Source: Phoenix dactylifera (taxonomy: Eukaryota; Streptophyta; Magnoliopsida; Arecales; Arecaceae). Taken from it: a DNA stretch of 64,000 nt. Location of the stretch: assembly GCF_009389715.1 (NCBI RefSeq), contig NC_052397.1, positions 11,047,595 to 11,111,594 on the forward strand. The letters are read 5' to 3'. Below, piece after piece: positions 1 through 64,000 of this stretch. Each line of letters opens with the position of its first letter. Position 1 is the first letter of the stretch. A program made the translations under genes and the position numbers. The notes beneath the pieces were generated by a model. The model had not been told where the DNA came from. It saw nothing but the letters and a program-made list of their open reading frames with translations, and made no database searches.

Positions 1-2656
1 AGTGAGATAGCTGCGTGGTTTCCATCATGCCACTACAGAAAGAATTTAAGAAAGTAGCTGTAGAGAAAGCAACCGCAATACTATGGCCACTTTTGGATCG
101 ATATACAGGCGAGGCAAGAGTGGATTGACCGAGGATGAGATGCGCATACCAATGAATTTTCAGCTTTGCAAACGAAACGAGTTGAAATACTTATTTCCGT
201 GATTGAAGGCTGATACATTCAGCCATAATATATTTACACATATCTTATGTAAAAGGAAACTAATCCTATCCTAATGGAGAATGAATTTGTTCTACTTGAA
301 AGTACTGTAATGTATGAGGAATTAGAATTTGAAGCTTTAGCTCATCAGGAAATAAAAGCCAAAGACGATATAATGGAGCCCTAGAATTCATTGACTGAGG
401 CATTATAACAGTGACACTGATAAGGTTGCAGCAAACTAAATTATCGAGGGATGTTTCAATCTAGTCGATGTTTGAGATTGTCGATTAGAGCGAGCTAGAG
501 AAAATTGCTAGTGAGATTGGTAAATACTTACTGATATTAATTCCTACTGATATTAATTCCCGATCATTTTTGCAGGAGTACAGGGTGAAAATATAACAAC
601 TTTATAGAACTAGTCGTATTATGACCAGAGTTGGAGGGCAACTTTCTTGAAGCATGCTTTCAAAGTTTTCCTATTTGATTCGTATACCATATGCTGGGAG
701 ACAACATGATAATGTAAGGGTCAATTCAGCTTGGTAACCAACATTATGAATGATCAAAGATTCTCATGTAGATTATGAATAGTATACGTCTCAATGCTAT
801 ACAAAAAAATGGCTAAAAAATCAAAGAAGTGGTGAATTCAATATAAAAATGAAATAACTAATAATATTATATATTATCTAGTAAGAAGTTCCATAAGAGT
901 TTTAACGAGTAAGCCGATATAGATAATGATATTTCACTATGATGGATTCCATTCTACCAACCTTTTCATAATTTTTTAGTTTTTCCACTCTTCTTGGAAA
1001 ACTTTGGATTCTAGTTCACAGGTTTCTCCAAGAATTGTACCTTTCAGCAAATGTCAGTCAACTCTATATCGAAGGACTCGATTTGGTTCCCTCTGACTAG
1101 CATTGAGGATTGTGAGCCTAATCTGCCAAGGGATAGGTCGAATGATGAAGAATGATGGTGTCGAACCCATTAATATAAAGATAGTCGGATCTCTATAGAT
1201 GCCGAAGATCCTTTGAGTGATATGCGGACCATTTCAGTACACAAAAGTATTCAATGAAAGGAAACATGGAAGAAGTATTAAGCTTGAAAAAAATAGAAAA
1301 GATATGAGTAGATTACCAAAGCGATACTTCAATAAAAAGGGAATAATAATCGATCGGCAAATTGGGATTATGACTTCGCAGATACTGATAGTATGATGAC
1401 AGACATCCCCTTGGCCTCTTGATTATACACCAACAAGATGTCAAGGGCATTATGTACATCTCATCTCAGCAATGCAGCAAGCGGCTAAGAGCAAGTGTCG
1501 CATGGATCATGCAGAGGAGGGTCATGGGACTTTTGCTGAATTGGATAGAGTTATGGCCGTGATAAATTTCATCTAGTGAGAAAGCATAGTTTGAAGTAAG
1601 AGGGTTCGGTCATGGTGTTGATAAGCAGGCTGAAAGCTTAGGACCTGACCATCACACAAGATGAATGGTTGGCAAGAGTAGGTCAAGTGATTTAATCGGT
1701 CTCCAAGATATTCCTAAAGTATAGAAGACCATATTATAGGCCGAAGTGAAGAAGGACGACCAATGTAAGATATTTGAATAAGCTAAAGTTGAAAAAATAT
1801 GATTATTAGCCTAGCAATTGTCAGGCAACCATGCTGGCAAACATGAATAGTGATGGATAACTGGTGTCATATATTAAAACCATCAGAGTGTGCAATTATT
1901 ATCTATTAGTATAAATAAGTAGAAATTGTACTTTGTAATAGACCTTCTACAATCAATTTAATGCATTTTATCTTATTTTAGTCTGCCATATTTTCTACCT
2001 TAGGAGTAAGAGTAACTTAACTTTCAATATAGTAGCCCAAAGCTACATTCTTATCGTAGCCTGTCGCTATGCCTCTCTATTGTAGCCTAGCGCTATATCC
2101 CTTATCTATCAACATTGAATGGTGGTGTGAAAGTGGTAAAAATCTACAAAGGTCAAACATATGGACCTACGCTACTCTCTAGCATCCTAACTTTGATCAG
2201 TTTTTAGCTGATCCGACATTAGTGGTATGCTTGCATGCACCAACTCGCACTACTTGGCTTGTCACCATTCTTTTCTACTATATCTAGATGGAACTTCATC
2301 GGTGGACCCTGCAACATGTCTAGATAGAACGTAAAGAGCACCAACAATTATATATATTATATTAACTTTTTGTTATGCATATTATAATAGTCATTATGTC
2401 AAAACTGTTATTGATTGTATATATAATATAATAACTATTATTTGTCTAACAATGTGTGACATCAAAGTTTTGCTATTAATATAATTTTTACAATGGTAGT
2501 GTAATAAAATATGTACATAAAATAATGAAAGAATAATTATGGTAATTTCAAATAACTATTTGTTTAATGTTTTCTCTTTTTTTTCCTCAGAAGGTATAAG
2601 CTTTGACAGAGAAAAAAGTGTTAAAAATTTGAAATTTTAACTAATATTTAATTTAA
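1..2656. other. Degenerate intergenic DNA
   Basis: No reading frame of useful length and no recognisable protein motif was found on either strand. The stretch mixes moderately GC-rich patches (about 1040-1700) with AT-rich ones (2340-2650), as expected for old decayed transposon sequence. A short local repetition of the words 'tagcccaaagctac' and 'tagcctagcgctat' lies near 2030-2100. No element ends or target duplications could be assigned. Confidence 0.5.
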
Positions 2657-2696
2657 ATACACTACAGCAAAAATAATTTTTTTCGACTCTTAACTT

Positions 2697-2975
2697 TTGA
2701 TGTAAAAGAAAAGTGTCGATAATTTGATCACTGTGTCAAAATTTACCGACGCTTTTTAGTAGCGTCAGGAATCAGGATGAATCCGAATTACGTAATGCTT
2801 TTGAGCGCCGTGAGAATCCTAAAGCATCGTCAAAAGCCTAGGCTACGACAACACGATGCTTTCTGAAAGCGTCGTCACAGGCCATTCGACTATGCTACGC
2901 TAAGACGATCGGAGGTACCACAGACATCTGCCCTCCCGCAGAAGTGCGACGACGCTTTAGAAAGCGTCATTGGAA
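2697..2975. repeat. Left subterminal repeats of the CACTA-like element
   Basis: The core word (c)gacgcttt, or its complement aaagcgtc, recurs about eight times in 280 bp: for example ttaccgacgctttttagtagcgtc near 2744, aaagcatcgtc near 2822, gatgctttctgaaagcgtcgtc near 2854, and gacgctttagaaagcgtc near 2951. Several copies form short palindromes. The same word recurs at the opposite end (15790-16025), which ties the two ends together. Confidence 0.65.
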
Positions 2976-3075
2976 GCCACTTCCAACCCACCCCGCCCCA
3001 CCCCCCAGCCCCCACCCCAATAAATCCCTAACCTCTCCCAATCCCTAACCCCTCTCTCCCCCTCCCCAGCAAAGC

Positions 3076-3921
3076 ATCCCAGCGAGCAATGCTCGGCAAT
3101 GGCGGCCACTGAGGCAACGCTGGCGCCCGAGAAGCACGTCCCAAGTCCGAATCCCTTCTCCAATTCCTCAACCGCACCGAGCTCCCCCTCCTCCTACGCC
3201 GCCAGGAACCCCACCCCTTCTTCTCCGAGTCAGAGCTGACAGTATTGAAAGGGGTGCGCTCGAAGACGGCTCCAGCGTTCTGGCCGCTTATGCGCCGGAT
3301 CTCGCGCCATTAATGTCCGTTGAGGTATGGTTTGGGGTTGGTTCTTTCTCTGTTTTGAATGCTTAACCCTGCTTCCCAGAATTACAACTGCCAGATCTGC
3401 CTCTCTCCTTCCTTTTCTTCTTCGATCGCTCTCCCTGCTTTCCAGGTTCACGCCGTCTTCGGCTTTTCTTGACTTGGATCTTGAGCTTGATGAGCTCTCC
3501 AACCCCTCCATCGGCTCTGTCTTCCTCCTCCTCTAGCATTGCAGCAACACGCGGCGAGGACCGGCGCTTGGTGGATCCGACCGCCGCGATAAGAAGACAG
3601 CGAAGAAGGATGCCGTGCCCTCCCTGGTCTCAGGTTGGGTCTTGTGCCCCTTTTCCTTTTCTTTTTGTTTTACCTGTTCTTGGATCAGTTATAGATGAAG
3701 TTTTGCTTGAGATCTGCTTAGCATCGCTTTTAAGTTTTCATGTTTGTTTCCTGCTGTTTGGCTGCCAAGATAAGGGTTTGGAGAAAATGGGAATGAATAG
3801 CCTCATCAACCTCACCTCCAAAGCCGAGATCCACTATGAGGGCGTCCACGTCTCCATCAACCTCCAGCAGTCCACCATTGCCCTTCAGAATGGTACGCCA
3901 CTTTTGATTCTCATGATATAG
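3076..3921 (+). pseudogene. Captured host exons, including an LSM14/decapping-5-like fragment
   Basis: This GC-rich block differs sharply from its AT-rich surroundings and reads like host gene exons. Near 3787-3893 the translation gives a stretch reading SLINLTSKAEIHYEGVH and then INLQQSTIALQN. This matches the core of the LSM14 (Sm-like) domain of plant DCP5/RAP55 decapping factors, which act in P-bodies. The fragment ends at a splice donor (AATG|gtacgc) where the family is expected to have an exon junction. Upstream, an ATG at 3099 opens a 46-codon frame, and the 3100-3310 segment looks like a different, unidentified coding exon. Because the block lies inside the ends of a CACTA-like element, it is best explained as transduplication. 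No full domain is present, so no function is expected. Confidence 0.6.
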
Positions 3922-4022
3922 TGGATGTAATTAAATGGAGTTGGATTACTTTTATTTATTTATTTTTTTTTTTTTTAGAATTCTGTACCTCATGGAGACA
4001 GAGGGGCAGCAACAGAAACAAA

Positions 4023-4031
4023 TAATTTTTT
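4023..4031. repeat. 9-bp target site duplication, left copy (MULE)
   Basis: TAATTTTTT directly abuts the left inverted repeat and is repeated exactly after the right one at 15742-15750. Confidence 0.9.
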
Positions 4032-4111
4032 GGGAAAACTAATCACCGGTCCAGTGTTGGACCGGAGTATAAGGAATAGTCCCTGTTGACCGAAAATGAA
4101 ACTCCCGGTCC
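4032..4111 (+). repeat. MULE left terminal inverted repeat
   Basis: 80 bp, matching the reverse complement of 15662-15741 with one mismatch (fourth base, A versus G). It contains an internal palindrome, CCGGTCCA-gtgt-TGGACCGG, near 4046-4065, so each repeat can itself fold into a hairpin. Confidence 0.92.
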
Positions 4112-4234
4112 CGAGACTCACGAAACCATAATTTCCGGTCCCTGAGAGGAGAAATGTCCAAGAAAATTTGCCGAATATGCTCCGATTCAGTATTTTGAAG
4201 GCGGGAAATGGAGACGTTTGGAGTTTCTATATTC

Positions 4235-4765
4235 CCTGGCCAACGGAAGAGGAGATTCGGTTTGAAGGCGGGAGGAACAATGTCGTTTGGAGTTCTTTCG
4301 AATTTCCTGTTCGCGTGGCCAACGGAAGGCGGGAGAGGAAGACCGTTGGAATTCCAGAGAAGACTTTGGAGCTCCACAAGCATTCTGCTCTGTTCTTTGA
4401 GGTTCCAACGGACTGTAGGGCAGTCGAGGGCCAACGGAAGGCTTTTTGGTTTGATGTCCTTTGTTCTTTGGAGCTCCACAAGCATAGTTTTCTGTTCTGT
4501 CAGGTTCTAACGGACTGTATGCTTATCGGCCCAGCCAACGGAAGGATTTTTAGAGCAAGACCTCTATTCTTTGGAGCACAAGCATAATCCTCTGTTTTTT
4601 CAACGGACTGTATGCTTATCGGGAGGCCAACGGAAGGCTTTTTAGAGCAAGACCTCTGTTCTTTGGAGCGACACAAGCATAGTCCTCTGTTCTTTCAACA
4701 GACTGTATGCTTATCGGGGGGCCAACGGAAGGCTTTTTGGTTTGAAGGCGGGAGAAGGTGTGGGG
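4235..4765 (+). repeat. Subterminal CCAACGGAAGG repeats of the MULE
   Basis: Imperfect units of about 80-110 bp, each containing CCAACGGAAGGCTTTTTGG or a variant and 'caacggactgtatgcttatcgg', recur at about 4242, 4318, 4432, 4534, 4628 and 4721. They precede the mudrA start. Short reading frames here on both strands share the same repeats and are not genes. The array probably belongs to the promoter or transposase-binding region, but this is inferred from position only. Confidence 0.7.
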
Positions 4766-5055
4766 AATTAACTTAACTGTTTTCCATCTTATTTCGTTTT
4801 GCCATAGGGTGTGGGGAATTAACTTAACTGTTTTCTTTGTTTATGAATGCCTTGTTCTGCTCCAGTGTGCCATCTTCTTCCGTTTTGCCTTAGGGTGTGG
4901 GGAATTAAGATCAGGTGTGCCTCTAACTTTGTTTTAACAGAGATATTTTGCTGATGTGCCTCTGATTCTGCACTCTTCGTCTGACTTTGTTATAACAGAG
5001 TTGAGCTCCAAGAATTGTCGCCAAATCATTTGTGCTGATCCCTCCTATTTTCATT

Positions 5056-7440
5056 ATGATGGCTTCAAAGAACAGTAGTAGCCCGGTTTTGATGGCCATT
5101 TGTTGTTACGGTAGCGAAGCTGTTATTATTTCCATCTGTGAGGACACAACTCTTGATCAAATATTCAAGGAAATAGTGGAAAGGTGGAGACATTTATCTT
5201 CTACAATGATAGAAATTAAGTTTTATATTCCAAACAAATCTAGAATGCTTGTTACGCTCATGAGCGATAAAGATGTTCATAACATGCATCAAATACATGT
5301 GAACTTAAATGCGGCAGTGATCGAGATGGTTGTTACTCATTCTCCAAGCTTGATCGAAGCTGCTGATGTGGTAATCAATACCAGGTATTCCATATTTGAA
5401 ATTTTATTTTGTTCATTTGAAGCTAAAAGAACATTAATAAGTGTGCTGAAATTATGTTTATCGTTTTGTATGGACAGTGGCTCATCCCATGGTGCTGAAA
5501 TTAGTTGGAGATCCAAAAATATTTCAAAGAGTAGCTCAAGTAATTTTGTCCAAGTTGTTAAAGAGACGAAAGCTGCAATTGAAGAGGAAGGAAGTCAAAG
5601 AAATTCATTGGATGCTTGGAAAAGTTGTATAGAGGGCGTTGGTCAGGAGTTCAGGAATGTCGAAACTCTTCGTGACAGCATTCGCAACTTTTGTATCGCA
5701 AATTGCAGAGATTTTGTGTTCATGAAGAACGATCGTGAGCGAGTTACTGTGGAATGTGCATATGAAGAATGCGAATGGCATATCCATGCTTCTCGACTTG
5801 GTAATGGTGAAAAGTTTGCAATTAAAAAAATGAACGGTAACCATACATGTGGAGGAGGGATGCAAGTCCGGTCGCATCCGAAGGCTTCAAAACGTTGGGT
5901 TTCGAACATTGTTAAAGATAAACTTCAAGATATGCCATTATATAAGCCGACTGACATTGTAAAAGATATTCGTCGGGAATATGGTGTTCAATTGCCGTAT
6001 CATCAAGCTTGGCATGGTAAGGAGCTGGCTATGAAGGAGATTTATGGTGATAGATCGCTATCTTATGACCGAATTCGGTGGTATTGCGACGCCATTGTTC
6101 AAACCAACCCCGGCAGCATTACAAAGTACGAAACAATTGAAGGTCGATTTAGACGTCTGTTTATTTGTTTTCATGCTTCACTATTGGGTTTCATAAAAGG
6201 ATGTCGACCTCTAATTTTTATGGATGGGACATTTATAAAACATAAGAATGGGGGTGTATTGCTTGGCGCCACTGCCAAAGATGGCAATGATGATATGTTT
6301 CCTATAGCTTATGGTGTGGTAGATACAGAAACTGATGAGAACTGGGAATGGTTTTGCCAGATTTTCAAAGAAGCTATTCATAGTTGCAGTGCGTATCATG
6401 GTCAAAAGTTCACATTTATGACAGATAGACATCAGGGAATTATTAAATCGGTGCCGAAGTACTTTCCTGGTTGCTACCACTCATATTGTATTCGTCATGT
6501 GAAAGAAAACTTCAAGAATCAGGTTTGCATCATAATATTGTAAATAATTTTAAGTAGAAAGTATCTAAGTAATATACCATCCGGTATGTCTGATATTTAA
6601 TTGTGATCGCAGGTGCTTGTCCATTATCGTGCAGCTGACAGAAAGAGGCTGCTTGATTTAGTAAATGCTGTTGCGTATACTCCAAGGCTTAATGTTTTTC
6701 AAAAGCTAATTGGGAAGCTTACATCAGAAGCCCCTGGTGCTTCCACCTTTCTCCTACATGCCAACCCCGAGCATTGGGCGAACGCAATTTTTCCAGGTCC
6801 ACGCTGGGGCACTATGACATCTAACGTGGCTGAGTGTTTTAATAGTTGGATCTTGGAGGCTCGTCATCTGCCTATCCCTCATATGGTTGACCATATCAGG
6901 CTTCAAATTATGTAGATGATGCATGAACGGCGTAATCAAGGATATAGCATTCAAACCCACCTATGTCCAGATGCTGAGAAAGTGTTACATAAAAATGCAG
7001 AAGATGGTCGGAGATTATCCGTGTTTACGTCCAACATAATGATATATGACGTAAAGGATACAAACTACTCATGCAAAGTTGACCTCCAGAATTGCAGCTG
7101 CTCTTGTGGCGAGTGGCGAATCTTCGGCATGCCATGTAAGCATGCTTGTGCTTGCATCGAGAAGGCCGGCAGATCCTTGTACCAATTCACTGACATTTGG
7201 TTCCAAGCTGAATTGTATAAAACAACATATGCCGAAGCAATTAATCCAATTCCTGATATTAAGGAGCCGCACAGTGCATCTGAAGAGATTCACATTCTAC
7301 CCCCTATGAAAAAGACACGTCCTGGCAGGCCTAAAAAGAAGAGAAGACTTTCTCAAGTTGAGTTAGTACGTGATATGAGATGTGGACGATGCGGGAAGCT
7401 TGGGCATAACAGAAGGACATGTAATGAGGTCATACTGTAA
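5056..7440 (+). pseudogene. mudrA: MULE transposase (mudrA-like), one in-frame stop
   Basis: This encodes the DDE transposase that cuts and joins MULE ends. Three exons are inferred: 5056-5384, 5478-6522 and 6613-7440. The introns, 5385-5477 (93 bp) and 6523-6612 (90 bp), have GT-AG borders and the exons join in frame to 733 residues. Intron 1 is a multiple of three with no stop, so retaining it would not break the frame. In order there is a MuDR-type N-terminal zinc DNA-binding region (about 5660-5860), the MULE DDE core with Asp at 6223 (MDGTFIK), Asp at 6424 (TDRHQG) and Glu at 6832 (NVAECFN), a SWIM zinc finger (CSCGEW...MPCKH, 7099-7160), and a C-terminal zinc knuckle (CGRCGKLGHNRRTC). 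The frame starts at paired ATGs at 5056/5059. A TAG at 6913-6915 removes the SWIM finger and zinc knuckle; downstream sequence stays in frame, so this is a single recent lesion. Confidence 0.88.
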
Positions 7441-7474
7441 ACAATATGGTGCTCTACTATACATTGAAGGTATG

Positions 7475-9510
7475 GAACACCTTTGGCACACCCTTGGCAC
7501 ACCTTTTGCACACCCTTGGCACACCTTTGGCACACCATTGCATACAGTTTCAATCCCATGGCACGCCATGGCACACCCTGTATTCTTATTATAAATGCCA
7601 TTATACACCATGTTTTTAATAGAAATCTGAAGAAGAAAAAAAACATCGCTTTAAGCTCTGTGCACACAGTTACCTGTTACCTGCTTCTCTGCACACAGTT
7701 ACCTGTTACCTGCACTCAGATATGGTTTCTGTGCACACTTAAAATTTAAGCAATCTGATTTTTTTCCCTTTACTTATCTGGTACTTTCAGATTCTAGATG
7801 GTCTAAAAGTAGTGCAATTGCAATGGCCAAATGCTTATCGATGGTGCAGTCGAGAATGTATGCCTAACCTTTCATGTTTATGTTTCTTTTTCTTTGCCTT
7901 TCTAATTTATGCTGCAAGTTCACATTACTTATATTTAGTAAATTTTTCCATTGTCGTCGCAGATGGGGAAGGATGTGGTGACATTGTAGTAAAGGAAGAC
8001 CTTTTGAAGTAAAGGAAGTTGATTGTTGATGTTGTCAACTAATACAAATTTTGGATTATTTCAGAATTTATCAATGTGGAATACTATTAAGTTCCTTTTT
8101 CATATTAATTTGTTGATGTTAGCTGATGCTATGCCTTTTTGGGTGGCTGATTTATGTGGAGAGACCTTCTGTTGACTGGAATTGTTCAGAGGAAGCTTTT
8201 TTTTAGGGCTAACTACAATATTTGATCTATAAACATGGTGTGTCATGGCACACCATGGAACAGTTTCAGATCCCCTGGCACAGCAGTTTTGCTTGGTTCA
8301 TTAAGCTTGAAACATACTAAACAAACCATGGCACACAGTAAATTAACCCCCAAACACAGTTTTCTGTTCTGTCTACACAGTTTATCGTTTACTGCACACA
8401 GATATAATTTCTGTGCACACAGTTTATCGTTTATTGCACACAGATATGTGCCATGTGCACACAATTTATTGCAGATAGATATGATTTCTGTGCACAAAAT
8501 ATACCCACCCCGTACATCTCCAAGTGAAGGTTTGTCAAAGCTGCGCGGTTAAATAAAAAGGTGTGTGATAATTTATGTGCACACAATATAATGCCATCAT
8601 TCACACCCTTGGCACACCTTTCGCACATCCTTCATTTTTTATCTACTTTGTCAGTATTATCCTTTAGTGTGGTACTCCACATCATCTAGTTATTTCAGTC
8701 AAATGGACTTGCATGGAGGCACTCCTTTTGCACACCCTTGGCACACTTTTCGCACATCCTTGGCACACCATGGCATACAATTTCAATCCCAGGGCACGCC
8801 ATGGCACACTATGTATTCTTATTATACATGGTATTATACACCATGTTTTTCTAAAAGCTAAGTGAAAAAGGAAAAAAGAACACCGCTTTTAATTCTCTGC
8901 ACACAGTTACCTGTTACCTGCACTCAGATATGGTTTCTGTGCACACTTAAAACTTAAGCAATCTGATTTTTTTCCCTTTACTTATCTGGTACTTTCAGAT
9001 TCTAGATGGTCTAAAAGTGGTGCAATTGCAATGGCCAAATGCTTATCGATGGTGCAGTCGAGAATGTATGCCTAACCTTTCATGTTTATGTTTCTTTTTC
9101 TTTGCCTTTCTAATTTATGCTGCAAGTTCACATTACTTATATTTAGTAAATTTTTCCATTGTCGTCGCCGATGGGGAAGGATGTGGTGACGTTGTAGTAA
9201 AGGAAGACCTTTTGAAGTAAAAGAAGTTGATTGTTGATGTTGTCAACTAATACAAATTTTGGATTATTTCAGAATTTATCAATGTGGAATACTATTAAGT
9301 TCCTTTTTCATATTAATTTGTTGATGTTAGCTGATGCTATGCCTTTTTGGGTGGCTGATTTATGTGGAGAGACCTTCTGTTGACTGGAATTTAAGCTTTT
9401 TTTTTTGGGCTAACTACAATATTTGATATATAAACATGGTGTGCCATGGCACACCATGCAACACAGTTTCAGATCTCCTGGCACAGCAGTGTTGCTTGGT
9501 TCATTAAGCT
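7475..9510 (+). repeat. Tandem duplication of a ~1.2-kb segment with GGCACACC clusters
   Basis: Two copies lie head to tail, about 7475-8660 and 8720-9510. Each starts with runs of 'ttggcacacc' and 'ttttgcacaccc', then 'gtattcttattata', then a 450-bp block (about 7690-8245 and 8895-9450) that is nearly identical. The conserved block includes a splice-acceptor-like tract 'gtactttcag' and a 66-67-codon frame (7812-8012 and 9017-9220) with few differences. The frame has no recognisable domain. Its conservation reflects the duplication rather than selection, as far as can be seen by eye. Confidence 0.8.
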
Positions 9511-9589
9511 TGAAACATATTTAACAAAGTTAAGTTAAGGATTCCGATTTATGTAGAGTATGGCGCATACTCGATTAAACTGAAAACAC

Positions 9590-10800
9590 ACTTAATTAAC
9601 CTTGGCACATACTAAATTTATCCCCAAACACAGTTTTCTGCTTTTTGCACACAGTTTAACGATTACTGTACACAGATATGTGCCATGTGCATACAGTTAA
9701 GTTAAGCATTTCCTAATATGTAGAAATAATGGAATCAGTTACAAGAACGTCGTACACACTTATTATTGTAAGCCTATTGTATGGCGCATACTCGATTATG
9801 CTTGAAGCACGCTTAATTAACCTTGGCACACACTAAATTTATCTCCGAACACAGTTTTCTGCTTTTTGCACACAGTTTAACGATTACTGCACACAGATAT
9901 GTGCCATGTGCACACAGTTAAATTAAGCATTCTGCTCTGTGCACACAATTTATCGATTACTGCACACAGATATGTGCCATTTGCACACACTTATTATTGT
10001 AAGCCTAGAGCATGGCACATACTCAATTAACCTGGAAACATACTTAATTAACCTTGGCACACACTAAATTTATTACCGAACACAGTTTTCTGCTTTTTGC
10101 ACACAGTTTATCGATTACTGCACACAGATATGTGCCATGTGCACACAGTTAAGTTAAGCATTCTGCTCTGTGCACACAGTTTATCGATTACTGCACGCAG
10201 ATATGTGCCATTTGCACACACTTATTATTGTAAGCCTAGAGCATGGCACAAACTCAATTAACCTAGAAACATACTTAATTAACCTTCGCACACACTAAAT
10301 TTATCCCCGAACACAGTTTTCTGCTTTTTGCATACAGTTTATCGATTACTGCACACAGATATGTGCCATGTGCACACAGTTAAGTTAAGCATTCTGCTCT
10401 GTGCACACAGTTTATCGATTACTGCACACAGATATGTGCCATTTGCACACACTTATTATTGTAAGCCTAGAGCATGGCACAAACTCAATTAACCTGGAAA
10501 CATACTTAATTAACCTTCGCACACACTAAATTTATCCCCGAACACAGTTTTCTGCTTTTTGCACACAGTTTATCGATTACTGCACACAGATATGTGCCAT
10601 GTGCACACAGTTAAGTTAAGCATTCTGCTCTGTGCACACAATTTATCGATTACTGCACACAGATATGTGCCATTTGCACACACTTATTATTGTAAGCCTC
10701 ATGGCACATACTCAATTAATCTGGAAACATACTTAATTAACCTTGGCACACAGTTTATCGATTACTGCACACAGATATGAGTATGTGCACACAGTTTATC
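9590..10800 (+). repeat. 231-bp tandem repeat rich in GCACACAG
   Basis: The marker 'gctttttgca' occurs at 9641, 9861, 10092, 10323 and 10554, giving periods of 220, 231, 231 and 231 bp. Each unit contains two copies of 'cacacagtttatcgattactgcacacagatatgtgccat' (as pieces) and the palindrome TGTGCACA. The units are nearly identical, pointing to recent array expansion inside the MULE. Short frames here are by-products. Confidence 0.92.
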
Positions 10801-10976
10801 GTTTACTGCACACTAATATTAGTCATGTGCACACAGTTAAGTTAAGTTCTTAATGATTGTGATCAAGCAAAACATGGATGATTGTCAGTTTATCGTTTAC
10901 CTCCAAACAGAAGGGCCCAAAACATCTGACTGTCATGGCCTTTGGAACACAAACAAAGATGTTCTCCATTTTGCAC

Positions 10977-11350
10977 ACACTTACAATATGAACGACAGTT
11001 TCAATACTATCTGATTTTTGACCTGTACTTCCCATGGCACAAAATCATATGATAGCGGCACGGCATGGCACAGTTAACATATGTCTATTTTATAAATCAC
11101 TTACAATATGAACGACAGTTTCAATACTATCTGATTTTTGACCTGTACTTCCCATGGCACAAAATCATATGATAGCGGCACGACATGGCACAGTTAACAT
11201 ATGTAACTAGACATTTTATAAATCACTTACAATATGAACGACAGTTTCAATACTATCTGATTTTTGACCTGTACTTCCCATGGCAGAAAATCATATGATA
11301 GCGGCACGGCATGGCACAGTTAACATATGTAACTAGACATTTTATAAATC
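10977..11350 (+). repeat. Three tandem copies of a 120-126-bp unit
   Basis: Units start with 'ttacaatatgaacgacag' at 10981, 11101 and 11227. They differ by a 6-bp insertion and a few substitutions. Each includes 'cccatggcac' and 'cggcatggcacag', so the GCAC word family continues from the previous array up to the 3' end of the Ulp1-like gene. Confidence 0.9.
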
Positions 11351-11481
11351 ATTACAACCAATTTAGAGCACGACAAGATAGACAATAATGCCAATCATCT
11401 CAATAATACAAATGTATTCATCATAACTGTCTCATTGTTACATTACACAAAAAAAGAAAATGTAGGAGTAGGTTGCCTGCT

Positions 11482-14400
11482 CTAATCTCTCTTTCTACAT
11501 ATCTTCTCATACCAATTCCAGAAACTATCATTTGTACTGCAATGGTCATTCAACAAAATATTGCCTGCAACCCAGCTTCTATATAAAGAGGGATCCTTGA
11601 ACTGTTCCAGCAATGGTCTCGAAGTGCCCCGTGTCAGTTCCTCCGCATACATGAGCAAGTATACCCCACAGTCGAGAGTATCCGGCATTTGCTGTGGACA
11701 CTCTCGAATTTCATGAATGATAATTTCCGGGATATGGTATCCTACGCGGTCGCTTAGCCAAAATCGCAGAAATGATGCCTACATGGATGTGAAGAATATA
11801 TTATTTTTAATGTACCTGTGAATAAAAAAAAAATGTAACAAATCTTTCAACTGACACTCACAAATTTAATATTATAGTTTGCATCATTGAAGCTCCACAT
11901 AGAATTGTAGCATTGAAAACACTGCTGCTTCAAGTCCAAAACAAGTAAATACCAATGCCATTCCATATTCATTGGAATGAATAGATATCTATAGTTTTGG
12001 AGATTGCAGAGTTCTATGTCCCCTAACCATTTTATAATACTAGGCTGCAAGGATTATAAAATACTTTTCGTAACATCAGTAGTTACCTCACCAATGGACA
12101 ATAGATGTCGATTCACGGCAGCCTACAAAATTCATTATGTCAGAATACACATAATTTGTAGGAGAGTCTTAAAAAATTTTGGGTGATTCAAAACCTGTAT
12201 TTCACAGCGCAAGAATATAGATGGGTAATCAACAGACTCAGTCTTTTCTCGATGTCAAAGCTCCATGACACGAAAGTAAATGTTGACGACCTGCATTTAT
12301 TAAAAGAACTTCATCAAATAGAACCGTTGAGAAGAGAAATACATGTGAGGTATATGTCTTTAATTAACCTACATCACTGCGTAGTGGCCCATCATGTAGG
12401 AGCTGCTCTATAGCATCACCGTTGCATGATGGTTTCAAAGTATCTGCATCCTCCCAAATGGTGTGCCTACAAAATTCATTCCAATATTTAAGCTACTTAC
12501 ATAGTGATAAATGTGAAATTGCAAACTTAATTTAGGTAACTTACTCCATGTGATTTTCTTGAAGGAAGAAATCAATAGCTTCTTCATGGTACATAGGGAG
12601 CACACCTTCCCCCTTTCCGTAATATGTATGTTTCCTTGCCATTTTCAGTTTACTCTTTGGCGTCTCCACTCTTTCAACATCAATGAATTTAGTGGTTTCT
12701 TCTAAAAGCTAAGTGAAATAAAATGAGAATACAACAATTTTACTTACCAAAGAACATGATATGGATTAGCAAATTGCATATGTACGCAGAATATTTAAGG
12801 AACAGAACAAATTTGTATACCTCTATAGGGGGTGATGTTTCTTTGTCAAGTGGAATTGACTTGCGGAGCTCCATAAGTGCAGTAGTGATAGGCTCCAATA
12901 ATTTACTCGACCGAGTGGGCAAATCCTCCTTTTTAATTGCTAGTGCCCTACTACCTTCACCTAGAGAGGCTATTTTTTGTTTCTTTTTTGCCCTTCTATA
13001 AGTATTTGAAAAGTGTGCTATGGCCTTTGCTTTCTCTGTTGCCTTTCGCTCACGTGCTCCAAACTTCACGTGCCGGCATAAGGAGGAAACATATTTCGTG
13101 GAGATAGGTCCACCTTCTTTCTCACCCTCAACATCAGTGGGTCAAATAACCTGATAACAATATGCAATTCATCTAATAAACAAGATAGTATAATGATAAA
13201 ATTTTTTTTATCAAAATCAAATAATTACATACCTCCACCTCATCTGCACTATCCTGAATCTCATCTTTCTCCACTACACCTTTGTCCTTAGCTTCAACTG
13301 CAGTATGCTCTTCACTCATCTAATAATGAGTTGTATTTAAGAAATAACAACAACCATGATCCCCACGACAACATAGTTAATAATTCATCAAACATTGCTT
13401 ACCTCGGTAAAATCTGTATCATGCTTAACATTTTCGTCATCCACTAAGAGACCATTATCTCAGAGGACTTTCTCAATTCTGGACACCCTCTTATCAACCA
13501 AAAACAAATACCTCTCAGCCACTTTTAAGCGGGTATGTAAGCTTTCCAATGTAGGTCCTTCACTCTGGCTGGATGATGGAAACTAAAACAACACAATTAT
13601 CCAATTTAGAGTATGTCTTTAACTAAGTGCCACCAAATGAAATTAAATGTGTACCAAGTGGTTATAAGTTTGTGCCGCAAAATAAAAGGTGCGTGCCATA
13701 TGGAAATAAATCTGTGCCAAGTACCTGTAAATGTGTACTACCTGACTTATCTCTTTCGGAGCTTCTAATAGTGGCCTTCCTCGCGAGAGAAGGTGCAACT
13801 CCTCCTCTCTAGGCTCTAGCTTCTCGATCACCTGTCGCAAGCAAAAACTTAAGTCTTGCATCATGTAAAAATAAATGTGATGTTACAAATTAATATTCAA
13901 ACCTAAAATTTTTTTAAGTTCTTCATAACTTTGGCAATCACGTCCACCTTGCGAGGAAATTTGGCATTGCTCCAACGCAACAGACGTGGATACATAAACG
14001 GTGGCCGGTGGCTGCCTAAAAGGATATTCGAATGCTCAACAGCCCATACCTGCCAAAAAACAATGTGAACATCAAATTTCAACACAATACATATCTTAAC
14101 AATGAAATTTAAAAAAATATAAAGATGCTTACCACCAAAGCCACCGTGCATCCATCCATATATCCACCAGATCCATTCCCGCTGATGTTCCTTCTCCTGA
14201 CACTCTCGGATATAGTAGGTATCTGCTGCCGAATAAAAGCAAAAACGGCAAGACTCCAACTATATGAACCTAACCGCCCTAAATCATCAATATATGAACA
14301 TAATGCCTTTGGAACATTGTAGTGTACAGTTGGAAACAGAATAGTGACAAAGAGGTATAAAACCCATAATTTGGTAAAATCCTCTACATCTTGTCGTCCT

Positions 14401-14864
14401 CTCTTTCCAACTAGTAATTGTAATCTATTTTCTATCGCATCCCTACCGGCCTTTTTGTGGTCACCATCAAAAAAACGGGTGATAAGGTCAGAAGTAACCC
14501 TCCCATCTCTATACAATTCTACTTCATCACCCGTGGCACTCAAACCAAGGATGAGTGCAAACTCACTCCCTAAAAAAGGCACTAAAACTTTACCAAAGCA
14601 AAAACCTTCGTCGACATCATCCCAAAAAGAGAGCAAAGTGTCTAGGATAGGCCTACTCTGCTTGATATAGGGCAAACTTAGCATATGTCCAAAAGGAGTT
14701 GCGGTCACCCTATCATTCTGCTCCCGAGACATAGACTGCACAAGGGTGGCAATAAATTGGACATAGCGGCTGAAGTAGCACCTTCCATTGACCATATTAT
14801 TCGGGCCAACAGAACATGCTTTGCCTCTACTCTGAATTGGAGCCATATCAAATGTCTGCATCAA
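11482..14864 (-). pseudogene. Ulp1/C48 protease-like MULE gene with DUF1985-like N-terminus
   Basis: A multi-exon gene encodes a fusion typical of Ulp1-bearing plant MULEs. The first recognisable exon (to 14133) reads '...FGHMLSLPYIKQSRP' and 'FLGSEFALILGLSATGDEV', as in DUF1985. Further exons are 14049-13903, 13831-13742, about 13586-13383, about 13320-13240, about 13069-12800 (lysine-rich), and then protease exons ending with 11778-11482. Protease marks are EWHWYLLVLDL (catalytic His) and CPQQMPDTLDCGVYLLMY (Gln and Cys). The position of the catalytic Asp (usually Y-D-S) reads CYNSM, so Asn replaces Asp. In-frame TGA codons at 13462-13460 and 12257-12255 interrupt it, and TAG falls at the end of the second exon. 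The true start is unclear: the ATG at 14864 overlaps a good splice acceptor (tgatgcag). It could process SUMO-like conjugates if intact. Confidence 0.8.
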
Positions 14865-15661
14865 AAATATTAATGAAACACGTTATCCATAGAACAAGTC
14901 TTTCAAGAATGCATTGTCAAACAAATAATAAACATCAAATTAAGAATCACTGCAGGGTAAAATTAAAGAAAACAGCAACCTTATATCATGTATTCGCAGG
15001 AAACTATACCAATATATCACCTACCAATAATCTTCCCTGGGCGAAATCAATAATTGATTCCATAGCATTCAAAAACGAAATCAAAATATTATTCCGAACA
15101 AAAAAAACGGAAAGCAAGAGAGATTACGGTTTACCTTCCACTATAGCCAGCATTATGGTTCTCAAAAAGTAAGAACAAATCTTCCCTAAGCCAAATCAAT
15201 ATTTCATTCCGTAACATTCAAAACCCAAAAGAAAAATTTCTTCGGAAAATAAATTTGGGAAGCAATATTGATTAGGGTTTAGCTTCGATAATAGCAAGCA
15301 TTATGGTATCCACTAGCATTGGGCGAGCGGAACCTAACCTGCGATTCGGAATGCTTATCGGGGCGGACTCGATCGGCAGGAAGACGACTCCGTCGACTGG
15401 AAGAGGACTCCGTCGACATGAACAGGAATCGTTCGAGAGAAAGAAGAAGAAGGGGTTCTTTCCGAAGGCGAGAAGAGAAATTCTTTCGGTCGAGAGGGAA
15501 AGGAAGACGAAGAAGGGTTTCTACCTGGGTACAGAGGAAGAAGAAAATGAGAGGAAGAGGAAGAGGACTCGCCCGAGCGGAAGAGGAGCAAAGGAAGCCG
15601 GAAAGCCCAACGGATGAATAAAGGGTAGTTTCGTCACCATTTAGAAAGCCAAAAACTCTCA
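14865..15661. other. MULE right subterminal region
   Basis: The AT-rich part (14870-15250) contains two related pieces, 'cctgggcgaaatcaata' and 'ccctaagccaaatcaata', suggesting a local duplication. The GC-richer part (15300-15620) is purine-rich and contains 'actccgtcgac' twice. It could be the promoter and 5' leader of the Ulp1-like gene, which would start here on the minus strand. Reading frames on both strands (15279-15677) are low-complexity Ser/Arg/Glu-rich and unsupported. Confidence 0.45.
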
Positions 15662-15741
15662 GGACCGGGAGTTTCATTTTCGGTCAACAGGGACTATTCC
15701 TTATACTCCGGTCCAACACTGGACCGGTGATTAGTTTCCCC
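15662..15741 (-). repeat. MULE right terminal inverted repeat
   Basis: Reverse complement of the left repeat with a single substitution. Similarity continues for only a few bases inward (GAGA) before the two arms diverge. Confidence 0.92.
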
Positions 15742-15750
15742 TAATTTTTT
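15742..15750. repeat. 9-bp target site duplication, right copy (MULE)
   Basis: Exact copy of the left duplication, TAATTTTTT, immediately outside the right inverted repeat. Confidence 0.9.
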
Positions 15751-15789
15751 TGGTAGAGCTGTCCAACAAAAATTATGGATATATTTAAA

Positions 15790-16025
15790 AAAATAAAAAA
15801 TAATTATAACGGCGCTTTAAAATGTTGCTATAAAAAATATCAGCTAATAAAAATAAGAGCCATAAACCAACATATTTAAGCATCGCTAAAAAGGCGTCAT
15901 TAAAAATCGACCTCTAGCGATGCTTTACAAAAACGTTGACAAATATTTTTTTTAACTCCTACCTATTCGACGTTTTTATGATGCTTTAAAAAGTGCAGGC
16001 TGAAAAATTACCGACGCTTATAAGA
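15790..16025. repeat. Right subterminal repeats of the CACTA-like element
   Basis: The words ggcgctttaaaatg, gcatcgctaaaaaggcgtc, agcgatgcttta, gatgctttaaaa and accgacgctt lie within 235 bp. They share the GACGCTTT core found at 2697-2975 and mark the other end of the split outer element. Confidence 0.6.
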
Positions 16026-16066
16026 TTTAAAAAATACCCAAAAAAATAAAATTTTTTATAGTAATA

Positions 16067-17655
16067 GTATAAATGTAAATAATAAAAATCTTTTGTGTTA
16101 TACAAGGACATTGAAATACTAAATATTCCGTTCTACCAGCTATTTTCTTTTTCTCTCTTTGAATATGTGATGCAACGGAGGGGGCGAAATCATTGCGGCA
16201 GCTTTTTTATTACGGCCATTACTTCAAAACCTTGGTTACTAATAACAGCCAAATAATGCATCGATACTAGTAGCATGTCTGATATTGCCTGTCAAAATCC
16301 AGGCCGGGAGTAGTGGACGAGCTGGCGAATAGAATATGGTCGGTAGGACTCGGACGAAAAGATCAATTTGGGTCTAGGAGACCGACCTAAAAATAAGAGT
16401 GAAAAGATCGAAGCTCGTCGAATTTTATCCGTTGAAGAATCTTTCGATATCTAAATCAGGTAGAAATTTAGAGAAACAACAAAAGCTTCAAAAAATAATA
16501 ATAAAAAAAAACCTGCATAAAATTGTAAAAGCAAGCATACTTGAAGGTTCCTAAATATAAATTATATAGAACGAGAGTCGTGCCTATTAGCTTCTCAATA
16601 TCCATCTGCAAGTTATGCACGTCATTGGGTTTAACTGCATAGTTGGGCCCTATGGCAAGCTGCTATTGGTCAACTTTATTATCTAGCAACCGTGAAATCT
16701 TAGGCATATCATCTAGAATTGCAAACAACAAACGAATCTCCCGGTGCCCTGTCTGATTCCATGTTGTTAATTAAAGAGCTACCAGTCGTAGTGCTTTCTG
16801 TCCTTTTCTTTTCCGCTCCCACTATTCGTGGAGAAGATGTGGCTTATTTTTGCTTGGACATAAAGCTTGAATGAAAGGCTACCATGCACTGACACACGAC
16901 CCGTTTTAGATATCTATTTACATCCAAGTAGGCTGGCAGCTTAGTTCCCAAGAGAGCATATTTCAAAAATCTTTTTCAGAACAGCATATTCTAAATTTTT
17001 GTGCTGCCAAGGGAGCATTTATGAAATTTTTATATTCACTACGAATTTTAGTCATGCAATATAACTACAGCTGATTCTGTATAAATTATGTGTCTTGAGG
17101 ATTTGCATATCAGCAATCACATGTTTAGTCCTTGCATTAACCAAAAAGAAGCTTTAATCAGCATAACAATGTGAATCAATAAAGTGCAATATTGGTGGTC
17201 CAAAATAGCAGCACTGGCGGTCCCGTAGGGCCATTGATTTGGACAACAATTTTTTTTGATGTCTAGGTCCCAACATCAATAATGCGCCATGAGGGCGAGA
17301 AGCATTAGAAATGCAGGACATCATTATCTATTTTACCAAGGAGTAGGATTAGGAAAACACTACAATGCCATGTTTCTTCTAGATAGCAAATATTATAGAT
17401 GACGAGTCATAAAATATGTTTCATTGAAAACCTCGTACCAATTATTTTAGTTATAAGCCACCCAAATAAATTGAAGACTTAGCTAATATTCAGATCTCAT
17501 AGACGTGATAATAAGTCTTATGAATTTTATCCTCATCGCAATAACCTCCCGCACAAGAAAATGCTGAATCATATGTTTATCAGTATATCCTCTCCAAACA
17601 TGGCTAATGAGCCCTACCTCAGTTAGTTAGCATCAATCTTGTGGTAAATTCAGAT
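16067..17655. other. Intergenic DNA, nothing recognisable
   Basis: AT-rich DNA with no long reading frame, no RNA gene and no clear repeat boundaries on either strand. Confidence 0.5.
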
Positions 17656-17660
17656 AGCAA

Positions 17661-18102
17661 ACTTTTTTATTTTATCTTTCAAAGGATAAAATAAAAAAGT
17701 AAATTACAAAAATCTCATTGAGATTTTTGTTTATTACAATTCAATCCAATAATTTATAAAATTTACACTTACATCTAGTTAAATTAAAAAAAATTAGTAA
17801 AACTGTTTACCTCATATAAAAAAGTTGAAATTACCCTTGGATGGAAAGGGGATGCATGCATTTATCTTATACCCTTTAGGTGGCTATTATGTCATTTAAA
17901 GTTATTTTGGTCATTTTAAAATTTTTTCTGTTGTAGTATATGGATCCTATTTAAGATTCGCAGTTTGACCATTGTTCTATGAAGTTATAAGTTTAAGTGT
18001 TGCATAAAAAAATAAACTTTAGGAGGATAAGCATATATTTTTTTTAAACTATTAGATGTAAGTATAATTTATCTCTAATCTAGAAAGAATTTTTGTAATT
18101 TA
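17661..18102. mobile_element. Foldback MITE-like element
   Basis: A perfect 16-bp palindrome, acttttttattttatc / gataaaataaaaaagt with an 8-bp loop, sits at 17661-17700. Directly after it TAAATTACAAAAAT (17700-17713) is the exact reverse complement of 18089-18102, and ACTTACATCTA (17767-17777) is the exact complement of 18053-18063. The inverted similarity therefore runs across a 400-bp unit. No coding capacity is present. The family and target duplication were not identified. Confidence 0.6.
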
Positions 18103-19890
18103 TTCAAATGAAAAAGAGTTTATAGTCTTACGCAATGCTATCTAGATGCCAAGTCATGACCGTCTTGCGTTACTCCCTAGTGCTAAATCCAACTCCAAAT
18201 TGATTTCAAATTGGACCAGCTGCACAAATTTAGTTGACTCGAGCGTCCATATAATTGGAACCTAGTGTCCATGCCATTGTCGAATGGCTCGTGGTTTCAT
18301 TCACTGATGGGAACGTGCCCGATAAAAACAGCCACGCGTGGCGCCGAAAGATCCACATAAGCGCGATTGTTGAATAAAGATGGTCCCCCTCTTGAATTTT
18401 CTCGGCAAAAGGAGCTCGACGTCAGATACTTGGGTTGGAAGCTACGGTTCCTTTGGGCAGTCCGGCTAGGTTTGGTTAATTTGGCAGGTTTTCTTATAGC
18501 TACTACTTTGATTGGACCTAAAAACTAAAAGGTAACGCCTCAAATGGGCCACAGATTCAGACACCCCTTAGTTAGGAATCAAAAAAATTATACCTTACAC
18601 TGAACATACCATATGGTCGTGGTGTACCGTTACATTTCTATGGGCTTCATTTATTGCTCACATTGCTCATATTCTGAGCAATTACATTTGGACTACCATT
18701 TTGTCCCTCTTAACCTTTGGCCTGCTATGACCGAAGAGTTTATGAGTTGGTGGAATTTTCAAATTACTAATATTCGGCACGAAAATACCATCTCCATCTT
18801 AGACTGTATTGATATCAATTGTCCTCTTGACTTGGTACCTTATACTCTCTCTAATTCATGGTCGATTGGCAGTAAATCTCTAGCATTTGTAAGAAAATTG
18901 TGGTTCTAGTCAAAGGCAAAAGTATTCTTTTGAGCAAACTAAGTTGATTTATTTCAATGCATGGTTCTGATCATTTTTTGATTGATCCTTAACCTTGTAG
19001 CTCTATTGATGGTTTCTTCTATTCGATTGGTTTCAAAGACTAAAGTTTCCGACTCTAAAAGAATAAAAGTTATGGTTCACTAGTCCAAACCTGCTCCTTT
19101 TGGACAGTGGTAGAGTGAGGAAGCCCATAAAGACAAAGGGGCCACATATTCCAAGTTTGTGGTATTGGGCATTAGCAAAAACTTGAAAGATAAATCACCT
19201 GACATCACTGCAGGCCAAATTTTCAGAAGATCGGGCTCTTTTGATCGGATTCACTCCCCAGTCAAAATTTATCTTCCTTGAGAGACTCAAAGGTCGGGTA
19301 CCTTTCGATCTTTGAGATCGATGTTGTAGCTGATATTCCAGGACGGTGGTAGCCCATACATCCTGTCCACCATTCCAAGCCCCGGTTTGTACTCTTGTTG
19401 TTCCCATTGAACTTGGTAATACTAGCTCACCACGATCTATATACGGGCTCTGCATGAACAAACTTCATGCTTCAGCTTCACCATTCCTTGGGAACCTACT
19501 CCAGTTGAAGGGCTAATCATATCAATCACTTGAAATGCAAACTCCAACTCAATTAAAGCACCAATGTTATGCATCTGATCAAGGCAATCCAATGGCTACA
19601 ATGCTTAAGATGGGCATTGTGAAGCCCAATCCAACATAGTCAAACGATGCATCTGAGTATTAAGTTCTTCCGAATTAATACGTGTATTTTTAAGTTATGC
19701 TAATGCAAGTTGTTTAGTCCATCCATAAATAGCAAACATATAAGAACTATAATTTTTATTCAAACCATGAACTGACAGTCTATCCCATTTATTTGTTTAT
19801 CATAGCAAGAGTTTTCATCAAGCATGCTAACCTTGATTGAGATCATCAATCTCAATCTCCAAAAAATTGAATCCAAACCTCATTAGATAT
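18103..19890. other. Intergenic DNA with unsupported ORFs
   Basis: Frames of 98 codons (18613-18909, plus) and 88 codons (19195-19461, minus) exist, but neither has a recognisable domain, splice context or homologous repeat in the window. 19500-19880 is repetitive in composition but not identifiable. I regard the region as intergenic or decayed transposon. Confidence 0.4.
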
Positions 19891-20189
19891 TAAGGCCCTA
19901 TTTGGGGAGCTGTTGGAAGTAGAGCTGTTGGAAGTAGAGCTGTCTGAAGTAGAGCTGTTATAAAAAGCTGTTTGCTGTTTGGTAACTACATTCGTAAAGT
20001 GCTGTGGTACTTTGTTTTGTGTTTGGTAAACAAACTGAGAAAGTACTTTTGTATGACAAAATTACCATAAAGGACATTGCATAGTATTATACAACAGAAC
20101 ATAATAAAACATAACATAAATTAATACATAAATATACGATATAGTATAATATTATTGTAATATAAAATAATGTTATGTTAATATAGCAT

Positions 20190-20995
20190 AATAGTAATAT
20201 AATTATTAGAGTAAATTAATATTTGGTAATATAACATAATATTAAATTATTTAACATAACATATTAATGTATTATGATATAATGTAATATATATTATATT
20301 TATAGTATAATACAATAATAAAAGTATAAAATATTATAATTATTAGTATAAATTAATTTCTCATAATATAACATAATATTAAATTATTTAAAATAACAAA
20401 TTAATGTATTATAATGTAATGTAATATAATATAATATAATATTTATAGTATAATACAATAATAAAGGTATAAAATATTATAATTATTAGTATTAATTAAT
20501 TTTCCATAATATAACATAATATTAAATTATTTAAAATAACATATTAATGTATTATAATGTAATGTAATATAATATAATATTTATAGTATAATACAATAAT
20601 AAAGGTATAAAATATTATCATTATTAGTATAAATTAATTTCTCATAATATAACATAATATTAAATTATTTAAAATAACATATTAATGTATTATAATGTAA
20701 TGTAATATAATATAATATTTATAGTATAATACAATAATAAAGGTATAAAATATTATAATTATTAGTATAAATTAATTTTTCATAATATAACATAATATTA
20801 AATTATTTAAAATAACATATTAATGTATTATAATGTAATGTAATATAATATAATATTTATAGTATAATACAATAATAAAGGTATAAAATATTATAATTAT
20901 TAGTATAAATTAATTTTTCATAATATAACATAATATTTAATTATTTAACATAACATATTAATGTATTATGATATAACGTATTATAATATTATATT
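20190..20995. repeat. 138-bp AT-rich tandem repeat inside the Harbinger element
   Basis: Units containing 'aattaatttctcataatataacataat' and 'acaataataaaggtataaaa' recur; the phase marker aattaatt falls at 20351, 20494, 20632, 20770 and 20908, giving periods of 143, 138, 138 and 138 bp. The array is over 85% A+T. Older diverged units extend leftwards to about 20190. Confidence 0.9.
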
Positions 20996-21410
20996 TATAG
21001 TAGGTGATAATGTATTATGGTATCTCTCTAACAATTTTTCTAGTTAGGTGATAAAATTGATTAAATGATTACTAGATGTTTAGACGAGAATCACATAGAT
21101 GAAAAATTATTTAGCATATTCTACGTGCGTACTTCAATAAGGCTTGGAATATACTTCATATAGCCTGGCACACAGTTTAGCCTTTCTAACACACAATTAA
21201 GGATTGGACACAATTAATCTAGCATGGTATACATATATCTTAGCACATAGTTAATCAAGGATTGCACATAGTTAATATCCATCCTCTCTAACTTTACCTT
21301 GTTCATACTTTTTTACATTGTTGACGTAGTAGCAACAAAAATACAACGAACATTCATGTTTGGTCAAATACAAAATAAAACAACATGTAGAATTGCACTG
21401 CACTCAGAAG

Positions 21411-22773
21411 TCAACGAGCTATAAGTTGAGAAGCAATATGATCACGCAGAATATCCATCTCACGGTTACCCAATATTTGGCTTTGCTCTGCACTCAGTTC
21501 TTCCTGTGGTTCATTAATCTCTAAACAATCAGAAGGGAGTAGATCCTCATTATCATCATAAGGCTGAAACTCCAAATCTTTGATTGCACGATTTCTAATA
21601 AAATTATGAATAGCCATGGAAGCCACCACAATTTGGACTTGTTTATGATAAGAAAAGTTGGGCATGGTACTCAACATTCTCCATCTACTTTTCCAGCATC
21701 CGAATGTCCTCTCAATAGTGCATCTCAGGGAGGAATGTGCATGATTAAAGATTTCATGCATACCCTTTGGTTGACTTCCACGTCGAAAATCTGGTAAATG
21801 ATACCTCTCCCCTTTGTAAGGCCCCATATATCCCAACATGTGAGGATATCCTGCATCCACCAAATAATATTTACCTGCATATATATATATATATATGAGT
21901 TAGTATTTTAATATATTTAATGAAAGTTAAAAAAGTATACTTGCGATCATAATATATTTAATTAATATGCATACATCTATATTATAATATATTTAATTAA
22001 AATGCATACCTCTAGGTGGGTGTGGAAATTGGAGCTCTTTTCTGTGTATAGCATCTAAAAAAATACGAGTATCATGAGCAGTACCTTTCCATCCAGCACA
22101 AACAAAAGTGAAACGCATATCAAAATCACAACAAGCCATAACATTTTGTGTAGGAATCCCTTTTCGGCCAATATATGGTACTTGTTTGGATGGAGAAATT
22201 TTCACTGGTATATGGGTGCCATCAATTGCTCCAATGCAGTCCTTAAAATAAGGCCACCAACGATGATCATTGCGGATTTTACTTGGAATATTTTTGAACT
22301 CTTTATCCAGCGGGCTAATAATATCCTTGGACATCCTTAAAACAGCATTTAAAACATGGGTGAAATATCTACTAACTGTTTCTCCGGAATGTTGAAATCT
22401 TTCTTGAACCATCCTATTCCCAAACCCATGTCCTAGAATCATCAAAAACATAGACACCAGCTCCTCAACAGGAATATATCTAGAAGCCTTTAAACCATAT
22501 TTGATTTTCAATTCCATGCACAGATTAATAAATACATGTTTTTCCATTCGAAATTGTTGTTGGCATCTATATGGATTGCCATCTAAAATTTCTGATACAA
22601 ACTTGTATCCGGTTTGATAAGAGGTCCTACAAGGCTCCTTTTCAATATATTTTGTGTAATATTCAGTAACCATAACCAACAGTTGCAGTTAGTAGAATAT
22701 TATAATTATCATCATCAACTATCTCATCTTCACTAGAATAATTCTCCTCAGAACTATTGTCAATGCTGCCCAT
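21411..22773 (-). pseudogene. Harbinger transposase (DDE_Tnp_4), one frameshift near the N-terminus
   Basis: This encodes the PIF/Harbinger DDE nuclease. The main exon (22679 to about 22007) has an HTH-like N-terminus (FRMEKHVFINLC) and the first catalytic Asp in GAIDGTHIP (codon 22223-22221). An intron of about 125 bp (GTATGCAT... to ...TATATGCAG near 21878) leads into exon 2. That exon has the second Asp in YLVDAGYPH (21857-21855) and the Glu in CTIERTFGCWKSRW (21713-21711), so the triad is complete. Exon 2 ends at 21411. An acidic leader starting at ATG 22773 (MGSIDNSSEENYSSEDE) runs into the transposase in a different frame. One extra G in 'actgttGgttatgg' (about 22681) would explain this. 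Translation could instead start at the Met at 22679, shortening the N-terminus. Confidence 0.88.
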
Positions 22774-23019
22774 ACCTGTAGAAAACATATTATGCAAAAA
22801 ATAAAACATCTGTAGCAAATAAAACAAATGATATATAAACATATAATGCAAATACATATTATATCACAAAATCATAACATCTATAATATCCATAAAATCA
22901 ATAGCATCCACGATACATTATCCAAGAGATACCACAAATACATATAGTCCATCATCATTCTATAATAGAAGTTCAAAATTAAAACTACAAAACATATTGC
23001 CATAATAGTACGTCAACAA

Positions 23020-24100
23020 CTACTTATGTAAGTTTGACATTCGCTTGAGCCATTCAATTCGAAGATTGGTATCTCGGAGTGCCATAAACATCTCTCGATG
23101 TTCTCTTTTAAGGAGCACCTCAGCAGCAATCAAAAGCAGTTCAGGTTGTGCTACCATCTCAGGCATCATATGCACTACGTCCATCACCTCATCGATACTA
23201 CGTCCAGGTTTATCAATCATCTTGGATGGCACTGTACTTTTCTTCTCCACTGCATCAATAAGACGACTCAATTGCTGAGATAGTTGTGCAGCACCCCCAA
23301 CCCTTCTTGCATTTCTTATCATGCAAAGTAGAGCTAACTCTTTTCTTTCCTCTCTCTTGGATAGCATCAGATGCAAGAGTAAGGTTAACATTAAAATTAT
23401 CAGTGGGAACATCATCAATTTTATATGCAATCATATGATGGTCCTCATCTGAGTCACCTAAGCCCTCAAATGTATCATTATTAACCCCATCCAACCTCTC
23501 ATATACTTCAATTGTGTCCTCAACATCCTCCTGCACCAGTAAAGCTGGTGCCCAGGCCCCCTCCCCAGTGGCATTAGTACCTCTAAATAACCTATCCAAT
23601 TTTATTGCATGTTGTAGACCACGTTCTCGAAACTTAGCTGCATCAGGAATCTCCTGCAAGTTAACAATATATAGTTGTCAATAGTAGTTTATAGGTTAGT
23701 ATAAAAAATCTTACAAATATTAAACTAGTGGCACGTGTACCTGCAATTTTTTTTCCCACCATGCATTTGGTGCATCTATTGTATTTCTAACAGGATCCCA
23801 TCCAAGTCTTGTTTCCTTTCCCACCAATTTCATCCAAATGCTCCAATTTGCTTTCAGGTTATCCCACTTATTTTTAAATTTTTTGTAGTCATATTGATTT
23901 CCAGTCTTCTTATTGAATTTCTTAATTATATTGGCCCACCCTAACCTATTGAAATGTGTTCCTGGGCGATTACCAGCTTCAACTTTACTAATACATATAT
24001 CGATAAACTCCTCTATCAATTTTTCATTCCAAATGGCCTTCCTCTTCTTCTCATCTTGGGTTGATGGACCAGCAAGGGTATGTTGGCTCTTCTTAGACAT
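23020..24100 (-). pseudogene. Harbinger ORF1: Myb/SANT-like DNA-binding protein, one frameshift
   Basis: This is the DNA-binding partner that Harbinger transposases need for nuclear import and end recognition. Exon 1 (24100-23741) starts MSKKSQHTLAG and carries the Myb/SANT-like domain: WNEKLIEEFIDICISKVEAGN, HFNRLGWANIIKKF and KFKNKWDNLKANWSIW. An intron, 23740-23654, has GT-AG borders in phase 0. Exon 2 begins EIPDAAKFRERGL and reads to about 23300. There the frame changes: the C-terminal part, VGGAAQLSQQLSRLIDAVEKK ... LKRMSNLHK, continues in another frame to the stop at 23020. A one-base indel in the G-rich run 'aagggttgggggtgc' explains it. It lies upstream of, and in the same orientation as, the transposase, the usual arrangement. 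Confidence 0.86.
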
Positions 24101-25530
24101 TTGTTCTTCTTACAATGCAACAACAAAGACATGAAATATTTTGTCAATCATAAGTCATGATTTCAACCATATGAATAAAACACCTTGTAAAGCATATTAG
24201 AAAAACAATGAGATATTAGACAAGGCATGCAATAAGAGGCAATTATTTGATAGAACTATAAGCATTTTCACCAGCTTGCACAGTTCTTAAATGGATCTCA
24301 GGCTTTACTGGTTTCGTCTATGTTCTTGACCATTTTTAGGCTAGTCTTAGAAGACCCATGTACTCTTTATTGTATACTTTCTCTGTATTTGGTCAAGCTA
24401 GTCTTCTTAATAGAACTCTATGTCTAATGAATGTCAATTATTTGATAGAATCAAGGATTTGATGGATGGCTATTATGATACTAAATAAAGAAATTGCCAT
24501 TACCATGTATAAACTTACTCTTCCCATTCCTACCTAGGTAGCAGCATTTTTGCCATGATCTCAGGAAAAATTTGCCTACGTACCATGATCTCCTTTCTTT
24601 TTAAATTTCAACTTCCAGATCTTGTAGGACTCTCTTTCTATTGGAAATAAGATCAGATTAATAGGAACATTTATTACCTTATTTATCTCCAGTATCTCGA
24701 TTTTATATTGTAAATCCATTAGCACCTACAGGTTCTTTTCCTTTTAACTCTCAGAACATGCTCATATGATTCTGTAATAAATATAAAAATTGATTATTTC
24801 TAAAGGAATAAAAGTAATAGCGCACCGAGATTTCTCTTAAAAAAATTGTGAGATTGTTTGGAAATTCCCAATGCTCGGATCATGAAGACTAAAGTTGAAT
24901 CATGTAATGGTTACGTTGTATGCACATTATTTGTCAGATTAATAAGGTCCAGGGGGCATGTCTCGTAATTACGATCGAGATGAATGAGAGGGATGGCATC
25001 AGTAAACTATTTCACTAAATTAGAAAACCTGTGCCTAACTGCACTATAAACCTGTGCCTAACTGCACTTTGTTGCTTGCACTAACTACGCTCAGGCCAAA
25101 ACATATTACATTGTCAAGTTCCCAATATTAGCCAAATACGATGTTGAGTACCCAATATCTTCTTGGCAATATTGGAAGCATTAGTAACAATAGTATGCAC
25201 CACTAAAATGACAATAAGGTGTAAGATCTTTTAATTAAAACATGCTTCAATATTCATCAAATGTCCATTCTTGGAATCACTAGCAGTGAATTTTGTTGAA
25301 GAATGACAATGTAAGTAGTAATTTGGACTTTAAGTCAAAAGTATAAGCATAAAATATTTTGGCTAATTAAGAATAAAAAGGAGTATTCTTACTTCTTAAA
25401 GCTTCAAAGTGCAATGGAGATTGCAAATTTCTGAGCCACTAGGTGATAGTACCTGACAGAAAATGATCCAATCATAAGTTAGAAGGCAACAATAATATTA
25501 TCAAACTCCATTAAAATTCTAAATACAAAT
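24101..25530. other. Noncoding interior of the Harbinger element
   Basis: AT-rich DNA upstream of ORF1 with no reading frame of note. 'cctgtgcctaactgcac' is duplicated in tandem at about 25029-25075. This is presumably the promoter side of ORF1; no motif is strong enough to call. Confidence 0.45.
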
Positions 25531-25534
25531 CTAT

Positions 25535-26110
25535 CTTTCTCTCTGTAACAGAGAGAGGAAAAACTTGGTCCACCCGAAGAGAGAGGAAAAATTTGGTCCA
25601 CCCGAACCACAGAGGGAAATCTCTCTCTCTGTAACAGAGATTTCTCTCTCTGTTCTCTCTCTCTCCCTTTGTAACAGAGAGGGAAAAGAGCTCGCCGTTC
25701 CACCAGAACTCCCTCCCTGCAACAGAGAGAGGATCTCGCGGTCCACCGTGGACCGCGAGATCATTAAGCGTACAGAGAGAGGATCTCTCTGTGTTATAGA
25801 GAGAGATCCTCTCTCTCTGTAACAGAGAGAGATCCTCTCTCTCTGTAACAGAGAGAGATCCTCTCTCTGTAAGGGGAGGCACCGTGGACCGTGGTGGTGC
25901 GGTCCACGGTGTCGCGGCTTGAGCATGGACCGAGGATCTCTCTGTAACAGAGAGAGATCCTCCCTCTGTAACATGCGATCATGGTCACCCGTGGACCGCG
26001 AGAGAGGAGGCATCGTGGACCGCAATGCTGCAGTCCACGGTGTCGCGGCTACAGCCTGGACCGCGATGCCGTGGTCCAGGGGTGGTTCTTCGTGGTCCAT
26101 GCTCGAGGAG
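25535..26110. repeat. Hairpin-forming CTGTAACAGAGAG array in the Harbinger right end
   Basis: The word TCTCTGTAACAGAGAGA, itself nearly palindromic, occurs about ten times between 25550 and 25980, often joined by 'gatcctctct'. Interspersed are 'ggtccaccgtggaccgcgag' palindromes (25740-25770, 25880-26050). The long Ser/Arg/Leu-rich frames here on both strands are products of the repeat, not genes. Confidence 0.85.
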
Positions 26111-26567
26111 GACTGGCCGCGAGGTTGATGATTAAAAAAAAAAAAAAAACAATACATTGATTTTGGAAGGTGCAGAGAAGGATTAAATTTTTTTTTATTC
26201 TAAAATGTAGTTCAAGGGATGCATACAAAAATTGAAAAAAAAATACCTTCTCTTACGGAAAGGAGTCTGACGGCTAGGGTTCTTGGCTCAAGCAGATTTT
26301 TTAGGTTTATAAAGGGGCAAGCTATGTAATTATTATATTTTAATGTGGGCATTTTTGTCAAAAATAGAGCTTTCCGAAAAAGCTGAAACAGCTTCCTCCC
26401 AAAAGCTCCAAATTGGAGCTTCTGCCAAAAAGCTGTTTTCAGCTTCCCGCAAAAGCTGAAACAGCTTCTTGGAAATTTTACCAAACACACTTTTTTCCCT
26501 AAAAGTACTTTTGGAGGGCCAGAAAGTGCTTTTTGGCCCTCCAAAAGCTCCCCCAAACAGGGCCTAA

Positions 26568-27690
26568 GTGCATAGCTGTAAGAATATTCAATACTTTTTT
26601 TGGCTCCTCTAAATCTTGAATATGCTGATCATTATTTTTGTCCACATTGATTTGGAGAAGATATCCACTTTCTCTGCTAAGAGTTTCTAGTTGTATCACA
26701 CTGTCTTCCTGTTCATGATCTCCTAAAAATCTTCCTCAATCGTATAATACTTGATGCAAGACTTTTAATAGATATAATTCGTGCTATTCAATTTTTCGAT
26801 CCTAATGAGAGACATGATAGTACACACTAACATTGATGTATAGTGAACTACTAGAAGCTCTTTAACTATATCGAGCTACGAATATACGAATCACTAGTCA
26901 TAAAGGATATAGCTCTAATACCATATAGAATTGCATACTTTTTGATATAAATCGACATGTTGGTCCTAGATCCAAAACAAGGATAAATTAAATGAACCAA
27001 CAACAATAGAAGAAAAATATAAAAAATATTAGAGAGAGGAGAAAGAATTTTTATTCAAAGAAAATATTTGAAAACCAAAATATAGATTCCCTCTAATACA
27101 CCTCACACAAGAAATTTTCCTCAACAAAAAGCCTCACATTACTATCCCCTTACAAAAGTTGAATTAAAAAAAGCTGACATCCAAGAGTCTTCCCATTGTA
27201 GTTTGATTGTCTATTGAACCTAAGGCTCAACCTAACTAACATGAACCAATATGATCATTAGTTAGAATTATTTAATTAATATCTTGGAGTTCATGATGCT
27301 TTTAACATAATCCTCTATAACAAGTTAGAAGAAACTTTGAAACTAGATTGTGTTTTTGAAAGGCACTGGATGCAATTTTTATTGTACCACAAAAAGTTAC
27401 AATCCACCAAAGTTTTTTGTATCTTTGCCCTTGAAATGCTATAACAGCACAGGTCCTTACTCAAAAAAGCTAGTCGAAATATATTATTTGGTTCTTTGGC
27501 CCCATATAAATATTCAAAATTTACCAAATGCATAGCCGATGAGAGAGTAAATACATGATCGCATAGATCCTTACATACTTCCCCCATTTAAGCTAACAAC
27601 CTTACCAAGCTAAAAGTCCAAATCTATTCACAAGTACGACAAATCCAATCACAAACACCACTATCAACTCATGGCCAACTCAAATGGGCA
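26568..27690. other. Decayed DNA with a copia primer-binding-like site
   Basis: 'ctctaataccatat' near 26903 resembles the minus-strand form of the plant copia primer-binding site (TGGTATCAGAG), followed by LTR-like AT-rich sequence with 'tttttattcaaagaaaa'. This suggests the 5' end of an old minus-oriented copia element. No coding remnant is clear, and the frames at 27315-27587 are unsupported. Confidence 0.35.
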
Positions 27691-27696
27691 GAAGTT

Positions 27697-28695
27697 GAAC
27701 TGTTAAGAGGGGCAGGAATACTATTGGCCGATCTTGCGAAAGGACGTGGTCAGTTCATCAAGTGGTGTGACCGATGTCAACGCCATTCAAATACCCAACA
27801 ATGACCAGCGGTGCCACTGACGCCGATCAACGCCCCTTGCCTGTTCGCGCAATGGGGGACCAACATCCTTAAACTTTTTTTGGTGGCAACTGGGCAGCAC
27901 AAGTTCCTCTTTGTAACGGTAGACTACTTCACCAAATAGGCAGAAGCTGAACTAGTGGCTCGGACTACCTAGGTGAAAGCACGAGACTTCATCTGGTAGA
28001 CCATTATTTGCAGGTTCGGGCTCCCCTGGGCAATCATCACAGATAACGGGCGTTGGTTCGACAATGCTAAATTCAAAAAGTAATGTACCGAGCTCGGAAT
28101 CAACCACCGATTTACTTTGGTGGCGCACCCCCAGTTTAATGGAGAGGCCGAAGTGACTAACCGAACAACCCTACAGGAACTAAAGGTGAGCTGGATCGAA
28201 CGAAAGGGTTATGGGCTGAAGAGCTCTACAATGTTTTGTTGGCATATCGAACAACGTCTCAAGTTCATACTAGGGAGATGCCCTTTAACCTTGCCATTGG
28301 AACAAAGGCAATAATCACACTTGAGATCAGACTTTCATCGTTTCGGATAGAAAGTTTTGACGACTAGACAAATTTAGATCAGCTCCGGGTCAACCTCGAC
28401 ATATTGGAAGAAACTAGAGAATGAGCTCAAATCCATGTGGCGGGTGTACCGGCAAAAAACAGCTCAGTACTACAACTCAAGGCTCAAAGGCAAGCTATTC
28501 CAACCTAGTGATCTCGTCTTAAGAAAGACTGAAGCGTTCCAACCAGGAGAGCTTGAAAAGTTGAGCCCAAATTGGGAAGACCCATACTGAATAGCCGAAG
28601 CTATGCGATCGGGAGCGTATAGACTAGAGCAGCTCAAACAGCATTCTGATCCCATAGACTTCGAACTCGACAACCTTTACATCTATTATCAGTAA
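27697..28695 (+). pseudogene. Ty3/gypsy integrase remnant
   Basis: Translation with frameshifts gives EYYWPILRKD, then FIKWCDRCQRH (the HHCC zinc region), then FAQWG, FLFVTVDYFTK, FGLPWAIITDNGRWFDNAKF and HPQFNGEAEVTNR (the integrase core). It ends with a tail like KLSPNWEDPY...YRLEQLKQHSDPID...NLYIYYQ before the stop near 28695. Together these mark the C-terminal half of a gypsy polyprotein. At least six stops interrupt it, several in place of an expected Trp (TK*AEA for TKWAEA). No reverse transcriptase remains upstream, so this is a truncated, long-dead copy. Confidence 0.85.
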
Positions 28696-28839
28696 GGTTC
28701 ATTGTAGTCTAAGCTTATTTCTAATAAAAATCCACTTATTCTCTTTGTCTTTGAAATCGGATGACTATTGCAACTGTACTCGACTTGGGACACCCCGGGA
28801 ATGCTTAAGCCCCACCAAAGGAGACACCCCAGGGACGCC

Positions 28840-29515
28840 AGGGGCCTTCTTAAGACCGAGCCTATTCAAAATTCTTCTAGGCTCATAGTCCAGAGATGAA
28901 CAACTAAGGGGCCACCCGGAGCTGACTCGAAACTTTTTTCAACCGAGCCCACTCGAAAATTTCTCTAGGACCATAGTCTAGAGATGAACAACAAAGGAGA
29001 CAACCCATGCCGACCAAGGACCTCCTCAAGCTGAGTTCATTTAGAATCTCTCTCTTGCTCCATATATGACCAACAAAAGAGACACCCTAAGCAACCTAGG
29101 ACCTTTCTCAAGTCAAGCTCACTCAGAATCTCTCCAGAGCAAAACTCCATAGATGACCAACAAAGGGGACACCCTTGGCTGACCTGGGACCTCTTGAAGC
29201 CGAACTCACTCAGAATCCCTCTGGAGCAAGACTCTAGAAATGACCAATAAAGGAGACACCCCAGGATGACCTGGGACGTCCTCAAGCCGAGCTCACTCGG
29301 AATCCCTCTAAAGCAAGACTCCAGGTATGACCAACAAAAAAGACCAATCCAGGCCGACCTGAAACCTCCTCAAGCCGAGCTCACTCAGAATTCCTTTGAA
29401 ACCTAAGTCCGGAGAATATCAATAGAGGAGACAATCTGAGCCGACCTGGGACCTCCTCAAGCTGAGTTAAACTCCCAATTTCTTGGGAGCTGAACTCCAG
29501 GAAGATTGACTGAGA
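28840..29515. repeat. 87-bp minisatellite downstream of the gypsy remnant
   Basis: The marker 'gaccaacaaa...gacaccc' occurs at 29068, 29155, 29242 and 29329 (period 87 bp). More diverged units run left to about 28840 and right to about 29515, giving some seven or eight in all. Each unit includes 'gacctcctcaagccgagctcactcagaatc'-type words. It probably belongs to the 3' untranslated or LTR part of the gypsy element. Confidence 0.85.
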
Positions 29516-30540
29516 AGCTGAGCTCTACACCGCTCCTTCCTAGATGAAATTAAACGTAAGGGAAAGAGTTCAGTGCAACAACCCGAACTAAAACCAAGAA
29601 ATGAACAAGTAAGGATAGTCAGGGACTTTGAAAATTTTCTTTACTTTTATTGTCTTTTGGTATATATATTTACCTTATTAGAAGGCGAGCAAAAAGAGGC
29701 TACAAGAAAAGATCGAAACTTGGGCGATGACCTAACTCAAGTAAAGAAAACAAACAACAAGAACAAAAACTGAAGTCATGTTCTTTAAAAAATTCTTTAC
29801 TTTCATTAATTTTGAGTTTTACACTTATCTCAACAAAAGTCGAAAAAGAGAGTACATTAAGCTTTGTTTACCTAAGCAAAAGAAGAAAAAACAAAAAAGA
29901 TGGAAAGGTAGGATTTCACTCCTCGCCTTCCCAACCTTCGCCGCTGCCAAGGTTGCCATCGCCACCGCCGATCTCACCCTCCTCAAGGTCGTCGCCATCT
30001 CCATAGCTATTGTTGCCGTTGCTGTTAGCCCCGCCTTCTTCGCGGCCTTCCCCGCCCTCGCCTTTGCCGACGACGTCGTCGTCGAGGCTGTAGTAGTCCA
30101 TCCTCGAGACGAGCCATTGAGCTCGAAGCTCAGCATTTGTTGAAGCCCTTATTGAAGGCATCGGTCACGTTCTACAAGGTCTCCCAAGGGTCGTCAAAGC
30201 TGAATTGGACTTTTTGGATTGACCCATCCTGGAAAGTAGGTCTTAGAGGAGCGAGCAGGAGTTGAAGGGCCCTACTCGGAAGCTAACAAGCTCGGACTTG
30301 ACCAAGCCAAGCCACGAGCCTTGGGGGGAGACCAGCGTGGAGATATAGCGGTAGCAGAAGGTTGGGTGAGGACAACCCCTTCCGGAGGAGCCGATCTCAT
30401 TGGCGACACAACCTCAACCTCAGGGTCGAGCTCCATAGTCCCCCAAGGTACCTCAAGAAAGACTTCAAGAACCAAAGCCTTAGCAGAGAAAGGAGAGAGT
30501 CGCAGTGTCTAATTTAGATAGTTAAACAAGGAGAGTAGAA
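29516..30540. other. Probable gypsy-derived noncoding block with a GC-rich segment
   Basis: 29920-30130 is GC-rich and made of imperfect 'gccgccgatctcaccctcctc' and 'gacgacgtcgtcgtcgag' repeats. It gives Gly/Glu-rich or Ala-rich frames on both strands. No conserved domain was recognised. It may be the leader or gag region of another gypsy copy, but this is a guess from context. Confidence 0.3.
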
Positions 30541-30866
30541 ATGATGCTAAGAGGTATCTGCTAACTAATTTTTCTTCAAATCTCTCTCTATCTTTAGCAG
30601 AGAAAGGACCTTTTCTTGCGGCTAGGATCTGCCAACCAAGAGATGCTTATCAACTAATAACTAAACCGCAAGTCTGCATTAATGAACAATTTAATCATCG
30701 GAGACTGTTTCTGGAGAAACACAGTTCTGCAACACTCAACAAGACTCAAGGAGAATGAACAAGACAAGGCTAAAATCGATAAAAATTAAAAAAAAAAAGA
30801 ATAATCCGTTGCAAAAACAAATATAGAAGAGAACTTTTGATCCAATAGTCCAAATGGACAATCATG
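30541..30866. other. Downstream flank of the snoRNA cluster, with a stable hairpin
   Basis: CTTGCGG at 30615-30621 pairs perfectly with CCGCAAG at 30666-30672, with further pairing inside. A second short hairpin (actgtttct...agaaacacagt) lies near 30704-30726. A two-hairpin layout recalls H/ACA RNAs, but I found no convincing H or ACA box on either strand, so no RNA gene is called. Confidence 0.35.
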
Positions 30867-30946
30867 TATGCATCAGATAATAAGCGGAGTGTAAATCCAC
30901 ACAACCACTTCAGTGTGTAGGATAAGATAATTGCATCAATTGCCAT
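30867..30946 (-). ncRNA. C/D-box snoRNA, dual 25S rRNA guide (copy 1)
   Basis: Minus-strand order: GGCA (30944-30941), box C-like TTGATGC (30939-30933), guide CTTATCCTACAC (30926-30915), box D' CTGA (30913-30910), guide CTCCGCTTATT (30889-30879), box D CTGA (30876-30873), then TGCA. The first guide is complementary to GTGTAGGATAAG and the second to AATAAGCGGAG. Both are conserved stretches of plant 25S rRNA, and both sit just upstream of a D-type box, as 2'-O-methylation guides require. Box C departs from RUGAUGA and the terminal stem is short (GCA/UGC). The copy at 31053-31136 keeps the same guides, which supports function. The rRNA matches are from memory. Confidence 0.75.
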
Positions 30947-31052
30947 TCCTCCAGAATTCTAAACAAATTTCAAAGCTTGCAATCTTGCAAAAATGTTAGC
31001 ATATCGAGTAAAACTAATGAAAACATGACTCAAGAGTGCAGTAGTAAGAAGA

Positions 31053-31136
31053 GGGGCATCAGCTAATAAGCGGAGTTTTAGTCCACACAACATTTCGGCG
31101 TGTAGGATAAGATTTCACAATCACATCACTTGCCAA
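31053..31136 (-). ncRNA. C/D-box snoRNA, dual 25S rRNA guide (copy 2)
   Basis: A paralogue of the snoRNA 190 bp downstream. Minus-strand order: stem GGCA (31134-31131), box C GTGATGT (31129-31123), guide CTTATCCTACAC (31111-31100), box D' CCGA (31098-31095), guide CTCCGCTTATT (31075-31065), box D CTGA (31062-31059), stem TGCC (31058-31055). The terminal stem GGCA/UGCC is perfect. Sequence outside the guides and boxes has drifted, while both guides are identical between copies, a pattern expected from selection on the guides. Predicted targets are two sites in 25S rRNA. Confidence 0.8.
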
Positions 31137-31199
31137 CTTAACAAATTTTGTTCTTAATACATGAATTTTTTGCTGCAAAAAATAGGAATTTCGAGTGGA

Positions 31200-31330
31200 C
31201 CATTTGACACCAAAGCAACCGAGTCTTATGCATTGGGCTGGTAAGCCAACCATTTAGCTCTCTGCACCCGTTATATCTCCCCAGACAAAGAATAAAACCA
31301 TCTGAGAAGAGAGTAAGTGGTGCAATTCCT
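31200..31330 (-). other. Possible structured RNA between snoRNAs
   Basis: On the minus strand GCACC (31323-31319) pairs with GGGTGC at 31269-31264, and CTTCTCAGA (31309-31301) pairs fully, counting G-U pairs, with TCTGGGGAG (31285-31277), leaving a pocket between the stems as in H/ACA RNAs. The plus strand cannot form the upper stem fully. A second hairpin, GGTTGG-ctta-CCAGCC, follows near 31245-31230. No clear H (ANANNA) or ACA box was found, so this stays a candidate. Confidence 0.3.
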
Positions 31331-31386
31331 TTGCTACAAAGCTTATATAACCAAAAAAAAAAAAAAAACTATCACAAGATTAAAAA

Positions 31387-31489
31387 GTGGTGTCAGTCGA
31401 TAGCTCAGTAGATGCGTATTTAATCAAAGACACAAAATAGATCTCAGATGTCCAGACATAGAAAATTTTCGGCATCTTCATCATACCAT
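31387..31489 (-). ncRNA. C/D-box snoRNA, 18S rRNA guide
   Basis: Minus-strand order: TGGT (31488-31485), a perfect box C ATGATGA (31484-31478), guide CTATGTCTGGAC (31461-31450), box D' CTGA (31447-31444), box D CTGA (31396-31393), then CACCA. Flanking UGGU/ACCA forms a terminal stem with one unpaired base. The guide is complementary to GTCCAGACATAG, which occurs in plant 18S rRNA in the conserved '...CCAGGTCCAGACATAG' segment; the guide starts two bases upstream of D'. No target was recognised for the region upstream of box D. Another CTGA at about 31404-31407 could be the true box D. Confidence 0.72.
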
Positions 31490-31551
31490 ATCAACAAACA
31501 CTTTATATGAAATTAAATAAGATAAGTTAAGAGAAACAATAAGGAAATACC

Positions 31552-31657
31552 GATCTCTCAGATGCGTTCCTTGAAACAAGGAAGGCAGAGATTGCAGACA
31601 TTCAACATGGCATCAGTTTCTGACCGCCCGTCTGCTTCGAATCTCATCATCGAGAGT
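31552..31657 (-). ncRNA. U43: C/D-box snoRNA resembling U43 (18S rRNA guide)
   Basis: Minus-strand order: stem UCUC, perfect box C ATGATGA (31650-31644), guide GACGGGCGGT (31632-31623), box D' CAGA (31622-31619), later CTGATGCC (a possible C'), box D CTGA (31561-31558), stem GAGA. The guide is complementary to ACCGCCCGTC, the universal segment near the 3' end of small-subunit rRNA. The run GACGGGCGG-N-CAGAAACTG is, from memory, the hallmark of U43/SNORD43, which directs 2'-O-methylation of a C in that segment (C1703/1705 in human numbering). It is the first RNA after the promoter. The 29-codon frame over the same bases is coincidental. It is longer (about 105 nt) than animal U43. Confidence 0.87.
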
Positions 31658-31784
31658 TCAAAAGATTAGAAGGAGAAGAAGAAGAAGAAAGAGAAATAGA
31701 TACACAAAAGAAAATAGAGATTTTTGATGAAGAAAAGAGCCACAGGAAGACGAGAGGGAGAGGAATGGGAGGCTGCAACGTCCG

Positions 31785-31930
31785 GCAGGGGTTTAAAAAG
31801 GGCTTCCCCCTTTGAGCCCTAAAACACGAACAAGGGTTCGATGCCAAGGGTATCCAGCCGCATTCTGAAGACCAGAAGCACTGGGCTGTAGTATGATGCT
31901 CCAAATTTTGGGCTCAAAACGGGCCAGATT
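31785..31930 (-). promoter_or_regulatory. Candidate promoter of the snoRNA cluster
   Basis: Upstream of the first snoRNA lie two Site II elements (TGGGCT on the plus strand at 31882-31887 and 31909-31914) and a GGGCC at 31921-31925. A telo-box-like CCCTAAAA follows near 31819-31826, then a TATA-like TTTTTAAA (minus) at 31799-31792. Site II plus telo-box is a known combination in plant snoRNA and ribosomal-protein promoters. Their order and distance (about 130-270 bp before the U43-like RNA) fit minus-strand transcription. Confidence 0.6.
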
Positions 31931-34005
31931 GTATTGCCTTATCGACACCCAAAGGCGCACATGATCCTTCTCCCTTGGGCAGAAGTCAATTTTGATTTTT
32001 TTTTTAATTTCCAAATTTTGTTGGGTAGGGTTGGTTTTAGTTTAGCTTTTTATTTTAATTTTTTTAAAAAGTTTTACACTTCTAAATAACCTATACTAAA
32101 ATATTTCAAGCAAAATAATTTTTAAATTGTAAAATAAATAATTGGTAATTGTATTGTTAGCGATATATGAAAGCTTAAAAATAATAGGATAAGACATTGT
32201 GAATAAAAATAGTTACAAGAAAAATCATTCAAGAAGGTTCCGTCTAGTTACTTATGAGACAAAGATCATACACTGCACATATTGGGAAGCTAGTTTTGCC
32301 TTTCTGTAGATATCATTCTGTCTCTGTAGCATATATTGCTTGACGAATAAAATTGATATGTTTATGTTAACTGTCTTAATAAAAAAAATAAAGACTCAAT
32401 TCGAGCCATTTATGATATTTTTTATTATATTTGACATACTACTTGAAAATTGGATCGACCAGTAACTTGGAAAAAAAAGTTTGGTCAAGGATAAATCAAC
32501 CGTTGGATCAATCTAAGTCAACCCATTCCATCTAATATATTAATTATTAATTACTTATATGTAAAATATTAAAATCATAAATATATATAGATTTTTTAGA
32601 AAAATATGAAATAAAATATGCATGCTTTGTTGAAATAGTTTTAGGTTGTTTAAACAAATGAATTTTGGAAATTGATATTTCATGCAATGTAAAAGGGAGC
32701 CTTCTCAAGTTTTTTCATAAAACTTGTCTTACATAAATTAGAATTTGTTAGTGTCATTTTTAGAAATACTTAGTTGCTCATAGACAACTCATAGACTCTA
32801 AAAGTCTTAGATTCCTCTTCTTCTCAATCTCTTATAGAGTAAAATTGGACCTTTTTTAGGCAAACCATAATGTTCAGTGAAACACCATAAAACTGCAGTC
32901 CTATTGCAAAATATCAAACAGAAGATTAGTAGGAAGTAGAGGGAAGAGGCTTTTGGCATTTGATGAGAGAAGGTATGAGAGTAAGGAGGGGAGGCCTCTT
33001 GCGGCGAAGAGTGGTGGGAGATGACGCTACCACCGTCATTGGCAAGGGAGTTCGGGAAGAGGAGGGCATTGGGAGTGTGAGAATTAGACTTTCATTTTGA
33101 TGTGAGAAACTTTGAAAATAAAGAGTGGGAAGAGGGATAGCGGACTGCATCGTTACAGTTATCAGATTGTTACTATCCTGATTGTGTGGGGCTGGAGGCG
33201 GAGAGGAGAGTTAGGGTGGCTAGTGGGGAAGGAGAAGGAAGGACAGGTGGGGGGAGGGAGAGAGAGAAAGAAAAAGGGGGAGAGAAGGGACAAATTATTG
33301 GTGATTGTTGGCCTGCTACCATGATCTAGTAAGCATGGTGGAGTAAGAGGGGTTGAGAGAGAGGAGAGAGTAAGCAAGACCTACTTGTTGATGCCTGCCG
33401 ACATACCACAAGGTTTGGCGAGGGTGAGTAAGGCGAGGGAAGAGGAAAAGAGAGGGTTCTGTTGCTGCTATCTTTTGCCTATCACCAAGCTTCAAGGTGA
33501 GCACGATGAAGGGAGAGAAAGAGAGAAAGCAAGGGAGTGGCTACTTGCCATCGGCCATCCTTGAGGATCTACCAAGGAAAAGGGGGATGGGAAGAGAAAG
33601 TGAGGGAGAAGAGAGGATAAGAGAGTGGGTTCAAGCCTTAGTTCGAGGTGTGATGTTTATTGAAGCAAGGTTCTTGTTGCTTACCATCAACCATCCAAAA
33701 ATTCATGTCGACGCTAGAGAGAAGAGTCTTGTTCAAAGAGGAAAGAGGCAAAGAGAAGTGACAAACAGAAAGTATTCAATCAAATGCTAATTACCTAATA
33801 TGATAAAGTTTTATTCGGTTTGAAACTGGCTGATTCACTTGAACCCAAATGATTTGAACAAGCCGTTGGTTCAATGGCGGTCTAAAACAAATATTATAAA
33901 ATGCACCGATTTTTATGACAATCCAGATTTAGGTGGTTATCTAGGCCAGATGCCAATCGGTTGACAATTCTACCGGTTCAACCCGATTGGTCTAGTTTTT
34001 AAAAC
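31931..34005. other. Intergenic DNA with possible degraded elements
   Basis: 32040-32880 is AT-rich with no features. 32930-33790 is purine-rich on the plus strand (gagaggaga-type runs) and yields low-complexity frames on both strands that I do not support. 33830-34000 has 'ccgttggttcaatgg', 'ggttcaacccgattggtctagtttttaaaac', a terminus style seen in some plant nonautonomous DNA elements, but no matching opposite end was found. Confidence 0.35.
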
Positions 34006-34010
34006 ATTGC

Positions 34011-35945
34011 ACAACGATGGGACTTGAGTCTCTCCATATTGAAAGAGAGTTTGTAGATGCTTATATAAAAAGATAAGTACAAAATGAAATTGCTCGTGCA
34101 ATCTACATGTGGTTAAAATGAAAACACAATGACCAGATAGTTTACAATAAGTAAGCTTTTTCACAACAAAAAAAAGTTGCAAGCATGGGACACGCTGTTG
34201 GGATAAACTTTGACTAGGTTAATACGCTCTTGCAAGTCAATGGGCCAACTCATGAACCAGGAGCTTGGATCGAAGAAAAGTGAAGCTAGCGTTAAGCGGA
34301 GAGACCCTATGTAAAAATATCAGCAACCTAATCTGCATTGGAAATGAAACAAATTCGAAATTGTCAGCAAGCCACACATTCATGAACAAAGTGAAAATCA
34401 ATCTTCATATGCTTGTTGCAGGCATGGAATGTTGGATTAGCGGTGAGAAATATGGCACTAAGATTGTCACACCAGAGAAATAGCGAATCATGGCAGTAGA
34501 CACCAAGTTAAGGAAGCAAATGATGGATCTAGATGAGATCGGTGGTAGCATTGACTAACCTTTTGTATTTAGATTCAATATTAGAGCGAGCAATAATGTG
34601 TTATTTCTTGGCAATCCAAAAAATGAGATTAGGACCAAGAAACATAGAAAATACACTGATAGAGTGACGATCATTTGGGTTCCTAGCCCAATTGGGATGA
34701 AAGGAATGAAGTTGTAAGAAAGAAGACTTAGCGGTCAAGAGTTCATGGTGAATAGCGTGTTTCAAGTAACGGCGAATATGTTTTATAGCTTTTCAGTGAA
34801 GAGTAGTAGGGCAATGCATAAACTGATAGATATGATTAACAGAAAAGATATTGTTACGTTGCGTTAACGTAAGATACTAAAGTACTATGACAGTGCTACA
34901 ATATCGAATAGGATTACCTATAGGATCACCATCATAGAGGGCCAAATGGGAGCTTGTAGCAATAGGCATGGACACAGGCTTAAAACCAGATATGGGTTTT
35001 TATTGGCATGTGTAAAGCATGTTGGTTTATTCAAAAAAATCATATTCTTTCTATTGATACCATATAGAACAGTATGCTATCCGGAGTAGGTTGGCCATGC
35101 CGGCCTAAGATCTGAAAAAATTACTAAAAAAATAAGCAGCAATAGTAAAAAAAATTATAGAGTGAAAAAATAAATTTATTCAAAAAGAAATAAATGCCGA
35201 AACAATGAGTTTGGCTACTCTTGCAAAGGACCCTCAAGCCTTGGATCTCATAACCTCTTCCTTACCACAAAAGACATCTCACTAAACTCTCCCTCAACTA
35301 CGTCACCATCTCCCACTAGATCTCGAAAACATCACTATCCCACTTCAACTAAAAAACAAACTCAAGAATATTTTGCCTAAGGCTCAACTTAACTAAAATA
35401 GAACAGCACTAAAAGACAAACTATTCCAACTAGAAAATTAGAACAAGAAATAAATACAAACTAGAAATAAATTCTAGTATAAGTAGGACAAGCAATGGAC
35501 TTCCAACATTATCTATCTAGTCAAAGAAGCTGATGCACTATTTTGGAGAAGAAGTCGAACTCACGGCAAAGCACGAGAAGCAGATGTAGTAGTCTATAAA
35601 AGTAGCAAAACATGTAGAATATGCGGACACAACAAAGAATGAGAATATTGAGGAGAAAAAAGAAAGGAATAGACGCAAAAGAGCCATAGGAGCAAAATCG
35701 GATTAGTCGTGATTCTGATACTATGTCAGCGATGGGATTTAAATCTCTCCATATTAAAAAGGAGAATTTATAGATGCCTTATATAAAAAGATAAGCACAA
35801 AATGGAATTTTTCGTGCAATCCGCATGTGGTTAGAATGAAAGCACAATGAGGAGACAGTTTTACATCAAGTGAACTATTTTCTAACAAAAATAGTTATAG
35901 ATATAGGCTAGGCGGTTTGGATAAACTTTGACTAGGTCAATAACA
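34011..35945 (-). mobile_element. Truncated Ty1/copia element
   Basis: A 215-bp block at 34011-34227 is repeated directly at 35727-35945 (both run from 'gatgggacttgagtctctcc'-like sequence to 'aaactttgactaggt'). They flank copia RNase H/RT remnants and a primer-binding-like site ('attgatacca', about 35053). Read on the minus strand, the 5' LTR is about 35945-35067, starting TGTTATTGACC. The left LTR keeps only its U3 part, so about 650 bp is missing. Most of gag-pol is also missing. Confidence 0.65.
34255..35000 (-). pseudogene. copia RT/RNase H remnant
   Basis: Minus-strand translation shows WIAKKQHIIARSNIESKYKRL, then [28 protein letters not shown], then ADQVADIFT. These are the order and wording of a Ty1/copia RNase H domain, preceded by a weaker RT C-terminus near 34700-35000. 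Stops interrupt it and the rest of pol is absent. It adjoins its 3' LTR fragment at 34011-34227, as expected. Confidence 0.75.
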
Positions 35946-37503
35946 TTGACAAAACTCTGAAGTCATCCTGGCATTAGGAATCAAAGGGATGAATTATACA
36001 GTAATTATAGTCCAGGGTTCCAGAATATTTGCTTCACATATATTCGGCCTATTCGGACGTCGGGTACCATTGCTAGATGATCATTTCGATTAGTAAAATA
36101 AGTTGTTCTAGTGCTACCGACTTAGGTTCGAACCTATGGAGTCACACATATAGAAGTTTTTAGATTGATCAAATGGCTGATTGATGATTAAGAATCATTC
36201 AGGGATAATTTGGTTAATTCGATTGACAAATTATCCTAAGCAAAAGTTGCATTAAAATAATTATTGAATTATTGGAGGGTTAATTAGTAATTGGATTACT
36301 AATCAATTCAATTTGATTGAATTATTGGACTTTAATTAAGCCAAATTGAATTAGATTCAATTTGAGCTAAATTAGGGTTTGACCTAATTCGATCGGATTC
36401 GACCCAAGCCGATTGGGCATAACCTAATTGATCGGACTTGACCCAATTGGATTGGAATTGACTCAAGTCAATTAAGAGTTCTTATTTTATGAGGATTAAG
36501 AGTCCAAATAATCAGAATTTATTATGAAGAAGAATTCTTAAAATTTAGGACCCTAGCTTTTTCCTTGGAGAAGAAAGACACCTCATCCTTATTCCTAAAA
36601 GCAGTGGTGTCTATCCTCTTTATTTTTGGCCAATTTTTGGCATGAGGAAAGAGGAGGCTGTGGGGCTATTTTTCAGAAAAATATGGCACCTCAAATCTTC
36701 CTAAAAAGATAGAAATCAAATCCCTAATTTGTAGGGACTGCATGACGCATCAAGCAGGGTGGCATTAAGCTGAAGTTTGGGGTGCAAAAACCCTATGATT
36801 TTTAGGGATTCTTGGCACAAGATTAAAATAGAATTTGTTCATCTCTTAGCTTTCGATTTACTAAAATTTTTTGGAAATTTTATCAGCCAAATTCGTTGGC
36901 CAAAAAAGGTGTGAGGCGTGGGGGGTCTTTTTACTTTTGGCTATAAAAAGACCCCCATGCCTAGGGTTTGCAAATAAGATGGTCTTTAGAAAGGGTTATA
37001 AATTCTGAAAAAATTCTGAGAGCCAGCCACCTTCTCTCCTCCTTCTTCTCCTTCATCTCCATCCTTCATCCTCTCGAAGAAGAATCAAAAGTTGAGTGCT
37101 TCGAGGGAGAAAAGTTCAGTCACTGCAGCACCTCTGCATGAGCTAGCACTCCTGCAGTTGTGGATCTTCCTAGAGCTTCGCGTGGACTATCCGTAGAGGC
37201 CGGACGCATGTGCGGCTATACAAGGTGATTAAGGTATCATCAAAGTTTTCAAAGCAAAAAGGTATGAGATCTGATCTCATTAAAATTAAGATTAGAAATC
37301 AACTAGGTTGCTGAAATTCTGCATGACTACATGTTAAACATAAAATCATGCCTACTTATTTAGAATAAATGTTTAAAGTCCTGGATCTATTTTTGTTGTA
37401 AAGATATGATCTCTAGCATGCATAGAAATTAAATAGTTTAATTCATGCTTTCGCTGTAAAATTTTAAAAAAATATATGCATGCGACCACCAGGGTTCCCA
37501 ACA
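35946..37503 (+). repeat. Outer copia 5' LTR, truncated at its left
   Basis: Matches 57431-58976, starting at 'ttgacaaaactctgaagtc' and ending '...agggttcccaaca', directly before the primer-binding site. The first 680 bp of the full LTR, present at the right end, are missing. Confidence 0.88.
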
Positions 37504-37504
37504 G

Positions 37505-37517
37505 TAGTATCAGAGTC
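37505..37517 (+). other. Primer-binding site, outer copia
   Basis: TAGTATCAGAGTC, one base after the 5' LTR end, matches 10 of 12 positions of the plant copia site TGGTATCAGAGC that pairs with initiator tRNA-Met. Confidence 0.75.
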
Positions 37518-39222
37518 ATAGGTTCAAAGTAGTTTAAACATTTATGCCTGAAACAAGTTTTCTAATCCTAGTAATCAAGTAATCTGATTGGAATGATCAC
37601 CAAGCCATCTGGTCATAGGAGAAAGAAGGGCTTATAACCCTCTTTTGCTATTCAATCCTTGAAGATGACCATAAAACGAAGATTAAAAGTAGTTTTAATC
37701 TTTGTAATTAAATCTAAAATCATAGATATGTTTAGATCAGATTTAAAAGAGATTTATGATTGATTTAATTGCTGTTTTTACATGATTAATCAGATCTGAA
37801 AATTAGTTGCATGTGATGCATGAGATCTAGGTAAATTCATGTTGATGTATATATGATATAAAGAACATGAATAAATCTAAAATCATAAACTTGTTTAGAT
37901 TATATCTAAATAAAATTTATGATTTATTTATTTTCTGATTTTGTATGACAAATCAAATCTGAAAATAAATGCATATGATGTATGTTGTTTAAGTTAATTC
38001 ATATTAGTTTGTATATGTGATATATGAACATAAATCATCTAAGATTTAAACATGAATTAAATCCAAATTTTAAACATGATTAATTACAAATCTCAGATCT
38101 AAAAAATAAGTTTTAAGAACTGAAACTTTGTAATTATTATGTCATTAAGAATAATGCAATGATCTGAATTTTCATAAGCTTACACTTAATGGAGAATTAA
38201 GTGATATGAAAACCTAGATCTAGAATTGTAACTCAATTCAATGACATTGCATAATTCATGGAGCATTTGGCTTAGCTCAAATCAAGTTCTTAAGATTGGG
38301 TTAGACCTGGGGTTAGAATCAAACATGGTCCAATTAGAGTTAATTGATCAAATCTAATTAAATAGTAACTAGATTAGGTCAAGAAAACTCTAGGTCAAAT
38401 ACAATACTTGTTGATTGATCAATTCCATGTCTTTGATTAGACCAAGATGAAACTTGATTGATGCTCAGAGGTAGAGTCCGAGTCATTTGAGTAATCAAAT
38501 CAAAATTGATTAACCAATCGGTGTCTAAGGTAAGTTTGGCAGTTTTGACTGGTGGTTTTTAATTGGGAGCTACTCGCACTGATTCATCTTTGTCGAGTTA
38601 ATGGCATATCCCTTCCACCGATCTCACTTACCTGGCTGACATGGTCAATCACATTTTGATTGGATCACTTAATAATTCGAGTTGACCCATGCCTTAAGAA
38701 AAATCAGTATGACTGATTTAGGTGTCTCCTTAACCGGATTGAATCTAGTTCTTATTAATCTGACTTGATGAAGTCAGTGGGAGGATCTAGATTAACCGGT
38801 TCTTCTCATATATTCTCAATTAAATCAAAATCTCTAAATTTATTAGGTCCCTAAAATGAAATAGTTATGGGAATAACTAGGTCATAGCCTTCCGTTAAGT
38901 TGGATGATAATGAGTCCAATGTTTCAATAATCATTGGAGGCGCCACACGCCTGGTGCTTATCGGACATTGGAATTATCATTCAATATATGATGAGTTGAG
39001 TGTACCTACCAATAGGTACATATGGGTTGGCCGAGCCACACTTGGGTCCATATGCGATCTATTGGGTTCTAGTGCCCACTAAAAAGTTAAGTGTAATTCT
39101 TCGAATTTGAGGTAGAGGCTACAAATTTGTATAAAATAGTGGAAGGACCTTTGGACTAAAGTCCAAGTCTTAAGGGTATTGTCAATTCATATACTGATAG
39201 CCGATTTTCTTTTTACGCAGAA
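37518..39222 (+). other. Leader of the outer copia element
   Basis: AT-rich leader between the primer-binding site and gag, with repeated words such as 'atttatgattgattta' and 'aatcagatctgaaaat' (about 37740-38110) that indicate old local duplications. No reading frame is supported. Confidence 0.5.
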
Positions 39223-39882
39223 ATGGCCACTAGTTTGTCACTTCGTTCATTGTTGGATAATGACAAGTTGACTGGACCCAATTTCAATCACTGGCTTAAG
39301 AAACTTAAGATTTTGTTAGAGCATGAACGGATCCTTTATGTGATAACGAATCCAGCACTTGAGCAGCCTGCTGCTAATGCACGGGGTGCGGTCAGAGAAA
39401 CTTATCAGAAGTGGCTCAGTGACCGTAACATTGTCCGATGCATTATGCTTGCTGCAATAAGCGATGAGTTCAGTCGCCGATTCGAGAATGCCCAGCCCGA
39501 AGAAACTGTTCAAGTGTTGAACGAATCTTTTGGCACTCCCGACGACGTTGAAAGGCACAAGACTAGTTGTGCTATTTTCAGCGCACGAATGAAAGATGGG
39601 GCATCCGTGACTGATCATGTATTGTACATGATTGAGTTGATCGAGCGTTTGAGCACTCTCGGTTTTTTCCTTCATGATCAATTGGGGAAAGATGCTATAC
39701 TGAACTCTCTTCCTGGTTCGTACTGCCCATTTCTCACCAACTTTCGTATGACGAAACCTGTAGTAAATTATCACCAATTGTTGGGTTTACTACAAACTTT
39801 TGAGAAGGATCACCAACTCCTAAAAGGGTCGGTGAATTTAGTGGGAGGTTCGTCCAAGGATCGTGGTCCCTTTAAGAAAGGG
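39223..39882 (+). pseudogene. gag of the outer copia, N-terminal part
   Basis: An open frame from MATSLSLRSLLDNDKLTGPNF carries a UBN2/Retrotran_gag-like domain: FNHWLKKLKILLEHERILYVI, KWLSDRNIVRCIMLAAIS and LLQTFEKDHQLLKG. It ends ...SSKDRGPFKKGKN at the insertion point of the inner element. The 3' part continues at 51326 with lysine-rich sequence and a CCHC knuckle reading CFYCKKQGY-stop-KRIC. There the knuckle His is Tyr and the next Trp is a stop (TGA). Without the insertion the two halves would read on, as the host side of the AAGAA duplication shows. Confidence 0.85.
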
Positions 39883-39887
39883 AAGAA
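39883..39887. repeat. 5-bp target duplication, left (inner copia)
   Basis: AAGAA next to the LTR start TGTTGCCC; repeated at 51321-51325. Confidence 0.92.
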
Positions 39888-41783
39888 TGTTGCCCAGATA
39901 GACAACCCAAGAGGGGGGGTGAATTGGGTTTTAAAATAATTATTGCAATTAAAAGACTTTGTGAGTAACTAATTAAAACTTTTGCGAGTGGATTAATTAG
40001 TTGCTATATGCAGTGGATGAAGGAAAAGGAAGAGACAATCAAACAATCACAAACACAAGCAATTTTATAGTGGTTCGGAGCTAACCCTTGCACCTACGTC
40101 CACTCCCCAAGCCTCACTTGGGAGTTCACTATAATCCCTCGGATTACAGCCGGTTGTTTTACAAGTTCACAACCCAACTTTTTGTTTTACGAGATCACAA
40201 CGAACTCGGTCGGTTTTCACAGGCTCACCGACTAGAACCACCCGATTGTTTTCCCGAAATCACAATCAAACCCTTACACCGTTGGTTTTAATCTTGGCTC
40301 ACCAACAAACCTTAACACCCTTGATTCAATCCCCTGATTGAATCAAGTAAGTAACAAATAGTTTGACACAAACAAAAAGAAAGCTTCTCAAAAGTGTATT
40401 TAAATAATTTAAGCAAGAAAGAGTAAGAAGCCCTCAAACTGATTTTGGAGATGGAGGAAGGGGCTTTTCAAACTCTTTGACTCCTCTTGAATTTGATGTA
40501 GACTTGCTGTCAGGAGGAGAGCCTTGAATGTGAGGAAGACAGTTGGAGAGTCGACTTCAATGCACTTCTTCCTTCTTTTTCGTGTAATCACTCTAGAGAG
40601 CTTTTGGTTGGTGGAAATCCCTTTAGCTTTGAATGGAGTCTCTCTTTCCTACTCTATTACTGTTCACTCAGGCTATTTAAGCCATTCCCAAAGAAAAATA
40701 GCCGTTAGACACAGATTCAAGGCCGTTCTGCACATTCTGCAACTCCTGACAAAATGCCCGTTGGGATCGGAGTCGACTCGCTCGATCAGGAGTCGACTCG
40801 AGTGTTGCTGGAGTTGACTCATGCTTTACTGGAGACGACTCGCCCACTGTTCAAAATTTGAAATCGAGTGCCGTCCCGTTCTGGAGTCGACTCGGCTGAA
40901 CCTGGAGTCGACTCGCCAATTGTCCGAAGATGACTTTCCCTTCTGGAGACGACTCGATCTTCAGGCTTCAAAACTTATCCTCTCGGTTTTGCTTCCTCGA
41001 GTCGACTCGGATTTCCTTGGAGTCGACTCGGCTCTCAGAGCCTGAAAGACAGGTCTTCTGTCTTTGAACTTGATCTGTCTCGGAGTCGACTCGGACTTTG
41101 CGGGAGTCGACTCGGCTCTCAGACACGAAATATCGGTCTTCTGTCTTTGGAGTTGAACTGCCTTGGAGTCGACTCGGACTTTGCGGGAGTCGACTCGGCT
41201 CTCAGACATCGAAGTTGGCTCTCTGACTTTTAGCCTTGCATTTCTCTGGGAGTCGACTCTTGCTTCCTTAGGAGTCGACCTGCCAACCGTCGGAGTCGAC
41301 TCAAGTTCTTCGAGAGTCGACTCGGCTCTCAGAGTCCAATATGGCTTCTCTGTCTTTCTGTCTGTTACTCCATGGAGTCGACTCGTACTATGCTGGAGTC
41401 GACTCGGCAAGCATCGGAGTCGACTCGAATTCTTCAGGAGTCGACTCGTTGACAGGTTCTGAGATGAATCTTTCTGTCCGGCTGTCTGTTCTCAATCGGA
41501 GTCGACTCGTAATGTGCAGGAGTCGACTCGAGCTTGTGCCAGTGCTTCTGATACGCTTGGAGTCGACTCGTAATCTTCCGGAGTCGACTCGAGATTCAGA
41601 CTTTGGTTCAAATTGATTTCTATACTTAGCCAAAGTGTATTGAACCAAAGCTAGAGACACTTAAACATAAATTCACAAATATTTGACTGAAACACTAGAT
41701 TGAATTCATTAGTATAACATAAGATATACTCAAATGCTTTGAGCTCATCAAAATCAAATAGGGTTAAAATCAATCACTCCACA
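39888..41783 (-). repeat. Inner copia 3' LTR
   Basis: Plus-strand ends TGTTGCCCAG...CACTCCACA; on the minus strand the LTR starts TGTGGAGTG and ends GGGCAACA. The neighbouring polypurine tract (minus AAAAAGGGGGAGAT, 41797-41784) marks it as the 3' LTR. It contains the GAGTCGACTC array. Frames here on both strands, rich in ESTR or VDS, are products of that array. Confidence 0.95.
40760..41600. repeat. Array of GAGTCGACTC palindromes in the 3' LTR
   Basis: The 10-bp palindrome GAGTCGACTC, usually in the 12-bp form GGAGTCGACTCG, occurs about 25 times in 840 bp at irregular 20-60-bp spacing, with a few one-base variants (gagacgactcg, gagttgactc). The sequence between copies is not repeated, so this is a dispersed short motif rather than a simple tandem repeat. 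The motif is intact in nearly every copy. Confidence 0.95.
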
Positions 41784-41797
41784 ATCTCCCCCTTTTT
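41784..41797 (-). other. Polypurine tract, inner copia
   Basis: On the minus strand AAAAAGGGGGAGAT abuts the 3' LTR and would prime plus-strand DNA synthesis. Confidence 0.88.
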
Positions 41798-42515
41798 GAT
41801 GATGACAAAACATTGAGTATTTGTAAAGTGAATTGCTCAACCGAAAGGAGATTTATAATAAAGTTTTGAAATGAATTCAAGTGTCTAGTCATTTAATTTA
41901 TCCAAAATTGAAAGGTGTGAAACAGTAAATTCTGAAGTTAAAGCTTCCCCTTTCATTTGGAATTATATAAGCCTTCATGTCATGCAATCAATTGTTTGGC
42001 TTATATATATTTAATGAATTTGCTTTCTTAAGATTTCAGATTCTCCCCCTCAATACATGCATTCAATTTTGTTTAGATTCTCTGAATTTTCTTTTAGTGT
42101 ATTGAAGCTTTTGAGCTTATATTTTTGGTTTTTGAGGGAAAATCTGCTAATTTGTTCTTGAGTATGATTCAACTAATCTCCGAATATCCCTTGAATAGAT
42201 TCTGGAGATTACTCCTTTAGGAGCCCCAACAGAGAGATAATGAGCCTCGAGGTATCGAATCCACTTAGAACAAATTACCTTGTGCTTTAAAAGTTTTCTT
42301 TTTATTGATTCCCTTTACATTTCAATTCAATATATTTTCTCCCCCTTTTTGTCATCATAGCAAAAAGGCAGAAAGCACAGTAAGAGACAAAAACTCAAGA
42401 ATGCACAATTTTTGAAGAGAATTTCTACTCATTGTATTTATCCAAAATTGAGTACAAGTGTGATTACATATCAAGTGAGTCCTCAAGGGACTTTACATCA
42501 CAAAGTAAAAAAAAA
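41798..42515. other. 3' untranslated region of the inner copia
   Basis: AT-rich DNA between the polypurine tract and the third ORF. 'ctccccctttttgtcatcat' near 42340 partly copies the polypurine-tract region at 41784-41805, so a second purine tract is present. No coding sequence. Confidence 0.6.
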
Positions 42516-42519
42516 GATA

Positions 42520-44058
42520 CTAGGGTTTCTTTGTGGTGGAGGATGTGGCTCCCATGCTCAGTCTAGTGTGTTGGATGACCATGCTTAACCCCTCATTGAT
42601 GTTCCCCAGTTGTTCGAGTATCTCCGAGGTGGTTCTAGACTGAATCCTCGATATGTTGTTCACACTTTCTTGGAGGGTGTCGAGTTTGAAGATCAGTGCA
42701 TTGGCTAGTCTCTCAGCACCCTGACTCTGGTTGCCTAGTTCCTTTTTGATGCTATCTCGCATCTCCCTTGTGTCGTCCTTGACGTCACTTATGTTCCAGT
42801 ATTGACCTTGAACTAGGCTTCGGATGTTGAATATTTCCTCCCTCAGATTTGCAACCATCTCTGTCACGGCTGCTAAGGAGGGTACTAGCTGGGTGGAGGG
42901 AGCACTCTGAGGACCTCAGAGCTCCCTCAGTAGGTCGTCCCGTAGCTCCCTCACGATCTCCTGCCGCAACTCCCGGAGCTGCTCAGAAGATATCCGGACC
43001 TCCAGTGGCTGAGAAGGTGGTGCAATGGAGGGTCCGGCTGAAGTAGATGGTGCTGAAGTGGAGGGATAGGTGGGAAAATCTGAGTCATGATCAGGGCTGG
43101 GGAAGTGTCGAGTAGTAGGGTCAGAAGGTGTGGAAGTGGATGGTCTCCGTACCCAGACTCCCTCGACTCTATGGAACCCCATCCTATGGAGAGTCCCCTC
43201 ACCCATTCGGTCAGTGTGACGCAGTGAGCGAGAGGGTTCTCCCTCAGGAATAGGAACCCCTAACTCCCTAAAGATGAGGGTGAATAGCATACCATACGGG
43301 AGACTCAATCTAGGCTTATCTAATGGTTCACAGATGAATCTGTAGATGAGTTTTGGGAAGTTGATTGGAGTATCTTGAAGTATGTAGAACATCAGGGCTA
43401 GGTCCCTCTCAGACACAAAATCAAAACGGCCTGTCTTGGGGAAGAGGGTCCTAGATATGATACTTAAGAGGAGCTGCATTTCAGCTGATAGCTGATTTGC
43501 AGACACCTCTTCTAGGGGGGACTGAGGTGGACTCTCTAGTATGGCCGTAAGGGCCTCAGTCCTATCCGCGGGGTGAGAGGGAGACACCCCTACTTGGGGA
43601 AGATAGAGGACTTGAGCAATGAAGTCCTCCGAAATAAATATAGGGACACCCGCTACAGTTTCCTGAATACCACCATTACCCCTAGCTACAGTACCGTAAA
43701 ATTCCCTAACTAACCCCGGGTAAGTAGGGAGATCTAGGGAACAAAACCTTTCTAACCCTTGAGCCCTTAACCGATGCCCTAGGGTAAAGCCTTCCCGGGA
43801 GAGGAAGTCAAAGTTGACTTTTCTCCCGATGGAGACCGCCTTCCCGGCGCACGGACGCGAGGGAACTGGCCTCGGCGGGGAAGGAACCGGAGGTTGTGGC
43901 CTCGCGGGTTCATTCCGAGCCTTTGACCATCGCTCGGTGCCGCTCGCGGAATGGGGCCTTTTCCGGCTCGGGACAGTGGCTTTGCGAGGCATCCTAGACC
44001 TAAGGAGGGGGAAAGGACACGAGGGACGGAGGGAAACTCGACGGAAATGGCCTAACAA
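42520..44058 (-). pseudogene. Third ORF of the inner copia (plant transposon-protein domain plus coiled coil)
   Basis: Downstream of pol, in the position of the env-like ORF of Sireviruses, a 380-residue frame begins MLGHFRRVSLRPSCPF. It has an Arg/Pro-rich N-terminus, then a folded region: VNFDFLSREGFTLGHRL, LPTYPGLVREFYGTVAR, VAGVPIFISEDFIAQVLYLPQ, MQLLLSIISRTLFPKTG. That region resembles the family called putative plant transposon protein (PF20167-like). A Pro/Ser-rich linker and a Leu/Glu/Arg-rich helix (SSEQLRELRQEIVRELRDD) follow. A TGA at 42918-42916 ends it, but the frame continues to 42520 with a coiled-coil-like tail (EILEQLGNINEGLS...). No signal peptide or membrane segment is visible, so it does not look like a classical envelope. 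Function unknown. Confidence 0.75.
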
Positions 44059-44154
44059 AGGTCGGAGATGACTCTAGAGTTTTTGAAACAGTGACGGCGG
44101 TGAATAGAAGTGTCGATTGAACGTTTCGATTAGGGTTAAAACATCAAATTTCCG

Positions 44155-44335
44155 ACCTCGAGTCAACTCCAGTAAGTCGCGAGTCGACTCGACCTCGAGT
44201 CGACTCCAAAATATGCGCGAGTCGACTCCCCCCATGATGCCATCGACCTCGAGTCAACTCCGAAATATGCGCGAGTCGACTCCCCCATGAGCCGACTCTA
44301 AAATGTATCCGAGTCGACTCAAACTCTGGCACGCA
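44155..44335. repeat. GAGTCGACTC cluster outside the LTRs
   Basis: Six or more copies or close variants of the LTR palindrome (gagtcaactc, gagtcgactc, gagccgactc) lie between ORF3 and pol. They are linked by 'gacctcgagtcgactccaaaatatgcgc'-type units of about 65 bp that are partly tandem. Confidence 0.88.
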
Positions 44336-44476
44336 CCCAAAAATCATGTTATTTTTGTGCCACTAGAGATAGTTATAGACTTATCCATGATTTAGGAGCT
44401 GAATTGATGATCATAGATAAGAAGTCCTATGTTTGCCTTAGACTAATCCTCAAAATCTATGAATTAGAGGAGAGTA

Positions 44477-47400
44477 TCACGAGAATGGATCAATCACTCC
44501 TAACCCTCTTCTAAGTATGCAAAATCGATCCTCACATAGGGGTTTTGTGAAGATATCAGCAAGTTGATCATCAGTACACACAAATTGAAGTGTCACATCA
44601 CCATTCAGTACATGATCTCTTATGAAGTGATGTCTTATCTCAATATGTTTAGTTCTTGAGTGCTGAATTGAATTCTTAGTTAGATTAATGGCACTTGTAT
44701 TATCACAGTTAATGGGAATTTTATCTTGTTTAATGCCATAATCTTCAAGTTGTTGTTTAATCCACAAGATTTGAGCACAACAACTCCCGGCAGCAACATA
44801 TTTGGCTTCAGCTGTAGATAATGCAACCGAGTTTTGTTTCTTGCTAAACCAAGAGATTAAATTTTCTCCTAAGAATTGACATGATCCGCTGGTGCTTTTT
44901 CTATCAAGTTTACAACCAGCGAAGTCTGAATCAGTGTACCCAATCAAATTTATGCTTGAATCTTTAGAGTACTATAGACCTATGATTTTTGTTCCTATTA
45001 GGTATTTAAAGATTCTCTTAACAGCTATTAAATGTGATTCCTTAGGATTAGATTGATATCTAGCACACATGCATACACTAAACATGATATCAGGTCTACT
45101 TGCAGTAAGATATAATAAAGATCCTATCATACCTCTATACATCTTTTGATCTACTGACTTACCTGATTCATCTTTATCAAGTTTGCATGACGTACCCATG
45201 GGTGTGCTGATTGGCTTGTTTCCTTCCATATCAAACTTCTTGAGCATCTCTTTGATGAATTTCGCTTGACAGATGAAGATGCCCTCCTTAGATTGTTTGA
45301 TTTGTAGCCCGAGAAAATAGTTCAGCTCTCCCATCATGCTCATTTCAAATTCACTCTGCATCAAGTTAGCAAATTCTTCGCAGAGGCGATTGTTAGTAGC
45401 ACCGAAAATAATATTATCAACATAAATCTGCACTACTAACATTTCTTTGTTTTTCTTCTTTAAAAACAGTGTTGTATCTACATTTTCTCTAGAGAACTCA
45501 TGGTCTAGTAGAAATTTGTTAAGTCTTTCATACCAAGCTCTAGAAGCTTGCTTTAGACCATAAAGTGCTTTATTTAGTTTGTAAACATGATTGGGGTATT
45601 GATGATTTTCAAAACGAGGAGGTTGTTCTACATACACCTCCTCATTAATATACCCATTCAAAAATGCACTTTTTACATCCATTTGAAATAATTTGAAGTC
45701 TTTAGAGCATGCAAATACTAGTAACAATCTAATTGCCTCAAGTCTAGCTACAAGAGCAAAGGTTTCATCAAAGTCTATACCTTCTTCTTGATTATAGCCC
45801 TTTGCTACTAGTCTAGCCTTGTTCCTAATCACAATTCCATTTTCATCAAGTTTATTTTTATATATCCATTTGGTACCTATTATTGAATATTCAGAGGGTC
45901 GTTCAACTAGGTTCCATACCTTGTTTCTAGTAAATTGGTTTAGTTCTTCTTGCATTGCATTTATCCAATTTACATCCTTTTCAGCTTCTTCTATGTGTTT
46001 AGGTTCAAAGTGTGAGACAAATGCTAGATGATTATTTAAGTTCCTAAGAGATGCTCTAGTCCTAACAGGTTGAGATGGATCATCTAAAATTAATTTCTTA
46101 GGATGTCCATGAGCATACCTCCAAGCCTTAGTCAGCCCATGATCCACAATTGCCTCTTGGCTTGTTGATGCATTTCCATTTAGTTTTTGTTCATCTTCTT
46201 GTAATGTCATCTCATCAATCTTTTCTTCAAGAATTTCTGCATCATCATCAGGAACAACTCTCTTGCTAGAAGAGATATCACTAGTATCATCAAAAACAAC
46301 ATGTATAGACTCTTCAATAACAAGATTTCTTTTGTTAAATACTCTATATGCTTTACTTGATGTAGAATATCCCAAAAAGATACCTTCATCAGATTTAGAA
46401 TCAAATTTACCTAAGTTATCCTTCCCATTATTATGAATGAAACACCTACATCCAAAAACATGAAAATAGTTTACTTTGGGCTTTCTATTTTTCCAAAGTT
46501 CATAAGGTGTTTTCTTTATAATGGGTCTCAATAAAACTCTATTTAATATATGACATGATGTATTAATGGCTTCTCCCCAAAAATACTTAGGGAGGTTACT
46601 TTCACATAGCATGGTTCTAGCCATTTCCTCTAGGGTTCTATTCTTCCTTTCTACAACTCCATTTTGTTGTGGTGTCTTAGGTGCAGAAAAATTATGAGTT
46701 ATTCCCTTTTTACTACAAAATTCATCAAATAGATGATTTTCAAATTCCGTTCCATGGTCACTTCTAATAGCTATGACTGAAGCATCTCTAGTATTAGTTA
46801 CTTCCTTATGAAATTTCTTAAATACTGAAAATGCTTGATCTTTATGAGCTAAAAACATGACCCAAGTATATCTAGAAAAATCATCTACAATAACAAGACC
46901 ATATTTGTTTCCACCTAGACTTGTGGTTCTAGTTGGTCCAAATAGATCCATGTGTAGTAGTTCAAGAGGTCTAGAGGTAGAGACACAATTTATGGATTTA
47001 AAGGAGTTCCTTGATTGTTTGCCATATTGACAAGCTTCACAGATTTTATTTTTCTCAAATTTTAGTTTTGGCAAACCTATTACAGAATCTCTTTTAACTA
47101 ACTTAGATATTGTATCCATACTTGCATGTCCTAATTTACGGTGCCATAACCAACTTGCATCATTCTCCTTAGTATCACTAGCAACTAAGCAATGACTGTT
47201 TTTAGCAAGATCATCTAGATCTACTACATAGACATTTCCACGTCTTATTTCTTTGAATACTAAGCTATTATCAATTGAGTTGGTTATGATGCATAAGGAT
47301 TGTTTAAACAAAACATCAAAACCCTTATCACATAATTGACTTATGCTAAGTAAGTTATGTTTAAGACCATCTACTAATCGTACATTATCAACAAAGGTTG

Positions 47401-47565
47401 AGGAGGTGATTTGTACTTTACCTATACCAACAATGTGACCTTGGTTATTGTCTCCAAATGTCACTGCACCTCCCTTCTTAGGCTCAAGGGTGAAGAATTG
47501 GTCTTTGTCACCCGTCATGTGTCTTGAGCAGCCACTATCCAAATACCAACAGTTTTTGTCGACCT
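44477..47565 (-). pseudogene. pol of the inner copia element
   Basis: In order: protease LDSGCSRHMTGD; GAG-pre-integrase HRKLGHASMDT...CEACQYGKQ; integrase Asp in HMDLFGPTR, Asp in IRSDHGTEFEN and Glu in NGVVERKNRTLEE; RT KWIYKNKLDENG, KARLVAKGYNQ and MDVKSAFLNGYINEEVYVEQ; RNase H TDSDFAGCKLDRKSTSG, STAEAKYVAAGSC, NCDNTSAINLTKN and KHIEIRHHFIRD. There are two clear defects. The RT active site YVDD reads YVDN (codon 45415-45413), and TAG at 44974-44972 replaces what should be a Trp (IGL-stop-YSKD), cutting off RNase H. Otherwise the frame is open over about 3 kb. This is the youngest retrotransposon pol in the window. Confidence 0.93.
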
Positions 47566-47594
47566 TGGCTGCAAGACACTCCTACACAAGGAAA

Positions 47595-49376
47595 TCATAC
47601 AATTTTAGGTACCCAAATTTTCTTGGGTCCTTCATGGTTAGTAATGTTGGTTCCTTTTGGAACCCAAACCCTTTTAATTTTTCCTTTAGCTTTTCCTTTT
47701 CTATGATCACACACATTAGCTTTATGTCCTATTGTTCCACAGCAAAAACAGGTTATTTTCTTAGTTTTGCTTTCTCCTGCTTTTACAAAGAAATTACTAA
47801 GGAGCTTTTGCTTATTTTTAGGTTTATACCCTAAACCAGCTCTATTGAACACAGCTCGTTGACTATTAAGTATCATTTCCAATTTTTCAGAACTATATGT
47901 AAACTTTTCTACAAAAGGTTTGTACTTTTCAAGTTCTAGTGCCAACTTTTGTTTTTCTGTTTTTAGTGCATTTAAGTCTTTTGTGAAATTATCTCTAATA
48001 GTTTGTTTATCCTTTTTAAGTTTAGAAATTTCCTTGGTTAGTTTTTCGTTATCTTTAATTAAGGTATTAGTTTTTTGAATTAACATTTGCTTGCTTGTTT
48101 TAAGTTCTAAATTTTCTTTAATGATAAAATCCTTATCCTTAACTAATTTATCGTATTTATGGAGGTAAGATTGATTAGTTAGTTTTAGCTCTTTATTCTT
48201 AAGATTTATTGTCTTATATTCATCCATTAATTCATTAAACACATCATACAATTCATCAAAGGTAAAATCTAAATGCGTTTCAGATGTTACCTCATTTTCG
48301 TTTGCCATAAAACATAGGTTGGCCTTTTCTTCTTGTTCCTCATCCGATGATGATGATAATGAATCGAAGTCCGATAGGGTGGAAACGAGGACTTTCTTTT
48401 TCTTGTACTTGCTGGCCTTCTTGAGCAAAGGACAGTCCGCTCTGAAGTGTCCCGGCTTCTTACATTCGTAGCATCCGATTCCCTCATTTTCCCTTTCCTT
48501 ACCTTTATCCTTGTAATAGAAACTTGAGGGACCTCTCCTTTGATGAAAGGACTTCTTTCGGTTGATGAATTTTCTGAACTTACGCACGAGAAGAGCCTCA
48601 TCATCATCTCCCTCATGATCTTCTTCTTCACTGCTGCTACTGCAAGATAAATCCTTGTTAGAAGAAGTAGATTTGAGAGCTATTACCTTTTTCTTATGAG
48701 AGGATTCTTCTTCGCTGTGTTGTTTCATTGTGAGCTCGTGCGTCATTAGGGATCCAAAAAGCTCCTCAAGTGGAAGCTTGTTCAAGTCCTTGGCTTCTTG
48801 GATTGCCGTCACCTTGGCCTCCCATGACCTTGGCAAACAACGAAGAATCTTCCTGACAAGGTCACTGTTAGTATAATTTTTTTCAAGGCTTTTTAGGCCA
48901 TTGACAATGTCAGTAAATCTAGTAAACATGCAAGTGATAGTTTCATTGGAATCCATCTTAAATAATTCATACTTATGAACTAATATATTTATTTTAGATT
49001 CTTTTACTTGATTTGTGCCCTCGTGGTTCACTTCAAGTCTATTCCAAATCTCTTTTGCAGAATTGCAAGTAGAGACTCTATTGAATTCATTTCGGTCTAA
49101 AGCACAATAAAGCACATTCATTGCTTTGGCATTTAGTTGTGCTTTCCTTATATCATTGTCATCCCAATCCTTTTCAAGTTTGGGTATAGTAACACCCTCT
49201 ACAAAAATTGATGGGATGTATGGTCCATTAAGTATGGTGGTCCACATCTCATAGTCTTGTGCTTGGATAAATATTCTCATCCTAGCCTTCCAATATGAGT
49301 AGTCGGATCCATTGAAGAATGGAGGTCTATGGGTGGACTGGCCCTCAATATGAGAAGATCCAAATGGGGTTGTCAT
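47595..49376 (-). CDS. gag of the inner copia element
   Basis: A 593-residue open frame starts at MTTPFGSSHIEG. The N-terminal 220 residues carry the DUF4219/UBN2-type capsid region (PFFNGSDYSYWKARMRIFIQAQDYEMW, LRCLPRSWEAKVTAI). A Ser/Glu-rich linker follows, with a CCHC knuckle, CYECKKPGHFRADC (residues about 301-314). A long charged coiled-coil-like stretch covers residues about 380-510 (LKNKELKLTNQ, NEKLTKEISKLKKDK), and a second knuckle, CFCCGTIGHKANVC, lies at about 542-555. The product would form virus-like particles that package the RNA. The frame ends at TGA 47597-47595 just before pol, which is in another frame; the pol frame is itself closed by a TAG near 47566. This copy therefore has no simple gag-pol readthrough. 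Confidence 0.93.
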   Translation of the reverse strand: MTTPFGSSHIEGQSTHRPPFFNGSDYSYWKARMRIFIQAQDYEMWTTILNGPYIPSIFVEGVTIPKLEKDWDDNDIRKAQLNAKAMNVLYCALDRNEFNRVSTCNSAKEIWNRLEVNHEGTNQVKESKINILVHKYELFKMDSNETITCMFTRFTDIVNGLKSLEKNYTNSDLVRKILRCLPRSWEAKVTAIQEAKDLNKLPLEELFGSLMTHELTMKQHSEEESSHKKKVIALKSTSSNKDLSCSSSSEEEDHEGDDDEALLVRKFRKFINRKKSFHQRRGPSSFYYKDKGKERENEGIGCYECKKPGHFRADCPLLKKASKYKKKKVLVSTLSDFDSLSSSSDEEQEEKANLCFMANENEVTSETHLDFTFDELYDVFNELMDEYKTINLKNKELKLTNQSYLHKYDKLVKDKDFIIKENLELKTSKQMLIQKTNTLIKDNEKLTKEISKLKKDKQTIRDNFTKDLNALKTEKQKLALELEKYKPFVEKFTYSSEKLEMILNSQRAVFNRAGLGYKPKNKQKLLSNFFVKAGESKTKKITCFCCGTIGHKANVCDHRKGKAKGKIKRVWVPKGTNITNHEGPKKIWVPKIV

Positions 49377-49411
49377 TTTGATCTTTTACTCTTTTGGTAA
49401 AAGAGTTCCGG

Positions 49412-49422
49412 CTCTGATACCA
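49412..49422 (-). other. Primer-binding site, inner copia
   Basis: Plus strand 'ctctgatacca' is, on the minus strand, TGGTATCAGAG, complementary to the 3' end of initiator tRNA-Met, two bases inside the 5' LTR. Confidence 0.9.
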
Positions 49423-49424
49423 CT

Positions 49425-51320
49425 TGTTGCCCAGATAGACAACCCAAGAGGGGGGGTGAATTGGGTTTTAAAATAATTATTGCAATTAAAAGACTTTGTG
49501 AGTAACTAATTAAAACTTTTGCGAGTGGATTAATTAGTTGCTATATACAGTGGATGAAGGAAAAGGAAGAGACAATGAAACAATCACAAACACAAGCAAT
49601 TTTATAGTGGTTCGGAGCTAACCCTTGCTCCTACGTCCACTCCCCAAGCCTCACTTGGGAGTTCACTATAATCCCTCGGATTACAGCCGGTTGTTTTACA
49701 AGTTCACAACCCAACTTGTTGTTTTACGAGATCACAACGAACTCGGTCGGTTTTCACAGGCTCACCGACTAGAACCACCCGATTGTTTTTCCGGGATCAC
49801 AATCAAACCCTTACACCGTTGGTTTTAACCTTGGCTCACCAACAAACCTTAACACCCTTGATTCAATCCCCTGATTGTATCAAGTAAGTAACAAATAGTT
49901 TGACACAAACAAAAAGGAAGTTTCTCAAAAGCGTATTTAAACAATTTAAGCAAGGAAGAGTAAGAAGCCCTCAAACTGATTTTGGAGATGGAGGAAGGGG
50001 CTTTTCAAACTCTTTGACTCCTCTTGAATTTGATGTAGACTTGCTGTCAGGAGGAGAGCCTTGAATGTGAGGAAGACAGTTGGAGAGTCGACTTCAATGC
50101 ACTTCTTCCTTCTTTTTCGTGTAATCACTCTAGAGAGCTTTTGGTTGGTGGAAATCCCTTTAGCTTTGAATGGAGTCTCTCTTTCCTACTCTATTACTGT
50201 TCACTCAGGCTATTTAAGCCATTCCCAAAGAAAAATAGCCGTTAGACACAGATTCAAGGCCGTTCTGCACATTCTGCAACTCCTGACAAAATGCCCGTTG
50301 GGATCGGAGTCGACTCGCTCGATCAGGAGTCGACTCGAGTGTTGCTGGAGTCGACTCATGCTTTACTGGAGACGACTCGCCCACTGTTCAAAATTTGAAA
50401 TCGAGTGCCGTCCCGTTCTGGAGTCGACTCGGCTGAACCTGGAGTCGACTCGCCAATTATCCGGAGATGACTTTCCCTTCTGGAGACGACTCGATCTTCA
50501 GGCTTCAAAACTTATCCTCTCGGTTTTGCTTCCTCGAGTCGACTCGGATTTCCTTGGAGTCGACTCGGCTCTCAGAGCCTGAAAGACAGGTCTTCTGTCT
50601 TTGAACTTGATCTGTCTCGGAGTCGACTCGGACTTTGCGGGAGTCGACTCGGCTCTCAGACACGAAATATCGGTCTTCTATCTTTGGAGTTGAACTGCCT
50701 TGGAGTCGACTCGGACTTTGCGGGAGTCGACTCGGCTCTCAGACATCGAAGTTGGCTCTCTGACTTTTAGCCTTGCATTTCTCTGGGAGTCGACTCTTGC
50801 TTCCTTAGGAGTCGACCTGCCAACCGTCGGAGTCGACTCAAGTTCTTCGAGAGTCGACTCGGCTCTCAGAGTCCAATATGGCTTCTCTGTCTTTCTATCT
50901 GTTACTCCATGGAGTCGACTCGTACTATGCTGGAGTCGACTCGGCAAGCATCGGAGTCGACTCGAATTCTTCAGGAGTCGACTCGTTGACAGGTTCTGAG
51001 ATGAATCTTTCTGTCCGGCTGTCTGTTCTCAATCGGAGTCGACTCGTAATGTGCAGGAGTCGACTCGAGCTTGTGCCAGTGCTTCTGATACGCTTGGAGT
51101 CGACTCGTAATCTTCCGGAGTCGACTCGAGATTCAGACTTTAGTTCAAATTGATTTTTATACTTAGCCAAAGTGTATTGAACCAAAGCTAGAGACACTTA
51201 AACATAAATTCACAAATATTTGACTGAAACACTAGATTGAATTCATTAGTATAACATAAGATATACTCAAATGCTTTGAGCTCATCAAAATCAAATAGGG
51301 TTAAAATCAATCACTCCACA
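49425..51320 (-). repeat. Inner copia 5' LTR
   Basis: Same length as the partner LTR with no gaps and about 21 substitutions, mostly transitions. It is followed on the minus strand, two bases after its end, by the primer-binding site. Confidence 0.95.
50300..51135. repeat. Array of GAGTCGACTC palindromes in the 5' LTR
   Basis: Positional copy of the array in the other LTR. One variant, gagttgactc at about 40812, is intact (gagtcgactc) here. Confidence 0.95.
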
Positions 51321-51325
51321 AAGAA
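51321..51325. repeat. 5-bp target duplication, right (inner copia)
   Basis: AAGAA directly after the LTR end ...ACTCCACA; same as 39883-39887. Confidence 0.92.
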
Positions 51326-54300
51326 GAAAAACAAAAATCAAAAGAAAAAGGTGCATCGTGCTGAGCAAAGTCATACTAAGAAGAAGAAGGCTGATCAGAG
51401 TAAGGTAGAGTGCTTCTACTGTAAGAAGCAAGGGTATTGAAAGAGGATCTGTCCTCAGTACATTGCCTCTCCTGATCCGAACAGACCAAAGAAAAAGATG
51501 CAATCGGTTGCAGATCAAGGTACTTATATGATAATACCTTGTAATTTCTCAATTTGTGATAATTCGACCTGGGTATTGGATATCGGAAGTTCTTTTAATA
51601 TTTGTAATTCGTTGCAGGGATTACAGGTCAGTGAGAGATTTGAAGAAAGCGAAAGGTTCCTAATTGTTGGAGATGGAAGATCAGTTCCAGTTCTAGCTTT
51701 AGGAATTCTAAAACTTGTATTCAATTCTCAAATAATAGTCTTAAGTGACTGTCACTTTTATCTTTCTTTTCTATTGAATGTAATTTTTGTAGGCCTTTTG
51801 GCCATGAACGGTTATGAGATTTCAATAAAAAGAAATTATTGTAATATCGTTATGAATGGTGTTACTGTAATGCATGGACAATTGAGTAATGGGATTTACA
51901 TATTATCACAGCGTGTTAATGTAATGTACAAGTCAAGCAAGCGCCCTAGAATAGATAATGTCACAGATGTCTACCTTTGGCATCATAGGCTAGGTCATAT
52001 TAACAAGAACAGAATGAACAGATTAAATAAAGAGGGAATTCTCAATGTTAATGATTGTGAATCATTGACAACCTGCGAGTCATGTCTTCTTGGTAAGATG
52101 ACCAAATCACCTTTTACCGAAAAAGGTGAACGTGCTAGTGACTTATTGATCCTTGTACATTCTGATGTATGTGGGCCAATGAGCACAGATGCTAGAGGTG
52201 GGTATTCATATTTCATTACGTTTACAGACGATCTTTCGATGTATGGTTATGTCTATTCAATGAGACATAAATTTGAAGCATTTGAAATGTTCAAATTGTA
52301 TCGTAATGAAGTAAAAAAACAAACTGGAAAGAGTATTAAAACCCTTCGATCAGATCGAGGGGGTGAATACCTTTCCAATGAGTTTTTGACATATCTGGGA
52401 GAGAATGAGATTCTTTCTCAATGGACTCCTCCTGGTACACCGCAGTATAACGACGTATCAGAAAGGAGAAATCAAACCCTGTTAGACATGGTTCGATCCA
52501 TGATGGAGTTTGCGAGTCTGCCCATATTCTTTTGGGGATATGCACTTGAGTCAGCCTGCTACATTCTAAATAAAGTTTCAAATAAGTCGGTAAATAAAAC
52601 ACCACATGAGATGTGGACTGGACGTAAGCCGATCCTCTCTCATCTTAGAATTTGGGGGTGTCCGGCATACGTCAAACGTTTAAAAACAGACAAACTTGAA
52701 CCCAAGTCCGACAAATATTTCTTTGTCGGTTATCCTAAAGAAACTAAAGGATATTATTTCTACCTTGTTGAAGAACAAAATTGTTCGTAAGCAATAGAGC
52801 TATATTCTTAGAGAAGAAATTCCTTGGAGAAGGAAGTAGAAGCTCTAATGTTGAGCTTAGAAAAGTTCAACATGTAGAAGACCCGACACCATCCACTGAA
52901 CCAGTTGAGTCTGAATTGATTAGATCAAATTCAAAACCTATTTTAGATGCACCATTAAGACGATCAGGTAGAGTACCACGTCAGTCAGACAGATACTACG
53001 GTTTCTTAGTCCAGAACGGGGATCCTATCGAACTTGATGAAAATAATGAGGATCTGATCACCTATATGGATGCAATGCAGAGGTATGACTCTAGTAAATG
53101 GCTTGGAGCTATGCAATCCGAAATGGAATCCATGAAAGTCAATGATGTATGGACATTAGTTGACCCATCCGAAAGGATTAAACCCATAGGGTGTAAGTGG
53201 ATTTTCAAAAGAAAACGGAGAGCAGACGGTCAGGTTGAGACCTATAAAGCCCGTCTGGTTGCCAAGGAATATCACCAACGTTATGGTATTGACTATGACG
53301 AGACGTTTTCTTCCGTGGCAATGCTCAAGTTCATTCGGATTGTGCTTGCGATAGCAACACATTTAGATTATGAAATCTGACAAATGGATGTAAAGACTGC
53401 TTTTCTAAATAGAGATTTAGAAGAGGAGGTGTATATAATGCAACCTGAAGGTTTTATATCTGCAGATGAGTCTAAGGTGTGCAAGCTTCAAAAATTCATT
53501 TATGGATTAAAGCAAGCTTCACAGAGTTGGAACATACGCTTTGATAAGGTAATCAAAACATATGGCTTCATTAAGAATGAAGAGAAACCTTGATTTATAA
53601 AAGGGCAAATGGTTCAGTTATTATATTTCTTATTTTGTATGTGGATGACATTTTTTTAATCGGGAACGACATTCCTGCATTACAAGAAATAAAGGTTTGG
53701 CTATCATCTCAATTTGCCATGAAGGATTTGGGAGAAGCATCTTACATCCTAGGGATGAAGATCTATAGAGATAGATCTAGAAGATTACTTGAATTATCCC
53801 AATCCACATACATTGATACTATACTGAAGAGGTTCAGTATGATTAATTCCAAAAAAGGTTATCTTCCGATGGGCCATGAAATTAACCTCTCTAAGAGGGA
53901 TTGTCCGACAACCCCTCAAGAAAGAGAGAGTATGAATAGAATTTCATATGCTTCGGCAGTGGGATCTATAAGTATGCCATGACATGTACTAGACCAGACG
54001 TGGCATACTTACTAGGAGTAGTGAGCAGAAACCAGTCTGATCCAGGTAGCAACCACTGGAAGGTTGTAAAAATCATCCTTAAGTTTTTGAGAAATACTAA
54101 AGACTAGTGGCTTGTCTACGGTGATTCTGACTTAAAACTTGAGGGATATATTGATTCAAGTTTTCAGTCAGATCAAGATGATAGCAAGAGCGTGTCAGGA
54201 TATATCTTTAATCTTAAAGGTGGGGCCATCTGCTGGAAGAGTTCCAAGCAGTATATAGTAGCAGATTCTACATGTAAAGCAGAATACATCGCAGCATCTG

Positions 54301-54601
54301 ATGCCGCCAAGGAAGCTGTATAGTTGTAGAAGTTCATCAACGAGCTTGGAGTGACACTCTCCATTAATGGTCCAGTGCCTGTATTTTGTGACAACACTGG
54401 AGCCATAGCTCAAGCAAGAGAACCCAAAGCACATCAGCAGACCAAGCATATTCTACGTCGCTACCACCTGGTTCGAGAGATCGTCGAACGAGGTAATATT
54501 GATTTTCAGAAGATTGACACAAAAGAAAATCTGGTTGACCCATTTACCAAAGTCCTCGGCATCAAAGAGTTCAACGAACACAAATCGAAGATGGGTATTA
54601 G
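51326..54601 (+). pseudogene. pol of the outer copia (protease, integrase, RT, RNase H)
   Basis: Domains are in copia order. Protease: TWVLDIGSSFNICN (Ile where Thr/Ser is expected after the catalytic Asp). GAG-pre-integrase: HHRLGHINKNRM...CESCLLGKM. Integrase: HSDVCGPM, LRSDRGGEYLS, and Glu in NDVSERRNQTLLD. RT: KWIFKRKRR, ETYKARLVAKEY, MDVKTAFLNRDLEEEVYI, LYVDDIFLIGND (active site intact). RNase H: ADSTCKAEYIAAS, VFCDNTGAIAQ, KHILRRYHLVRE. Lesions include a frameshift near 52785, TGA at 53378-53380 (before QMDVK, probably a former Trp), frameshifts near 53590 and 53970, and stops near 54104 and 54320. The natural C-terminus is split by the solo LTR and resumes at 56718 (RYCADWL, stop). Confidence 0.9.
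54597..54601. repeat. 5-bp target duplication, left (solo LTR)
   Basis: ATTAG before TGATAAGTGC, repeated at 56713-56717. Confidence 0.92.
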
Positions 54602-56712
54602 TGATAAGTGCTAAATAATGCATAAATTAACTTCCTACTCATAGCACTTATCATTATTTTTACGCACATATTTTAAATTTAAACATAAGAAAATGCATTC
54701 CTCTTTATCACTACATTTTAATAAATTATTAAAAGTAATTCAAGTTTGATTGATTTTATTGGTCGAGTCCAATCTATGCAGGTCAAGTCTAATCTATGCA
54801 GGTCAAGTCAAACTCATTTGGGATAATCCCTGGACCCAAATCACATGCATCCCGCGAATTAGATCCTCTCAGATTCTGATTCAGCCATTCATCCTAACTC
54901 CTCGGCATCACATCTCAGCCATTCACATCCAATTTCTTCACACGATTCATCCATCAAAAATAGGTCTTTCCACATGTTCAAACTTTCCAGATTTCTTCTC
55001 AAACGCCATCCCTTGCATCCCAAACCAAGATTCTCACAATCTTCTTCCGGATTCCCTGCATCCCAGAACAGAGTCTATCTTCTCCAAAAATCAAGCATCT
55101 CATGTTCATCTTCCCATTGTATCTCCATCCCATTTGCATGTCGTTCACAGTTTCGCATCCAAAGCTCCTTCATTTCGTCTTCTTCCTAGTGTATGATCCT
55201 CCACGTGATTATCTCCTCCCGTGTCCAAAGAATAGAACAAACCCACGGATTCCTCTCAGCCATCAGCCGAGATCCTCTCACGTCTCCATTTCAGCTTCAT
55301 CCTCCCCATTCCGTGGATCACGTCCCAGCCATCTTCTGAACCAACCCATCCTCTTCTCCGAATCCCCTGCATCTTCATCCCGTTCGCGATTAACTCCATC
55401 GACCACGGATGAATCCCCTGCTTAGCGGAACAATCGTCCACCGTGTCCAGCTCCTCCCAGCCTCCGAAATCCTCTCAACATCCATGGCTTCCTCCGCGTT
55501 GAAGCAGCATCGACTTCTTCCAGCTGCAGCCGCAACCATTTCGGGATACGATCAAGATCAGCCTTCATCCACGGATTACTTCCAATTCCCAAGTCTCTAG
55601 CGTCCGGATGTTCCATGATTCAAACTTCCGAAGCCAGCAAAATCCCAACAACTTCTGGATCATTTCATGTCCACAGATCCAGCCGTTCCCAAGCTTCCTT
55701 TCTTCCGGATTAAGTCCAGTATCCACGGATAGCTCCAAATCCCAACGAAGCCAGCACCTATAACACGTCCGAGTACTCCGCGATCCGACTCCATCCACAA
55801 GTGAGCTTCATCCTTCCGCATGATCCTCCCATTTGGAACAACCACGAAACAGGGGGAGGGTCTGGTGAAGCTATAAAAGGAGAAGACTCCTCTACCTTGG
55901 AGAGCATCTCTTCTCAGGTGGAGTTCCCACAGAAGTAAAAGGAGGGAGAGAATACTTTGGGTATTTTGGAAATGACTTCCCATAGAAAAAAATAATGAAG
56001 TGCTGAGAGGGAGTTTTCCATGGAAGTCACAGAAGGAAGGAGGGAGGAAGGGAAGAAGCCGATCGTGATGCAAATTGAAGCAGTCTCCACTGCTGCTATC
56101 ACCCACGACACCATGGAAAGCTGATCTCTTCACTAGGGCAGGATGAAGCCCTGACACAGGCGACAACGGTTTTTGTATTTATTTACTTCTGTTCTTGAAA
56201 TTGTATAAACTTCTTTGATCATAATGAATATCTTTTCATCTCATATTTAGATTCTGTGATTTTAAGTATGATATTTATATAATTGTTCTTCATGATCACT
56301 AAGTTAATATAAGATCATCCATGCTTAGAAAAGATGCAGTGTCCTGCCACATTAGTTTAGGATAGATATTTCATGCTAATTGAAGATGGATGTTCCTAAA
56401 TTACTTTTGTGAAATTTTATTTGAATGCTTATAAGGCTTGTAGCCAATTTGCATGTTAATCCAAAAACGAATTAAAATACAAATAATCCTTGTCCCTCTA
56501 TTAGTGGTGATTTTCTTACCCAAGGTTCTCTCAACTGATATCATTTTAATTGCATTTCCTATTAAATTATTTAGTTCAATAGTCTTCACAAATTCTCTTT
56601 TTCAATTTTTTTTTTAAAAAAAATAACTGTACCCTAATCCTTGTGGATCGATATCCGTAATCACTATCCTACCAGATACGTGCTATTGCGTGGTCTTTAA
56701 AGTTGACTATCA
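54602..56712 (+). mobile_element. Solo LTR, probably Ty3/gypsy
   Basis: Starts TGATAAGTGC and ends GACTATCA (TGATA...TATCA inverted tips). The 5-bp duplication ATTAG is perfect at 54597-54601 and 56713-56717. It has no gag or pol, so it is a solo LTR of 2.1 kb left by recombination. The tail, with 'ccttgtggatcgatatcc' and 'ctattgcgtgg', resembles the LTR end of Tat/Athila-type gypsy elements. A TATA-like CTATAAAAGG at 55871-55880 probably marks its promoter. Reading frames inside (54750-56166, both strands) are unsupported. Excising it in thought restores the host copia end, MGI-RYCADWL-stop. Confidence 0.92.
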
Positions 56713-56717
56713 ATTAG
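56713..56717. repeat. 5-bp target duplication, right (solo LTR)
   Basis: ATTAG after GACTATCA. The outer copia pol tail and its degenerate polypurine tract 'taagtggaag' follow. Confidence 0.92.
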
Positions 56718-56752
56718 ATACTGTGCCGATTGGCTTTAGGCTAAGTGGAAGT

Positions 56753-58976
56753 TATTGAAAATTGTATCCTAAGAGTCAATCGTCAGTGTGCTGATGATTG
56801 AATTTTATAAATGAATTGACAAATTAATAAAGTGTTATTTGGCATTGTTCATCATTTCATTGTACATCTTCAAATGAACTCTTATATGATTAAGTCCTTG
56901 GGACTTGTTTTATAATAAAGAAGGATTTATCTTCAAGTCCTTAAACCTGTTCGCGACCAAATGATTTGCTGTTAATAGGACGATAGCATTGTCGAGATTA
57001 GGTCGTTGTGAGACATATATGTTGGCTGTCCTCTTAACTAAGGAGTGTGGAGACACTGATATGTCGCACAGGTGAAGTGTAGGAGTATATTTCACTGAAC
57101 GTGATCAATTTCGGAACACTCTACTATCGCGAGATGTTCCGAGTGGATATGGGTATAAGTATCCCTCAAACCTGAGATCACCACAGTGACTAACAAGTAA
57201 CTCATTGTACTTTGGTACCGGACTAGCAGAATTTCTAATTCTGGGACGGAAGGTTACTAGGTGCAGTCAAGTACTTGTGAAATCAGTACATGAGTTAAGA
57301 TGGAATTGACCCCTCCTGAAAACAAGAGATAATGCTTTGTGTTCAATTTAGCAAAACCTTAGCCAGGGTAATCCTTGTGAGGAGTCACAGGATTTCTAAA
57401 GTTGATCATATAGAGGATGTACTTATTACAGAGTTGACAGAACTCTGAAGTCATCCTGGCATTAGAAATCAAAGGGATGAATTATACAGTAACCATAGTC
57501 CAGGGTTTCAGAATATTTGCTTCGCATATATTCGGCCTATCCGGACGTCGGATACCATTGCTAGATGGTCATTTCGATTAGTAGAAGAAGTTATTCTTGT
57601 GCTACCGGTTTAGGTTCGAACCTATGGGGTCACACGCATAGAAGTTTCTAGGTTGATCAAATGGCTGATTGATGATTAAGAATCATTCAGGGGTAATTTG
57701 GTCAATTCGATTGACAAATTATCCTAAGCAAAAGTTGCATTAAAATAATTATTGAATTATTGGAGGGTTAATTAGTAATTGGATTACTAATAAATTCAAT
57801 TTGATTGAATTATTGGACTTTAATTAAGCCAAATTGAATTAGATTCAATTTGGGCTAAATTAGGGTTTGATCTAATTCAATCAGGTTCGACCCAAGCCGA
57901 TTGGGCATAACCTAATTGATCGAACTTGATCCAATTATATTGGGATTGACTCAAGTCAATTAAGAGTCCTTATTTGATGAGGATTAAGAGTCCAAATAAT
58001 CAGAATTTATTATGGAGAAGAATTCCTAAAATTTAGGACCCTAGCTTTCTTTCTTGGAGAAGAAAGATACCTCATCTTTATCCCTAAAAGTAGTGGTGCC
58101 TATCCTCTTTATTTTTGACCAATTTTTGGCGTGAGGAAAGAGGAGGCGTGGGGCTATTTTCCAGAAAAATATGGCGCCTCAAATCTTCCTAAAATGATAG
58201 GAATCAAATCCCTAATTTGTAGGGACTGCTTGATGCATCAAGCAGGGTGGCGTGCAGCTGAAGTTTGGGGTGCAAAAACTCTCTGATTTTTAGGAATTCT
58301 TGGCACAAGATTAAAAGAGAATTTGTTCATCTCTTAGCTGCCGATTCACCAAAATTTTTTAAAAATTTTATCAGCCAAATTCGTTGATCAAAAGAGGTGT
58401 GAGGCGTGGGGGGTCTTTTGGCTATAAAAAGACCCCACGCCTAGGGTTTGCAAATAAGATGGTCTTTAGAAAGGGTTCTAAATTCTGAAAAAATTATGAG
58501 AGCTAGCCATCTTCTCTCCTCCTTCTCCTCCTTCATCTCCATCCTTCATCCTCTCGAAGAAGAATCAAAAGTTGAGTGCTTCGAGGGAGAAAAGTTCAGC
58601 CACTGCAGCACCTCTGCATGAGCTAGCACTCCTGCAGTTGTGGATCTTCCTAGAGCTTCGCGTGGACTATCCGTAGAGGACGGACGCGTGTGCGGCTATA
58701 CAAGGTGACCAAGGCATCATCAAAGTTCTCAAAGCAAAAAGATATGAGATCTGATCTCATTAAAAATTAAGATTAGAAAGTTGCTAAAATTCTGCATGAC
58801 TACATATTAGATATAGAATCATATCTACTTGTTTAGGATAAATGTTTAAAGTCTTGGATCTATTTTTGTTGTAAAGATATGATCTCTAGCATGTATAGAA
58901 ATTAAATAGTTTAATTTATACTTCCGCTGTAAAATTTTTAAAAAATATATGTATGCGACTACTAGGGTTCCCAACA
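56753..58976 (+). repeat. Outer copia 3' LTR
   Basis: Starts just after the degenerate polypurine tract (about 56743-56752) at 'TATTGAAAATTG' (expected TGTTG...) and ends ...AGGGTTCCCAACA at 58976. 57431-58976 aligns with the 5' LTR. It contains 'ggctataaaaagacccc' near 58430, a TATA-like site also kept in the 5' LTR. The 2.2-kb length is estimated from the tract position. Confidence 0.8.
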
Positions 58977-61868
58977 TGTTTAGAGCCTGCTTAGCTTCCA
59001 CTCCATTCATACCATTCACATAGTTAAAAATTGATCATACAACTATAAGTTAATTTTAGATCAATTGCACCTTAAAGCCATAGTATAGTTGCTCTTGCTT
59101 AATTTTTCACTGCTTTACTTGTAATTGCCTAGAGCTTAAGAAAGATAACATCTTATCATTCCGCTGCATTTAATTCAAAGTTAAATAGGGAACATAATTT
59201 TTTAGAAAACCCAATTCACCCTCCCTCTTGGGTTGTCACCTTGGGCAATAGATTGATATGTCTGTCGATGTAGTTGATTGACTTGTCTGATAATGTTACA
59301 GAATAAGACATATAGAAGATGACAGTTGCATCAAGAACAGAGCTTGGAGAGAAGGCAACCGAAGGTCGATGATTCTCGTAGACGGAGGCACCATGGAAGA
59401 GGAGCAAGAGACCCGAACTGGATGATGAAGGCACTGGAGGCAGCAAATAAAATCGGACATAAAGAGATAGGAGCTGAGCAATGGTGAGGAGAGATAACAA
59501 AAGATCTGAAGCTGAGAAGAAAAGCAGTGAAGAGGAGCTGCGGATTCATAGAAAACAAAGGATCTTCCGATATTAATCTACCAGAAATAGAGGATATGCA
59601 GATCTACTAATGAGATCAATATTGATTCATTAGAAAATAGAGGATCTGCAGATTTACCAAAAAATAGAGAATTTTTGGATGTTGATTCATCCAAGAATAG
59701 AGATCGATAGATTGACAATAGGGGTCTTCAAAGCTTCTAGACACAATAACGACGACCACAACAAAGGTGAAAGAGATGATGGTGATAGATTAGGTGATTG
59801 GTGTCTCTGATACCATATTAAAATATTTGCAAAAGAAGAAAAAAAAAAGAAAAAATGAGAGAGAAAAGTAATTTTATTTTTCTGTTCCGTCATATTTGGT
59901 ACATCTCGAGCTTATACATATTTGTGTATAGACTCCATACAAGAAAAATAATATAAACTGATATAGAATCACACTAACAATGAAAAATATTATTGACTGA
60001 TACAAGTTGCAATGTGATCCATAAAATCACTCTAACAACTTATGCTAATAAAAAAAATAATATAGGTTGATATAGAATTATGCTAATAAAAAAAATATGA
60101 CGGGCAATGCAGGTTGTTACGTGATTCCTAAAATTATGCTATCACAACTCTTACTAGAGCTTAGAAATCCTAGTTAGCAAAGTTTTTACTAAAGCAAAAC
60201 TTGATAAAACGAAGAATCCTAGGGGAAAAAGGATAGATTGATACATGACCATTCGAGGAATTGAGGGAAGTAGAAGAAGATAGAGCGGAGGTTTGGGAAC
60301 AGGAGTAGCTGAAAGGGAATAATGTGAGAATAAGATTAGATAAAGAAGGGAAAGGTCGAGGATGATAACCGTGGTCGGCTAGATTGAGAAGGAAACAAGG
60401 AATGGATATCAAAGTGTTAGGAGTCGGTTTTTTTTTTTAATATCTTCTTGTCAATATGGAGGCCTAATCTTTTGATACTTTCAGGAACGTGGCAAAATCA
60501 CATGGAAACCAAATGTTACAGGCAAATAATCTTGCAACAGAAAAAAAAGAAAAAAATATATTTTGACCCCTTAAGTTTGGAAGATTCTCACATACATCTT
60601 CTCATCTTTAATAATTTTCAAAATAATCCTTCAAATTTTCAAATCATTCCAAAATTTTAGAATACCCAAATATGTATTAAAATTTCATAATACTTAACAA
60701 ATATAGTTGCCAAATAATAAATAACTTTTTATTAAATGCTCCACTATCTAAAATCCTAGAGACAAAAGCTCTACTACTTATGATAATGCCAAACAAGATC
60801 TTAGTCCTGCACCTGCATTACATGAAAAAAAGATGACTCTCCTCTAGCCTAAACATAAGTCAAACAATCTCATTCTGCTCCATTAACACAAATTACTCAA
60901 TATCTTAAGCGTCCATCAGATTACTCAAACTCAATATTTCCCGCAGATAATTAGCTTAAAATCAGTGAAATATACACTAATATGAGGTAAAGATATGTTA
61001 TTTAAGCCAATATTATTAATCAGGTTTGGGGATTGCGCTGGCTCATTGACAATATCGAATACCATCTGGGGTCAGGCCATGGGCCAATACTCGAAAAAAA
61101 AAATCAAGACGGTTGGACGGCCCTCCCTAGGATCCACCAGCCACATGATTTACCCTAGGGAAGGGGGCGTTCTTTTATTATTTTTTCAACGTTTTTATAT
61201 GAAGAAAGGCGCCCCTATGGTTAAGGAAAGCGTCCAAGGACGTGACAAAAAAAAGGGCCCACAATCATTAGGAAAATGTTCAAGAACAACAATGGTCCAG
61301 TGCTCCCACTGTTGTTTCATAATTTTTGGTGAGTCCAGTACTCTAAATGATCAACGAGTCTCTGCCAGAAGTCACATCAACTTGCAAGCCCAACCACGCC
61401 AGCCTAAACCTGCCCATCGACCACTGTCCTCTTTCTTCGCTGACTCCTTACTAATCTCTCCTTCACATGCTTGGCTCCTTTGCTAGAACACCGTCAAACA
61501 GAGGAAGCCACTCGATCCTTAGCTCATCTTCACCATGAAATATGGCTCACGTTTATCTCGATCAATTAACAAATGACCCAAGTTGGAACTAGCTAGATTT
61601 AACTTACTCAGATTCAGCATGCTATGTATGTATATGCAATTATTTCATTTTAATTATCATAATTATATGAGTTGCTGTGAGCTCGGCTCAATAACAAACA
61701 AGCCGAACTTGATGAGCTAATTATACAATCATTTTCTAGCCTCAGCTGAGAGGAAACTAATAAGCGAGAACATAAAGCACCCTGCATCAAGTGCTTTACG
61801 ATTTTGTTTTTCTTTAGTGATTCTTGTTCACAATGTTCAAGTAACAAAGTAACTAGAGAGTAGTCGCG
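58977..61868. other. Intergenic DNA with copia-like debris
   Basis: 'ctctgatacca' at about 59804 is a perfect minus-strand copia primer-binding site, followed by LTR-like AT-rich DNA; a minus-oriented copia fragment probably lies at about 59200-60150. 'aatgatatagaattatgctaataaaaaaaat'-type words recur near 59950-60100. A 163-codon plus frame (60995-61486) has no recognisable domain. 61500-61868 is the 3' flank of the transporter gene. Confidence 0.4.
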
Positions 61869-63558
61869 TTAAACCTCAGTCTTCGCCTTGCTATCTTCTC
61901 CACCTCCGTGCACTCCTTCCGCCTCCCCCTTCTTCTTCTCTTCTTCTCCGCCCTCCGGCTTCTTACCGAAGAGCACCTCCATGTCCTCCAGACTCCTTCC
62001 TCTCGTCTCCGGCAAGAAGAAATAAAAGAAGAGCCACCCGGCCGCCGCAATCCCGGCGTAAAGAAAGAAGCTCCCAGCTATGGTAATCGCCTTGTAGAGC
62101 GATATAAACGTCATGGTGACCACCCCGCTCAGAATCCTGTTGGTGCCCGTCCCCAAGCTCACCCCCTGCGCCCTCAGCCTCAGCGGAAAGATCTCCGAGG
62201 TGTACACCCACGCGATCGGCCCGAGGCCGATGGAGAACGAGCCGACGAAGGTCAGCACAGTCGCGATCGACATCGCCGCCGCCCATGTCAGCTTCTCGTG
62301 AGGATGGTGTTCGATAACTGACAAACAGGAAGCAAGAATAACGAGAGAAATAACCATCCCTCCGGCGCTGCTTAGGAGCAACGGCCGCCGCCCGACACGG
62401 TCCAGTAAGAATGTCGCCACCAAGACCGACGCCGTCTTCATGAACCCGACGGCCACCGTGGCGCCTAAGGAATTGGAATCCGACTTGATCCCGGCCTTCT
62501 CAAACACTCGAGGACTGTACAACACCACCGAGTCGATGCCTGAAGCCTGCTGGAAGAACTGTAGACCGATTGCGGCGATCAGTATACGGCGCACCGACGG
62601 TGTCGGTCTGAGTAAAAGCTCTTTCCACACGCCCTCCCCATGGCTTTTCTTCGATACTGCGACGACTTCGTCGTTGCAGCTTTCGGGTATTCCAGCGGCC
62701 TCTTTGATCTCCAAGAGCCGGAGTTGGGCTTCCTCCGGCGCGTCCGAGGTCTTGGCGAGGACACGTTTGGCCGCGCCAAGCCGGCCCTGCATGACGAGCC
62801 ACCGAGGCGACTCGGGCATGGCGAGGACAGCGATGGCTAGGAAGATCGGCGGCACCGCCCCGACCCAGAACATAATGCGCCAGTTGAGGTGATACGGCAG
62901 CTTTGCGAAGGCGAAGTTGGAGACGTAGCCGAGGAGAACGCCGGAGTTGATGAATACCTCCGGGAAGGACGTGAGGAAGCCGCGGGACGAGGTGGGGGCG
63001 ACCTCGGCGGTGTAGACGGGGGCGATCATGAGAGCGTAGCCGACGCCGACGCCGGCGATGAAGCGGCCGACCATTAGGAAGGCGTAGTTTGTGGCGAAGC
63101 CCATCAGGAGGGCCCCGGCGAAGAAGATGGCAGCCGCGAATATAATTGTGTAGCGGCGGCCAATCCAGTCGGAGGTCCGGCCTGCGGCGATGGAGCCTAC
63201 AAGGGAGAAGATGTTGATGATGCCGGCGAGGATTTCGATCTGGGTGTCATTTATTTTCAGGTCTTTTTTAATGAAAACAGAAGCACCACTCATCACCGCG
63301 ATATCTGTAAACATGTAGTAGAAGAATTAGAAAAGACTAGTACTAGAAACCGCAAAATACTGCGGCTGACTTCATAAGCATGACACTTAAAGAGTTAGTA
63401 TTTGTACCATAACCCAAGAGGATTGAGGTCATGGAAGCAAGCGTGGCACAGGCCAAGGCGTATTTGTTTCTTGGAGGCTTCTTTGGCTTTTCCATGGCTA
63501 GAGTTTGGTTGGGAGGAGGATCAGAATTTGCTGGTGCTCTAGGTTTCTGGTTATCCAT
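61869..63558 (-). CDS. Polyol/monosaccharide H+ symporter (PLT family, MFS)
   Basis: Two exons: 63558-63408 (MDNQKPRAPANSD...TSILLGY) and 63304-61869. They are joined through a 103-bp GT-AG intron that splits the Asp codon of GYDIAVMSG, and the product has 528 residues, normal for plant polyol transporters (about 510-540). Family marks: GYDIAVMSGASVFIKKDL at the first membrane segment, GRTSDWIGRR in the loop after segment 2, FIAGVGVGYALMIAPVYTAEVAP, PESPRWLVMQGR at the end of segment 6, FFQQASGIDSVVLYSP, DRVGRRPLLL and PETRGRSLEDME. The hydrophobic pattern fits 12 segments. It should import linear polyols and some sugars with protons at the plasma membrane. Exon 2 is GC-rich, as in monocot genes. 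An in-frame ATG upstream (MASIFNYLSYH, near 63681) is less likely, since the family starts close to the chosen Met. No disabling change was seen. Confidence 0.95.
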
Positions 63559-63834
63559 TTCTGTGCTGGCGATATGCGTTCTTTGAGGGAGGAGAAGAGA
63601 TACTGCGCCAGTAGAGCGAGGGACTGGATTGGAGTTGCGGTCAAGAGCATGATAGCTTAAATAATTGAATATGGAGGCCATGTGAGTTTGAGAGTCTTGA
63701 AGACTCGTCAAAGTCGTCGCACGGGCCTGACTTTTTGGCGCAAGGTTAGAACTTAGTAACATGGGTGGTAAAACCGTATTAGCATTCAAATGCCGTTCGT
63801 AGAATTAATATCTCACGTAACTAAGACGAAGTAT

Positions 63835-63855
63835 GAATCTCGTATATAGGATTTG
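63835..63855 (-). promoter_or_regulatory. Candidate TATA box of the transporter gene
   Basis: On the minus strand CCTATATACG (63850-63841) is TATA-like. Transcription starting about 30 bp downstream would give a 5' leader of about 250 nt before ATG 63558. No other promoter element is evident in the remaining 150 bp of the window. Confidence 0.35.
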
Positions 63856-64000
63856 TTTGTGCAACATTGTGTTTCTCCAAATAGAAGATCAAAAAGATCA
63901 CCCTTTAAAAAAGAGGACGACAATATAAATCGTCAAAGAACTGTTCTTACAAGTTGCATAAATTGGTTGCATTGTACAAACAAATAATGTACAACTTGCA

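Follow-up and report, generated by a model that had tools for sequence, protein, structure and literature searches.

Four box C/D snoRNA genes were found on the minus strand at 30867-31655 of the 64-kb Phoenix dactylifera window, by which is meant the whole stretch of DNA analysed. They occupied 789 bp with one promoter-like block, and their order in the sense of transcription was U43-type, SnoR166-type, snoR16-a and snoR16-b. Box C/D snoRNAs carry a C box (RUGAUGA) near the 5′ end and a D box (CUGA) near the 3′ end; a terminal stem joins C and D, and immediately upstream of D or D′ lie at least 10 nt of antisense sequence, the fifth nucleotide of which marks the methylated site. The RNAs and their predicted guides were as follows.

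31552..31656, minus strand: U43-type box C/D snoRNA (boxes, stem and guide; ends approximate); C box ATGATGA 31650-31644, D′ box CAGA 31622-31619, D box CTGA 31561-31558, stem 31655-31652 with 31557-31554 (4 bp)
31623..31632, minus strand: U43 D′ guide, 10 bp to 18S rRNA, D+5 at C1645
31388..31488, minus strand: SnoR166-type box C/D snoRNA (boxes, stem and guide; ends approximate); C box ATGATGA 31484-31478, D′ box CTGA 31447-31444, D box CTGA 31396-31393, stem 31488-31485 with 31391-31388 (4 bp)
31450..31461, minus strand: SnoR166 D′ guide, 12 bp to 18S rRNA, D+5 at C1219
31052..31137, minus strand: snoR16-a, Rfam RF00296, 69.3 bits; C box GTGATGT, stem 4 bp
31098-31095 and 31062-31059, minus strand: snoR16-a D′ box CCGA, guide to 25S U2456 (12 bp), and D box CTGA, guide to 25S U48 (11 bp)
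30867..30947, minus strand: snoR16-b, Rfam RF00296, 63.4 bits; C box TTGATGC, stem 3 bp
30913-30910 and 30876-30873, minus strand: snoR16-b D′ box CTGA, guide to 25S U2456 (12 bp), and D box CTGA, guide to 25S U48 (11 bp)

An earlier note on this DNA had claimed four same-strand candidates within about 0.8 kb, with boxes C and D and 10-12-nt guides before D or D′. The four candidates were found on one strand within that length, and all boxes and guides were read directly in the sequence, with the core TGATG present in the C boxes of all four RNAs. Terminal pairing, claimed for each, reached 4 bp in three of the RNAs but only 3 bp in snoR16-b.

Rfam and folding analysis

The two snoR16 genes were the sole Rfam matches at the gathering threshold in the 64-kb window. 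Both matches spanned the full 86 positions of the RF00296 model and exceeded its cut-off (45 bits), copy a with CCGA as its D′ box and copy b with TTGATGC as its C box. Rfam therefore called two of the four RNAs, and the U43-type and SnoR166-type RNAs were without a match over cut-off. A permissive scan of 1.6 kb returned six rows, namely the two snoR16 genes and four weak matches, all far below their cut-offs. In that scan the SnoR166-type RNA had a weak match to ceN106 (20.7 bits, cut-off 60, E 0.32). Another, to TeloSII_ncR30 (16.7 bits, cut-off 86), covered the leader together with the beginning of U43, but no match of the U43-type RNA to a U43/SNORD43 model appeared up to E 5, such a match being an aid to detection and not part of the definition of U43. 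Fold energy z scores of the four RNAs (-2.80 for U43, then 0.23, -1.35 and 0.46) were unremarkable save for U43.

A fifth snoRNA, lying between SnoR166 and snoR16-a, was considered and rejected. The spacer there holds one hairpin:

31263..31324, minus strand: hairpin in the SnoR166–snoR16-a spacer (z -3.60 for 31258-31332, a segment chosen after the fold had been seen)

The half that follows shows no stable fold (z 0.06), the complete 143 nt fold weakly (z -1.60), and the opposite strand of 31258-31332 also folds (z -3.23). The hairpin stretch was present in all five copies of the cluster described below. It matched no Rfam family in the permissive scan and fitted no rRNA pseudouridine pocket, though 147 of 300 shuffled pockets found a fit.

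Guide targets and controls

Guides were sought before CTGA, CAGA and CCGA boxes on both strands of the 64 kb, with unbroken Watson-Crick pairing at guide positions 4-10 over at least 10 nt, and were compared with plant 18S, 25S and 5.8S rRNA. These rRNA sequences were general plant sequences, not those of Phoenix dactylifera. The 18S so used fitted 35 of 35 sites at offset 0; for the 25S, the best single offset accommodated 51 of 74 sites, and local offsets raised this to 73 of 74. Reference 2′-O-methylation (Nm) sites were those of Arabidopsis RiboMeth-seq as given in Table 1 of PMC8053127, of which 108 of 109 in 18S and 25S were placed. The same table assigns C1645 to U43, C1219 to SnoR166, and 25S U2456 and U48 to SnoR16.1/SnoR16.

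Twenty guide/box matches of at least 10 nt were obtained in the window. Six fell on mapped Arabidopsis Nm sites, all of them in the cluster, and the other 14 fell on none; with these plant sequences, all guide/box matches of the cluster lay on mapped sites, and each of the four RNAs had at least one. First-order Markov controls of the whole window gave a mean of 0.45 Nm matches (maximum 2, n=100) against the six observed, and those of the cluster strand a mean of 0.0038 (maximum 1, n=5000). At 9 nt the whole-window control was less clean (mean 1.67, maximum 5, against 6 observed). The box set was narrowed only once a wider scan, covering 13 box variants, had been run, and two of the six Nm matches depend on CAGA or CCGA, so that with CTGA alone four of six are left. 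Since four of the six come from the snoR16 pair, only three families are independent. The wider scan itself (at least 9 nt, lenient site list) raised 18 'known' flags, of which 12 lay beyond the cluster; 9-nt matches made up nine of these 12, all 12 used boxes other than CTGA, and none was left in the stricter test. Before the D boxes of U43 and SnoR166, no stretch of at least 9 nt matched rRNA with uninterrupted pairing over positions 4-10.

The SnoR166-type RNA matches SnoR166 by target, its identity being given by the single site C1219. Likened in this way, by target site alone, the U43-type and SnoR166-type RNAs have the same predicted 18S nucleotides in D+5 register (C1645 and C1219) as Arabidopsis U43 and SnoR166; the predicted targets of the U43-type and snoR16 RNAs are likewise those of Arabidopsis U43 and SnoR16. 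The 18S nucleotide C1645 belongs to the decoding centre. In PMC7464842, SNORD72 is proposed for methylation of '18S G1219'; position 1219 is C in the 18S used here.

In searches of other collections, an 18S pattern matched one viral-collection contig, L001, which contains a partial eukaryotic 18S and included both 18S target stretches, one of which had been in the search pattern. That contig ends in the partial eukaryotic 18S rRNA gene (L001 3632-4543) and for this reason may not be viral. A plant 25S pattern had no match in the viral-contig or genome-contig collections, a 90-nt 25S query had none among plasmids or phages, and a snoR16 pattern had none in the viral-contig collection.

Copies of the cluster in the genome

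The window is part of contig C6, in an assembly of 773 Mb and 2391 contigs. Among the best candidates, which were scored, snoR16 had at least 10 matches in five tandem pairs, located in the window, at three other C6 sites and on contig C339. The three sister C6 sites lie about 84, 131 and 181 kb from the window in the opposite orientation, so that C6 carries four whole-cluster loci within 183 kb. DNA searches with a 118-nt U43 query and a 107-nt SnoR166 query, by which diverged copies could be missed, each found five places only, the four C6 loci and C339. All four snoRNAs were present in the same order in all five copies.

In the 19.8 kb fetched, C339 aligned to window 21160-39887 at approximately 99% and then to 51321-52428 at 97%. 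Being near-identical over long stretches of the window, C339 is most likely its other allele and not a fifth locus. C339 passes directly from 39887 to 51321. The roughly 11.4 kb that it lacks, in which copia gag, integrase and reverse transcriptase frames occur, is probably an insertion that differs between alleles. A 1.6-kb piece of C339 (L018 4868-6431), whose own alignment falls near window 36-37.5 kb, shared approximately 91% identity with window 57434-58976, so one repeat appears to be present twice in the window. Tandem repeats of about 87 bp were seen at window 28980-29466 and, in the stretches fetched, also beside two of the three sister clusters, where the duplicated unit therefore extends past the snoRNA gene. 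Elsewhere in the window, 61872-63326 on the minus strand encodes a sugar transporter family ORF of 485 residues (Pfam Sugar_tr, E 3e-106).

Across the five copies, 9 of 136 guide and box columns were variable, compared with 21 of 237 columns of the remaining snoRNA sequence, 87 of 548 spacer columns and 70 of 273 upstream columns, the last figure taking in a small shifted block. Guide and box columns were only slightly less variable than the remaining snoRNA columns.

Putative promoter and leader

The following elements were located upstream of the U43-type gene.

31909..31914, plus strand: Site II motif TGGGCT, 264 nt upstream of the U43 C box
31882..31887, plus strand: Site II motif TGGGCT, 237 nt upstream of the U43 C box
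31832..31839, minus strand: degraded telo box; the aligned position is AAACCCTA in three of three sister C6 loci
31792..31798, minus strand: TATA-like TTTTAAA, 148 nt upstream of the U43 C box (putative element, assigned from its motif)
31668..31696, minus strand: pyrimidine-rich tract in the putative transcript leader

Both Site II motifs were also present in C339 and in two of the three other C6 loci; two TGGGCT within 300 bp occurred in 1.3% of the 300-bp segments of the window. The telo box was degraded in the window copy and C339 and exact in all three sister loci, and no exact telo box was found within 1 kb upstream in the window copy. Of the Site II and telo-box-like promoter that had been claimed for this region, the two TGGGCT motifs therefore stand, but the telo-like stretch is a degraded AAACCCTA. 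According to PMC3022908, of 40 non-intronic Arabidopsis loci and 41 independent rice clusters, 34 and 21, respectively, carry telo box and Site II motifs in combination. Judged by its motifs, the putative promoter is of the type reported for plant snoRNA genes, and the earlier claim was correct as to the kind of promoter.

State of each copy

The U43 guide kept 10 bp in all five copies, with the C box ATGATGA in the window and C339 and ATGACGA in the three sisters. The SnoR166 guide was 12 bp in the window, C339 and the 11.261-Mb copy, and shortened to 9 and 7 bp in the remaining pair of copies; its D box was CTGA in three copies and TTGA in two, and its stem was 4 bp in the window and C339 and 2 bp in the three sisters. 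All ten snoR16 D guides were 11 bp. The D′ guide of snoR16-a was 12 bp in four copies and 9 bp in one (D′ box CCGA in all five), and that of snoR16-b was 12 bp in four and 11 bp in one. The C-box core was changed in snoR16-a of one sister and in snoR16-b of one sister. The two snoR16 genes of the window scored 69.3 and 63.4 bits and those of the three sister loci, six in all, 72.0-75.4; snoR16-b of C339 scored 75.4 bits.

The snoR16-b stem was 6 bp in the four other copies and 3 bp in the window, where it is shortened by one missing C (a private 1-nt deletion). Over 30700-31935, changes private to the window relative to the four copies comprised 8 single-base indels plus a contiguous block of 6 substitutions that an insertion together with a deletion would account for; those private to C339 were only three extra T within a T run. 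The changes private to the window being mainly indels, and C339 being almost free of its own, the missing C was read as probably an assembly error rather than a biological defect. The pattern suggests uncorrected indel errors in contig C6.

Interpretation of the locus

On the sequence, we hold with high confidence that the cluster is an independent, promoter-driven plant multi-snoRNA gene of the known U43–snoR16 kind. The earlier reading of a plant polycistronic snoRNA gene is supported by the Rfam matches (two of the four RNAs), by the target sites and by the published U43–snoR16 pairing. That reading had neither named the snoRNAs nor identified the cluster as a known one, nor had it pointed to the duplicates nearby. 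We infer polycistronic transcription of the cluster from its layout and from the literature. In the proposed mechanism, an independent RNA polymerase II gene would be transcribed on the minus strand from a Site II promoter (ancestrally telo box plus Site II) near 31.8-31.9 kb. One precursor would hold U43, SnoR166, snoR16-a and snoR16-b, and its cutting and trimming would yield four box C/D snoRNPs. The guides of these would place fibrillarin for 2′-O-methylation of 18S C1645 and C1219 and of 25S U48 and U2456 (Arabidopsis numbering). Transcription, processing and methylation of this kind in Phoenix dactylifera would be expected from established box C/D biology.

That only the two snoR16 genes are real and the U43-type and SnoR166-type assignments reflect chance complementarity is hardly credible. 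Neither RNA passes an Rfam cut-off, but in both (10 and 12 bp) D+5 falls on the exact mapped nucleotide, which the cluster controls rarely give even once, and U43 is the published neighbour of snoR16. The snoRNAs might also lie in introns of a host gene, whether protein-coding or non-coding: the spacers contain what may be read by eye as intron-like motifs, and plants do have intronic snoRNA clusters according to PMC3022908. This, too, we regard as improbable, with no stop-to-stop frame longer than 94 residues at 30.2-33.3 kb and with Site II motifs directly upstream of the cluster.

Somewhat less improbable, although still unlikely, is that the window copy is a decaying duplicate, weakly expressed or silent, with the sister loci supplying the RNAs. 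Its lost telo box, its shortened snoR16-b stem and the lower scores of its snoR16 genes would fit such decay. Set against them, all six guides are intact in the window, and the sisters are damaged in guides, boxes or stems; only the window and C339 keep a canonical U43 C box together with a SnoR166 that has an intact D box, a 12-bp guide and a 4-bp stem. The stem deletion, moreover, is absent from C339, where snoR16-b scores 75.4 bits, and is probably the assembly error described above. We tentatively raise the possibility that, after fourfold amplification of a three-family cluster, the copies decayed in different parts. The window and its allele would then hold the genome's only fully intact SnoR166 and canonical-box U43, and the sisters would mainly supply snoR16 from telo-box promoters.

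Comparison with known clusters and significance

In the portion of PMC5122169 available, U43a-snoR16 is rice cluster 66 and a snoR16.1-U43.1 cluster is listed in Arabidopsis; the present locus, in which U43 and snoR16 are likewise paired in one cluster, is therefore a further copy of a known cluster. It differs from those descriptions in having SnoR166 between the two, a tandem snoR16 pair, and four loci within 183 kb, and these three features are what is added here to the known cluster. The main-text mentions of SnoR166 in one paper that names it give neither cluster membership nor a sequence, and the available part of PMC9175010, on lncCOBRA1, does not mention snoR16 or U43.

The locus is an ordinary housekeeping RNA gene, a member of a known cluster that has been amplified locally. 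It leaves the understanding of snoRNA biology unchanged, and its value for annotation is moderate: a well-supported and easily missed non-coding gene is added to the genome, with its likely targets named, among them the decoding-centre methylation at C1645. Membership of SnoR166 in the U43–snoR16 cluster is suggested and can be checked in other plants, and the four local copies form a small natural series for the decay of redundant guide RNAs.
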